Shown: positions 1-64,000 of the stretch, one piece after another | How positions within the stretch are numbered: the stretch's first letter is position 1 | How the letters are laid out: each line of letters opens with the position of its first letter | Source: Papaver somniferum | Lineage: Eukaryota > Streptophyta > Magnoliopsida > Ranunculales > Papaveraceae | DNA: 64,000 nucleotides | Direction of reading: 5' to 3' | Assembly (NCBI RefSeq): GCF_003573695.1 | Contig: NC_039362.1 | Coordinates: 13,598,063-13,662,062 of the forward strand | Notes under the pieces: generated by a model | The model's database searches: none | Told to the model about the DNA's origin: nothing | The model's input: only the letters and a program-made list of their open reading frames with translations | Made by a program: the position numbers and the translations under genes

Positions 1-1379
1 GGCCAAGGTGGACCATGGCCAGGCACCTCGAAACGCGCGCCCAAAGATGGCATGCCGTGGCCCCCTAAAATCATTTGCGGCAAAGGATTTCTGTCACAAA
101 TCGATCACGACCACTCATCTTTGCCGGACAAATTGAGTGGCCTAAATCGCACCTCCGCCAGACAAAGTGGCATGGACTTGTACACCGGAAAACCGTCTCC
201 ACGCATGCCCGGTTGGTCCCACCAAAAACTTTGTCCATGCTTGATTTAGGTCAAGCTAAAGAGTGATGCTTGCGCACCTCTTTAAAACCCTAAAATCCAT
301 CGGTCGCAAACATGTGTCGCAGATCATCTCGTTCGTCCAACTTTGCCAGCTTGGTCGGACAGTCTAGGCTAAGAGTTAAACGACCAATAAGGCACCTTGG
401 TGATCACCGTCCGTCACTCTACCACAAGGAGTGATCGGCCAAGGGATGTCCCACCCATGCGGCCTCCAAACAATCACTCAAAGATGGTTGGGCATGCAGC
501 TATTTTAAGACGCTTAATCCACGACTTACTCCATTAAGCTTTAAAACAGCGATGCTTCATACATATTGATTGTATTTGATGCATTACATGCGTAGAGTAT
601 ACACGATATTTCATGAATATCGATTTCCTAAATAACTCAGTTATTTAACCTAGCACTGTATGCTACTTCCTGTGGGTCCCACGATCCACTCATTCGAGAC
701 ATCAAGCATGTCACAAACTGGGGGATACTTACTGGGGTATTGGTCTGGCGGTTTACAGCGTGCAGCGCGCCATCACAAGAACGTGTCAGGAGGCATGGAC
801 GGTTAACGATGATGGGAAAAGTGGGAAAAGACGTGATCGTGTGACAATCACTTGCACGGCCCCACTACTCCATCACTCCACTTCCTACGAGATAAGTTTT
901 GCGCTCAATGACTTGTATAAATAGGTTTTTCGCCTGTTTCCAAACAACACGAAAAAACACAGAAAAACCAAGTGTTGTCATCCGTATCCAGAAAACATCC
1001 AGAGCTGATTGCTTACATTATTGCAAGCCAGATCATCATTCTGATATAAGTCATAATCAGCCAACACCTTCACAATCTCAACACCTTCTTCACTTCCCTC
1101 CCTAAGATCAACCCCATCTCCTTCACTTTGTGACCGAAGCAAGTCTGGAACTGCCATTTCTTGGTTTAGGCCAGAATTGTATAGATTGGTCTCTCGAATC
1201 AGAAAGCACTCCCGTGCAGTGCATTTGTTTAGGGTTTAGATTCATTTCTCTTTCACACACACCCAAAATTACCAAAACCAACAGAAATAGTTTTCACCCC
1301 TAAACAACTGGTCTTTAGTTCCAAAACACGATTATTGATATGAATATACTCAGGAACGATTGACGCTTTTGATCCAACA
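1..1379 (+). repeat. 3' end of an LTR retrotransposon with its LTR (plus orientation)
   Basis: Non-coding, relatively GC-rich sequence ending in ..ccaaca at 1379, where it abruptly joins copia gag sequence. A TATA box (tataaata, 916-923) is followed by a transcribed-leader-like stretch, as expected for a U3-R-U5 LTR read on the plus strand. A purine run (aaactggggga, about 716-726) could be the polypurine tract, putting the LTR at about 727-1379 and the 3' internal region before it. The pentamer cttcc follows at 1380-1384 and would be the target duplication. The element continues left of the window. Family is unknown; I infer Ty3/gypsy from the layout only. Confidence 0.4.
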
Positions 1380-2539
1380 CTTCCTTTAGTCACGGAAGAA
1401 AAGTTCGAGGAAGTTTTTTTACTCAATGGATCAACAAGGCAGTCATTTGTCCGTATTATACAATTTTTTTTACAGTTGTGGAAATCCTTTGTGTTATCTT
1501 TACAGGTAATACTTGGCTCATCACAACACTTTTCTTGTCTGAGAGTTGGACAATTAAGACCAGTAATATGAGAAACCGGTTTGATTACTTCCTTAGATAT
1601 CCAGATAAGAATGTTATGAAGTTTTTCATTCCGTAAGCGAAAACGACGTCTCCTCTCAAGATGACCTTTGTTTCCGCAATAATAACATCTGTATGGAGAG
1701 TGATTAACTTTCTCATATGATTAGTTTTAGGAGGGAGACAACCTTTGTTTGTTAAAACTTCTACTGCTGAAGGTAAAGTTTCACTTTTTCCATCAGTGGA
1801 ACTCTTTTTCTGGAGGTTGTCATTAGCGCGGAAAAATTTGATCATACCACAGCTTGGAGCGTCTATTCCTTCATAGCCCAAACCTCGTATATCACGATGT
1901 TTTTTACATGCTCCCAGCATAGTGGATAATTTGTCAAGCTAGCATTGAACTTTTTCAAGTTCTCCTCCAGTGATTTGACCTTATCAAGAGCATCTTTTAG
2001 TACAGTTTTTAATTTTTTTTCTTTAGCGAGAAAAACGATTTCTCTATCACTAAATTTTTTTTGTTGAGAGTCGTATCTTGCTTCGGATTCAATAAGTTCT
2101 TATTTCAACTTAAAGATATTTTGACGAAGATTTTCACATTCAGAATTATTTGAACGCGCATCTTGTTCTTGGTCTTTAAGAAGGGATTGTAAGAGATTAT
2201 ATCCACAATCATAACCTTTAAAGAGGTTTCTCATTTAATTGTTTTCTAGACAGAGAGGAGTCAGAAACTCAGCCAAACAAGATATTGACTTATTTTTCTT
2301 TATGAGACGGTCAAAAATCTTGATATATTGAGAAACTTCCTCATTAACATCGATTCATCGTCTGAATAACTTTCATATGAAAGATCATCCAACTGTTCAT
2401 CTAGGCACCTTTCCCAGTTATACACAGTTCCCGACCATGAAGAAGATGATGAATATTTCTCAGGAGAAGCAGAGCTTTGAACCAAGTCAAAACGTTTCTG
2501 GACTAGTGATGACTTGTTTGAGATAACACTAATGTCCAT
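1380..2539 (-). pseudogene. Degenerate SIRE-type Ty1/copia gag
   Basis: Minus-strand remnant of a copia gag that starts with M-D-I-S-V just inside the LTR and primer site. An acidic N-terminal segment (2300-2539) is followed by broken frames. Around 1650-1690 it carries a retroviral-type zinc knuckle, CYYCGNKGHLERRR, in which the last cysteine has become arginine, and the gag motif RGLGYEG lies near 1870. Frameshifts and stops separate these blocks, so no functional protein is made. It stops at 1380, where another element's LTR was inserted, so the rest of gag-pol is not visible in this window. Confidence 0.75.
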
Positions 2540-2592
2540 AGATCCAGATTGCTACAAACACAGACTTATGAGGTCTTAAACGTGTTTGTCTT

Positions 2593-2603
2593 CTCTGATA
2601 CCA
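2593..2603 (-). other. Copia primer-binding site
   Basis: On the minus strand this reads TGGTATCAGAG, the initiator-methionine tRNA primer site typical of plant Ty1/copia elements. It lies two bases inside the LTR end, fixing the element's orientation as minus. Confidence 0.85.
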
Positions 2604-2605
2604 AT

Positions 2606-5116
2606 TGAAAAAGCAGGGGTCTAACAACCACACCCAATATTTCGTTTAGGCAATCTGTATGGACTAACTCCAATATATTTCCAAGAGAATCAACTAGACC
2701 GTCATACTCAATCAAGGAAAATACATCCAAGAGTTATATCTCAATTTCTCAAATCAATCTGCAATCGATCAAACAGAAATCTGTGAGCCGGATTAATATG
2801 AGAAATTAACTTGGATGATATCAAAGACCGATATCCAAGCGTCAATCAATTTCAATCAACAACCAAAGGTTGGATTCACCAAATAATTGAACTACGCACA
2901 ACCTGTGATATTTTAATTATATAAAAATATAATGCGGAAAAGAAATAACAGAGACACCAGAAGTTTTGTTAACGAGGAAACCGAAAATGCAGAAAAACCC
3001 CGGGACCTAATCCATAATTGAAAACCACACTGTATTAAGCCGCTACAAACTCTAGCCTACTACAAGTTAACTTTGGACTGGAATGTAGTTGATCCCTAAC
3101 CAATCTCACACTGATTAAGGTACAGTCGCGTTCCTTACGCCTCTTGAACCACGCCGTATTCTGCACACTTGATTCCCTTACCTGATCTCACCCACAACTA
3201 AGACTTGCTATGACCTAAAGTCGAAGACTTGATAAATAAATCTGTCTCACACAGAAAAGACTATCGAATAGATAAATTTGTCTCTCATAGAAATACCTAC
3301 GAGTTTTTGTTTCGTCTTTTGATAAATCAAGGTGAACAAGAACCAATTGATATACCGGACTTATATTCCCGAAGAACAACCTAGTAATTTCAATCAACTC
3401 ACAATAATCTTAATCATATGGTAGCGAAACAAGATATTGTGGAATCACAAAGGATGAGACGAAGATGTTTGTGGCTACTTCTTTTCTTACCTATCGAAGA
3501 TTAAATCTCAATCAAATCTTAGAGAAGATAGTACTCAATACGATAGAACAAAGTAAGATCAGAACACGCAACTACAAAGAAAATAGTTGGGTATGGCTTT
3601 GGAATCCCAATGAAGTCTTTAAGTCGTTAACCTATAATGGTTTTACGAAAAACGTAGGTTAAAGGAGAATCGACTCTAGTCGCAACTAGTATCACACATG
3701 AGGTGTGGAGATTAGGTTTTCCAGTTGCTAGATTTCTCCCTTATATAGTCTTCAAATCAGGGTTTGCAATCAATGCTACCTTGGTAACAAAGCATTCAAT
3801 ATTCACCGTTAGATGTAAACCTGATTAGAGTCAAGCTAATATCTTTCAACTGTTAGATCTAACTTAGCTTGTTATACACAAATGAAACGTGACTTCATTT
3901 AGGTGTAAGTAACCGTACCTAAACGTGTGCACATGGTTGGCTCAACAATAGTTAACCGAAGTTAACCATATGAACACTTTCATATCAACCTTGTTCATCT
4001 TAATCACAACTAGTTCAAATGACTCAAATGAAACTAGTTCTAGAGTTGTTTAATTGTTTAAATTCTCATAGAAGTATACAAGACACAATTGAAGCAAAAT
4101 CGATTTTGATTCACTCGAATCAATTCATGAACATTATAGCCACGGTTTGTAAAAGATTGCATTCCTTATTATATAAATGTATTTGTTCATGAACAATCCG
4201 ATTTTAGAACTTAACCCACTCAAGTATGTAAACGGGTACGCATACCTAAGTAGCCGAACTTGGTTTGGGTTTGCCAGTATGCAAACGGGTACGCATACTG
4301 TCGTACATGACCAAACTCAGTTAAATTCCCGCTTGAAATTTTAAGCCGGTACGCATACGGGTATGCATATACTAAGTTTCCGAACTTCAACTAACAAACC
4401 TGTACGAGCACGGGTGTGCATACTATGGTTCCCGGACTTGTAATAACTTGCAACAGTTAGCATAAAAGTACGCATACTGTGTTATATCCAATCAATGGTT
4501 AATCGTTCTAAACTCCATGTTAATCATTGAAACATTCTTGGAAGATGGGAATAACTGTCTCACACGAACTATTAGCTTCAAAGGAATTTTCAAGTAATCA
4601 ATAGATGAATACGAAACATTTTGAGTCTACATCAAATGATTGTCTCACACAAATCATGTAAGATATTACCAGGCGATTTTCACATGATCATCTTTTGACT
4701 TTCGTCAAGAATAAAGATGAACTTGGTTAAAGCGAAATCTTATCAACACATATTTCGAGAAATATGTAAGCGAGTTAAACTCAGCTCGAAATATAAAATG
4801 TGTATAATATAACGTCTATATAGTTGTACGACTTTTGTCTCAATGGGAGATAGAATAGAAATAAACTTTTGAGTGATAGATGAGTTCAAGTCTCCACATA
4901 CCTTTTGTTGATGAAGTTCCACAAGATCCCCTTAGTATTTCTTCATCTTCAATCGATGAAAGTCATGAAATCTAAAGCTCAATTACACATTCTATCCTAA
5001 TCCGAGACATAGCTATAAGTATACTAGAAATCAAGACTTATAGTTTTGGCAACTGATCTTGACAAACAAGCTTGAGATAGCAACGCTTGCGAGTTCGACC
5101 GAGCAGTGTTCTAACA
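2606..5116 (-). repeat. SIRE-type copia 5' LTR (about 2.5 kb)
   Basis: On the minus strand the LTR starts TGTTAGAACACTGCTCGG at 5116 and ends ..TTTTTCA at 2606, next to the primer site. Its terminal sequences match a second LTR at 31478-35882 (start TATTAGAGCATAG) and a third that begins at 63920. The U3 half holds a cluster of related motifs (variants of gtacgcatac) around 4200-4480. The matching 3' LTR is not in the window. It was inserted into LINE sequence that resumes at 5117. Confidence 0.85.
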
Positions 5117-6578
5117 AAAATGGTGACATGATTCATAGGAAGATTGAAGCTAAGAACTGTTCTTATACCTGGAACGGAATCACTAAAGGTTTACTTATTG
5201 TTCAACATAACTACTTTATGGAAGTCAACAATGGTAAAAGAACAAAAATATGGTTAGATAGATGGGTTCCTAGACTTTTACATCCACCATATCCTATCAT
5301 GATCTATTCATATTCTATGAAGATGTTGTTGAGCTTATTATTCCTGGTACCAACACTTGGAATATCAATCTTCTAGATCAGTTATTTGATGCAAGTACTT
5401 CATCCAAAATTTAGAGAATGCTTCTAGAATCACAAGAGAAGATAATATAATATGGATGCCTTATAAGGATGGTAAGTTCTCTGTTAAGAGTACTTATAAG
5501 AAGCTCACTGAATGTAATAGGGAAGTGAATGTCAGTGGTTGAATCATAGACACTGGAATATGGAAATCTCTATGGAAAACTGGTACTTCTCACAGGTTTA
5601 AACACTTCGTATGGAAGTGTATCAAAGAGATTAACCAAACAAGAGTAAAGCTAGCTACTTATAATGCAGATCAGGATACTCAATGTGGCTGCCGTGGTAA
5701 TGAATAAGAGACAATGGAACATCTGTTGCTTGAGTGTAGACATGCCAGAGATGTGTGGAAAGGTGTAAACATCAACATTGATGCAGTAAGGAGCAACTAC
5801 ACAAGTGTTTCAGAATGGATTACTAGCTGGTTCACTCCAAATATTAATCCAGATGAGAAATGGTTATACACTTAAATGATTGATGCTTGGGTCATCTGGA
5901 AGGATAAATGTGACTCAATCTTTCAGGGAGTGCCTTTAAACCCTTATAACTCTGTGTACAAAATCATTTATCACTTAAATTCACATATGCATAATACCAG
6001 CACTAATACTTCTTTAGCAAATCATTGTATAGTCTCTCATTGGAAGCCATCATTACCTGGCATTATTAAGATTAATGTTGATGCGTCTTTTGATTATTTA
6101 ACTAAGAAAGTAGGCATTGGACTAATTATCCGTGATTACACAGGGGCATGTGGAGGGATCAAAGGAAGCTACACAGATGGAGTATTAAGTCCTTAGGAAG
6201 GGGAATGCATCGCAATTCGTGAAGCTCTAGCTTTGGAAAAGAGGAAATCTTTCACTAGAATCCACATTGAAGCAGATGCTAAACTTGTCATACAATCCAT
6301 CACAGACATTATTTCTCTAATTCAATGGGAGAATATAAATATCCTGAAGGAAATAAAACATTTATCTTCCTGTTTTAATCTATGTACTTTTTCTTTTATT
6401 AGTCGTGATGACAATCAAGTAGCATATGAAGTTTCTAAGTCAGTTAGAACTTCAGAATTAGGAGTTGAACTTTATGACAGTTTTAGTGCTGATATTTGTA
6501 GTCTTCTAGCAAAAGATCACAATGCGACACAAGCTAAGAAATAAAATTTTCTTCTTTATCAAAAAAAATAAAAAAAGG
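5117..6578 (+). pseudogene. LINE (non-LTR retrotransposon) ORF2 C-terminal remnant
   Basis: Plus-strand coding remnant with several stops. In order it shows the plant LINE region before the zinc-binding domain (a W-L-D-R-W motif near 5260), a zf-RVT-like cysteine/histidine block (CGCRGNE, then HLLLEC, about 5690-5740), and an RNase H-like domain beginning INVDASF near 6072 and including EADAKLV near 6270. It ends at a stop near 6544 followed by an A-rich tail (6560-6578). The reverse-transcriptase part is missing because a copia LTR abuts at 5116. Internal stops at about 5707, 5873 and 6194 show it is dead. Confidence 0.75.
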
Positions 6579-6581
6579 AGA

Positions 6582-6917
6582 CGAGTGAAATTTGTTCTAG
6601 CATCAATTCTAACTTTGCAATGAATCAAATTCAATTTTGCATCTATGATTTGTAAGTCTATTACATCTTTCCACATCAAGCAAAGATCACCCCATAGACC
6701 CCTAGGTTCAACAAGAAAAATGTTTGGGAATTTGAAATTTGAGGTATAGTTTTTTCATTTTCTTACGTACATTTTTGGTTTCAATCAAAAAGATTATGTC
6801 AGGATCATTAGATCTAACAAGGTCTCTAAGGTGATTTCTAGTATTTTTGTTCCCAAACCCACAAACATTCCGCAATAGGATTTTCATATTTATATAGACA
6901 GAATAAGCAGAAGACAA
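6582..6917 (-). pseudogene. LINE endonuclease N-terminal remnant
   Basis: Minus-strand fragment beginning near M-K-I-L-L-R-N-V-C-G-F and continuing through IIFLIETKN, the start of the apurinic-endonuclease-like domain of plant LINE ORF2. The frame shifts near 6708, after which recognisable endonuclease sequence continues (GLWGDLCLMW) to the tail of the neighbouring plus-strand LINE. The most likely history is insertion of the plus-strand LINE into an older minus-strand LINE copy. Confidence 0.65.
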
Positions 6918-7347
6918 GATCTGTTTGCAACAAGAATAAAGTTATAATACTGGTGCAGTAGTATTTTAACTATTTTCAATTAAATACTGAGTGTATTGAC
7001 GAGGACAATTCAATAGCAAAAACATTACATTGTGACAAATATCATTATCAAAAGAAGGAAAACTGTGAAGAAACACAACCGCTTTACAATGATGGACCAC
7101 GCTTCGGTGTGAATTATAACCGTGTAGAAGAACAAAACGGTGACTGTCCTTGAAAACTCAAAAACAAGGGTCATTTTTCCTGAGTAGTGCAAGATCCAGT
7201 GCTGTATGCTAGAGCAGTTAACTGAAAGTTGAAGCTGCATTACAACTGCTTAACCAGAATTTTGGTTTCTACTTTCTACAACCCCATCTGAGAAAGACTG
7301 GAGAAAGATTAAAAAGACTAACAAATAACGTCTAAGTTTCATGAACA
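6918..7347. other. Intergenic, 3' flank of the NOG1-type gene
   Basis: AT-rich sequence with no coding or repeat structure that I can support. It probably contains the 3' UTR of the minus-strand GTPase gene that ends at 7348. Confidence 0.4.
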
Positions 7348-10300
7348 TTAAGTTTCTGGATTGCTATTTTGGCTTTTGATCCTAGCCATTTGAGAAACCA
7401 GCAGCTCATGAACCGTGCTTTTTAACTGCAAAGGTGGGAAAACAAAAAGGAATTAATTAGCTCTAATGGAAATCCAATTCATCTTTCATTACAAAAGAAA
7501 CGATAAAATCTAATGGGACCATGTTATTGATAGGTTCGTTAAAGAAATTTGTTTTAGGTTTTTTCTTTTCGGATTACCAGTTGAAGATAAATTCATTATA
7601 ACTAAAACCTGAAACTAAATGTATGAACAAATAAAAGGATGGGGATATTGTTAATAACCTCAGACAGTCCTTTCTCACTCATCACCGACACATGGATAGC
7701 TCCTGGAGGTCCCACTTTTCTGTACTGTTCCATCTCAATATGTTCCGGATTGCTACTATCTTCTGTAATGTAAAAGACAGGTGAATCTTTCAACAGATCA
7801 CATTTGGAGACAACATCAATCCAAAGATGGTCACTAAACTTCTCCCGCACTTCTTTGTATGTAACAAACTGCATAGTTGGTAAGCGAAAGCAAGTAAGTT
7901 GTGATATGGAAACTATGCAAAAGTTACAGTTACAAACTTCCGGAAGTATCATCAGAATGACAATTTTGATCATAAATGATATTCGAAGGTGCCAAGAGAA
8001 CCCTGAAGCTGCTGGAGGAAACTAAGAGGAGAATATCTATCAGATAAGCCAAGCTAAACCCTGAAGCCTGGCAATCGAAGCATGTTTCAAAAATAGCAAA
8101 CAAAAAAAGAAAAGTACATGGTACCTGGTCAGAAGGAGATGATCCACACTCTCCTGATAGATCATGAACATATAGCACCGCTGTAGGAAGATGCTGGAGG
8201 ACTGCCAGAGTTAACTTCTCCAGATTATTTCTGTCCTCTTTATGATGAGTAAGTATCAATTAGAGCACTTTTGATGTTAAAAGAGTATAACAAACTTTCT
8301 GCAACTTAACCAATGACGTTATATATGTAATTGCTTACCATCTGGTCTTCGAAGAAGCCCAGGAGTGTCTGTAACCTGCAGTCAAATTCCATCGCTTTTT
8401 AGATGTAATGGAGTATTGAAAACAGCATAGAAGAGCAAAGTTTACAAAGTTACAGCTTAGACAGTCGGGGTTCAACCAGCTCGATCTGTCCAGCCAAAAG
8501 CCAACACAATGAGCTTTAGTCAACTATTCTTGAGTTGCTCCGAGCGTTACCAGCCTTGACTCAACTCTAGTTGTGAGTCAAAGAAATTTAATTAAAATAA
8601 AAATTAAGCAAGTGGTACATCATTGGATCATCCTATTTTCTTGTTTTTTTTTTCAATGAAAGTTCACGATATCAGTAGAAAGATACCAACATGGCTTCCT
8701 TGAGATCGTACGGAGCTATCTATTATTCAAGTTGCGCATTTGCTTTTTGACCTCTTAAAATGATTGCTTACCTGAAAATGTTGGTAGTTTAAATGAATGT
8801 GACCCATCAGAATTCCTCTGGTTGTGAAGGGTAGTTGCATATCTGCACAACAGAAAAAAGGGTGACAATTAATATGTAAGAAATAAAGAGCGCTTTTCTT
8901 TTAGGGCGAAAATGAGCGAAAATTAATTAAAACATACATGGGAAACAGAAAAAACAAACCAATAAACAACAATGAGATTGGATTTAAGGATTTTTAGAAA
9001 TCATGTGATGCTTATGGTTTGCGCATACCTCAGGCTTTCCTGATGACAGTATACGAACCAGTGATGATTTCCCCACATTTGGCGCCCCCACAAGACAGAG
9101 TGTCGGTGACTCCAAATCAACCACAGGCATTGCACGCAATGTCTACAACCAGAAAAAGGAATAATTGCTAACACATGTGGCTCAAAGATTTGTGATAAAT
9201 CAATAATATCACAAGAGTCAAGCCAATAAGAAATCCAAAGGCCACTCCTTATAGGTTATTTCATGATAGAAAGTAGCCATATTACCTTGGCAATGTTTAG
9301 CAAATCATCTACAGTTTTTCCTTCCGATTTAAAAATGTCTTCCAGTCTCTTGATACCCTATAGATAAAACCATGCAGGTTGCAGTCTATGTTAGACAAGA
9401 GAAATGGCAACAGCAGATTCATGGCAGATGTTCTTGATATGTAAGTAAAGCACTAACCTCGGCAAGTCGCTCTTCTGCTTCACGCTTAGACACTGACTGG
9501 AAATGATTGGAAAACAGTTTTTAGATACATTTTCAATTTTATTTTTTCCTTCTCAAGGACTTGAGAGCTCCCTCAAGATTATTGGTCTCTTGTAAAACCA
9601 GATCAACTAACTTAGATAAATTGAGTTCTCTTCACGAGTAATCTAAGCATTTAATTTTCATGTTTAACATGACATCTGATAGTGAACAAACACCATAGGT
9701 AAACCACCAGGACAGGTGACACACCCTTACACTAACAGAGGCAAAATCAAGAGCAGAATTAACCATCGCATCAAAAAATAAGAAATTCAGTTTGACCGAC
9801 TACATTATGTTCAACTTTCAGTTGACAACGTCAAAAATTAACACCAGAGTTTTCTTTTATTCTAGACAATACTATCAATTTGATAAATTATGCTTCGGAA
9901 GAATTCTAACCTTAGCGCAGAGAGAGGCATGCTCTTTTCCAACAGAATTCACCTTCTTTTTTAGAGCATTTAACCTTCCTAATACCTGTCAGAAAGCATA
10001 TTCAGATCCACAAGAATTCATTACCCCGGTCACTTCAAGCTTAAAAGGTTAAAAATAAAGAAAAGATAAGCAAAATAATGTGCAATGTCATCAAAACGTA
10101 CCTCTTCATAGTTTCCATCACCCAGAGTCAGCTCAATAAGAGACCGTTCATAAGGATGCAGATATTTTCTGTTTGGAAACTTGTCTAAGTAATCTCTCAA
10201 TGGAACACCCAATTCCTAAAAAAACAGAGCAGAGGGAAAGGTAAGATCCAAGAACATGATAAGTTATGTTCAGCTAATTTAATGGATTTCTGAACAAGGA

Positions 10301-11150
10301 AAGAACCCACTTTCATAAGAGCATCGAGCTGTCGTGCACCTTTATTTCTCTCTCTCTTTGCAGCATTGACAATGCCTATGACACATAAAGATAATAGATA
10401 TCACATCTGTCACAACTTCCCATCACCAAGTTCTAAGCTATTTATCGATCTACCAACAACCGATTGTATCAAAATTGTAATAAGAACTGTTCAGCAATCA
10501 TTTTTTACCCTTTGTTGGAGATATCCTCTTTGACTTTTTAATAGCTGAATAAAGAATATCAACTGATGGCATCACCATAGGTAGCTTCTGGAATGCACCA
10601 ACTGTCTCCAATTTTACATTATTCTTGTCCTAGAAATGGAAATTATAAGTAATCAAACACTCAAATTTGATCCAGTCCAGATTAGTTGAAGTCCAAATTC
10701 ATTAAAACACCCCAATTCACGTGTAATTTGTAGTCCCTAAGTATCAACATCAACTCAATTAGATTCATATTCAGGAATATAAACTACCTCTGAAGGACTT
10801 TCTTGTTTGTTCTCGGCAACAGGAACATAGCTACCATTCACAATTTCATATGTTTGTGTCTGCATTTTCCTACAAAAGCACACAGTTGCACGAATTTCTG
10901 TTGCAGACAACAAGGATGCACCTGCACAAACGTGTTCCCGTCAACGAAGAATATGTTAAGGTCTTGCAACCCGATAAACATCAAATTTCATCTTCCATTG
11001 CCTTATTGAAATATAAAAATTGACAACATTTTTGTTAATGGAAGATTTTGAAGATAAGAAAGAACCTTTTGGGAGCTTAGAATTTGTTAAGAGTATCCTG
11101 GTAGAAGGTACTTTCCATAGTTGCAAGAGATTGGAGGTTGCCCAACTCAT
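7348..11150 (-). CDS. PDE318: NOG1/Obg-type GTP-binding protein, with one-base frameshift in exon 10
   Basis: Fourteen exons on the minus strand: 11150-11066, 10921-10788, 10629-10509, 10375-10311, 10215-10102, 9985-9911, 9496-9458, 9357-9286, 9142-9029, 8842-8772, 8375-8339, 8237-8125, 7868-7659, 7425-7348. All introns are GT-AG. The product would be about 442 aa, the size of the short plant NOG1 relative (Arabidopsis PDE318), not the longer nucleolar NOG1. Known family role: GTPase in large ribosomal subunit assembly. Seen: a Ser/Lys-rich N-terminus (possible organelle transit peptide), a helical NOG1 N-domain (residues about 85-235), then G1 GAPNVGKSS (about 254-262), G3 DTPG (about 300) and G4 SKCD (about 368). 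Exon 10 is 71 nt where the reading frame needs 72. A T is missing from the run at about 8828-8831, in the switch I region, shifting the frame. This is either a recent pseudogenising mutation or an assembly error, because every other exon is clean. The first-intron junction is the least certain. Confidence 0.88.
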
Positions 11151-12756
11151 CCTTGAGTAATTCTGTCTTTCTCGTTTTTACTCTGTCAAAATATCTAGGG
11201 TTTCTAAACTTCAAAACCCTTTCTAACAGCTGAGAATAGTGAAAGCAATTTCAGTTACCATGGTCATTATCTTGATATGTAAAGAAGATAACGGGGTTTC
11301 ACAGAGTGTATGGCGCCTGTAGGGAAATAGAACAGGTGAAGAATCACTGAACAGAAGCCAATCTTCGTTTTCTATTCAAAAGAAACGGGTCGAGGTTTCC
11401 TCGGCCATTCTCAATTATTCTTACACTTAATTTACACCAACCTTAGAAACTAGCTAAACAGATGCAATCAAAAGCGAGAAAGCAAAACTAATGTTTACAT
11501 TTACAGTCACAAAAGCTTAAGCAAATTCAACACAAACAATTAACATCAAATGCTATAAAACTGTCTGTAGACTACAATACTATGTAGTTCACATGGGTTT
11601 ATTTGTGGTACATCAATATGCTCCTAATCCGACTCAAACGATATCAACTAGAGTTTGCATTATACCAGCTTGGCAGGTTGTAAGCTATGCTGCCATTCCT
11701 AATAGAATTAAACCAATGAAAAACCAAAGAACGGGTTCAGATGTAAATGAAAAACGAGCCAATGTTGAGCAAATCCTGTCTGTGATTGACCCTAGTTAAT
11801 TTGAAAAACACTTAATTTCCAAGTATAGCAATAGCTTTTGGTTGTAACATTTTATCAAACATATAGAAAGCATTATTCTGTGATGTGATGAGGAAGCTGA
11901 AGTTGAACGTGTCTTTGGAGAGTAAACAGTAGTGAAGCAAACCTTATGATATGATATGATGATATAAACTTAACGCTGCGATTTGTTGCCGCAATTTTTT
12001 TAGAATACATTGGGACAAATAAAGAAAAGCAAAAAAGATACAAAATGAAATGACAATACCTTAGGAATCACTTTGGGTTTTCATCATGATGAATTTGTTG
12101 AATAAATTAATGGATTCAAAGGTTTTATCAAAGTTCAAACACAACTAGCAATACATATCTCTAGCTGATCTCTTGCTGATGATTAATGGAAATAAGTTCT
12201 TGAAGTACTGCCCATTTTTGAAAATCTAATAATATATTGAAGTTCAGAACATTTTCTCACAAAGATAAAAACATACTTGTGGAAGGTGGATGAAAGAATT
12301 TCAAACAAACAAGGCAACACACCAGTTTACCACCCTACAAGGCTAACTGAATTCTCGTTGGTCACTTTTTACATGGGTAGGTACATATTTAACAAGCCTT
12401 CGCCAGTGATGCCTCCGGCCACTCCTTGTCTCTCAGAATTCACTTGTTCCTGCCTTCCATAAACGATCTAAGCTGAGTTTACCCAGGCAAAAGCTGCATT
12501 TTAAGTTCACTTGAGATACAAACATTGATACCATTCTTACAAATTACCACTACTATTTATCGACTATATCAACATTTATCGGATGTAATTTACTGCTTGA
12601 ATATCAAAAACCAATTATATTGCAAATCACTAGAATCAAGATAGAATCCCAAAGTTGGCATGGTTTAACTTTTAGTACAACATACCTCGTACACCTACAC
12701 ACTAGATATCAAGAAACAATACTTTTGTAAAACAAATGAGTTTGAAATGACAAAAA
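11151..12756. other. Intergenic between NOG1-type gene and AGM1
   Basis: About 1.6 kb of AT-rich DNA between two minus-strand genes. It should hold the promoter and 5' UTR of the GTPase gene at its low-coordinate end and the 3' UTR of AGM1 at its high-coordinate end. I see no convincing ORF, RNA gene or terminal-repeat element. Confidence 0.4.
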
Positions 12757-15700
12757 TTAGCTGCTGCCAAATCCAAGAAAATGATCCACATGCTGGGCAA
12801 CAGATTTAGCCAAGTTATCAGCTTCTTCTTGTGTTGATGCCTCTGCATATACACGTATGACGTCCTCAGTACCTGATGGCCGTACAAATGATCTTCCCAT
12901 AGTGTACTTAGCTGCAAATAGAAAAGATAAAGTCATATCGCCAAACATTTAGATGGTCTGTACCAATACCTTCTTCTTTTTTGTCGCTCTGATGCACAAA
13001 TCCTAAATGTTAAGTATCTCATATACTGTATCTCTTTTCCGAAAATAAGCTAAATAATTTGAAAACTGGAACTCGGTTGTTAAAAATTACTAAGATCTGT
13101 GAATTTTAGACTCCTGAAATATAATTAGTATGAACAAGGAACCAGTTAACCAACAAACCAACTGCAAAACATAATTAGGGCCAACTTAATGCATGCTCTT
13201 ACCAACTTCACAGTTTATTGCTTCTTGAAGACCTGTAGGTTTCACTACCTCAGTTTCTGCATTTGCTGTAGTAACCGCAGTTCTGTCCATGACTTTAACC
13301 TGAAATTTACAGACGGATATAAATTAGATAACGTGGACCGTGAGTTATAATGCATCAATATACTGGTGAAAGATACAAAGACATTTACACTTTAACATAT
13401 GTTCAATCATATACTCTTTCATCTAAAAATGAATTTGGTTTGTTACTACATGTAAAGGTTGGAATGTTGCAAATCAAAACTATAAATAATTTAAAAAAAA
13501 AAGAAATCCAAATCAGTTTTATGATGAATATAATTTACTCATGAGAAAGAGTAGAATAATGAGATCTTAAAGAAAAGGATCATATTTGATATATTTTCCA
13601 TAATGAAAAAAAAGTCACTCGTTCACCTAATTATCGACTTCGATTTTCTGGTTGTAGGTATTGCAGATCACTAGAGGTGGGATAGATAAAAAGTGAGAAA
13701 TTAGCAGCATAAAATGTCCTTGAAAAGCCTGAATGTGCTACAAATTCCATTTCTCCAATTGGACTCCATCTCACTTACAATAGCTACTATGCAAATGTGT
13801 GCCACAGTAAAGCAGGTTTACTTGTTCTGATTATATTTTGCCATTTTGGCAAAACTAGTACGCTACTCGGCCATGGTAAATAACCGAGAGAAGAGTGTAG
13901 TTCAGAATTCTTATAAGGAACACCATAACAGAATGTTCCCAACTCACCATCCACTGTGTTGTTCCTACTTCTTAGACTAAAAGTTAAAGAAAACAAAAAT
14001 TTACTTTCCTTCTCATGAGCAAACACAAAGCTAATAATGCGAACTTCACAATGAATTTCATTAAGATTAGATTTCGACAGGCTACAAAAACTGCAATATA
14101 AGTTACATCAAGTTAGAGATTAATTAATTCACAGACCTTAAGTTGCCTACTGGGTAGGTCCTGATAAAGCTCATTCCACCTCTGGATGGACCATCCCATA
14201 TGCCGTAAGATGACCTCCACCAGAAGCACCCCACTCAAAGCATCCCCAACTGCCTGGTTGATCAATTCACTAACTGCCAATAGCCTCTTAACAGAAAGTT
14301 GCTGTTCTAAACCTGATTAAGGGGAAAAAAGAATATTAGCATTTAGAAATCGCAGTACAGAAATACCTCTCTATATAGCTTGGACGTATATAAGAAGTAA
14401 ACCTTCAGATGAAGAAGCAAGCTCTTTATTTCTATTTTCCAACCAAGATAAGAAACTTGCAGAGAACAAGATTGTTCCATGTCCATTTGCTTCAAAATAT
14501 ATTCCGATATCATACTCGCAAGCCTTCTCATGCAAATATTTCACACCTGTTGGGGTAAGTGCAACTTCTAGACCCAACTTCTTAAGGTAATCTGTGGATG
14601 CCCCATTTGCATAGGCTGTCTGAACAATGCCAAGGTGTACCTGATGACCATCTTCCTTGTTTAAAATAGCCAATTGCTGCTTGATGAATAAAGCAAAAAG
14701 TGATAGTATCTTATCTCCATCAACAAGTTCAATCTTGTTGTTACTCCCAGGTAGCACGTGGAAATAAACAAACCGATCAGCATCTCCATCTAAACTGGCA
14801 CACCTGAAACACTAGAAAGAAACTAATCAGTTAGCACCTAGGTAAGGATCAATCTCCACCGTGTACATTCGTTGGTAAGTTGTTGCAGTCCAGGCAGACT
14901 AAACTAAGTTTTGACTTAGAAAGAGAAGAGCTTAAAAGTGATGGAATGAATGGATATTTGGATAGCTAACCTCTTTCCCACATCAATCTGACCAAATCCA
15001 GATGGTACAATCTTCTCCTTCTGCACGAAATCAGCACCAACTCCTTGGTTTAGAACACCTTCTCCTTCCCTACCCGAATTACGGATCTGAATCACCAAAC
15101 TGCTCAAAGTTTTTTTGACCACTTCGAGTTTTTCTCCACCTACTCCATTAGCTCCGTCTACAATCAATTCATCCATTTCACATGTGGTCATTTCCGTGGG
15201 TATATAATCCATTAGGCACCTGCACTCAGAATGAAACAATTAAAGCTTGAAAATCTGTAATTTGATAAGAAATTTGGAATCAGAAAAAAAAAATGTTTTG
15301 TAAAGGCTGTATAACACTAACCTAAAAGCATTAGAGAGTTGTGTGAAATAATCAGATTCTAACGAACTTTTGCCCTTATTTCTATAGCGAACCATCCAAT
15401 GGAGTTGTGGTGTAGTAAGAATTCCCATATCAGTTGCTACGGTGCCAACTACAGAATTAATTCCCTGCAGTCAATTAGCGTCGGTGAATAGTATCATGCA
15501 TGGAAAAATAAAACAAAGTAATATACTACAAAGTTCATGATGAACGATATGAAATAGGCCATACATGTCGTGCAGCTTCAAGAAGAGATTCACCACTTGG
15601 TCTTGTGTCTCTTCCCAAGAGAACCTCTGCAGAATAAACTCCTCCAAAGGAAATGTTCTCTTTCTTTGCGAACTCTGAGATCAACTGGTGGAACAATCAA

Positions 15701-18700
15701 ACAGTAATCATTAGTCAGTTAAAGAAATGATTGGAGTTCTAACATTTCAAAACAAATTGAAATCTCACTGATATACTTGAAACTTAAGGGATGTTAAAAA
15801 ATAACATAGAAATGTAGGAAAAACATCGATGGTACTATCTCAACTCTAGCAAACAAATGATAATAGCAATTAACTAATTCACTGCCTCACACTCAACTCT
15901 CAAGCTTTAATAAAGGCTGAAATGAATCGAACATCGAGTTAGCCCATTTCAATACAATGCTGTAAGCAAAAACAACGAGAAGTGCAAAAGACGGCGATGA
16001 ATTGAGTCACTAACTAACTAAAATATAACAAACACTATGCAAATGGTTAAGTTGGGCTCGCTAGCATGAACGTGTAACCCTAGTGGGGACATCAAACCTC
16101 AGATTGCTACTATTCTTTTTCTAAATCTGCAAGTCCTGATGAAGCAAGTAAAAAAAAAAGTAGTAGTAGTTGGACATTGAACTTTCCTACGGGAGAAACC
16201 GTTAGCTGGATATGTGAAGTCGTTTTTAGATTGAAACTTTAGATAAATAACTAACTTTTAGTTATGGCATATGACATAGGATATCATTGAATTTTGATCG
16301 TCAGTTTCAGAGTTCAATTATATCCATCCATCTTCATGTGGCTCTTTATGTCTACGACTTATTTAAGGCACCTTATCTTTTCTTTTTTAAAGCAATCAAT
16401 TTGCAGTGTGAAACCCTGAAAACACTGCCGACTCCCCACATGCACAAGGCAATCCATATTTACTCAAAGCCACTACCATAACATCTAACTGTTTGTGACT
16501 TATACTACTTGCTGTTCTAGGGGTTTTTGAAGGAAAAAAAAGGGGGATAAGCAGCAAAGTATGGGGTCTTAGAACAAGTAATGCTTTCGGCAGCGCTCAT
16601 TTGAGTAATTGAGAAGTCGACGGTGTTGATAGACTTCGGAGAAAATATGGGTACATAGTCAAAGTCACACCTCTAAGATGGAAAGTTATTAAAGAAGACG
16701 TCTCTTTTTACCTAGATTCTTACACTTAATAGTGTCTTAATACTCTACCCAAAAAAAAAGTGTCTTAAGAAAGTATTAACTAGTAGTAGATTTCTGATGC
16801 TAATTTAGGAAGTTTCAACATATGCATCCAGCAGTTGCACACAATCAACAGTCAAGCATAGTGCACGTAGTAGTATTAGGCTGCACAATAATTGGAAAAT
16901 GTCAATCTGTTTTATATAGGAACTCCCCAAGAGAGTATTGATTCGTGTGGGGTTTCTTGTTTTCAGGAAACCCATGTTAGAAACTTGAAGCCAATTGAAC
17001 AACCATTAGAGCCCAAGGGAGTCTTTGGAAACCCAGTTAAGAGAATCTATTATAAATGATGTGAGTCCTTACAATACTATGTTATACACTGCTGGAGAAG
17101 CGAAACAATTTGGCCTGATTAATTAAATTGGTAAAAGAAATGAAGATGGAATCATGTTCAAAATATATCAAAACATGGACCATTCTCATTTCTAGCTATG
17201 GGAAAGTGAATCTGATTGGAAGAAGTTTACATGTTTTTGGGAGTTTGAGGAAATCTGGCTGTGAACCTGATGGAAGGACCTATAAATTGATCGTTCATAC
17301 ATTGTGTGGTGCTGGAAAGGCTGATATTGCCTTGGAGTTCTACAATGGTATTTATGAATATGGAGGTTGATATGAATTTGTATAAAAAGTTTTTAATTAC
17401 TTATCACGATCAGGAAATCTCTCAGCTGTTCGACTAATTGGAAATGATATAATAAGTTTGAGGATGGCTTTGAAAAGTTTACTGGAATGAAAGAATCTGG
17501 ATATCTTCCTACCTTTTCAATTGTTACCGAGCTAATACAACATCTTTTAAAATCGAATCAGTATAAAAGAACTTGCAAAACTTTACAGGGAGATGTTGGA
17601 GAATGGAGTTGAACTGGATATTGTTGCATTTACAGCTTTAATCACAGGTCATGTGCAGCATAACCATGTCACTGGAGCACATGAAATTTTAATTATATGA
17701 AGGATAAAAGTGTGAAACCCACTCTAAAATTCTATTTGATTTTCTTTAAGGAGTTCTGTAAGGCTGCAAGAACAAATAAGGATCTTGAGCTTTTGAACAA
17801 AATGAGGATCTCAAAAATGAACATCTCCGATGAAATGTTTTATTTAGAAATAGCCTCATCTGAGAGAAAAGGAGCCATAAAGACAGCTGAGAAGGTGAAG
17901 CAGATCTGGAGAGCCATTTACAATCAAGAAAATGGTTCAGTATATCTACCCACCAATTACCAGTCTCTCGATGTAGCTACCAAGTACCAACATGTCGTTC
18001 ATATATGTCAGCCCACAGAATCCTGTTGCACTTTAAAACCTACCCAACTACATCGACTGGTCCAAGAAGCTCTGGAGAACCACACTATTTAGTTCACTCC
18101 AGAGCTAGTTCGTGATGCTCTTCGCCATTGCCCTATAACATGCTGCATTCAGTTTCTTTTCATGGGTGGGTTCGCAGTCTGATTATAGCCACACTGCAGA
18201 TACCTATAACATGGTCATAAAATTATCTGGATCTGGAAAGATTTAAACACATGAGAAACGTCTATTTGGGAATGAGAAGAAAAGGCTCCTTGGTAACTTC
18301 ATCAGGGCAAAATATGTGCCAGACAAAGAACTGGTTGAAATCTATCTTAATTGTCTGTGTGAAGTAGGAAAAGTATCAGACGCTCAAAAATGCAAGGAAG
18401 ATTTACGCAAGAGTGGGTTTAGCCAGCCTCTTCGCTGGTCACTAGGGCTCTTTGCCGTGCGGGGAGGCTAGATGAAGCTCTATCTATGGTAGATGAAGTA
18501 GAGGAAGAAAGATCTAAACTTGATCAATATAATTACGGAAATTTTGTTCATGGTTTACTAGGAGCAGGTAAGGTGGATGAAGCCTTAAATGAAAGAGGAA
18601 GTTATCAGTCCGACAGTCCATGTATACACACCGTTAGTTGTCCACTTCTTCAAGAAGAAACAAATTGAGAAGCTCTGGAATTTTTCAAGAAAATGGGAGA

Positions 18701-19585
18701 AGATGGTTGTGAGCCAACCATTGTTACATTCTCTGCACTGATCCGTGGTTATATGAACATGGAGATGGTAAGTGATGCTTGGAATATCTTTCAATGTATG
18801 AGGCTAAAAGGACCTATACCTGATTTTAAAACATATCCAATGTCCATGACATGCCTCTGTCAGATGGCAGGTCTGAAGAAGCCCTGCAGCTATTATATGA
18901 GATGTGTAGTGGGATAATCCCTACTTCCATCAACTTTCGCACTGTTTATTATGGACTAAATAGAGAAGGAAAGAATGATTTAGCTCATAAGTAGGAAATG
19001 GGATCTCATCACAGTAAGCTTTTATCTTAAATTTCAAAGATTAATTTCTGCAAAATACTGAAAATCAATCATCATTCTAGGTTTCCTGTGTATCTAATTT
19101 ATTATTTGTTCTTTCTTTTTTATCCCTACTATCTAATTTATTATTATTTTGTCTGCGATAAGACTACTACCACTATCAAGTTCAATCCTTAGAACAAAAG
19201 CACAAGTGATAAAATCCACAACATAGAATCATCAAAAGAAACAACATTAGCAACTGACCTTAACAAGATTTTGTGGATCAGGAGCATTAGCAAGTAAATC
19301 AGCAAAAGGTTCCCATTCTTGTGTCAACATACCACCACTTGGATCAGCAATCTTAACACCGTTATCTGAAATCTGATTATGTGAAGCAGTAATCATCAAT
19401 CCAATTACAGATTTAGTCGTCAATGATCTCAGAGCTGCTAATATCCCAACTCTAAATACAGTTGATGATAAAATCGATGCATCTGCTCTAAATCCAGCAG
19501 TTCCATATGATATCTTCACACCTTTTGGAATTGGATATTTTGATGCACATTCTAATAGCTTTTCGTTTTGATGTTCATCCATCAT
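12757..19585 (-). CDS. AGM1: Phosphoacetylglucosamine mutase
   Basis: Interconverts N-acetylglucosamine-6-phosphate and -1-phosphate, the step before UDP-GlcNAc formation (known family function, usually cytosolic). Eight exons: 19585-19259, 15684-15565, 15464-15322, 15219-14971, 14803-14403, 14312-14137, 13299-13203, 12911-12757. They join in frame to 555 aa, the normal length for plant AGM1 (Arabidopsis DRT101). All four alpha-D-phosphohexomutase signatures are intact: phosphoserine loop TASHN (Ser68), metal loop DGDAD (285-289), sugar loop EANGHGT (384-390) and phosphate-binding RPSGTE (515-520). The start is the first Met of a double Met; the second could also be used. Intron 1 is 3.6 kb and contains a decayed PPR gene on the opposite strand. 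The gene is divergent from DCC1, whose ATG is 258 bp away. Confidence 0.95.
17000..18990 (+). pseudogene. Decayed pentatricopeptide-repeat gene inside AGM1 intron 1
   Basis: Plus-strand PPR-type coding blocks separated by stops and frameshifts, lying antisense inside the first intron of AGM1. Recognisable repeats include [24 protein letters not shown] (17170-17290), an [13 protein letters not shown] region (17630-17730) and [17 protein letters not shown] (18705-18755), all with the 35-residue spacing expected of P-class PPR proteins. The intact family acts in organelle RNA processing. No frame is open for more than about 130 codons, so this is a pseudogene. The boundaries are approximate and I did not identify target duplications, so how it arrived is unknown. 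Confidence 0.8.
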
Positions 19586-19843
19586 ACACAGAGAGAGAGG
19601 TTGAAATTTTGATGATCAAAGTGATAGTTGTTGCACAGTTCAGAGTCTTCAGACTTGTCTCGCTAGATTTGGGCATAAGCTCTTGCACTTTGTTATTAAG
19701 TACCCTCCAAATGTAACTCAGGGGCACCCTAGGATTTGGGCACTTGAACCAAACACTTGGGGGCTGAGGTCCCAATCTGGTTAAAAGCGCGGGAAAATTG
19801 ATACTCCCAAGAAGAGCGAGAGAGAGAGTAGAGAGACTAAGAG
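19586..19843. promoter_or_regulatory. Bidirectional promoter between AGM1 and DCC1
   Basis: Only 258 bp separate the divergent start codons of AGM1 (19585, minus) and DCC1 (19844, plus). Both 5' UTRs and the core promoters must fit here. There is no obvious TATA box on either side. A GA-rich stretch (about 19813-19843) precedes the DCC1 ATG, and a canonical E2F-type site lies at 19789-19796. Confidence 0.7.
19789..19796 (-). promoter_or_regulatory. Canonical E2F binding site
   Basis: Reads TTTCCCGC on the minus strand (GCGGGAAA on plus), an exact match to the E2F consensus TTTSSCGS, within gcgcgggaaaa at 19787-19797. It is 48 bp upstream of the DCC1 start codon. Cohesion and replication genes in plants are commonly E2F-controlled, which fits DCC1; this is inference. 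Confidence 0.7.
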
Positions 19844-21374
19844 ATGAAAGAAGATCCAGGAAAGAGTGGAAGTGGTGGTGGTGGAGCAGAGGGAATCATA
19901 AATCTGAAACCTAATTCATCGATGCCTATCTCTTATCACCCTTCATTTGGTCCTCATGAAGATCTCCTCCTCCTCGAAGTCGATGAAAAGCTTCTCCCTC
20001 ACATTCTACATCAAAGGTAAATACATATGATCATTTAAAAACCACCCAAAATTTTAAAGTTTCTATTACAAATCCTGATTGCCCAGTTATGCTATGTGTT
20101 TTCGGATTTTAAACCTTTTTTTTTAAGTTTTAGGGTTTTGTGTGTGTGTTCTTTTGTAGAGTGACTGTAAGAGGAGAATGTGATGAAGAAGCAGTACTGT
20201 GTGCTTCGTCTACGACGTACGCAATCAAATTTGTCGGTAACTCTAATTCTATCTTTCTAATTCCTCCATCTGAAAATTCTGAATTTGCTGATGAAAATTG
20301 GAAAAAAGGTGACTCATGTAAGGCGGCTCAAGTACTCAAATTGGCTTCTGGAAATATGGAGCTAGTTGAGATTGCACCCAAGTTAGGGAAACTTAAGTCA
20401 CTGTTAATGGAGAATCCTTACAGATCTGAGGAGGATTCTACGGATCCTATGGAAGAGGAGGAGTATTTGGAAACAGGGAAAATGGGATTGTATAGATGGG
20501 AAGATTTGGTTGCTAAGGTTCAAGCAAGTGATGAAGAATTGAGAGCGGAGTTAAAAGCGCTTTCAGCTGTTGAGATTAATGGGTATTGGAGAATTGTTGA
20601 TGATAAGTATATAGATGTTGTTTTAAGTATGCTTTTGCACAATTCTGTGTTGTTTGGGTGGAATTTGACTTCACTTAATGAAGATGAAATTTTGAGCGTG
20701 CTGGAGTCGGATGGGTTTTCGCGTAGAATATCACTACATATTTTGGAGGTTTATGGAAATAAATTGGATACGGATATGGAAGGCAAATGTGTTTGGAGAC
20801 TGGATGAGAAGAGGGTCTGTGTCCATTTTGCTAAAGGTGTTTTGAAAGAAGGGAAAATGAAGATGGACAGATTTATGGAGGAATGGGTACGGAAGATTCC
20901 AGCTAGGATGTGTGCAGATTTTGAGATGTTGGAAGGGGAAGTTTTGGTAGAAAAACTTGGAGTCGAAACATGGGTCCGTGCATTTAGTGTCTCTTCTTTA
21001 CCTCTCACTCCTGCTGACCGATTTGCTGCCCTCTTTCGAGAGAAACAAAAGTGGGAAATGAAAGATCTTCATCCTTACATCAGGTATGCTTCAATTCTCT
21101 CCTGTTCTCTATCTCAATTTTTCTATCTAAAATAGATAGTACTTTGTATCACTAAGATTAAGACATTATAAATAATTGGAGATTTTTTTGACTTCTAGCA
21201 AATCTCTTTGCATTTAGCATTTTCGGATGGCAATTTCATTTCATATTGTATATCTATTAATCTTCTTTCAGGGATTTACGAGTACCAGGTGTCTCTGCCG
21301 AAGGTTTGCTTCTTAAGTACACTCGAAGAACACAACCTACGCCGGGGGCTGAACTTATTTTCAGCGCAAGATAA
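19844..21374 (+). CDS. DCC1: Sister chromatid cohesion protein DCC1
   Basis: Subunit of the alternative clamp loader CTF18-RFC, which works with CTF8 and CTF18 at replication forks for cohesion establishment (known family role, nuclear). Three exons: 19844-20016, 20160-21083 and 21272-21374, with GT-AG introns, joining in frame to 399 aa, close to other plant DCC1 proteins. Seen: a Gly-rich N-terminal tail; the DCC1 core with SYHPSFGP-HEDLLLLEVDE; a middle region with GLYRWEDL; and winged-helix C-terminal segments ending in LLKYTRRTQPTPGAELIF. The start is the first in-frame Met after the GA-rich leader. It shares a 258-bp promoter with AGM1 and converges on eIF3b. Nothing is broken. Confidence 0.93.
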
Positions 21375-22897
21375 TCTCAAATGATTTCATTTGTTGTCTC
21401 GGTTCATCATATTTTAAGTGTGAGTGATCTTTGACCAGTTGTTTTCAAATGGGAAATTCATATTCCTTGAATATATCATCTTTAGTTTTATACTCCACGG
21501 ATCATGTTTAGTTCAACATTAGAATATTGTTCGTGTTGTATCTTTAGGTTTGTCCTCCGGAGTCCAATGTTTGGTAACACTCACATTGTAGTAACACTCA
21601 GACAATTGAAGCAAAATGGCTGCTGAACTTATTTCTGTGCCCAAGAAAATTCAGATGGATTTCAGTTTTGCTCTAGGTTTATGACGTGTTAAATGAATTG
21701 GTCCTTAAACAGTCGGATTTAAGTTGGAAATAGAGTAGTGTAACCTATTTTTATAGTGTAATGCAGAAGGATGTACCGGTTCACCCATGGTTAGCTACCT
21801 AAAACGGTTTGACTCTTTGATCACAGTTCACCGAGTTGAGTTCGTTAATCTGTGCTTGTTGAGACCCGACTGTCTTTGATTAACTTGGTGATGCAACCTA
21901 GTATTTCAGACTTGCAGTTTGCCAAGTGTTCAAGTCAAAGGGCACTATCTAGCCCAAACGATGAAACGCTAAACCATAATCCCATGCCTTGTCGTTATTA
22001 AATAAACAAAGAATTAAGAAACTGGTAAAAGTATTCTAGGCATGTGGGCAAAAGCATCCAATCGAGCAAGGGAACATAAATAATCTGTATGTGTACGGCA
22101 TTACAGTTTTGAAAACCCAAACCTCGATAAGAACTTGGTGCTTATAAACTTAGTTGGCTAATTCATCCCTACGAGTAATTGCAGTTTCCGGTTGGCGTTA
22201 TTTTCCACAAGATCTAGGATTTTGCTAGTTAAGATTTACATTTCAACTCCTGCTTTGTTCTTTCACTACCTGATGACTTCTACCTTCTCTGTAGGTTCGC
22301 GTTTCATATGCAGTACTCACCAGGACTGTAGGTTGAAGGTATACAGGAAGAGGCTTGTCATCAATTCGTCAGCATTCAACAAGTATTTAGATGTTTTTCT
22401 ATGTCTTTGTTCTTCTTGTCAGGAAAGAAAGCTTGCATTAACCATTCATTGTTGTATTTTCATCTTCTATTTGTTTTACTAAAATCTGAATCTGTGGAGT
22501 TATGTTGGAATCAAGTATGGGTAGAAATTTTTCTGAGTCCACTCATCTGGTAACCTAGGAACGTCCAAGTTGATTCATATCTGACACGAGCTAGTGCAGC
22601 AAGTTATACCAGTATCAATTCCTCTAATCTCCATTCCTACCGAGAAACTATGAGCAGCTCCGTCAAGTTTTCATGTTCCAATTGCACACTTTTTTTATTA
22701 TTATTTTTATCTAAAAGGTTATTCTCTTTTTTTTTTCGAACATATACTGATCCAACCTCCTCGATCTTACAATATGAGAGACACCATGAAATATCACATC
22801 CGGAAAAAACAGAGACAACACTTCAACGTGGTCCCACACGAGGGGACAGCCTTTGAACGCTGGTGTAAATCGTGAAACTTCCAGAAGAATTTCAACT
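21375..22897. other. Intergenic between convergent DCC1 and eIF3b
   Basis: About 1.5 kb between two convergent 3' ends. It must contain both 3' UTRs. Otherwise AT-rich unique-looking sequence, with short open frames that resemble no protein I know and no terminal-repeat structure. Confidence 0.4.
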
Positions 22898-25800
22898 CTA
22901 CTCTTGGTCAAACTCGTATGGAATAATCTCTTCTTTAACATCCAAAATTTCCTCGACCTCAACTTCTTTGGCTTCATATTCTTCCTCATCATCACTAGCC
23001 TCACCATCTCTTAAGTGCTGCCTCTCTAACTTCTCCTCTTCATGAATTTGTTTCCATTTCATGATCCAAGATTCCCATGATTCTTGTAGCTTCCTTCGTT
23101 TTTCTCTGTCCTGCTCGCTCAATTGATTACTGACATCTTGGTCTTCAATCTCATATTTCTTGCTGTATTTCTTGAGATCCTTAGCAATTTCTTCTTCTTT
23201 TTCAGCAGTCAACAAAGATGGTGGCCTTGGGCGCCACAAAAACTGAGAGATCGAAAAGTTATACACAATTAGGTTTCAGGGTTCAGCTGGGTACAGCATT
23301 GGAAGAACATAAACAATAAAGATATATTTTACCTGATAGAAATGATCCCTTGAGTGCCTGTACAGTAGCTTTCCGTTGAAAGACCAGATGTTGAACCCGT
23401 TTTCCATTTCATGAATGGAAGTAACAGCAGTTGCGACATATCTGCATATATGCCAGAATCCAAGAGGAAATTATAATTCTCATCCGCTATATGTACCAAA
23501 AGGAGGAAATGGGATTATGCCCTAATAGGCTAATATCCACTTAAGAGATAATCCGCATGCTATAGAGAAGGTTAGGAATACAATCAAATAATTTTATTAA
23601 GCTGTCGATACCTTCCAGTGGGATTATGCCCTAATAGGCTAATATCCACTATAGAGATAATCCGCATGCTATAGAGAAGGTTAGGAATACAATTAAATAA
23701 TTTTATTAAGCTGCCGGTACCTTCCAGTGGGATCCCATTCAATTTCTGTTGCCATAAAATGCTCCCCAGTGGCCATGGTTTCAAGCTCATCAACATTGTA
23801 GAATTCCAACTGTCCATTGAGATGTTTCAACCCAGCAAGAAGTACGAAACGGCCAGAAGGTGACCAATATAGCGCATTTGCATTCTTTCCTTTTAGCGTT
23901 GTGAGCTTTGAAACACGCCCAGTATTTGTAGCAGTTCGCATCGAGTAAAAGCTAATATCTGTCCTGGAAGATTCACCATGGATAACAGCAAATCTATGTC
24001 CTTTAGGCTCCCAAGCAAAAGCCATGATCTTATCATTTTTGTTCTCCAGCTCGAGAACCTCAATAGGAATGTCTCTTTCTTTGATTCGGAAAAGCTCAAA
24101 ACCAGAATATGTACTTTTCTTGGTTTTGGTATACCTGTCAACCTTAACTGCAAGATATTCTCCATTGCTTTGCCAGTACATTTTGCAATCACTGACACTG
24201 AAGAGATTCTTCTGCCTGAGTTCCTCTTTACCAGGAATTTGAAAAAGACTCACCTGCGTATAAAAGGCGCATTAGAATAATTTAAGTAGAAGCAGAGTTA
24301 TGGGAATATACATGAAGAACTTCAGTACTCACTCTAGCGGGTTGGTTGCCTCCACCTAGTTCAGGAACAAAGAGAGCAATGATGGGATCAGCAGGTGACC
24401 AACTGAAGTCGAGCACATTTTCAACCTTCAAAGACTTCTTATCAATAAGAGTGAAAGTCTCTGTCTCATATACAGAGATGACATTCTTTCCAAGTTTGGC
24501 AAAATACTTATCGTCTGTTCCACCACCCCATCTGAATAGTAAAAGATAAAAAGAAAAATATTAATTAGTCATTTGTCAACCTTTCCCATGGTTACTTGAA
24601 GTACCGCAATAACACAGAAGGATAAATCACCTAAAAACGGGCCATGAGACTCCCGATACACCACCTGTTCCACCAGTTGCAAACTCATCAGCGCTTCCCT
24701 TGAAATCTCGCATTACTTTACCGGAACGTACATCAAAAATGTTCAAGATAACCCTCTAGAGCATAAAGAACACAACACTTCAGAGATGCTTAATATCAAG
24801 GAAATAAAAACATATATAGAATAGATGCAAAGTGTGGCTGCTCACATGTGTATCACGAGGGTTGCTAGGTTCATGACTGCTATATGTAACCAAATATTTT
24901 TCCCCGGGAGAGAAATCAATGAGCTTAACCTGAAATCAACAATATCAATATTACTAAACGCGGAAAAAAAAAAAGAAAAAAGCAAAGACGAAAAGAATGT
25001 ATAACTTGACAAGGATATAACCTGTGGATGGGCATATCGTGAAAGGCGATCAAAGGTGGCTGCACCACCCCACACTGCAGCACCTTGTCGGTGAACAGTG
25101 GCTAAGTATGTCCCAAGTGGAGACCACTGAACAAAACTCTCAGTCCAGTACTGCAAGCCAAAGAAAAAAACATATTACTAAAAAATACCTCCCAGTTACT
25201 GGAATAGCACAGTATGTTATCAAACTATGTACAACAAGATATACGACTAGATATTAAAAGTAATGTGCAAAAGATTGTTATATTTACTTGACGGCGATAA
25301 ACTGGAACGGGCATGGATTGCCTGGGATCGTTCCAAAAGACTTCAGTATCATGATGTGCACGTATAACAAACTGATCACGTGCTTTTTCATCAGTCAACC
25401 ATTGTTGTAGATTTTCCTGTAATCGAACATGCAGATATTTGAGTAAGGGAAATTAACTATAAAAAAGCAACAATAACACATTAAATCATCATTTAGATGA
25501 TACAGCTCAAGTAATAATTCACACCTACAAGGAGTAATAGCTGGAAAACTTATTCTGGGTAACAAAAAATAAAAGTTATGAAAACCATTCTGTTGTACAA
25601 CTGCTTAAAATAAAAAGCTTCATGGTGGAAGAAGCTGTAAAAGTTGGACTTATTATTCCATACCAACCAAAAAAACAAAGAGACTAAAACCACATACATA
25701 ATTAGGTCTAAATTTATAATAATGTATCCCCGGAAATTTAGACTTCTACGTAAATAAAATATCTGAAATTCAGAGATCTATATAGACTATAATTCAATTT

Positions 25801-26663
25801 TCCTTTGATTTAATTTAACATTTAGAAACGGTTTAAAAAGAGGTACCCCGGGTGCATATGGCTTAATTTCAGGTGGAGCCCATTCATCGGGAACTTTCAT
25901 GAATTTGTCGAAGTCATCAAATAAGTTGACTGCAAATATATGGGCTTTGTCTAATTTGTAGCCATGAGTCCTCTCCTTGGCAAGCTCAGCTTCCTGTAAC
26001 AGTAAAAGTAAGTAAAGAGCCACATTATATTTACAATTACAAATTTTAGGGAAAATTACACAATAGGTACATTAAATGACAACTTAATCTCAACTAAATC
26101 AAGTTCCCCCAAGTTGAAAAATATTGGGGAATCTAGGTATATGGTTAATAATTGAACCAATCTAGGTTTCATTAATAAATCAAGATCGAGTAAGAGGAAA
26201 TACCTGAGGAGTATTATATTCGATGTAACAATAACCTAGAGTTTTCTGTGTTTCAGGATTAACAGGCATCCATAACCCATCTTCCTTAATAATACCAATC
26301 TGACTGTAAATCTTTTTAACAACGCCTTCCAACTTATCATATTTCTCGGGAGGAACTACTGGAAGATTATCAACAACAATTATATTACCAAATCCTGATT
26401 CAAACTCTAAACTATCTTCCTGACGGAGTTTTTCTTCATCGTCGCTGAAATGAAATATAAACAAAAAAAACATTAAAATCCATCTCTAAGCATGAGAAAA
26501 GAAAAATCAACAAACAAAATCAGCGGTTAAAAGGGATTTACCTTGGAATACCAAAATCTTCACCAGGTGGTAACTGAATCGAATCTAGATCAATTTGTCT
26601 AATATCAATTCCAAGTCTATTTCCAATAGCTTCAATGTCTGTCATCGACATACCTTCCACCAT
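22898..26663 (-). CDS. EIF3B: Eukaryotic translation initiation factor 3 subunit B
   Basis: Scaffold subunit of the eIF3 complex that brings mRNA and Met-tRNA to the 40S ribosome in the cytosol (known family role). Eleven exons: 26663-26542, 26444-26204, 25993-25847, 25416-25288, 25150-25022, 24929-24846, 24755-24631, 24531-24333, 24253-23721, 23441-23333, 23242-22898. All joins keep frame, giving 720 aa, the usual plant length. Domains seen: RRM (about 60-145) with RNP2-like IIVVDNLP and RNP1-like GYCYIEY; a beta-propeller with WD-like blades (about 150-600), including FVQWSPLGTYLATVH and ALYWSPSGRFVLLAG; and a charged C-terminal helix ending in an acidic tail (residues 606-720). The donor of intron 9 (23720) lies in a 109-bp tandem duplication that supplies a second identical-looking donor. 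Confidence 0.95.
23511..23728. repeat. Tandem duplication of 109 bp spanning the eIF3b exon 9 splice donor
   Basis: Two head-to-tail copies (23511-23619 and 23620-23728) that differ at only a few positions. The distal copy includes the last 8 bases of exon 9 and the donor of intron 9. The other copy therefore carries a decoy exon end and donor inside the intron. Confidence 0.9.
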
Positions 26664-27840
26664 GTTTGATTTGTTCAGAAGAAAGCTACTGCGGTGAATC
26701 TCAAACCCTAAATCAAAACCCTGCAGGGAAGAAGGAGAGATAGAGTATGAGGATAGATGAAGAATAAAATTTGGTGCTAGCTAGGGTTTCTGAGATATAC
26801 TTCTTTTGCTAGTTTCTAGCTCGGTAACAAATAAATAAACCCAATAGCGGGGATGTAGACCAGGTAAGCCCATAAGGCTACGATTTAGCCCAGCTAGCTG
26901 TATCCAAGTGAAAATAATGAGAATGAGTGGAAAGATGCCACCTAGGCCTATCCCTATGTACCATGTCAAAAAAATTCTATTAGCCAAGTGGCATGACAAA
27001 TCAGTCACGTCACTACGGTATAACGACCGATATTGTCAATAGCACCAATAACAAAAACTTTATCACTGGATAGAAAGTTAATATTGCTCGATGGAATGTC
27101 TAGCGCCAACGAATAGTTCGTTCTCGCCTATTAGGTAATATTTTAAACTTAAAATTTACATATAATTTTTTTTACTAAATTTTTTTCTCTATTTCTTTCT
27201 TTCTCAAACTCTAAAATTTTCTCAAATGGCAGAATTTCAAACCCAAATTAATTTGGTAATACAGCCTGATTTTCTGGAGTAATATTTGACGATGTTGTTA
27301 GGAAGATATGTGATAATGATAAAGAAATAGGTAAAAAGCAAAGAAGTCTTCAGGTTTTGGATATTAGCCAACTCAAACATGCAGCTAAGAGAAGACAAAG
27401 AAACTTTCAAGCAAGGAAAATCAAAGCAAAGCAAATTTGAAGAGAAAGAAGAAGATAAACAAGGGAACACAGTACATGAGCGTATTGATTAGAAGTTATG
27501 TGAAACAAAGAAGATAATCAAGATGAAAAACATTGTCCCGAAATTTTATTTTTGAAGTCTATATTTTAAATTATTATTATCTAATTTTATGTCTTATAGA
27601 ATGACTATTAATGATTAGTTCGAAGTTTAATGAATTTGAAAATCTGACTCGTATTATTGAGAATTAAGCTTATATTTTATTCTTAATTCAGTTTTACAAT
27701 TTAACTAAAATTACATTTTAATATTAACTAATAAAGTAAAAAAATATTAAGAAATTAGATATTAAAAAATAATTTAAAAAAAATAGTCTTCTACCTAGGC
27801 TTAAGTCGGCAATTAAGAAATTAAAACAATATTGGATTAT
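26664..27840. other. eIF3b upstream region and AT-rich intergenic DNA
   Basis: The first 150 bp upstream of 26663 should be the eIF3b 5' UTR and promoter (purine- and pyrimidine-rich leader, no clear TATA). From about 27120 to 27780 the sequence is strongly AT-rich with no supported gene, RNA or terminal-repeat element. Confidence 0.4.
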
Positions 27841-28800
27841 ATTTGGGCAACACTCTTAAAATCTCAATACAACTTCCATCTTGGAAGTTTTCTCCGTTGA
27901 TGCGGCGCTATTCCACCTGACACCTTTGTTCAATGTCCACCATGGTTTTACCACCCTTCATGTTCCGACCCGCTTACATTACTAAAGCAACATACTTAAT
28001 AATTTCCTCATTGATCACATTGAAGCAGTGACTTAACGTGTTCGCATCGCGATTATAGAGCTTCATTGTTTCGTAGTGAAATTTCACAAATATGTTTTCT
28101 CAAAATGTTATGGCTTGTAGTGCAGCACTAATGATAAGACGTTGATTAAAAAATACATAATTCCTGCAAATACATTCATCTTCCACAATTTTTAAATTTT
28201 GGAATCCGTCTTCTTATGATTGTTGGATAGAACCAATGTAGTCAATATCGGTCGTATCGGCCGATATATCGGGGATATTTCGGATATCGGCCCAGAACGA
28301 TACGATAAGAAGGATATCGGGGATACGATATTCGCCCGATAATATCGGCCGTTTCGGTCAAATATCGGTCGTATTGGTCGATGCGAAATTTTCCTATATT
28401 TCCTGATATGAGACGGTATTGGTCGTTTTCTATAAAGTTTAAGGGTAATTTTGGCGAAGAAAGTCTTCCGGGTGGTAGTAGAGGTGCATGTAGCTCTCGA
28501 AGCAAGTCTACTAAAGTTACTCTTTTGTTTTTTTTTGATAAAATTGATGTTATCTATTATATCTTATCCGAAAATGTGTGGAGAAATGTTTAATATAAAA
28601 TTATAGTCTCTAAATCTAGAACCGATATTTCAACGATAATATCCCCGATATAAAATCGTACCAGTGTATCGGTCCCGGCCGAGATGAACCGATATCCGAT
28701 ATTAACTACATTGGATACAACACGCTTTTTTTTGTCTTCTGGGGTTTCAAAACGACATAAATGTTTTGCACAACTTGCCTTTTTTTTGAAGATTTGAAGT
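27841..28800 (-). pseudogene. PIF/Harbinger ORF1-type remnant, split by a MITE
   Basis: Minus-strand sequence resembling the ORF1 (Myb/NAM-like DNA-binding protein) region of PIF/Harbinger transposons, with KKASCAKHLCRFETPEDKKK readable near 28730-28790. It matches in layout the better ORF1 remnant at 30200-31100. The frame is interrupted by an inserted MITE at 28234-28712 and by stops on both sides, so it is not functional. Confidence 0.5.
28234..28712. mobile_element. Mutator-like MITE rich in ATATCGG
   Basis: A 479-bp non-coding element with terminal inverted repeats: left caatgtagtcaatatcgg, right reverse complement aatgtagttaatatcgg. It is flanked by 9-bp direct repeats, ggatagaac (28225-28233) and ggatacaac (28713-28721), with one mismatch. 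Nine-base target duplications point to the Mutator superfamily. The inside is built from short ATATCGG/CCGATAT-type words in both orientations, so it should fold strongly. It interrupts a Harbinger ORF1 remnant. Confidence 0.75.
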
Positions 28801-29318
28801 ATAAAATTAGTCATAAAGTAAACTTCAGTATCAACGGTCATTGTTACGCTCATGGGTATTATTTTGCAGATAGAATCTATCAAAAATGTCTAACTTTAGT
28901 TAAATGTTATCGCCAGTCCCCTGCTAGCGAATTGGGTCGTTTATATACGTATTTTAATAGTAAACGGATAATATTGAGGAAGGATGTGGAACAGGCTTTT
29001 GGAATTCTGAAGTGGAAGTTCACCACCATTTGTGGACCTTATTGTGGTCTTAGTGCTCGTGACATACATAAGACTATGCTCACTTGCATAATTATGCATA
29101 ACATGGTAATTCAAGAAACTCATCGTAAGAGGGATTAGACTAACCATGAAGATGAAGATTTAAGGCATGAGGTTCAACCAGAAAGAGGATTACCTGCAAG
29201 GAACTATGCGCAAATGACTAGTTATATTGAGAACAAATTTTTATATGACAGGTTACAGGAAGATCGGCAAGCAAATACGTGGGTAGAGTTTAGAAGAACG
29301 AGAAGGCGAATGGATTAA
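28800..29318 (+). pseudogene. PIF/Harbinger DDE transposase C-terminal fragment
   Basis: Plus-strand fragment of about 170 codons from a PIF/Harbinger (ALP1/HARBI1-like) transposase. It reads from INGHCYAHGYYFADRIY through the conserved KDVEQAFGILKWKF block (which includes the last acidic catalytic residue region) to a tail ending RRTRRRMD. One stop (TAG at about 29136, where tryptophan is usual) breaks the frame. The N-terminal half is missing. Confidence 0.85.
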
Positions 29319-29612
29319 TGTTAGCTAGATAAATTTATTTTTAAAATTATTTTAAGTTTATTTGTTTAGTTTTGAAATCATTTTAAAGGTTTTAAGTTTT
29401 AATGCTTATGGTTAAAATTACCCAAATTGTTTGAATCGTTTAAGGTTCTAGTTTACGTTTTCACTTGACCAAGCGACCTAGAAGGCACCAAGCGGCCTAG
29501 GGTGCATCGAGCGCCCTAGACTATACCGTCAACTATCCCTATATATACCTACCAATTCAGCCATTTCAAAATCACACCTTCATTCAAGATTTTCTCTATT
29601 TTCCAGGTAATT

Positions 29613-29940
29613 CATGGATGATCCAAGCTTTACTGAAGATGAAGATCTATCTATTTGTAGAAGAACGACAGATGAATGGTTTACCCAGTATGAGTTATTG
29701 GGGGAAATTTCATGAAACCTTATGCACAGACACAGGGAATCCTCATCATAAGTATCGATTGGGTTGCTTTGTTTTTTCGATTCATGACTATCAAAAAAAG
29801 AAGTTGTGGATTTGATAGCTATGAGACAGTCAAACGATATTGTCTTATAGGTGAAACCAATGCTGATATGGGAGTGCAAGCTCGAGGAGAATGGAAAAGA
29901 TGAAAAGGATTTTTTTTTAATACGAAGCGCACTTCTAAAT
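29613..29940 (+). pseudogene. PIF/Harbinger ORF1 (Myb-like) N-terminal remnant
   Basis: Begins MDDPSFTEDEDLSICRR on the plus strand and continues in broken frames with Myb/NAM-like words (YWGKFHETLCTDTGNPHHKY). A TATA-like tatatata (about 29541-29546) and a leader precede it. Stops appear after about 35 codons. It lies downstream of the transposase fragment and probably comes from a separate Harbinger copy. Confidence 0.5.
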
Positions 29941-30179
29941 CTTAAGGAGGTTTCTCATAACTCGTATGAGATGTTAGTTTTTAATGGGATGTTGGTTAGT
30001 TTTAATGGGATGTTGTCAAGTTTAAGTTTGAATGAGATGTTGTTTAATTTTAATTTTATGTGTATTTTCATGCAAACCATTTATGTATTTCAAAATCCAA
30101 GTAATGGAAAACTACTAATCATTCATTAAACAAACTACTATATTTTAATTAAAATTAAAGCTGATACATTAAATAATGA

Positions 30180-31200
30180 AGTAGTTTTACTTCATCGTGT
30201 TCTGATCCATCAGCTTCATCTATATCTTGAACTCCAAATTGTCGTTCCAAATTTCTCTTGTTATATTTTTCTTCCAACTCTTCTGCTAACCTGTCAAATT
30301 TCATCTTTCATACCATTTTTTGTCACTTGGTCGCTATTGAGGTGTTTGCACCAAGAATATTATTCTTGTCGTAGTCTGCAAAAAACATGTCTTGAGTTTG
30401 ACAATGTTTTTTCATCTCCCTGGTTATGAGTTTCCGACCAACTGTTGTTTGTTTTTCGACGGTCTTCTGATGATCCATAAAAGTTTTCAAAAAAACCTTC
30501 AGTTTCTTTTCCTTCTTGTGCAACTTTTATCGCTACTTTTATACTTTTTCTCTTCATATCTTAACCGCCGCATTGATATTCGAGTTGGAATTTTGGTTTT
30601 TTATGGTGTATGGTGAAGAAAATGGATTATTTGGAGGTGGTTGAGATGGTTGTCAACTTGGTGTTGAAGTAGATCGAAGAAGTGTATGGTGACCTTTCAG
30701 GTACGTGCTGCAAATTTGATAACACGTCTGGATTATATTTAGGCAACACTTTCAAAATATGATAACAACTTTCATAAACAAATTTTTTCCCATGATTGTG
30801 ATGCAATCATTACTTAACGTTCCACATTAACATCGACAAGACCGCTCGCTCGACCACGATCATGTTGCATTATCATACCAATATACAAGGAAATCTGGTT
30901 GTTAATTGCAACAAAGCGGCCCGACAATCCATTTGCATTACAATCGTTGATGTTCATTTTTTCTTCATGAAACTTATGAAATACGTTATCCCACAACTTG
31001 TTACTTGGTTGTTGGGCACCACTAATATTTGTATAAAGTACACATAGTTTCTGCAAATGCTTTCATCTTCCCTTATGTTAAATTTGTACCCTCATTTGAG
31101 AATCATATTGAGAATCGATATTCAAAATATTACACAATAGTAGTGAATTGTAGAGAAGATGGAATTGGATGATAAAATTTGCACTAGATTATCACAAATG
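30180..31200 (-). pseudogene. PIF/Harbinger ORF1-type remnant
   Basis: Minus-strand ORF1 remnant. Readable blocks are LSGRFVAINNQISLYIGMIMQ (first 20 residues characteristic of the Myb/NAM-like domain, 30830-30960) and a basic C-terminal block (30320-30560, beginning KRKSIKVAIKVAQEGKE). Frames are broken by stops. The flank at 31285-31477 has the AT-rich, hairpin-forming character of a Harbinger terminus, but I cannot fix the end. Confidence 0.5.
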
Positions 31201-32109
31201 TGAGAAGTGAGAAGAGTAAATAAAGTGTAAGTTGAAATGAAATTGAAATTGGGTGTTTATATGGGGATGGTTTATGGTCTTTGGATTGGACATACTGGGC
31301 GATGTAGTTTGCACCGAGCGGTCGAGTCTTTACTGCTGGAGGCCTACACTACACCAAGCGGCTTAGTTCCAACCGAGAGGTTGTGACTCCACCACTCTGT
31401 AGGGACTAAACCTCCCCTGGTTAAGTGGCAAATTTGCCACGTAGCCATATTTTTTTGCCACTTTGATATATCCATAGTATTAGAGCATAGTCGGTTGAAC
31501 CCACCAAGCGTTGGTATATCAGGGTTGGTTGTCATATTTTAGTATCAAAACTCATCTAGAGTCGCTTCATTAAACACTAGAGTCAACTTCGTTTAGGTTA
31601 GACTAGAAAGTCTAAGAATGTTGAGACATACAAGTATTACTCCGAAGACCTAAAGAAAGTGAAGAAGTAGCGACTGCAACGACGACATCATCCTTCCTCT
31701 TGAGGTTAGTAGTATTGACTTGATCTTGTTTCTATTCCTAACGTATATTTCAAGTCGCTTTACATTGAAAACATAACATGCGAATATATATACATATGAA
31801 ATTCTAGTGTTAGACTTGGTCATAATAGTATGATCAAAGTATTAAGGAATTATATTATAAAGTATAACGTTTATCTTTTGAACTTCGTAAATGCGACATG
31901 ACATAATATATTGTATTTACTTACTTAATTATGTGTGCATTATATAGGTGTGATTTCATACTAGAAAACTATGTATTATTACATTAGTTTAAGGAAGTAG
32001 TTGTATGAACTTGTTTCACAATCGAAAGTGAAATCATGATGTGTTGATCCGGTTCTTCGTTGAATATTTTGATTGATCAATACAAGATGACTATGTAGAA
32101 ACCAATATT

Positions 32110-32460
32110 AACTTTGGTTGAGAGTTGAGTTATAATCGGTCATATCCTATGATAGTAGCTAGTTGTAATCGGTTACAAGTTACTTTGGGAATCAAGGTGC
32201 AAGCTATATTGGAATGCAAGTTGTAACCGGTCACAAGTTACTTTGGAATCCAAGGTATAACCAGTCACAAGATGAACTGGGAAGTTAGTTGTAATCAGTC
32301 AAATGCTACCTTTGGAAGCAAGGTGTAATCGGTCACAAGCTATTTCGGGAAGCAAGGTATAATCGGCCACAAGCTACTTTGCGGGGCAAGGTGTAACTGA
32401 TTACAACTTATCTTGGGAATCATGTTATATCCGATCACAACATATTTTGGAGTAATGGTA
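32110..32460 (+). repeat. Degenerate minisatellite in the U3 of the solo LTR
   Basis: About eight diverged repeats of roughly 35-45 bp around the word gtaatcggtcacaagctac, with variants such as gtaaccggtcacaagttac. They occupy the same LTR region where the related LTR at 2606-5116 carries a different repeat (gtacgcatac variants). Confidence 0.7.
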
Positions 32461-33081
32461 TAATGGATTTAATGAGCAAAACCAAGTTTCCATGGTTCAC
32501 ATATTTCTTCATGATGTATATGATTTGGCGTTTAGGGTTTGCCAAGATGAAAAGCTTCTAGATGTCGACATTATTTTAACATGTACTCAACTCTTATCAT
32601 AAATTGTTCAAAGATATTCCTTGATACTCAAGGTGATCCCATACCGAAAAATTGAAAAGCATTTAATTATGATTTTCATAATATATGTTTTAATTACCAG
32701 CAATTAAAGCATATCCTCTGGAAAATATTATTGGTTAATGTGCTAGGTTAATGATAAAAGTTTTCTAAGGGAGTTTTCGGAAATATGGTTTGGTAATTAA
32801 TTAGAAATAGGAAAACCGAAATTAGGTATTTTAATGTTAATATCTTGAGAATATTTTCGGTTTTGTAATTTCCTTGTTGTCCAACCAACCTTGGTCTATA
32901 AATAGTTGAGTTTTCATTTCTTCAAACTATCCTAAGAGCCAGGCAAACTTCATTCGTATATTCTCTGGTGGAGTCGTCTATTCGGAGAGGAAAGTATTCT
33001 AACTAGGCGAAATCTCTTATGACCGCTCGTTTAAAGACTTCTATGGGATCAAGAAGCTTTACGAGTATCATTGGTAGGAAA

Positions 33082-34689
33082 TGGTGTGACAGGCAAAGAC
33101 ACACAAAACTTGCAAGTATACAAGGCCAAGTTTATAGAATAGAAGGAAAGCAGGGGAAAGTCCACAGGGAGTGGGAGCACTATAAGAGAAACCTAAGCTA
33201 ACAATGGTGACAATGCAAAGCAAAGCAATATGGCATATAAAGTGGCAGAAGTAAAGAACTAAACAGTTAACACAACAAAGCAGTTAACACAAGATGGCAA
33301 AACAGCAAGGAATAGATGGCAGATGATATAAAATAACAACAACAAGGAACCAAGGCTGTAAGCCAAGGGCAGAGGGAGATTTTGTGCACTGTTTTCAGTG
33401 CACAGAGACTACAAAATGCAAGAACTAAGCAAAACAGTAAAGGAAAGTAACTGAATTTGAAGCAAAGCAAGACTGAAAATGTAAGTGACTGAGAAGGAAA
33501 TTGTGGCTAAGCCAAGGCTTAGATTCCACCTTGTGTCCTAATCAAATAGCAAATTCCTAGATTGAGTTGAGTCCTATGCATACAATAGAAAGGAAAGAAA
33601 AAAACAGCTTGCTAACAGAAATACCCCTAGTATTGACTGTCTTTTGACAGCACAATCAATCACAAGCAATCATAGCACTGCTTTCTTCCCAATGCACAAG
33701 AAAAACAAGCATATGGCATCCTATCCTAGCAATTTTACCATTTGACAGTGCACCAAGGCTTCATCAAAGCCTTAGCTTGTTGCTAATTAGCTCATACTAC
33801 ACATGTTAACAGCATCAACATTCATAATATATGATAAATTAAACACAATAATCAACATTCAAGATAAAAATCAAAACATCACAACTTTCACTGTTAACTG
33901 CATAGATGAACTGAAATTTGGAAATTGTGACATAAAACAGAACAAAGTGTTTTTCTGGCTAGTCCAGAGATCATCCCCCCTCTAATTCACAACCCTTACA
34001 CCTATTTATACCAATAAACAAAATCCCCCAAAAATCAGGACCACATCAGTCCAATTAGGGTTTGGTGAAAATACAAAATAAATCATAGAAAATCCTACCT
34101 AACTATGATAACAACCCTAATAGACTAACCCATGCTTCAATTAGACGTTCCATCACTTTCCCCCCCAAAATCCCCAATTTATGAAATTAGGGTTTGATAA
34201 AAAATGAAATCAAATCATACCTAATCTCTATGGTGTTTTGCAGGAGCTTCAGATTTTGATGCGCGATGAAGGAGCGACCATCGGATGATGAGATGGATCC
34301 AATCCGACGGCTGAAGATGGAGGCGATTTTGGTTATAGAAAATGGGTTTGGGTAAGGGTTTTGGGCCTTGGGTATGCCAAGCCCATATCTTCTTTAAGAA
34401 CAATTCTTCCTTCTTGAGCCCATTCCTAACTTTTTGGTCTTGTGCTCCATTCTTTGCGGCTTCCTTGCGTAATTTCTTCCGGCTTTTCACTACTCTTCAA
34501 CTCTTTTCCGCTCCGCAAGTTATCCAGACTTTATTTATTACCTAAAAATGCAAAATTAAGTAAGAAAAATATTTATTCTTGAAAACAATGAAAATACAGA
34601 ATATGGGATAAAATGTAGAATTAATGCACAAAAGATGAGTTAAATGCCAACAAAAAGGGATAGATATATACAATATTTGGCACTCATCA
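33082..34689 (-). repeat. Athila-type solo LTR nested in the SIRE LTR
   Basis: A 1608-bp insert flanked by perfect 5-bp target duplications ggaaa (33077-33081 and 34690-34694). On the minus strand it begins TGATGAGTGCC and ends CA, the TG..CA ends of an LTR. The TGATRRRTGYC-like start resembles those of the two Athila-type elements further right (TGATAGGTGTC, TGATAGACAC). No primer site, gag or pol is inside, so it is a solo LTR. Confidence 0.8.
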
Positions 34690-35882
34690 GGAAACTAGAT
34701 AGTTGTATTGTTATTTTAGTTTCCGACTATTGATTTGATTGACTAACGGGTGTTGTAACTTTGATTGCACCTAGTTTGATTATTATTGAGAGCCTTCTCT
34801 TCTGATATAAGGGTCACTCAAACCAGATCAAAGTATCGACGGGTTCTTTAGAACTATTTTCGGATCTAAAGACATCTTGTGATAATCCATTGTTAACAGA
34901 CTCCGTTTTGTGCGTGATTGATCACAAGAGGATTCAAGTGATGTTGTGCAGGTTATTGAAGGCAATAAAAGATTTGAAGACGAAGAAGAATTCTTATTAG
35001 TTTTCGTATCTTGTGGATTCAGTGCACAAACCTTGATCGGCTGGGATCCAACTAGAATCGTGTATATCCTTGATAGACTTGATTAAGTAGTTGCGTAAGA
35101 TCAACATCGACTTATAGTTCCTCTTTGAAATCTATATTGATTGTATGCGAATCTATAATTTGATTAATATGGTAATCAATGTTTAGGTTGATCTTACCAG
35201 ACAAAGGAGTTTGTTAGTTTAAACGAAAGAGCCTTTGTAAACAACTCACATATCTTTATAGCAAAGATTGATTAGAGTGGTTACCAAACAGATTATTCTT
35301 TTACTGTTTGGAAAACAATCCAAGGATTTGTTATTCATGAACGTGACTCTCGAAGTCGAAGGCGCGGGGATACTGACGAAACTAAGTAGCTAGGGGTAGT
35401 CTTCTTGGTATCAACTATACGAAGTTGGTATTAGATTTTGTATAACGGCTTAATTATGAGAGTATTCAAACTAGACAAGGTCCCGGGGTTTTTCTGCATT
35501 TGTGTTTTCCTCGTTAACAAAATCTTGATGTGTCGTTTACTTTGTTTTCCGCATTATAATTGTTATCATAATTAAGTAATTACATACGTACATTAACTCC
35601 ATAACACTTGATATTAATCCTATAGAATTTCGGTTTAATACCGTACCTATTATCAAGTGAACACTTCGTTGTCGTATCGTCTCGATCTTGAATCCATAGT
35701 CAATCACACAAGTGATCTTGTTGTTGTATTGTCTCGATCTAGTATCCATAGACGATCACACGAAGTGTGTACCGAAGTTGTTGTATTGTCTCAACTCTGT
35801 TCATAGACTATGACACTTGGTAAAGGACTTATAAGTTGATAAACAAAAGATTGTGGTGTATTTGGTTACCCTCGTCTTTTCA

Positions 35883-36945
35883 CATAATGAATGCAAAAGT
35901 GGAAAACTTGGAAAAAATCCATGCCCATATATAGGAACCTTCCTTAATAACTCTTTGATTTTCGACAACATGTTGGTTTTCTATCAACTCATCCATGTTC
36001 ATATTTGCAGCCATGCTCTTTGAAAAATTGGAACAGTAATGAAAACTATGGAAGTTATGTGAGTTTGAGAAATTCTAAAAAGAATTAAGAATTCTGGTGT
36101 CGGTTGAAATGAATTTGAAGTTGAGTATTTATAGTAGGGTTGTCAATGGGTACCCATTACCCGGAACCGGAACCGGACCCGTTAGATTCGGGTCCGGTTC
36201 TGGGTCCTAAAACTGAACCCATTCCCGAATGTTAACAGGTCCAAACGGGTAATACCCGCCGGGTACCCGGTTATTTATCCTCTTATTCATCTTTTTCGCA
36301 AAATTATAGTTATTTTGTTTGTTTCGTCTTTGAATTTTTTTTTTCATTTTTCATTTTTTTCTTACATTTAATCTTTATTAGTACACTAATAAAGAAATAA
36401 CAATAAATTTTTAAAACAAAATAATTTAGATTCAAGTTAAAAAGAAAAAGAAATTAAATTTTAAGATTTTTTTATAGTTTTTTTAATATCCAACGGGTAC
36501 GCGAGACTTTAAACGGGTCCGGTTCTGGGTCCATAAATTTAGGAACCTGACCCAAGACCATTAGGAACCGGACCCGACCTTTATAAGTAGGGTCCGGGTC
36601 TAGTGATACCCGGAAGGACCCGGTCCCATTGATAACCCTAATTTATAGGGGTGAGAATTCCTAACCGTTGGATGAAAAATAATTAAGCGATGTTCACAAC
36701 AACGAGCAATGGAAAGACTAGCATTGTCGCTCTTCTTATCGCCGAGTGTTTTTAAGAGCATCGAGCGACGGAGTCCCTATCGCTCGCTAGATACTCCATC
36801 GCGTGTGCCTAAGTGGAATATCTGCCACTTGGGCACATATGTTTTCCACTTTTCCATACCCATAGTGGGTGCAAAAGTGGTAAACCGCTTGACATGGCAT
36901 ATGCATATGAATAGGCATGACGGTACTAAACTGAATTTTGAGGCT
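35883..36945 (-). pseudogene. PIF/Harbinger end with ORF1 N-terminus remnant
   Basis: Minus-strand start MAANMNMDELIENQ at about 36014 with a leader resembling that of the other ORF1 remnants. It is cut at 35883 by the SIRE solo LTR and its upstream region is split by a hAT-type MITE. The stretch 36790-36930 forms hairpin-prone repeats (ccacttgggcaca, ccacttttcca) like the termini near 31400-31470. It abuts the truncated gypsy RNase H near 36945. Confidence 0.45.
36135..36640. mobile_element. hAT-type MITE rich in GGGTACCC/CCGGAACCGG
   Basis: A 506-bp non-coding element with terminal inverted repeats TAGGGTTGTCAATGGG and (right end, reversed) TAGGGTTATCAATGGG. It is flanked by perfect 8-bp target duplications atttatag (36127-36134 and 36641-36648), the hAT hallmark. 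Subterminal regions are built of ccggaaccgga/gggtccggtt words on both arms around an AT-rich core. Confidence 0.9.
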
Positions 36946-38892
36946 TCCTTTAATGCTAAGATTAATTTCTCAATATTTGAGTAATTCTTCTCGGCAATAT
37001 TAAAAGTTTTGCTAATGTAATAAATGGGTTTCTCCACTCCTGCGTCTATTCGCAATAATACAACACTTAATGCATGCGACGTCGTCGCAAGATAGATCAA
37101 TAATTCTTCTCCCGATTCTGCTTTTTGTAAAATAGTTGTATTCATAAGAAGTTCTTTGATCCCTTGAAAAGCTTTTTCACATTCATCAGTCCATTTAAAT
37201 TTCGCACCCTTCTTGAGTATATCGAAAAAATATTTGCATTTGTCTGATGATCGCGAAATGAATCTCCCCAGCGAAGCTAGAAGCCCATTCAACTTCTTTA
37301 CATCTTTTATTGTTGCTGGTGTTGGCATGTCACGAACTGCTTGCACTTTTTCTGGATCAACCTGTATTCCTTCCTTTGATACAATGTAGCCTAAAAATTT
37401 TCCCGATGCAACTCCAATAGTACACTTCTCAGGATTCAATTTAATGTTATACTGCCGCATTTGTTCAAAAATCTCCCTCAGGTCTTGTACATGGTCTTTA
37501 GCTTCTTTACTCTTTACTAACATGCCATCCACATATACTTCTAATGTTTTGTGTATCCATTTTGTGAACACCTTCTCTACCATTCTTTGGTATGTCGCTC
37601 CCGCATTTCGCAAACCAAATGGCATTTTCGTGTAACAATATAAACCTCTAGGGGCAAAGAAAGCAGTATGTTCTTGATCTTCTTCAGCGAGAGGGATTTG
37701 GTTATACCCTTTGTACCCATCTAAAGACGATACTCTATCGTTTCCAGCTGCGGATTCCACCATTTGAGGAATATCTGGTAACAGAAAACTATCCTTGGGG
37801 CAAGCTTTGTTTCAATCAGTGAAATCTATGCAAATCCTGATTCCTTTGTTTTTCTTTGGGACAATGACCATATTCGCTATCCATTCTGGGTATTTAGCTT
37901 CTCTTATGATTCCCGCATCAAGCATTTTCTGTAGTTCTTCTTCTATTTGGGAATGGTAAGTTGTTGCAATTTTTCTTATTCTCTGTTTAAATGGTCTTAC
38001 ATTTTTGTTAATCTCCAACTTGTGGCATGCAATTGATGGATCTATTCCTGGTATCTCATCCATGCTTCCTGCAAAACATCTTTATATTCTCGCAACAAGT
38101 TAACAGTTTTTTCTTCTTATTCCACATCCATTTTGGTTCTAGTTCTCAATATTAGAGGTTCTTTTATAGTCCCAACGTTTATTTCTTTTGTTGGTTCTGC
38201 GGCAGTGTAACTGGGTTTAGGTTCTCCCATTGGTGTTGGTTCTTTTATTGTTTTCATAGGTCCTTCTCCTTCTTCCGAAATTTCGCTGGGTATTCCTTTG
38301 CCTTCTTTTTCCCTATCATATATACTCTAAATTCTTCTTCTTTCTTTGCTTCCTTTGCCAACTTTCTGCGAAATTGCTTCTTTTTTGCTTGTCCTTCATA
38401 ATGCTTTACTTCAATTTGATGACATAATTTCGCATTGTCAACATCTCCTCTGATTTCACCTATTCCATTTGGTGTGGGGAATTTAATACATTGATGCAAC
38501 GTTGATACTACAGCTTTTATCGCATGTATCCATGGTCTTCCTAATAACATATTATATGGCGATTCCATATCCACCACGCACAGTGTTACATGTGTTTCGA
38601 TTTCTCCAAGTGGAATTCGTACCACTATCTCTCCTTTAGGTTTTGTTGTGGATTTTCCAAAGTCGTGAACAAAATATGTTGAACTGGACATTTCTTCATC
38701 TTTGAATCCCATTATCCGGAATGCGTGATAAAATATTATATCCATTGAACTCCCTGTATCGACTAAAGTTCTGTTCAATATCCATTCTCCCGTGGATTTT
38801 GTTGTTGTCTCCTTCTCTTTTCGCGTAATAGGCATTGTGATAACCAATGGAGATGTGTGGTTCAAATTTTCTTTCGGTATTTCTGCCGCCAT
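36946..38892 (-). pseudogene. Tat-like Ty3/gypsy pol remnant (protease, RT, RNase H)
   Basis: Minus-strand pol in order: aspartic protease (active site LVDTGSS, about 38740-38770), a basic linker, reverse transcriptase (VRPFKQ..IREAKYPEWIANMVIVPKK, then LDGYKGYNQI and MPFGLRNAGATYQR) and the start of RNase H (KPIYYISKTFN). The RT catalytic box reads YVDG instead of YVDD near 37530. A stop (TGA near 37812) splits the RT. RNase H is cut short near 36945, where Harbinger sequence begins, and no integrase follows. The element is therefore truncated and dead. Confidence 0.85.
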
Positions 38893-39609
38893 GAATGTAA
38901 TTTTTTGCTTTTCTCAATCTTTCAAGGGTGATGTCTTTTCTACCGCCATAACCTTCCTTCAAAATTTCGTTTATGTATTCTTCCTTTGATATTTTCATGG
39001 AATTCATTAACCATCGTTTTTGTTATCATATTACACTCCAATCTTTTGTCATCTTCATTAATTCTAATCATCTTTCTTTTAACTGGTTCACTGATTTATT
39101 TAATCATTTTCTTGATTTGAATATTCTTAACAACAATCTTCAACTTTCGATCTTCAAGGAAATCCTACACCACACCCCTCGTATGATTTCATTATTAATC
39201 AACTCATTTTTAGGTTTACACTCTTAATTTTATTGATCAATCTTTGAATGTTCTTACAAGAAAAGATAAAGAAATCAAGAATGACCTCTACTCTAGACTT
39301 TCTCTCTCCTATTTACTTGTTTCTTACTCAAAAAAGATCTCTCTCTTTCTTTACAACTTGAACGACTATTTATAGGGATATACATAGTGGATGACAGCTA
39401 ATCGGTCCTTTATTTTCGGGTATGGTCTGTGACATTCTCGCAACCTTACAAATGTTAATTTCGCAAGCTCTATAATTTTCGCAGGACTATCACATCTTTC
39501 TCGTGATCCTAGCTTTTATCATATCATTTCTGAAATTGTTTTGCGACGCTGTTGTGTTGTGTTGTTGATAATTTCGCTAAGATATTATTGTTGCGAGATT
39601 CTGATCCTA
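38893..39609 (-). repeat. 5' LTR and gag remnant of the Tat-like gypsy
   Basis: On the minus strand the LTR begins TGTAGGATCAG at 39609 and carries a TATA box (ctataaatag, about 39369-39378) followed by a purine-rich leader. A short gag-end remnant (MNSMKISKEEYINEILKEGY, 39007 downward) precedes the protease, so most of gag is deleted. The element sits inside the 3' LTR of the Athila element: LTR sequence starting ctccaagtag resumes at 39610. The LTR's inner end is not clear. Confidence 0.6.
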
Positions 39610-42312
39610 CACTCCAAGTAGAATACATGATACCAAAAGTTGTAGAAGTCTTCTCTTTTATAGCTCCTCTTGTTCCAAAATTAGGTCCAAGTCTTCAAAG
39701 TCCATTAGATAAAAATCCACCAAGCCCATATGTGAGAAAAACCCATGTAAAAATTATCCCAAAAATATGATGCCGGAAAATTGGGTCTACCGCTGGAAGT
39801 TGGCCGGAAAAGTGACAGGAGAAGTATCTCAGGTGACCGGCAAAGCCCACCCGGTCATCGGTCAAATGGGTCAGATCGTCGAGTCAACTCAGTCAAAGTG
39901 ACCGAGTCAAACCGAGTCAATGAGTCAGATGGCTAATCAGATGAGTCAGGTCTGGCTCAGTCTGATTCACTTTGGCCCACGCCATTTGCATTGGCCAGAT
40001 TTAGTGTTGCACCATCATTGTGCTTCACAGGTACCTATACAGCCATGACGGTTGCTCTCTGCTCCAGCTGCACTGCACATACATCTACCAGTTGCAACTT
40101 GCATTTCATTAACAACAAAACACTTCATTGCATTCATTGCATCACCTCCATCACTTCACTTCAGCTTGTATTGCATTTCAACTCCATCAGAGCCTATTGG
40201 TATTTCAGCTCATTTCCACCTTAAGAGACTCGACTAACTCCAGTCCAAAGCAGCAACAACACAACCCACAATTAGCACCACCTCCAACTTCAAGCACCAC
40301 ACAGCACCTGTAACTTCATCTCAGTCGTACCTCCATCTCGGAAACACCACAGATTCAGCTCTCAATTGCAAGCAACACCAACACACACTGCAATACCGCC
40401 AACAACTGCAACTGATTTATTCTCCTTACACCCTAACATACATCTAGTGACTGCAGTTTCAGTTCAACCCAGCTGCAGCTGCAACTGCCTCATGACCACA
40501 ACCATTTGCAAGTCTCCAATTCTGCCATTGCAAACTTGAGTATGCATCATCCCTGACTAGTTCCTTGAACTCCATCATCTGTAATCATCACTCCTATTGC
40601 ATTCATCTCATCTACATATCTTCTCCAGACCACCTTCTCAAGCCAGCTTCAGATGAAGTCAATAACACCCTTCAATCCACAACACCTCATCTCCATCTCA
40701 GTTTCAAGCTTCACCCACTGCTCATGCTTTGCAACAGTGGCAACAACCACCAGATTTAAGCCTTCAGTTAACCTGCAACATATACCAGCTGCAACTCGTT
40801 CTCTGCCACCTGCAATTTGTACTTGGATCCATTCACTCCAGCACTAACCCATTAGGTCCCTGGCAGTATCAGCAACTCCTGCTCAGTACCAACTTAACCT
40901 GCAGAGCCATAGCACCACCTGAATTGCAGCTCATTCTAACACCAAAGAACTCCATTCTTCCATCGCAGCAGCAACGCAGCTCTCCACCATTCTAGCAGGT
41001 TTGTCTCTGCTTAACTTCAGCATATTTATCTCCTATTACTTCCGGCATTCACAACCAAACCAACACCAATACCATTAGTTCCATCTGAACTGCAATCAAG
41101 CAGCAACAGCCAACACTCATTCATCTGCACAGCCAAACCCATGAGCAATTTGAGTCCCTGCAAATCTTCTTAGCTCCTAAAACTGCAACCCATCAATCTC
41201 AAAGCAACAACATCATCTTTACTGTCTTCTCAGCTCAAATGAGCTTCATAATCCCCATGAATCTTTCAGCATAGCAGCATATATCTCCATTGTCTTGACC
41301 TAAATTACCAGCAGCAAAGGTAATTTCTCCAGTAACTTCACTGCCTCATCTGAACAGCACAACCACCTCTTCCTTGGTCAGCTCGAACCCTCATTTCGTT
41401 ACCAACATCAAATTCACGTCAAACCCATCTCTAATCTCTAATTTCTTTGTTAATTTTCATCAACAGTTCACCCCATCTCTCAAATCAATAGCCACAACCC
41501 TAAATTTCCATCTCAATGATTCAGAATAACTTCAACCCCCTAACTTCCTTCTTCTCCAACTTCAGATTCGACTCAAACCCGAAGATCCAATTCTTCTTGT
41601 TCCTTGAATTTCTCAAATCTCCCATCTTCTTCATCAGTTCATCTTCTCTGAGATCTCCTCCATCACTGACGTCAACAACAACCAAATATCCTGTGAACAG
41701 CCATCGTCGATCACATCTTCCACAGCTCGAATTTCTCGATCTCTCTGAAATTCGGCGCAACCATTTTCTCTCGGTTTCAGGTAGAGTGGGAAATAATGAG
41801 AAGATAAACTCTTCTCTGAATTTTAGGGTAAGAGAAGCTGACATGATACAACCACTCAGATGAATTGGCTAAGGGGGTACCCAGATGACTCTAGGCACCC
41901 TAAGTGTTGATACGTGCCACCAAAGAATGACAACTCATTTTGCTCCATTGTGCTTCCAATAGCATCTGCACGTGAGAAATTCCGCTTTTGCTCTTCTTTG
42001 AACTCTTCCACCAACATCAGCCGTCTATAATTTCTCAAATTCACTTCTTCTCTTCAGTGTCTCTTCATCACTAAAGTTGTCGTACTTTTCAGACAAAATT
42101 CGCATCACTAACGCCGACATGCTTTTCAGACAGAGATGAAAAAATAAAAATAAATGATGAGAAATAATTTCGCCTCAAACACCATTTGCACCTTTTAAGC
42201 GACGTTTCTTCTTCTTTTGTTCCAAACGATTCCAAAGTACGTACCTAAAACTCAAAAGCGAACATAAGATACAAAATTTACAAGAAAACTTAGCAAAGAA
42301 AGCATAAACAAC
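39610..42312 (-). repeat. Athila copy A, partial 3' LTR
   Basis: Matches 50298-52995 of the 5' LTR almost base for base, with small indels. It ends at 42312, where the match breaks at agcataaacaa, missing the LTR's first bases (TGATAGGTGTC..). On the other side it is broken at 39609 by the Tat-like element. The C/A-rich stretch gives spurious plus-strand open frames (for example 41516-41863) that recur in the other LTR. Confidence 0.88.
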
Positions 42313-43626
42313 TCCGTGTCGCTGAGGATACGGTTACTCTTAGCATGAATAACATGCCTTTGAACCTCTAGGTTTCCCTAGTGGACGAGTTATAGTCTCG
42401 TGAAGGTTTACAAGAGGTGTACCTACAAAACCTTTTACTCCAAATTCCAACTACCTGTGAAGAATCTATGAATGACACTAAACATTTTGTACTTGGCATA
42501 CTATCAATGATTACAGGAGGAAGTACCCACTTTCGAATCCAATTCATTCATAAATTAGTAATATAGCTTTATCATAAAGTTGAACACAACCACAATACTC
42601 GGAATCTAATCAACCACAATCACATGAAAAGATTAAGAAGATAGATATAGATAGTAGATGGTGGCGAACTGTCGACTAAGGTGAATGGTGTTTCCCATAT
42701 TTGTCTGAAGGTCACTTCCAAAACAAACCTAAAAATCCTATTGGATTGAGCTACTGGTCTGAATTCTAATATCAACACAGCTGGCATGTACAAGGGAACC
42801 AGCGGTCGACAAACTTAATTCTAGATCAATTCACCGGTATATACAAGGGAACCAGTGATCGATTTTATTCAACACAATAATAATATTTTTTTTAATGACA
42901 TCATGATTGGATCTTGTGGATCCAAGCGCATGTTTCTTGTCAGCAGATTACATGATAGTTCCCTTGGATCATGCACTCCACGCTTGCTTAGGCGACGGAG
43001 ACAGGGAGAACACACACATATTGCTTTATCCAAGTCTCATATTTATTCCTTTTGGTCAATTGGTCGGTCTCTTTATTTTATTTTTTAGTAACTCAATCAC
43101 TCTATTTCATCATAGCAATGATAACAATTCGATGTTCGTGCCCCACCAATTCACTTAGAGAAACAATAGATAAATATGGAAAAAATAGAACATGATATGG
43201 TGACGACTCCGAGATATGGTGACAACTAACATGTTATTTATTCTTATATTTTGTTCGTTTTCATATGAATAGACTCTACTAATGGGTTCCTCAGCTCCTA
43301 CAACCATGACATTTCCATTAGTGTAAGGCACATGTTTCTAGACTTAGGAGTTTATCATCTCTTTTTGTTTTGTTTTGTTTTTTCAACTAAAGGCATCAAA
43401 TCAACTAACTATACAGCATATAAATGCTCCCCCACACTTAAACTTTACATTGTCCTCAATGTAAAATTTAGTCATTCAAAGTAAAGTTCAAAGTGGGAAA
43501 TTCTGCAAATGATATGCAAAAACAAAGATAAAATACTTAAAAATAAAAAGATAAAGATACAAAACCGGTGGGTTGCCTCCCACTTAGCGCTTGGTTTAAA
43601 GTCGTCAGCCCGACTTGCAACTCCAA
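42313..43626 (-). other. Athila copy A, 3' non-coding region
   Basis: Lies between the integrase stop and the 3' LTR. Parts (42640-43160) match 59020-59540 of Athila copy B closely, including acaagggaaccag repeats and a block around cttgtcagcagattaca. A purine tract (minus TAAGTGTGGGGGAGC, about 43421-43440) is a polypurine-tract-like element. No ORF. Confidence 0.7.
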
Positions 43627-46600
43627 TCACTCCTCCATAGGGAGTACTTCCACGACTTCCGACGAGAAGTTTTCATAATATGGTTTCAGCCGGTGCCCAT
43701 TCACTTTAAGCTCATTTCCTGTAGCTAAACTACGAATTTCCACTGCACCATGAGAAAACACATTAGTCACAATAAAAGGTCCAATCCAACGTGACCTTAA
43801 TTTACCCGAAAATAATTGCAAGCGAGAATTAAACAAAACCACTTTCTGCCCAATGCAAAATTATTTCTTTGTAATCATATGATCATGAAATGCTTTCGTC
43901 CTTTATTTGTAAATTCGTGAGCTTTCAAATGCATCATTGCGAATCTCCTCTAACTCTTGAAGTTGCAACTTCCTTTACTTTCCAGCACCATCCAACTCCA
44001 TATTGCATTGCTTAATAGCCCAAAACTCCTTATGCTCAATTTCTATGGGTAAGTGACAAGGTTTACCATACACAAGCCTAAAGGGTGACATCCCAATAGG
44101 TGTCTTGTATGCGGTTCTATATGCCCACAAAACATCATTGAGTCGCATGCTCCAATATTTCCTTGTTGGATTCACCGTCTTCTCTAGAATGGATTTCACC
44201 TCTCGGTTGGAAACCTCGGCTTGTCCATTTGTTTGTGGGTGGTAGGGTGTTGCAATCCTATGCGACACATTGTACTTCCTTAACATGTTTTGCAAGAACC
44301 TGTTTTTGAAGTGCGAACCTCCATCGCTAATTATAGCCCTTGGAATACCAAACCTTGCAAATATATTTGCTTGCACAAAATTTAAAACAACTTTAGAATC
44401 ATTAGTTGGGGTGGCCTTAGCTTCCACCCATTTCGAGACATAATCCACAGCAAGCAAGATATAATATTCCCACTAGAATTGACAAAAGGGCCCATAAAAT
44501 CAAGGGTTAATTTGCGTTACCTCCCCTGGAGAAGATCATAATTTGAGTTACCTCCCCTACAGAATAAATATTAGTAAAACCTCCTCTCGTCACTTTTTCC
44601 ATCCAAACCCCGTTAGCTGAGAAGATCATAATTTGAGTTACCTCCCCTGAAGAAGATCATAATTTGAGTTACCTCCCCTAAGAGCATCCAGCTGTACGAA
44701 GCAGCTGACTCAGCTAACGGGATTTGGATGGAAAAAGTGACGAGAGGAGGTTTTACTAATATTTGTTCTGTAGGGGAGGTAACTCAAATTATGATCTTCT
44801 CCAGGGGAGGTAACGCAAATTACCCCTAAAAAATCAATTCCCCATACATCAAAAACCTCAACAAATTGAATAATAGTTTGTGGCATTTGATTTCGAGCAC
44901 CTAGATTGCCTGTTCTTTGGCACCTATCACATGTGATACAAAATGCATGCACATCCTTAAACAAAGTTGGCCAATAGAAACCACATTCTAGTACCTTGAG
45001 AGCGGTTCTCTTGCTCCCAAAGTGTCCTCCACAAGCATATGAGTGGAAAAAAGACAAGATAAAATTAAATTCTGATTCGGGAACGCACCTTCTTATTACT
45101 TGGTCACCACAATGTTTTCATAAGTATGGATCATCCCATATGTATTGGTTTCCTAACTTCTTAAGTTTGTCTCTCTCAGCACGAGACAAGTTCTTCGGAA
45201 TTTATTTAGACACTAAGTAATTAACAATATCAGCGTACCATGGTTCTCCAAAAACAATTGAGAATAGTTGCTCATCCGGGAAGCTTTCACGCAATGGGAT
45301 AGTTTCCTTTTCCACAGCAAGACGGCTCAAGTGATCCGCAACGGTGTTCTCAATTCCTTTCTTGTCTTTGATCTCTATGTCAAACTCTTGCAAGAGTAAA
45401 ATCCATTGTATAAGCATCGGTTTCGCCTCTTTCTTCATTAGCAAGTACCTAAGTGCTGCATGATCAGAAAAGACAACAACTTTTGTACCAATTAGATAAG
45501 AGCGAAACTTTTCCAAAGAAAAAAAATAGCTAATAACTCTTTTTCAGTGGTTGTGTAGTTTTGTTGGGCTTCATTGAGTGTCCTAGAAGCATAATAAATG
45601 GCATGAGGTATCTTCCCCACACGCTTCCCAAGCACCGCACCAACCGCATAATCACTTGCATCACACAGGAGCTCAAAAGGTTTGTTCCAATCCGGTGGTT
45701 TAATGATAGAGGCTGAAATCAAAAGTTCTTTCAAACGATTGAATGCCGCCATACACTTATCATCAAAGTTAAAAACCACATCTTTTTGCAATAAATTTCA
45801 AAGTGGTGATGCTATCTTGGAAAAGTCCTTGATGAATCTACGATAAAAACCTACATGATCAAGAAAAGAGCGTATCTCCCTCACCGTGGTGGGAGGGTTT
45901 AGAGCACGAATAAGGTCTATCTTTGATTTATCGACTTCCAATCCTTTAGACATATTATATGGCCTAAAACTATACCATGAGTTACCATGAAATGACACTT
46001 CTCCCAATTCAGCACAAGGTTTGTTTCAACACATCGTTCAAGGATTAATGATAAATTGTGCAAGCAAAGGTCAAATGAATCACCAAAGACACTAAAGTCA
46101 TCCATAAACACTTTGATTATGTTTTCAACATATTCTGAGAAAATACTTACTATACACCTTTGAAAGGTAGATGGAGCATTGCACAAGCCAAAAGGCATCC
46201 TTCTATAAGCAAAACTACCGAAAGGACAAGTGAAAGTGGTTTTCTCTTGATCCTCCGGCGCTATCACAATTTATTGTAACCTGAATAGCCATCAAGGAAG
46301 CAATAGTAAGAGTGTCCAGCTAAACGTTCAAGCATTTGATCAATAAAAGGTAACGGAAAGTGATCCTTCCTAGTGGTGGCATTCAATTTTCTATAATCAA
46401 TACAAACCCTCCAACCGGTTTGCACACGAGCTGGAACAAGTTTATTCTTATCATTCTCCACCACTGTCACACCTGATTTCTTTGGTACCACTTGTACCGG
46501 TCTCACCCACTTGCTATCGGATATGGGGTAAATAACACCCACATCCAAAAGCTTGAGTATTTCCTTTTTCATAACTTTCATCATGGGGGGGGTTCAAACG

Positions 46601-48085
46601 ACGTTGCGCTTTCCTTGTAGACTTTCCATTGTCTTCCAATCGGATCGTGTGCATACAAACGGCAGGGCTTATACCCTTGATATCGGCAATTGTCCATCCT
46701 ATGACCGTCTTGTACGTCCTTAGCACCCTTAGAAATTTTTGCTCATGTAATTCACTAAACTCATTAGAAACAATCACATGTAAGTCTTCGTTGTCACCCA
46801 AGTACAAGTACTTTAAGTGACTTGGAAGAGGTTTCAATTCTAACTTTGGAGATTTAACAATTGATGGTACAAGTTTTTCATCATTGCAAGGTAAAGAAGC
46901 ATATGAAATATTCTTAAGTGCAGATTTTTCCGGTAATGAGTCAAGAGAACCAATGGTTTCTTTAATCTCATCGCCGTACTCCAAACCATCATCAATGGGT
47001 GTAGTGAGCACGGTTTCCAAAATATCAACACCATTCAACTCAAACATTTGTTGCGCCAATGTATCCATCACATCAATGGAGAAACAAGAGTGGACATCAC
47101 TAGGATATCTCATCGTCTCGAAAATGTTGAAACGTATTATTTCTCCATCAAACTCCATAGTTAGCGTTCCCTTGTTCACATCAATAATGGCTTTCGCCGT
47201 TTTCATGAAGGGACGCTCAAGTAGCAATGGAAGAGATGAGTCTGATGAACCTTCATCCATCTCTAACACACAAAAGTCAGCTGGAAATACTAGTTGATTA
47301 ACCTGCACAAGAACATCCTCAACAATACCCATTGGGTAAACATTAGAGCGATCGGCTAATTGCAATACAATTCCAGCCTTTTTAAGAGGACCAAGATCGA
47401 GTGAGTTATTCATAGATGCAGGCATAACATTAACGGATGCACATAAGTCCAACATATCTTTGTTAAATGTGGTGTTACCAATTGTGACGGGAATGTCAAA
47501 ACTACCGGGATCCTTGCACTTAAGTGGAAGTTTGTGTTGTAAGATTTCCGAAGCATTCTCCCCCACACTTAGCACTTCATTACCTTTGAGCCTTTGCTTG
47601 TTGGTACACAAGTCCTTCAACATCTTTGCATACTTTGGAACTTGCTTGATTGCATCTATAAGTGATATGTTCACATGGATCTTCTTGAGAACGTCTAAAA
47701 TCTCCTTTTCTAGTTCCGCCTTCTTGGAATTTGCAAACCTACGAGGAAAAGGTATAGGAGGAACATAAGTAGAAACCGGAATTTTAGAGTTAGAAATAGG
47801 TACCTCAGAAGTTTGGGGAGAATCCTCATTCTTCTCCTCCAAAACAGGTTCCTTTGGTGTTTCCACCTTGCCCGAATCAGTAACTTCGGGTTGCACAAGT
47901 TGTGTACCACTTCTCAACGTAATTGCATTAACACCCTCTTTTGGGTTGATAGGTTGAGAAGGGAGTTTCCCACCATTTTGTTCCTTCAACTGGTTCAACT
48001 CAATAGCCATAGAACCAACTTGAGTTTGCAACTCTTTAACCGTGTTCTCCGTTCTTTGCATAAAAGATTTCAGCAACTCTTCCAT
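43627..48085 (-). pseudogene. Athila copy A pol (protease, RT, RNase H, integrase), frameshifted
   Basis: Minus strand. The first frame (48085-46514) carries a linker region typical of Athila and the protease, whose active-site motif reads DLCAS where DLGAS is usual. Reverse transcriptase follows (WRVCIDYRKLNATT, FLDGYSGY, MPFGLCNAPSTFQ and an intact FMDD box near 46110), with frame changes near 46550, 46265 and 46000. Then RNase H (LLCDASDYAVGAVLG, then TVADHLSRL) and integrase: zinc-binding CX2C (CITCDRCQ), a catalytic core with D, ISDGG and a glutamate in VSNREVKS (44457-43975), and a C-terminal domain (43842-43627). A 326-bp MITE splits the integrase between GIDF and the first catalytic region. 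Confidence 0.88.
44504..44829. mobile_element. Fold-back MITE inside the Athila integrase
   Basis: A 326-bp element whose two arms are inverted copies of each other over about 110 bp each (left gggttaatttgcgttacctc, right ggtaacgcaaattacccc). It is flanked by perfect 8-bp direct repeats aaaatcaa (44496-44503 and 44830-44837). Internal words tttgagttacctcccct are repeated several times. It interrupts the integrase right after codons for GIDF. The 8-bp duplication suggests hAT. Left and right ends are uneven by about four bases. Confidence 0.85.
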
Positions 48086-49089
48086 ACTTGACCCCTGATT
48101 TGAGGTTGTTGTTGTTGTTGTTGTGGGAATTGTTGTTGCTGAAATTGTTGTTGTTGTGGTTGAAATCCACTCGGACGGTTGAAAGTAGGTTGTTGAGCCG
48201 CTCCTTGCTTGTTGGCATAACTAAAATTGGAGTGATCTCTCCATCCCGGATTGTAAGTGTTGGAGTAGGGATCATACCGTCTTTGTTGATTTGGAAAGAC
48301 AGCATTAGCTTGTTCATTGGCGTCTTCATACCTTTGAAGAGAACTTGGTATCACCGCGGCTGCAACTTGTTGCATCATTGCTGTCATGTTACCCATTTGT
48401 TGACGAAGTTCTTCGACCTCGCTCACTTCATTTACTCTCCTGAGAAGCACATCCGAACCATGATTCAAGAATTGTTGGGAGTTCGCTGCCATGTTTTCAA
48501 TCGACTCTCTAGCTTGTGCCACCGTTTTGTTCACTAGTGCACCACCACCCGCAGCGTCAAGAAGATTCCTATCACTTGTTTGGAGTCCTTCATAGAAGTA
48601 TTGGATTATCATTGCATCACTAAATTGGTGGTGAGGACAGCTTGCCACCAATCTCTTGTATCGTTCCCAACATTCATATAAATATTCTCCCACATTTTGC
48701 TTCATTCCGCAAATCTCCTTGCGAATTTGAGTAGCCTTTGATGCTGGAAAATATCTCTCTAAAAAGAGTTTCTTCAACCCATTCCATGTTGTGACACTCC
48801 CGGAAGGCAAATAATACAACCAATCCTTAGCAATATCCGGCAAAGAGAATCGGAAAACTTTCAACATTGCACCATCCGCATCAGTATTCGCTGGAAGCAT
48901 GGCCGTGACAATGGTGTGGAAGTCCATAAGATGCTTGTTTGGGTCTTCATTCACCATGCCATAGAACTTTGGTAATTCTCTAAGCAACCCCTGCTTGATC
49001 TCGAAAATAGAGTTTGTTTGAACACACCATTATTGTGTATCCAACTTGTGAGAAGCCAAGTCCTTGAGTGTACGATTTGCATCACCCAT
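48070..49089 (-). pseudogene. Athila copy A gag
   Basis: Starts MGDANRTLKDLA at 49089 (further upstream in-frame sequence adds an acidic Glu-rich stretch). It has one in-frame stop (TAA at 49030-49032), then a long open stretch (48987-48070) with the retrotransposon gag domain (LLRELPKFYG..DPNKHLMDFH, W..YLPSGSVTTWNGLKKLFLERYFP) and a Gln-rich tail. A one-base shift in the CAA repeats near 48100 separates it from the protease frame, which is normally continuous with gag in this family. Confidence 0.85.
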
Positions 49090-49398
49090 TTCTTCTTCTT
49101 CTTCTTCTTCAAAAGGTGGTTCTTGTTCAACCGGAACCTCTTGTTCTTCTTCTAGTTGTAACTCTTTTTCCACTTCTAACTCTTGTTCTTCCGTCGTGTC
49201 TTGACTTGGTTGGAGTATTGTGCCTCTTCGAGTAGCTATCTCGCACCTTGGATAGTTCCAATCTTTAGAAGCCAGGGAATAGGTACCTGAAAAACAATTC
49301 TCACAAACAAGTAAGAAAAACAAAACAAGAAACAAAAAGCAAATATGAAAGCAGAAATGATGATAAGAAACTAAAAACTTAATAACTAGACGTATGCC

Positions 49399-49416
49399 TC
49401 CCCGGCAGCGGCGCCA
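49399..49416 (-). other. Athila copy A primer-binding site
   Basis: Minus strand TGGCGCCGCTGCCGGGGA, four bases inside the LTR end. It has the form of the tRNA-Asp-type site known for Athila elements. Confidence 0.85.
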
Positions 49417-49420
49417 AATT

Positions 49421-52400
49421 TGATGTTTGTCGTATGCGTCAAAAATAAATTCACTTTCCTAAAGTATATGATAAGAAAGAGTTCGTTTCCACAGAGAGGC
49501 GATTGTAGCTATTAAGTATTCAATTTCCTAAGTAACCAATTGGGGGGATTTCTGATTTTATAAAGCAATATGAATTAAATCAAAAGCAAAGTAAATAGTA
49601 TAATGTAATCAATGAGAGAAAGATATCGGTCAGGGAATTCATCTTCTATCTTAAACATGTGCTTGCATACATGATTAGAATTACAATTTAATCTCTTATC
49701 AAAAGCCTAGAGTATCAAGAGAGCAAGATATTCCATTAATTTCCTAAGTTCATCAACACACACATTAGAGCTGCGTATGTGAATTCCACCTAAAGAATAA
49801 CCTAACGCCTTGCGCTAATCAAGTTCAATTCCCAGGAGCATTAAGTTTTGGGAATAGGCTAATCAATGCAATTTTCATACATTGCGCATGACAATTCGGT
49901 GAATGGTCAAACTCTACATATGATTACAAGAGTGTATCAATACAAACCGTAATCATATCATGCTCTTGTATTCGGGATTATCGTTTGATGAAAAACCCTA
50001 AAATAGCTATGGATAAGGATGCAAGTTCAATTAATTGACCACTTAACTAACCAAACATTTAAGTCCTATCACAATACATCAATCATGTGATTATTAAAAA
50101 CAATAGAGATTTGAACGATAATCAAGAGAGAAAACTAATGCATTAATCAAGCACAAGTTGTAGATATAAGACTACATCCTTAACCAATAATATAAGATTT
50201 AGCTACTCATAGCTATGGAGTTCATCATAATCAATAATCAAATAAAGAAGATGAAAAATAAATACGAAAGCAAACCCTAGTTGCGGCTATCTCCAAAGCT
50301 CCAAGTAGAATACGTGATACCAAACGTTGTAGAAGTCTTCTCTTTTATAACTCCTCTTGTTCCAAAATTAGGTCCAAGTCTTCAAAGTCCATTAGATAAA
50401 AATCCACCAAACCCATATGTGAGAAAAACCCATGTAGAAATTTTCCCAAAAATATGACGCCAGAAAACTGGGGTCCACCGCCGGAAGTTGGCCGGAAAAG
50501 TGGTCGGAGAAGTATCTCAGGTGACCGACAAAGTCCACCCGGATACCGGTCAAACGGGTCATGTCATCGAGTCAACTCAGTCAAAGTGACTGAGTCAAAC
50601 CGAGTCAATGAGTCAGATGGCTAATCAGATGAGTCAGGTCTGGCTCAGTCTGATTGATTCACTTACAGGCCATTTGCACTGGCCAGATTTAGTGTTGCAC
50701 CATCATTGTGCTTCACAGGTACCTATACAGCCATGACGGTTGCTCTCTGCTCCAGCTGCACTGCACATACATCTACCAGTTGCAACTTGCATTTCATTAA
50801 CAACAAAACACTTCATTGCATTCATTGCATCACCTCCATCACTTCACTTCAGCTTGTATTGCATTCCAACTCCATCAGAGCCTATTGCCATTTCAGCTCA
50901 TTTCCAACTTAAGAGACTCGACAAACTCCAGTCCAAAGCAGCAACAACACAACCCACAATTACCATCACCTGTAGCACCACCTCCAGCTTCAAGCACCAC
51001 ACATCACCTGTAACTTCATCTCAGTCGTACCTCCATCTCGGAAACACCACAGATTCAGCTCTCAATTGCAAGCAACACCAATACACACTGCAATACCACC
51101 AACAACTGCAACTGATTTATTCTCCCTGCACCCTAACATACATATAGTGACTGCAGTTTCAGTTCAACCCAGCTGCAGCTGCAACTGCCTCATGACCACA
51201 ACCATTTGCAAGTCTCCAATTCTGCCATTACAAACTTGAGTATGCATCATCCCTGACTAGTTCCTTGAACTCCATCATCTGTAATCATCACTCCTATTGC
51301 ATTCATCTCATCTGCATATCTTCTCCAGACCACCTTCTCAAGCCAGCTTCTGATGAGCTCAATAACACCCTTCAATCCACAACACCTCATCTCCATCTCA
51401 GTTTCAAGCTTCACCCACTGCTCATGCTTTGCAACAGTGGCAACAACCACCAGATTGTACTTGGATCCATTCACTCCAGCTGCACCTCATTCTCTGCCAC
51501 CTGCAATTTGTACTTGGATCCATTCACTCCAGCACTAGCCCATTAGGTCCCTGGCAGTATCAGCAACTCCTGCTCAGTACCAACTTAACCTGCAGAGCTA
51601 TAGCACCACCTGAATTGCAGCTCATTCTAACACCAAAGAACTCCATTCTTCCATTGCAGCAGCAACGCAGCTCTTCACCATTCTAGCAGGTTTGTCTCTG
51701 CTTAACTTCAGCACATTTATCTTCTATTACTTCCGGCATTCACAACCAAACCAACACCAATACCCATTAGTTACATCTTAACTGCAATCAAGCAGCAACA
51801 ATCAACACTCATTCATCTGCACAACCAAACCCATGAGCAATTTGAGTCCCTGCAAATCTTCTTAGCTCCTAAAACTGCAACCCATCAATCTCAAAGCAAC
51901 AACATCATCTTTACTGTCTTCTCAGCTCAAATGAGCTTCATAATCCCCATGAATCTTTCAGCATAGCAGCATATATCTCCATTGTCTTGACCTAAATTAC
52001 CAGCAGCAAAGGTAATTTCTCCAGTAACTTCACTGCCTCATCTGAACAGCACAACCACCTCTTCCTTGGTCAGCTCGAACCCTCATTTCGTTACCAACAT
52101 CAAATTCACGTCAAACCCATCTCTAATCTCTAATTTCTTTGTTAATTTTCATCAACAGTTCACCCCATCTCTCAAATCAATAGCCACAACCCTAAATTTC
52201 CATCTCAATGATTCAGAATAACTTCAACCCCCTAACTTCCTTCATCTCCAACTTCAGATTCGACTCAAACCCGAAGATCCAATTCTTCTTGTTCCTTGTA
52301 TTTCTCAAATCTCCCATCTTCTTCATCAGTTCATCTTCTCTGAGATCTCCTCCATCACTGACGTCAACAACAACCAAATATTCTGTGAACAGCCGTCGTC

Positions 52401-53033
52401 GATCTCATCTTCCACAGCTCGAATTTCTCGATCTCTCTGAAATTCGGCGCAGCCATTTTCTCTTGGTTTCAGGTAGAGTGGGAAATAATGAGAAGATAAT
52501 CTCTTCTCTGAATTTTTGGGTAAGAGAAGCTGACATGATACAACCACTCAGATGAATTGGCTAAGGGGGTACCCAGATGACTCTAGGCACCCTAAGTGTT
52601 GATACGTGCCACCAAAGAATGACAACTCCTTTTGCTCCATTGTGCTTCCAATAGCATCTGCACGTGGGAAATTTCGCTTTTGCTCTTCTTTGAACTCTTC
52701 CACCAACAACAATCGTCTATTATTTCTCAAAATCACTTCTTTTCTTCAGTGTCTCTTCATCACTAAAGCTGCCGTACTTTTCAGACAAAATTCGCATCAC
52801 TAAATCCGACATGCTTTTCAGATAGAGATGAAGAAATAAAAACAAATAATGAGAAATAATTTCGCCTCAAACACCATTTGCACCTTTTAAGCGACGTTTC
52901 TTCTTCTTTTGTTCCAAACGACTCCAAAGTACCTAAAACTCAAAAGCGAACATAAGATACAAAATTTACAAGAAAACTTATCAAAGAAAGCATAAACAAT
53001 AAATAAATATTAAGGTGTTTTAGACACCTATCA
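49421..53033 (-). repeat. Athila copy A, 5' LTR (3.6 kb)
   Basis: TG at 49421 and ca at 53033 (minus strand start TGATAGGTGTCTAAAACACC). It is adjacent to the primer site and matched over 2.7 kb by the partial 3' LTR. The bulk of it (50690-52050) is pyrimidine- and CA-rich sequence with no believable coding capacity. Confidence 0.9.
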
Positions 53034-53397
53034 TTGTGCATATTGAAAACATAACTGCGAAGCATATGTGAACTCTAGATAGACATAGTATTAAGGAATA
53101 CAATACGAGGTTTATTGCTTAACCATTAAACTTTGTAGATAAGACATCGCCACAATCATTTGAATGCTATTGTAATTATGTATGGGTATGAGGTGAGGAT
53201 TTCATCCTAGGGAACAATGTTTTACATGTGTTCTAAGGAAGTAAGTTCATAAAATTGTTGTGTTCTTGGTAGCACGATTCACAAAGGCCTGACTTATGTA
53301 TTGGTATAACTTTTAGGTTGTTGAGTATTTATTACTAATTTATGAAATTTAGCGGAGAATGATTCATGAAACTGAGTAATAAAGTGAGTAGTTTTTT

Positions 53398-53612
53398 TAT
53401 TACCAATTCATAGGATCAGTCGTGGATTCGACCATGAACTCGGAGTAATAAAATTAGTGATGATATTACCATTTCATGAGACCAGCCGTGGGTTCAACCA
53501 TGAAATCAGAGTAATATCTATTACCATTTCATGAGACCAGCCGTGGGTTCGATCATGAAATCTGAGTAATACATTTATCTATTACCATTTCGATCATGAA
53601 ATAGGAGTAGTG
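53398..53612. repeat. Short tandem array (about 65-70 bp unit)
   Basis: Three to four imperfect copies of a unit containing attaccatttcatgagaccag and gtgggttcgaccatgaaatc; the last copy is shortened. It lies in the non-coding segment upstream of the acidic-protein ORF. Confidence 0.85.
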
Positions 53613-53669
53613 AGATAAGATAGATTATCTTCTAGGAATTCAATGGTGAATGTCACAGCTGAATCTAAT

Positions 53670-53952
53670 CTCTTGCGTATAGTCAGTTAAACAACGAGTG
53701 TTTCCGAAGTCCTGAAGACGTTATTGCTCTCAATCTTACGGAGAACCGCCTGGGTCTACACACGATCTCTCTACATAGTCAGGGAACAGTGAGTGTCACT
53801 GACGTCCTGAAGGCATTATTACTCTCAATCTTACGGAGAACCTCCCAATCGTTCTTCTATGTAGAGGGGGTCTCTCTCATGTAGTCAGGGAATAATGAGT
53901 ATCACCGACGTCCTGAAGGCGTTATTGCTCTCAATCTACGGAGAACCGTCCA
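53670..53952. repeat. Tandem array of three units of about 100 bp
   Basis: Three imperfect copies sharing tagtcagggaa..gtcctgaaggc.ttattgctctcaatctacggagaacc. They lie directly after the shorter array, in the same non-coding segment. Confidence 0.85.
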
Positions 53953-54456
53953 ATTATGTTATTCTACATAAAGGGAATGGTGAAACGCCAGGGATCGAAT
54001 TGCTCAGCTGGTGGGGCTTTTCGAAAACATATTCATCATGGCTTCGTAAAATATGAATCTTTGCATGCCTGAAAGCCGTGTCAAAAACATGCCTCATGAT
54101 TTTACGATTTTGCCCTTTGTTGAAAATCCACCATCTACATTAAGTTCCTGCTTAGTGAGGGACAGTCATGTTCCGCAGTAAGCATGAAATGGTGATTTTC
54201 AGTCGACGAGATCAGTGGTTGAACTCGGTCTACAAAGGTATTATCAGAATCCTCGATTTACTCCAATGATGAGATGTACGAGCAAATGTTTGAGTGAGGA
54301 CCCTGATGGTATGATAGAGTATGATTCCGTGAGCATGGGGAGCTGAAGCATCGCTGGTTTGGTTGGTCAAAAGTCCAGTTTTGTCGATTTAGAATTCATG
54401 GGCCCGAGCCCAGAAAAGGAAACCCGTGTTTTATTAGGTTTTAGAAATAAAATTAA

Positions 54457-54464
54457 TATAAAAG
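54457..54464 (+). promoter_or_regulatory. TATA box for the acidic-protein ORF
   Basis: tataaaag, followed about 80 bp later by an ATG-bearing, GC-rich first exon (54545) ending in a perfect cag/gtaagt donor. Spacing and orientation suit a plus-strand promoter. Confidence 0.55.
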
Positions 54465-54544
54465 GGAAGTAACCTTAATAATTTTTTTTGTGTTTTTGAT
54501 TGACTGACCGCTCTTCTCTTCATCACCTCACGAGCATCAGCAGC

Positions 54545-55985
54545 ATGAGAACTCGCCGGATCCAGCGTCGCCGCCCGTCCGGCCATAATCCGGCCGACGC
54601 CGACAGGTAAGTCTGCTCGTGTTTTTCTTTGTTGTATGTTTCATAATTCATGAGTTGTTCAAAAAAAAAAAAATACCAGGGTTGCAAGCATGCGTAGGAT
54701 TTATGAAGAATTTGTTTCAGAAAACGTATATATGCTCGTTTGTTCGTTAGTTTAAGAAACGAGCAAAGGTCCCTAATATGAATGAGACACATAAAATTTT
54801 GAATATATATGGTCTTGTTGCAGTAGAAAAAGTTTTGTTTATTAGATTTCATGAAAACCCAAGTTTGTTTTCGAAACAATGAACTTTACAAATACTTTTA
54901 GAAACGTAAGTTTGTTCGTAAAATTGATGAATAATAATCCTTAGGATTAAAGGAATTTTGAAAAGACCCGGAGTTCATGATGAAAATTTGTTTATGAACT
55001 TTCAAAATTTTATTTAGAATATATGGACCTTTGTAAAAATAGAAAAGACCCTCGTTTCGTAGACGAATGCTCGGTTGAGCAAAAAGAACTTTTTTTTTAT
55101 TTACGTGAGTTATTAACTCACAATTTTTTTTAAAAAAGGTACGTGACTTATTCACGTTTTATTAAATATAAATCAAGTTTTGATTTATGGAAAATTGTTG
55201 AAAGCAAACAATTTATGAGTTGATGAATTTGTAGTTCATGAAAAGCCAATGTTTGACTTTAAATGATAAGTTTTATGCTCGACTTTGCAGGTTTGAAAGA
55301 ACGAGCAAGTTTGGGGTTTTACGCTGTTATCACTAAGTTCGTGAAATCGTAAATAGGTAAGAACTGAGGATTACCATTCTGTAGATGCGGATGCGAGTAT
55401 ATTTGTGACTCCGTGTTTCTATTTTCAGAAAATGTGACCTCTAGCAGAAGCAGCGATTATTTTTCCATCTCTTCTGAAGAGGATTCCAAGCCTTCTGCGG
55501 TCAAAGCTCGATCTAAGACGAATCATGTTGCAGGAATGAAGCGTAATGCACCCATTAATGACCGGAGAGTCACTTATGATGAGCTCATGAAGAGAAAAGC
55601 TGAGGATGACGAGTTGGATGATCGTCGACGGAGAAGAGCCCGAGTCCAGCGTAGATTGCTAGCAGTTGAAGAAAAGCTTCACTTCCGAGCTGATGTTGTA
55701 CCCTCAGATTATGATTCTTCGGAAGATGGGCCCATGTGGATGCCACAGGATCGCAAGATTATGCCAGACCGACGTAGTAGAGAGATCGAGAAACTGGTCA
55801 AAGCTGACCTTGAATCTGAGTGTAAAGAAGAAGAGTACTGGGACTCTAGCGATCCTGATATCCATCCCGACTTCGTCAATGTCCCTGACAGTAACTTCGA
55901 AGAAGAAGAAGAAAATGAGGATTCTTCGAAAGATGATGGTGACGAATCTGGTGATTTTGATAAATCTGATGCATCCTATGATTAG
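54545..55985 (+). CDS. Acidic protein of unknown function (putative antisense ORF of a Tat element)
   Basis: An open stretch from 55429 to 55985 follows a good acceptor (attttcag). The first in-frame Met is at about 55538 (MKRNAPINDRRVTYDELMKR). Upstream, a GC-rich exon (54545-54606) ends in a cag/gtaagt donor, and a small exon-like piece (55292-55356) lies between; I could not join these in frame, so they may be 5' UTR or decayed. The protein has a basic, Arg-rich coiled segment (DDRRRRRARVQRRLLAVEEK) and a long Asp/Glu/Ser tail (SSDPDIHPDF.., EEEEENEDSS). I recognise no family. Position and orientation opposite to the Tat-type integrase at 63371 suggest an accessory antisense ORF; a host gene is the alternative. 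Confidence 0.45.
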
Positions 55986-56383
55986 TCTTGTTCACGAGTC
56001 TTCATGAGATTATTTACTTTCCATTGCAATAAATATTTTCTAGTTATTTGAGTAGTTTGGCTGTAGAGATGTTGCATTAGAAATTATTTTGAACAATGAT
56101 CCCTTATCGTATCTTTTGCCAAATTTCCTTCACGCTCCCAGTTGAACAAGATGAACCAATGTCCATGTAGGCAGTGATGATCCACAAAATGCGATCATAT
56201 AAGCTGGCTAGCGAGACACGTGACCTGCAATCATCAACCAGTATTCGCAATGTTGACTATATCTGAACTGTCAGTGGTATTGTTACGCTTCTCTCATATC
56301 TCCGATTTAGGATTTCAGTAGAAACCGCAACCGACTTGGATAAGTATTTATATCTTAACTTTCAGCACTTAGGGTTTGATACT

Positions 56384-56392
56384 TATATAAAT
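56384..56392 (+). promoter_or_regulatory. TATA box for the coiled-coil ORF
   Basis: tatataaat, 59 bp before the ATG at 56451, with a short CT-rich leader between. Confidence 0.5.
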
Positions 56393-57163
56393 CTTCTTCT
56401 ACTGTGCATTATCATAAGAAATTTTGATCATAATCATACCTCTTATCAACATGTCTAGTAGTAGCGCTTCTTCTCGAAATGGATATTTTATGAAGTATGA
56501 GCCTAGGTTGCCATCCCGGTGAGTATAGCGTGCTTTTCATTATTGTTCATGTAACCGGAAATCCTGATCAAGGAAAGTGATCCATTGCAGGGTAATCAGG
56601 GAATGAATCTCGTCTGAGACCTAAGCGGACTGTCAGGGATCCTACACGTTATAGACCTGCTCGCGAAGCTGGGACTGAGACGCCTGTAAGTCTTCAACTG
56701 AAAATTTCTCTTGATCGAGCATTGTCCAGATTTTCTGAACGTTTTATTATTGCAGGTTGATGTTCATGTTGTTGTCGAAGCCAAGAAGAAAAAGAATGGA
56801 AAGTCCGTGGTTGTAGCCAATAGCGATGGCGTCATTCATACCGAGAACTCGGAGAACTCTGTAGATGCCGATCCTAGGGTTTCTGCTCGTGAATACCTAA
56901 CAGCTGGATTTCCGTTCGATACTCCCATGATCGACATTTTCCCAGAAAATCAACTGGTTGGTGGTTTCATCATCCCCAAATGTTATGCATCTCTTTACAC
57001 CAAAATTTGGAGAAAGTACGGGCATATTGCTACTACCTAAGTGTGGAGAGGTTTTCCGCAGACTCTGTTAACCACAGTTGTTGAGTTATTGCCTGTCATT
57101 GATGACATGAACAATAAAAAGCTTCGAGATTTCAAGAATGAAGAGTTGCACAGATGAGACGAT

Positions 57164-58697
57164 TGATTATAGATTTTTCGTGGTTGTAGTAATGAGGTTC
57201 AAACTCTCGGACTTGTGAAGGATACTTTTTTTTAGACTTAATAAATAATTATACAAAATATTAACAATTTGGGCGAGAGGTAACCAAGACACAAGATTCC
57301 ACTACTACGCAAAATTATGATAAATATTTCAAAACTCTATTCAATTCTTAAGTCCTCTTTTATCTTTAATTCACTATCAATCATACAAATTCTCAAACAT
57401 TATTTGTAAACCTTAAGCATAGATTATCAAGAGATTAAACCAAGCATAACCTATCAAACTGAATAACAAATAATTAAGACAATCATTCAAACAATTTAAA
57501 ACTCCGCAAAAGCAGCGATTAGGTGAATTATATAATTAAATGAAATAGTTACCCATTTATGTTGCGTGAATAGCTTCCTCCATTGCCTTGGTTACGAGGG
57601 AATTAGCTCATCATAGTAAAAATGCTCTCTAAGAATTTCATTGATGCTCAAAAGTGTTTTACAATGAAGAGAAAGATAAGAAAATAGTATTAAACAAGAT
57701 TCTGCGACCCAGAGAAGGCGTCCAAAATAAACGACAAAGAACAGATGCTATTGTTACTGAATCCCTAAGACGCACACCTACGACCCACGTCTGTGAGTCT
57801 CTTTCACTGTTGGTAAACGACTGCTTCTGCGGGTCCGTTCTTCGTGTTCTTCATCTTCATCAATGGCAGCAGCAGCAGCAGAGAGAAATCATGGTTCTCG
57901 ATTCTGCAGCGTTCCTTCTCTCCTCCCAACTCTCGACCCCCTCTCAGTGATTCCCCAAGACCTTATATATACTCGCAATCATCCAAAATCTCATCAATCA
58001 ATCAAATATATTCGGTTTTACTCTCGATGCAGATACGGGGAATAATCACACCACAAGAGTATTTTCTCGAATTTAAACCTCTTACCATATCTGTTTCGGT
58101 TAAACAGGATGGTATAAACTAATTGGAGCGAGAAAAATGTCCCAAATCTTCTCGAGTTTAATGGAGAATATTCTCCCATGCAATACGCCCCTGTTTTCAA
58201 CTCGTGGGATCAAACAGGTTTTCCAGACAAATTCGATCAGATTCGATACCTACAATATCTTCCTTAGGCTAAATCACAACATCCTACCAAATTTCATCCA
58301 TTGAATCTCCCTAGAACACCATCAAAAATCAATCGAAAATTCTGCCAGAGAGTAAAAACATTTCCCGCCAAAACAAATTTTGAATTTTGGAAGAAGGTCG
58401 CCCCTTATCCTGTGGTCGCCCCTTATCCAAAGTGTTGGGGTGCGAATAGTAATTTGGGTGGAAATAGTAATTTTTATGGATTCCTCCGACACATTTCTGG
58501 GACGCTTCCGGTGCATTTCTGGGGTGCCTACGGTGCATTTCTCCGTGGTGTAAAACACTACTTTTTGAGCCTATTTCGCCGCAAGGGCTAATTTCTCTAA
58601 AATTTCCTACAAAGAAATAAAATAACGAAATTAGTACAAAATCGAGTGCCAACAATATAGTATTGAGATCAAATTAGACACAAAAATGTGTCTATCA
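57164..58697 (-). repeat. Athila copy B, 3' LTR (1534 bp)
   Basis: Minus-strand start TGATAGACACATTTTTGTG at 58697, end at the target duplication (57163/57164). It carries a TATA box on the minus strand (tatatataag, 57963-57972) that the 5' LTR lacks. Confidence 0.85.
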
Positions 58698-58716
58698 CAC
58701 CCCCAAACTTATTATT
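58698..58716 (-). other. Athila copy B polypurine tract
   Basis: Minus strand AATAATAAGTTTGGGGGTG directly abutting the LTR start TGATAGACAC, the expected plus-strand primer position for reverse transcription. Confidence 0.85.
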
Positions 58717-59979
58717 TGCTAGTCCTCGAGCAAATTTATTCTAGAGAAGTGACCGAGTTAATCTCGGATGGGTTTATCAGAGGTGTACCCACAAAAACCA
58801 ATACTCCATACCCTAGCTATATACGCAGAACCTTGGAAAGCACTAAAGAACCTCCTTGGTTGGCATACAATTATTGACTCTAAGAGGAAGAACCCTGATG
58901 CGAAATTCCAATTGCTGTACACGAGTTTGCACTCAAGCATACTAAAATTCATATAAGTGACAGAGCTCTACTAAGATAGTTTCACGATGGACATCATACT
59001 CGGAGTCAGACTAATCACATGAAAAGATTAAGAAGATGGAAAAAGAAAAATGTAGATGGTTGAAAAGTGAACGGTGTTTCCCATATCTGTCTGAAGGCCT
59101 CTGCCAAGATGAACCTAACCTAAATGACTGAGATACCGGTCTGACTAATATTAACACACTGGCATATACAAGGGAACCAGTGGTCAATAACTTAAATCTA
59201 GATCAACAAACTGGCAAATACAAGGGAACCAGCAGTTGACTACACATAACAATAACCATTTTTTTTTTAACTTAACGGCATGAATAGATCTTTTTGCTCC
59301 AAGCGCATGCTTCTTGTCAGCAGATTACACGATAGTTCCCACGGGTCCTGCATTCCACGCTTGCTTAGGCGACGGAAACAGGGAGAACACACGCATATTG
59401 CTATCCAAGTGTTAATACTTATTCCGATTGGTCTAACTGGTCCGGTCTTTTTTTTTTTTGAAAAAGGTAACTCAGTCACTCTATTTCACCCTAGCAAAGG
59501 TAACAACTTGAATCGTGTGCCCCACCAAATCACTTGAAACAAAAGAAAACTAAAAATAGAAAGTGAAAAGGACTCGACAAGATATGGCGAAACTATCATG
59601 TTATTTCTAACACCTGAGCTCTGTGCTTTTATGAATAGACTCTATAGATGTTTCCATCTAGTCAGATTGGTTTCTCAACTCCTAAAACAAAAATGTTTCC
59701 ATCCACTTAGATTGGTTAGTGCTATCCTTAATAGGCGTAAATTTCTAGGCTCTGGAGTTTATTTATTATGCAACTAAAAAGTTTCTCCCATACCCCCAAA
59801 CTTAAATCTAACATTGTCCTCAATGTTCTAAAGATGAAACTAAAAGCATGAACAAGGAGAAACTGTTACCATTTGAAGCGAAAGAGTTAAGGAAAGATAT
59901 TACCGTGTTGCATGAGATTGGGTTACCTCCCAAGAAGTGCTAAGTTTAAAGTCTTCAGCCAGACGTAGGAAAGGTTTAG

Positions 59980-61344
59980 TCAACTCGAACCGTATAACAG
60001 TAGCCGGAATAACTGTGGGTCTTTAAAACCAAAAAGAGCTGACAAAAGGAAACTACAGTGAACCAACGAAATGAACAACACTAGCATGCCCTTACCTAGT
60101 TTCCTGATAACTATCGCTAATTGTGGTTCAGGTTCAGGTTCTATGAAAGGGTCTAAATAGAATATTTTCATTGGTTGCGTTTCTTCATAGGTTGGACCCA
60201 AATTATTAGGTCCTAGAGTCTGGAAAAACTCAAATAAGAACTTGGAATCACAAAGTAATAACCTAAATAATTGCGGATCCTCTAAGTCAATCAGATATGA
60301 CTTACAAAATTGACCACAGTGAGAATAGTGGTCATTCTTAAGCAAATGTATCGATTCTAATTTCCTAAGGCATTTAGGTTTAGTCTCACAACTTAATATT
60401 CGACACATTTGGAATATAAACGTTCCCACAGTTGGAAGAAAACTATTTGGTGGGAAAACAAAGTCAATCTGGGGATCATAGCCTGGGCAAACCACATCAA
60501 CCAGAGGATGGGTTTCTAACGACTGAACTTCTTCCTGGACATCATTAGGTTCGGGAAAACGAGTATGAAGGTAATCTTGTAAAATGGTTGAGGCACATAT
60601 GTCAAGTCCCAAGTGAGGGACCTTTCTAAGAGTTAAAGGTAAGGCACTAGGAAGGTGATAATCACCCCCAAACTTAGAGTTTTCAGTGTCTCTAGCTAGA
60701 CTAGTCACAATCTCCCTAATTTCTGGATCATTAGATTCTTGAAAATGGTCAATTGATTCTTCTAAGTTATTATCAGGTGGTGCATCTTTACTCATATTTA
60801 AAATCTCTACGAGTTCATGTTCTTCTTCTAAGACTAATGTTTCTAAATCGCTAGACTCTAAAATAATATTCTCAGAATAAACTCGTTCCTCTAGACCATT
60901 ATCGGCTTCGTAATCCTCGTCTAAAACTGTGGTATCTCTAGTCAAATCCTCGTCCTTTTGAATAGGTGAATAATTATTAAAATTATTTGGATTTGAACTA
61001 GAAATAACATTATCATTATAAGGCTCAATTGGAGAAACAAATTCCTGATTACTCTGCCTACATATTTCAGATTCTTCTTCATCACTATCCTCATCATCAT
61101 GATACAATTTTTGAAATTCAAGAATTCTCAATCTTTGTTCCAAACTACATGGTCTATGTTTATAATATTTCTCATAGATCGTTAGAGGTGATTCCTCAAT
61201 AAAAGTTGGAGTATCCATATATCGCTGCCCACGCATATATTCACCAAGAGTCATTTCCGAAGACGTCTCTTGATAACGAGAATTTCTAGACATATATTCT
61301 CGCAACGCCATCGCAGGTGGCGTCTCCTCAAAAGGATTCATCAC
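59980..61344 (-). CDS. 454-aa protein of unknown function in a non-autonomous Athila-type element
   Basis: One uninterrupted minus-strand frame beginning MMNPFEETPPAMALREYMS. It contains no zinc knuckle, protease, RT or integrase motif and I recognise no family. Seen: two related N-terminal words (ALREYMS and TLGEYMR), a strongly acidic middle (DDEDSDEEESE, LEEEHELVEIL), a cysteine-containing central block (ILSCETKPKCLRKLE, HYSHCGQFCKSYL), and near the C-terminus a hydrophobic stretch of about 20 residues starting GMLVLFISLVHCSF (about 419-440) that could be a membrane helix. The word DPQLFRLLL occurs twice, before and after that stretch, from a small internal duplication. A position downstream of the leader, with a C-terminal hydrophobic segment, recalls env-like or extra ORFs of Athila relatives, but that is inference. 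Confidence 0.65.
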   Translation of the reverse strand: MMNPFEETPPAMALREYMSRNSRYQETSSEMTLGEYMRGQRYMDTPTFIEESPLTIYEKYYKHRPCSLEQRLRILEFQKLYHDDEDSDEEESEICRQSNQEFVSPIEPYNDNVISSSNPNNFNNYSPIQKDEDLTRDTTVLDEDYEADNGLEERVYSENIILESSDLETLVLEEEHELVEILNMSKDAPPDNNLEESIDHFQESNDPEIREIVTSLARDTENSKFGGDYHLPSALPLTLRKVPHLGLDICASTILQDYLHTRFPEPNDVQEEVQSLETHPLVDVVCPGYDPQIDFVFPPNSFLPTVGTFIFQMCRILSCETKPKCLRKLESIHLLKNDHYSHCGQFCKSYLIDLEDPQLFRLLLCDSKFLFEFFQTLGPNNLGPTYEETQPMKIFYLDPFIEPEPEPQLAIVIRKLGKGMLVLFISLVHCSFLLSALFGFKDPQLFRLLLYGSS

Positions 61345-62407
61345 CGAAGAAATATAAACTACAGAGGGATTCTATACAATCACAAACAAGGCCGACTCGA
61401 ATCCACCAAAGCAAACCTAAAGATTTCTAGCAAACAAAAAGCATGATGGCTCCACTTAGATTGTTTCTAGACCAGCTTCTATCTTTCGAAAGGGAATTCG
61501 TTGCAATTTGAGCAAACCCCTCTGGAATCAATCCGAGTCAAAGTAAGTTGAATTGAGGCGAGGGAAGCTCAGTGGAGCTTTGATACCCAAGGCCTCACCG
61601 CTATCACAAGGCGGCGCAGTCACGCATTCAACTCACAGAAACCATCATGAACTTTGGAGTGTGCTTAAAGAGCAACCAATATTTTTCGAACGAGTTTCCT
61701 ATTAAGCTCGTTACCCTATAGGTCTCGTTCTATTCCAAATTTTAAGCTTGGGTTCGCGTTAGGTTTCGTTTTCCTAAGGCGTGTAAGAAGGGAGCGGTGA
61801 TGAAATCCGAACCCTTATCTAGTATTGGCCAGGCCTTGCCCTTTACTAGGAATTTAAAAACTGTCCAAATTCGTCCTCAATCAATGAATCACCTTAAGGA
61901 ATACAGTAACTCGCTTACAGGAGATTCGCGAGTGTTTCGATGGACTTACCTCCCGTACCGGACGGGGGATGAACAGTTGTCGTCGATTCGGGCCACGACT
62001 CCTATGCCGTGTGCGAACCCGAGGGGCCGAGACGATATAGTAATCGTCGTCCTTCCCTGCACACAGTTTATATAATAATTTTTATTTTTATTTTTTAATA
62101 ATAATACCCTTCCGTAGGGTTAAAAAAAAATAAAGTCCAATTGTTTAAAGTCCAAAGTCCAAAATAAAAAAAAAAATTTACAGTTTTCCTCACACACTCA
62201 AAAAAATTAAAAATTAAAAATTAAATCCTAAAATTGTCCTTTTTTTTTTCTTCTCTTTTCGCTTTTCGCTTTAAGCTTTTTCCTCTCCAAGTCCTTAGTT
62301 TTCACTTTGAACATGCAAAATAAAGACCAAAAGAAACGTAAAAAGGAACAAACAATTCTAAAAAAAAATAAATAATAAACCTAAAAAAAATTCTACCTAA
62401 GCACAAA
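61345..62407 (-). other. Athila copy B leader region
   Basis: Untranslated leader between the primer site and the ORF, about 1.06 kb. It is GC-richer at 61550-62060 and strongly A/T-homopolymeric at 62070-62400. No coding capacity that I can support on the element's strand. Confidence 0.6.
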
Positions 62408-62425
62408 TCCGCGTCGGCGGCGCCA
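62408..62425 (-). other. Athila copy B primer-binding site
   Basis: Minus strand TGGCGCCGCCGACGCGGA, three bases inside the LTR end, matching copy A's site at 14 of 18 positions including the whole TGGCGCCGC. Confidence 0.8.
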
Positions 62426-62428
62426 AAA

Positions 62429-62916
62429 TGATTAAAAATTTTCTGTGTGGTCATTTTTCTCGCTCCAATTAGTTTATACCATCCTGTTTAACCGAAACAG
62501 ATATGGTAAGAGGTTTAAATTCGAGAAATTACTCTTATGGTGTGATTATTCCCCGTATCTGCATGGAGAGTAAAAACATTTCCCGCCAAAACAAATTTTG
62601 AATTTTGGAAGAAGGTCGCCCCTTATCCAGTGGTCCCCCCTTATCCAAAGTGTTGGGGTGCGAATAGTAATTTGGGTGGAAATAGTAATTTTTTCTGGAT
62701 TCCTCCGGCACATTTCTGGGACGCTTCCGGTGCATTTCTGGGGTGCCTACGGTGCATTTCTCCGGGGTGTAAAACACTACTTTTTGAGCCTATTTCGCCG
62801 CAAGGGCTTATTTCTCTAAAATTTCCTACAAAGAAATAAAATAACGAAATTAGTACAAAATCGAGTGCCAACAATATAGTATTGAGATCAAATTAGACAC
62901 AAAAATGTGTCTATCA
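62429..62916 (-). repeat. Athila copy B, rearranged 5' LTR (488 bp)
   Basis: Both LTR ends are kept, but most of the R/U5-side sequence is missing. The segment 62452-62564 is the reverse complement of 58027-58139 in the 3' LTR. From 62565 it again runs collinear with 58347-58697. Confidence 0.85.
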
Positions 62917-63370
62917 ACGATATGATCTCGAACTGTGAGGTTTTGCGATTCAACATAAGCTGGCTTCGTTGTCGACTTGAAATCATTAAGGTTGATAGGG
63001 CGACTGCTGCTGCAAATATGATTTCTGCTACTTCTGCCATTATAGAAGAGGAGAAGGAACTTGCTCTGGAATCAGCAAGAGTTGAGAAAGTTGTCCAAGA
63101 TTTGAGAGTGAAGAATGAAAACTTTCAGAAGATGCTTGAAATAGCCTTCAGTAAGGATTATCTGTTGATGGATGGTTTGCTCTGAGTGAGAGTTTGAAAG
63201 AAGATTTTTTTTTATATGTAGGTTTGAGATTTTGTTTTGAATAAAGTAGATAATTGAAATATGCTTGTGAGATTCATAGAATATTTTGAATTTTGAATGA
63301 ATGAGCATACTGCATACTCTTTTGGAGAAAATAGAAATTACATTGAGAAATTTAATACTTTGATGATCGT

Positions 63371-63916
63371 TCAAGCATAATACGCCTTGAGCCACTTTCC
63401 ATTGATGATGTTTCCTTCGACTCCTCCATTAACAACTAAGATTTTGTAATATCCGCTAGATACTGCCTTGATAACTACATAAGGCCCTTCCCATTTAGGA
63501 GAGAATTTGGGAGCGGACATGTCTTGCTGGATATGTCTTGTTGTTTTCAAAACCAAATCTCCTACTTGAAATGTTCGAGGTCTTACCATTTTGTTGTATG
63601 CCTTGGAAATCCTCTGTTTGTAGGTTTCCACATATTTTTCTACCTTGGTCCTTCTCGATTCAAGCATATATGACTCAGCAATCCTCGAATTATATACTTC
63701 GGCTTCATTCCATTGCACTCCACTGGCTGCTGCGATTCTTGCAGAGGAAATCTTGATCTCAGCTGGGAGGAAAGCATTAGCGCCATAGACAAGAGAATAC
63801 GGTAAAGTCCCAATTGAACTCCTTGGTGCGGTACGGTAGGCCCATAAAGCCATGGGTAATTCCTCATGCCACGTTCGTGGATTGTCATGAAATGTTCGAC
63901 CGAGAATCCGGATCAA
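63371..63916 (-). pseudogene. Tat/Ogre-type Ty3/gypsy integrase C-terminal fragment
   Basis: Minus strand, open for about 180 codons. It has the end of the catalytic core (WHEELPMALWAYRTAPRSSI..PYSLVYGANAFLPAEI) and the C-terminal domain (VGDLVLKTTRH, FSPKWEGPYVV) ending NGKWLKAYYA, typical of Tat-lineage pol ends. The upstream part is cut at 63919 by a SIRE LTR. The polyprotein stop faces the end of the plus-strand coiled-coil ORF 185 bp away. Confidence 0.88.
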
Positions 63917-63919
63917 GGT

Positions 63920-64000
63920 TGAAAAAGCGGGGGTCTAACAGCACCACCCAATATTTCGCTTAGAAATCTGTATGAACAAACTTCAATATAGTTTTTATGA
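63920..64000 (-). repeat. End of a SIRE-type copia LTR (runs out of the window)
   Basis: tgaaaaagcgggggtctaac and the following 60 bases match the end of the LTR at 2606 onward with modest divergence. It begins directly inside the gypsy integrase, without a primer site on the integrase side. It is therefore the outer end of a 3' LTR, or a solo LTR, in minus orientation. The pentamer aaggt (63915-63919) would be the target duplication. Confidence 0.75.

What the first reader, a model, noticed from the sequence alone, without database searches (positions are those of the whole stretch)
53034..63370. Two promoter-bearing, spliced plus-strand ORFs lie tail to tail with a minus-strand Tat-type integrase
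Tat/Ogre-lineage elements are known to carry extra ORFs between pol and the 3' LTR, sometimes antisense. Here two plus-strand units, each with its own TATA box and good splice sites (acidic protein 54545-55985; coiled-coil protein 56451-63185), end 185 bp from the pol stop on the other strand. The proteins match no family I recognise. If they belong to the element, this is a retrotransposon with a two-gene antisense accessory module.
Basis: inference. Interest (0 to 1): 0.75.

Follow-up and report, generated by a model that had tools for sequence, protein, structure and literature searches.

The report
Retrotransposon with two antisense accessory genes
A repeated jumping element of the opium poppy carries, on the strand opposite to its own enzymes, two extra protein genes kept by selection, one of them related to a class of plant genes that includes a virus-resistance gene; the copy in this window is a broken relic.

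Summary
The two plus-strand ORFs are real and belong to the element. The genome is opium poppy. Of 29 other copies of the acidic ORF, 26 have a piece of the second ORF downstream on the same strand; the integrase follows tail to tail in 5 of 5 loci that reach that far. Two sister elements have ~3.4-kb LTRs and perfect 5-bp target duplications, with both ORFs between pol and the 3' LTR. Both proteins are under purifying selection (median dN/dS 0.25 and 0.16 in frame, 0.85-1.17 out of frame). The second protein does match a family: it is PEARLI-4-like and homologous to the second domain of plant MATH-PEARLI-4 proteins (a class that includes the virus-restriction gene RTM3), so a host domain was probably captured in antisense. 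Antisense genes in Tat/Retand elements are known, and two extra ORFs in poppy Retand have been mentioned in print. I found the domain identity and host link in no paper searched. Expression and function are inferred.

The parts
53316..54139 (-). remnant of the element's 3' LTR; inner edge at 54139 (…CCATCTACA on +), left part missing
   Evidence: Matches both LTRs of sister elements; 94.2% to its own 5' LTR in L051 over 724 bp
54457..54464 (+). TATA-like box of the acidic unit (conservation not tested)
   Evidence: sequence
54545..54606 (+). possible exon 1 of the acidic unit, weakly conserved
55368..55985 (+). main frame of antisense gene 1, acidic protein
   Evidence: dN/dS 0.25
56383..56390 (+). 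TATA-like box of antisense gene 2
   Evidence: a like box in one subgroup of copies, altered in others
56451..56518 (+). exon 1 of antisense gene 2
   Evidence: ATG kept in 25 and donor in 22 of 28 aligned copies
56591..56685 (+). exon 2 of antisense gene 2 (frame broken in this copy)
   Evidence: acceptor kept in 24 and donor in 23 of 28
56756..57163 (+). exon 3 of gene 2, left part (PEARLI-4-like domain), with in-frame stops in this copy
62922..63185 (+). exon 3 of gene 2, right part (coiled-coil end) and stop
63371..63920 (-). integrase C-terminus of the element; match to sister copies breaks at 63920 (an insertion that runs to L051:1344)

Best explanation
This is a decayed copy of a multi-copy Tat-type (probably Retand-lineage, apparently GAG-less) LTR retrotransposon of opium poppy. 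Between pol and the 3' LTR it carries a two-gene module on the strand opposite to pol. Gene 1 encodes an acidic protein with an internal basic cluster; gene 2 is a three-exon gene for a PEARLI-4-like protein with a helical, probably coiled-coil end. Gene 2 shares its domain with host MATH-PEARLI-4 proteins and most likely came from such a gene. Shown: order, strand, LTR bounds, target duplications, constraint on both proteins, homology of gene 2 to host genes. Inferred: each gene is transcribed from its own internal promoter (as reported for maize Grande), and the proteins act in trans for the element's spread, gene 1 probably in the nucleus or on chromatin, gene 2 by binding itself or host MATH-PEARLI-4 proteins. 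The long intron seen in the window is a later nested LTR insertion.
For: Same order in 26 of 29 other copies, integrase tail to tail in 5 of 5 loci that reach it; two sister elements with LTR pairs and target duplications GTTGT and CTGTA; the window's own LTR pair 94.2%; dN/dS 0.25 and 0.16 in frame against 0.85-1.17 out of frame, pol 0.10; conserved ATG and splice signals; AP-RT-RNase H-second RNase H-integrase order in L041; three relatives of gene 2 over the Pfam PEARLI-4 cut-off; MATH protein P0045 E 1.2e-17; profile comparison with host proteins 99.7%; tree split 100/100.
Against: No transcript or protein evidence. NCBI joins both units into one model in six cases. L013, L016 and L017 show no unit-2 piece in the stretch held, and L015 only exon 1. 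The second subfamily has no recognisable acidic ORF in 12 of 12 loci. The window's own subfamily scores below the PEARLI-4 cut-off. The tree does not root the direction of transfer. Lineage within Tat untested.
Confidence: 0.85

Rival explanations
1. One fused accessory gene: acidic exons are spliced onto the PEARLI-4-like exons to give one protein, and the second ATG and TATA-like box are incidental.
For: Six NCBI models join them (P0031, P0032, P0034-P0037).
Against: Most acidic models end at the same stop; one stand-alone unit-2 model exists with the exons found here (P0044); the second ATG is kept in 25 of 28 copies; the joined models differ in where they join; a second subfamily has unit 2 without a recognisable acidic ORF.
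Confidence: 0.2
2. The antisense RNA matters, not the proteins: plus-strand transcripts pair with element RNA and feed silencing or dampen copy number.
For: Proposed in general for antisense ORFs (PMC7264820, part 2 read).
Against: Substitutions respect the reading frames: dN/dS 0.25 and 0.16 in frame, about 1 in shifted frames. Both roles could coexist.
Confidence: 0.06
3. Two host genes that happen to lie beside a Tat copy.
For: Unit 2 has host relatives; the units look like genes.
Against: The units are dispersed over contigs C1-C11 in the same order, next to the same integrase where covered, and inside LTR- and TSD-bounded units.
Confidence: 0.01
4. The shared PEARLI-4-like domain moved the other way: a retrotransposon gene was taken into host MATH proteins, or both come from an older source.
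For: The tree is unrooted and the branch between the groups is long.
Against: MATH-PEARLI-4 proteins are reported in Arabidopsis, rice and Brassica (PMC10218331 and PMC3664471, passages), so the host class is old, whereas named element-borne relatives were found only in Papaver (limited sensitivity).
Confidence: 0.15

Closest known systems
Retand-lineage elements with antisense TRP28 ORFs (Vicient 2025, PMC11963269; text parts 1-3 of 5 read)
   Same: Antisense ORFs between pol and 3' LTR; pol-3'LTR region about 3.5-3.7 kb here, inside the published 2.9-6.6 kb.
   Different: No TRP28 match found (no positive control); LTR about 3.4 kb against 315-1,194 bp there; gene 2 has host relatives; poppy is not named in that paper's main text.
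Papaver Retand sublineages (PMC12582370; passages only)
   Same: Same species; the paper reports GAG-less Group II sublineages with a short 5'LTR-to-protease distance, and two additional ORFs in Retand.
   Different: The paper calls its two ORFs transmembrane; the proteins here have no membrane-like segment. Whether they are the same ORFs could not be seen (supplement not available).
Maize Grande gene23 (described in PMC7264820, parts 1-2 of 3 read; the original paper is not held)
   Same: Antisense accessory gene before the 3' LTR with its own promoter; nuclear protein.
   Different: One gene, and that review says no clear similarity to other proteins is described; here there are two genes and a host-related domain.
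Plant MATH-PEARLI-4 proteins, the class of RTM3 (PMC3664471, PMC10218331, PMC3377653; passages)
   Same: Homologous domain with the motif LYxxIWxxYGHI followed by a conserved WLR block.
   Different: No MATH domain in the element's protein; encoded in antisense inside a retrotransposon.

Membership tests
Tat clade of Ty3/gypsy | second (additional) RNase H between RT-RNase H and integrase | tested here: met
   L041 pol: RVT_1, RT_RNaseH, RVT_3 (E 2e-19) in order, integrase downstream. That this marks Tat: abstract start of PMC10508981. Tested on one sister copy, not on the window copy.
Retand lineage | RT phylogeny | not testable with these tools
   no reference RT set on hand
Retand lineage | long pol-3'LTR region with antisense ORFs | tested here: met
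   about 3.7 kb in L042, about 3.5 kb in the window without the nested element; antisense ORFs
Retand lineage | antisense TRP28 (PF04195) domain (61 of 63 published clusters) | tested here: inconclusive
   no Pfam match in the ORFs; genome search 0 matches of 41 candidates, but no control genome rang either
GAG-less Papaver Retand (Group II) | no GAG domain, short 5'LTR-to-protease distance | tested here: inconclusive
   about 0.6 kb between LTR edge and protease frame in L042, no gag match in two stretches scanned
PEARLI-4 (PF05278) | score over the curated cut-off of 29.9 bits | tested here: inconclusive
   over it: P0033 32.6, P0039 32.1, P0041 47.0; below it: P0040 22.6, P0038 16.3, P0029 14.3; no match: L041 unit 2. 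150 scored places in the genome are over it
MATH-PEARLI-4 proteins | N-terminal MATH domain | tested here: not met
   no MATH in unit-2 relatives other than P0045; 0 of 12 element-borne loci match the MATH part. Only the second domain is shared

The most novel reading that the evidence does not exclude
The element captured the second domain of a host MATH-PEARLI-4 (RTM3-class) gene and uses it, from an antisense gene, as a decoy or partner that binds host MATH-coiled-coil complexes, so lifting a host restriction on the element or hijacking a transport route: a retrotransposon-encoded counter-defence protein in plants, paired with an acidic chromatin-acting protein.
Probability: 0.12. Interest if true: 0.85.

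Novelty: new variant of a known kind. Interest (0 to 1): 0.57.

Why it matters
Antisense genes of Tat/Retand elements have no known function, and two papers argue that they have no relatives outside mobile elements, which speaks against capture from the host (PMC7264820, PMC11963269). Here one has clear host relatives, from a class that includes a virus-movement restriction gene whose protein is reported to self-associate (PMC3377653, passages). That gives a concrete binding partner to test. It also shows an antisense module in which no TRP28 was found, with both proteins held by selection.

Tried and rejected
Considered and dropped: host genes beside a transposon; a real 5.8-kb intron; membrane (env-like) proteins (highest 19-residue hydropathy 0.06 in the acidic-only proteins measured and 1.45 in unit-2 proteins). 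Loci L001-L008 from the first integrase search are more distant integrases (7 of 8 match the window's integrase end at 42-48% protein identity). The structure prediction of the unit-2 domain was of middling confidence (mean pLDDT 66), and the fold search gave no useful match (best E 2.5). The solved-structure sequence search gave two matches, E 0.071 and 0.87, both taken as chance. I first read L043 as a tandem neighbour element; two searches showed that it is the rest of a 3.4-kb LTR. The last acceptor of unit 2 was not counted (pattern missed); it was read by eye in L041 and the window. Papers not held: 10.1007/s10709-012-9654-9 and 10.1007/s11103-013-0019-2. Searches for PEARLI with retrotransposon, for MATH-domain capture with antisense, and for PEARLI with Papaver gave one paper (listing only, on another subject), none and none.

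Full report
What the window is. The genome search places the window at G000:C5:13598063-13662062 in a 2.7-Gb assembly. All 28 homologues of the acidic ORF returned by the protein search are named Papaver somniferum, so this is taken as opium poppy.

The observation. The plus strand holds an acidic ORF at 55368-55985 and a second unit that starts at ATG 56451 and stops at 63183-63185. The minus strand holds an integrase C-terminus that ends at 63371 with NGKWLKAYYA. The distance of 185 bp is right. The second unit's long gap is not an intron. The stretch 57164-62916 is an LTR element on the minus strand: LTR parts at 58348-58697 and 62566-62916 are 98% identical, and it is flanked by ACGAT at 57159-57163 and 62917-62921. 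In sister copies the two sides are one uninterrupted sequence. A relative of the nested element lies beside another copy (L045, 89.8% over 2953 bp).

The module belongs to the element. A DNA search with the acidic ORF scored 40 of 576 candidate places, the window's own included, on contigs C1-C11 and some smaller ones. Of 34 loci examined, one is the window itself and four are short versions of L039-L042, leaving 29 other copies. In 26 of 29 at least one piece of unit 2 lies downstream on the same strand; in 25 of 29 it is a piece of the main exon or the C-terminus; 23 of 29 have both of these, at most 62 bp apart. L013, L016 and L017 show none in the stretch held, and L015 only exon 1. Where the locus reaches far enough (L024 in part, L039-L042) the integrase follows, tail to tail, in 5 of 5.

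LTRs. The element's LTR is about 3.4 kb (3,436 bp in the 5' LTR of the L042 element), starting TGTGGATG and ending CCATCTACA on the window's plus strand. The copy around L042 has GTTGT on both sides; the copy around L022 has CTGTA on both sides. LTR identities are 94.1-95.4% (L042 element, two pieces) and 94.7% (L022 element, the part held), K2P 0.044-0.047. The window copy keeps 824 bp of its 3' LTR (53316-54139). Its 5' LTR, about 8 kb right of the window in L051, is 94.2% identical to it over 724 bp, K2P 0.060. With a recalled rate of 1.3e-8 per site and year this is about 2 million years. The match of the window's pol to sister copies breaks at 63920 and resumes at L051:1345, so an insertion cuts it. 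The window copy is therefore a relic: LTR truncated, pol interrupted, gene 2 interrupted and with in-frame stops. Sister copies with uninterrupted frames exist: a rough motif count found an acidic frame of 150 aa or more in 19 of 30 loci and the unit-2 main exon open over 200 aa or more in 5 of 30, the window included and some loci not reaching the end of unit 2.

Both ORFs are coding. Nei-Gojobori counts on copies aligned to one reference copy gave median dN/dS of 0.25 for the acidic ORF (30 copies, 343 pairs), 0.16 for unit 2 (22 copies, 177 pairs) and 0.10 for pol (4 copies, 6 pairs). The shifted frames gave 0.85 and 1.15, 1.02 and 1.17, and 1.41 and 1.59. Copies with under 70% of the reference, and pairs with dS of 0.1 or less or fewer than 80 codons, were dropped; stop codons and gapped codons were skipped; pairs share ancestry and are not independent. 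In 28 aligned copies (the window and the reference copy included) the ATG of unit 2 is kept in 25, donor 1 in 22, acceptor 1 in 24, donor 2 in 23. A TATA-like TTATATAAA lies upstream of that ATG in one subgroup and is altered in others.

One gene or two. NCBI models of poppy copies include mostly acidic-only proteins among the 28 found (P0001 holds the domain twice, P0018 joins a unit-2-like stretch in front of it), one stand-alone unit-2 protein with the exons found here (P0044) and six joined models (P0031, P0032, P0034-P0037). The joined models use different joins, so I favour two genes; only transcripts can decide.

What gene 2 is. The profile of unit 2 (A2) found 20 proteins: 12 named P. 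somniferum, one P. bracteatum, 7 from unnamed contigs. Three relatives pass the Pfam PEARLI-4 cut-off of 29.9 bits (P0033 32.6, P0039 32.1, P0041 47.0); the window's own subfamily does not. The P. bracteatum protein P0045 has a MATH domain followed by the unit-2 domain (E 1.2e-17; MATH_2 E 3.3e-21). P0045 against the poppy genome gave 132 matches (129 of 11834 candidates scored). Many lie in clusters on C9, C11, C2 and C32071, mostly at 43-91% identity; lower ones at 31-39% are dispersed. I took 12 of the higher ones and call them host genes because of clustering and MATH; their surroundings were not read. Of six of these scanned, four carry the last ~33 residues of a MATH domain in the same frame, one of them over the curated cut-off and three below it; two, whose stretches start later, show none. 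In a tree of 10 element-borne and 13 host-type rows (12 loci and P0045) each group is one side of a branch with 100/100 support. Of ten PEARLI-4 loci tried for that tree only one, with a stop-free plain reading, entered. Profile-profile comparison gives probability 99.7, E 2.6e-26 over 121 columns. PEARLI-4 rings over its cut-off at 150 scored of 1213 candidate places in the genome. Of the 12 best, 10 have the integrase C-terminus on the opposite strand tail to tail, and in none was the acidic ORF or MATH found. So a second subfamily carries the PEARLI-4-like antisense gene without a recognisable acidic partner in the stretch held.

What gene 1 is. It is an acidic protein (pI 4.4-4.7 in the five measured) with a basic cluster, and had no Pfam match. 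NCBI names such as histone chaperone-like are automatic. A nuclear or chromatin role is inference.

How it most likely works. The two genes are read from their own promoters on the strand opposite to pol, as reported for Grande gene23 (PMC7264820, parts 1-2 of 3 read). The proteins act in trans for the element. Constraint on the proteins is shown; transcription, location and partners are inferred. RTM3, a MATH-coiled-coil protein, is reported to self-associate and to bind RTM1, with its MATH and coiled-coil parts both involved in resistance (PMC3377653, passages). A MATH-less PEARLI-4-like protein could bind or block such complexes; that is a hypothesis without direct evidence.

What is known. 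Antisense ORFs between pol and the 3' LTR are typical of Retand elements, 97% of clusters with TRP28 (PMC11963269, parts 1-3 of 5 read). The Papaver Retand study mentions two additional ORFs that it calls transmembrane (PMC12582370, passages; supplementary figure not seen), so part of the observation may already be in print. I found no paper that links PEARLI-4 to a retrotransposon ORF in searches. TRP28 gave no match in this genome, but no control rang. Membership in Tat rests on the second RNase H in one sister copy; Retand membership by RT tree could not be tested.

Noticed in passing
window 39612-53033: Another minus-strand gypsy-type element with 2.7-kb LTRs (39612-42311 and 50299-52999, 95% identical), a gag match at 48070-49029 and an integrase match at 43975-44472; it abuts the Tat remnant.
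   Followed up: partly
window 57164-62916: In the nested element one LTR carries a segment inverted relative to the other (58016-58142 against 62575-62449, 96.9%), and a 463-aa minus-strand frame (59980-61371) has no Pfam match.
   Followed up: partly
window 42618-43239 and 59013-59606: The nested element and the left element share a 631-bp stretch at 76.5%, so they may be related families.
   Followed up: no
L053-L064: A second poppy subfamily with a PEARLI-4-like antisense ORF tail to tail with the integrase in 10 of 12 loci, without a recognisable acidic ORF.
   Followed up: partly
P0018 (NCBI model LOC113324412): A model that joins a unit-2-like stretch in front of the acidic protein, the reverse of the order seen in the elements.
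   Followed up: no
window 53398-53620 and 53690-53951: The LTR remnant holds two sets of diverged direct repeats, 53 and 61 nt long, three copies each.
   Followed up: no
L041 476-2185: This sister copy has an extra AT-rich, repeat-bearing stretch inside the upstream part of the acidic unit.
   Followed up: no
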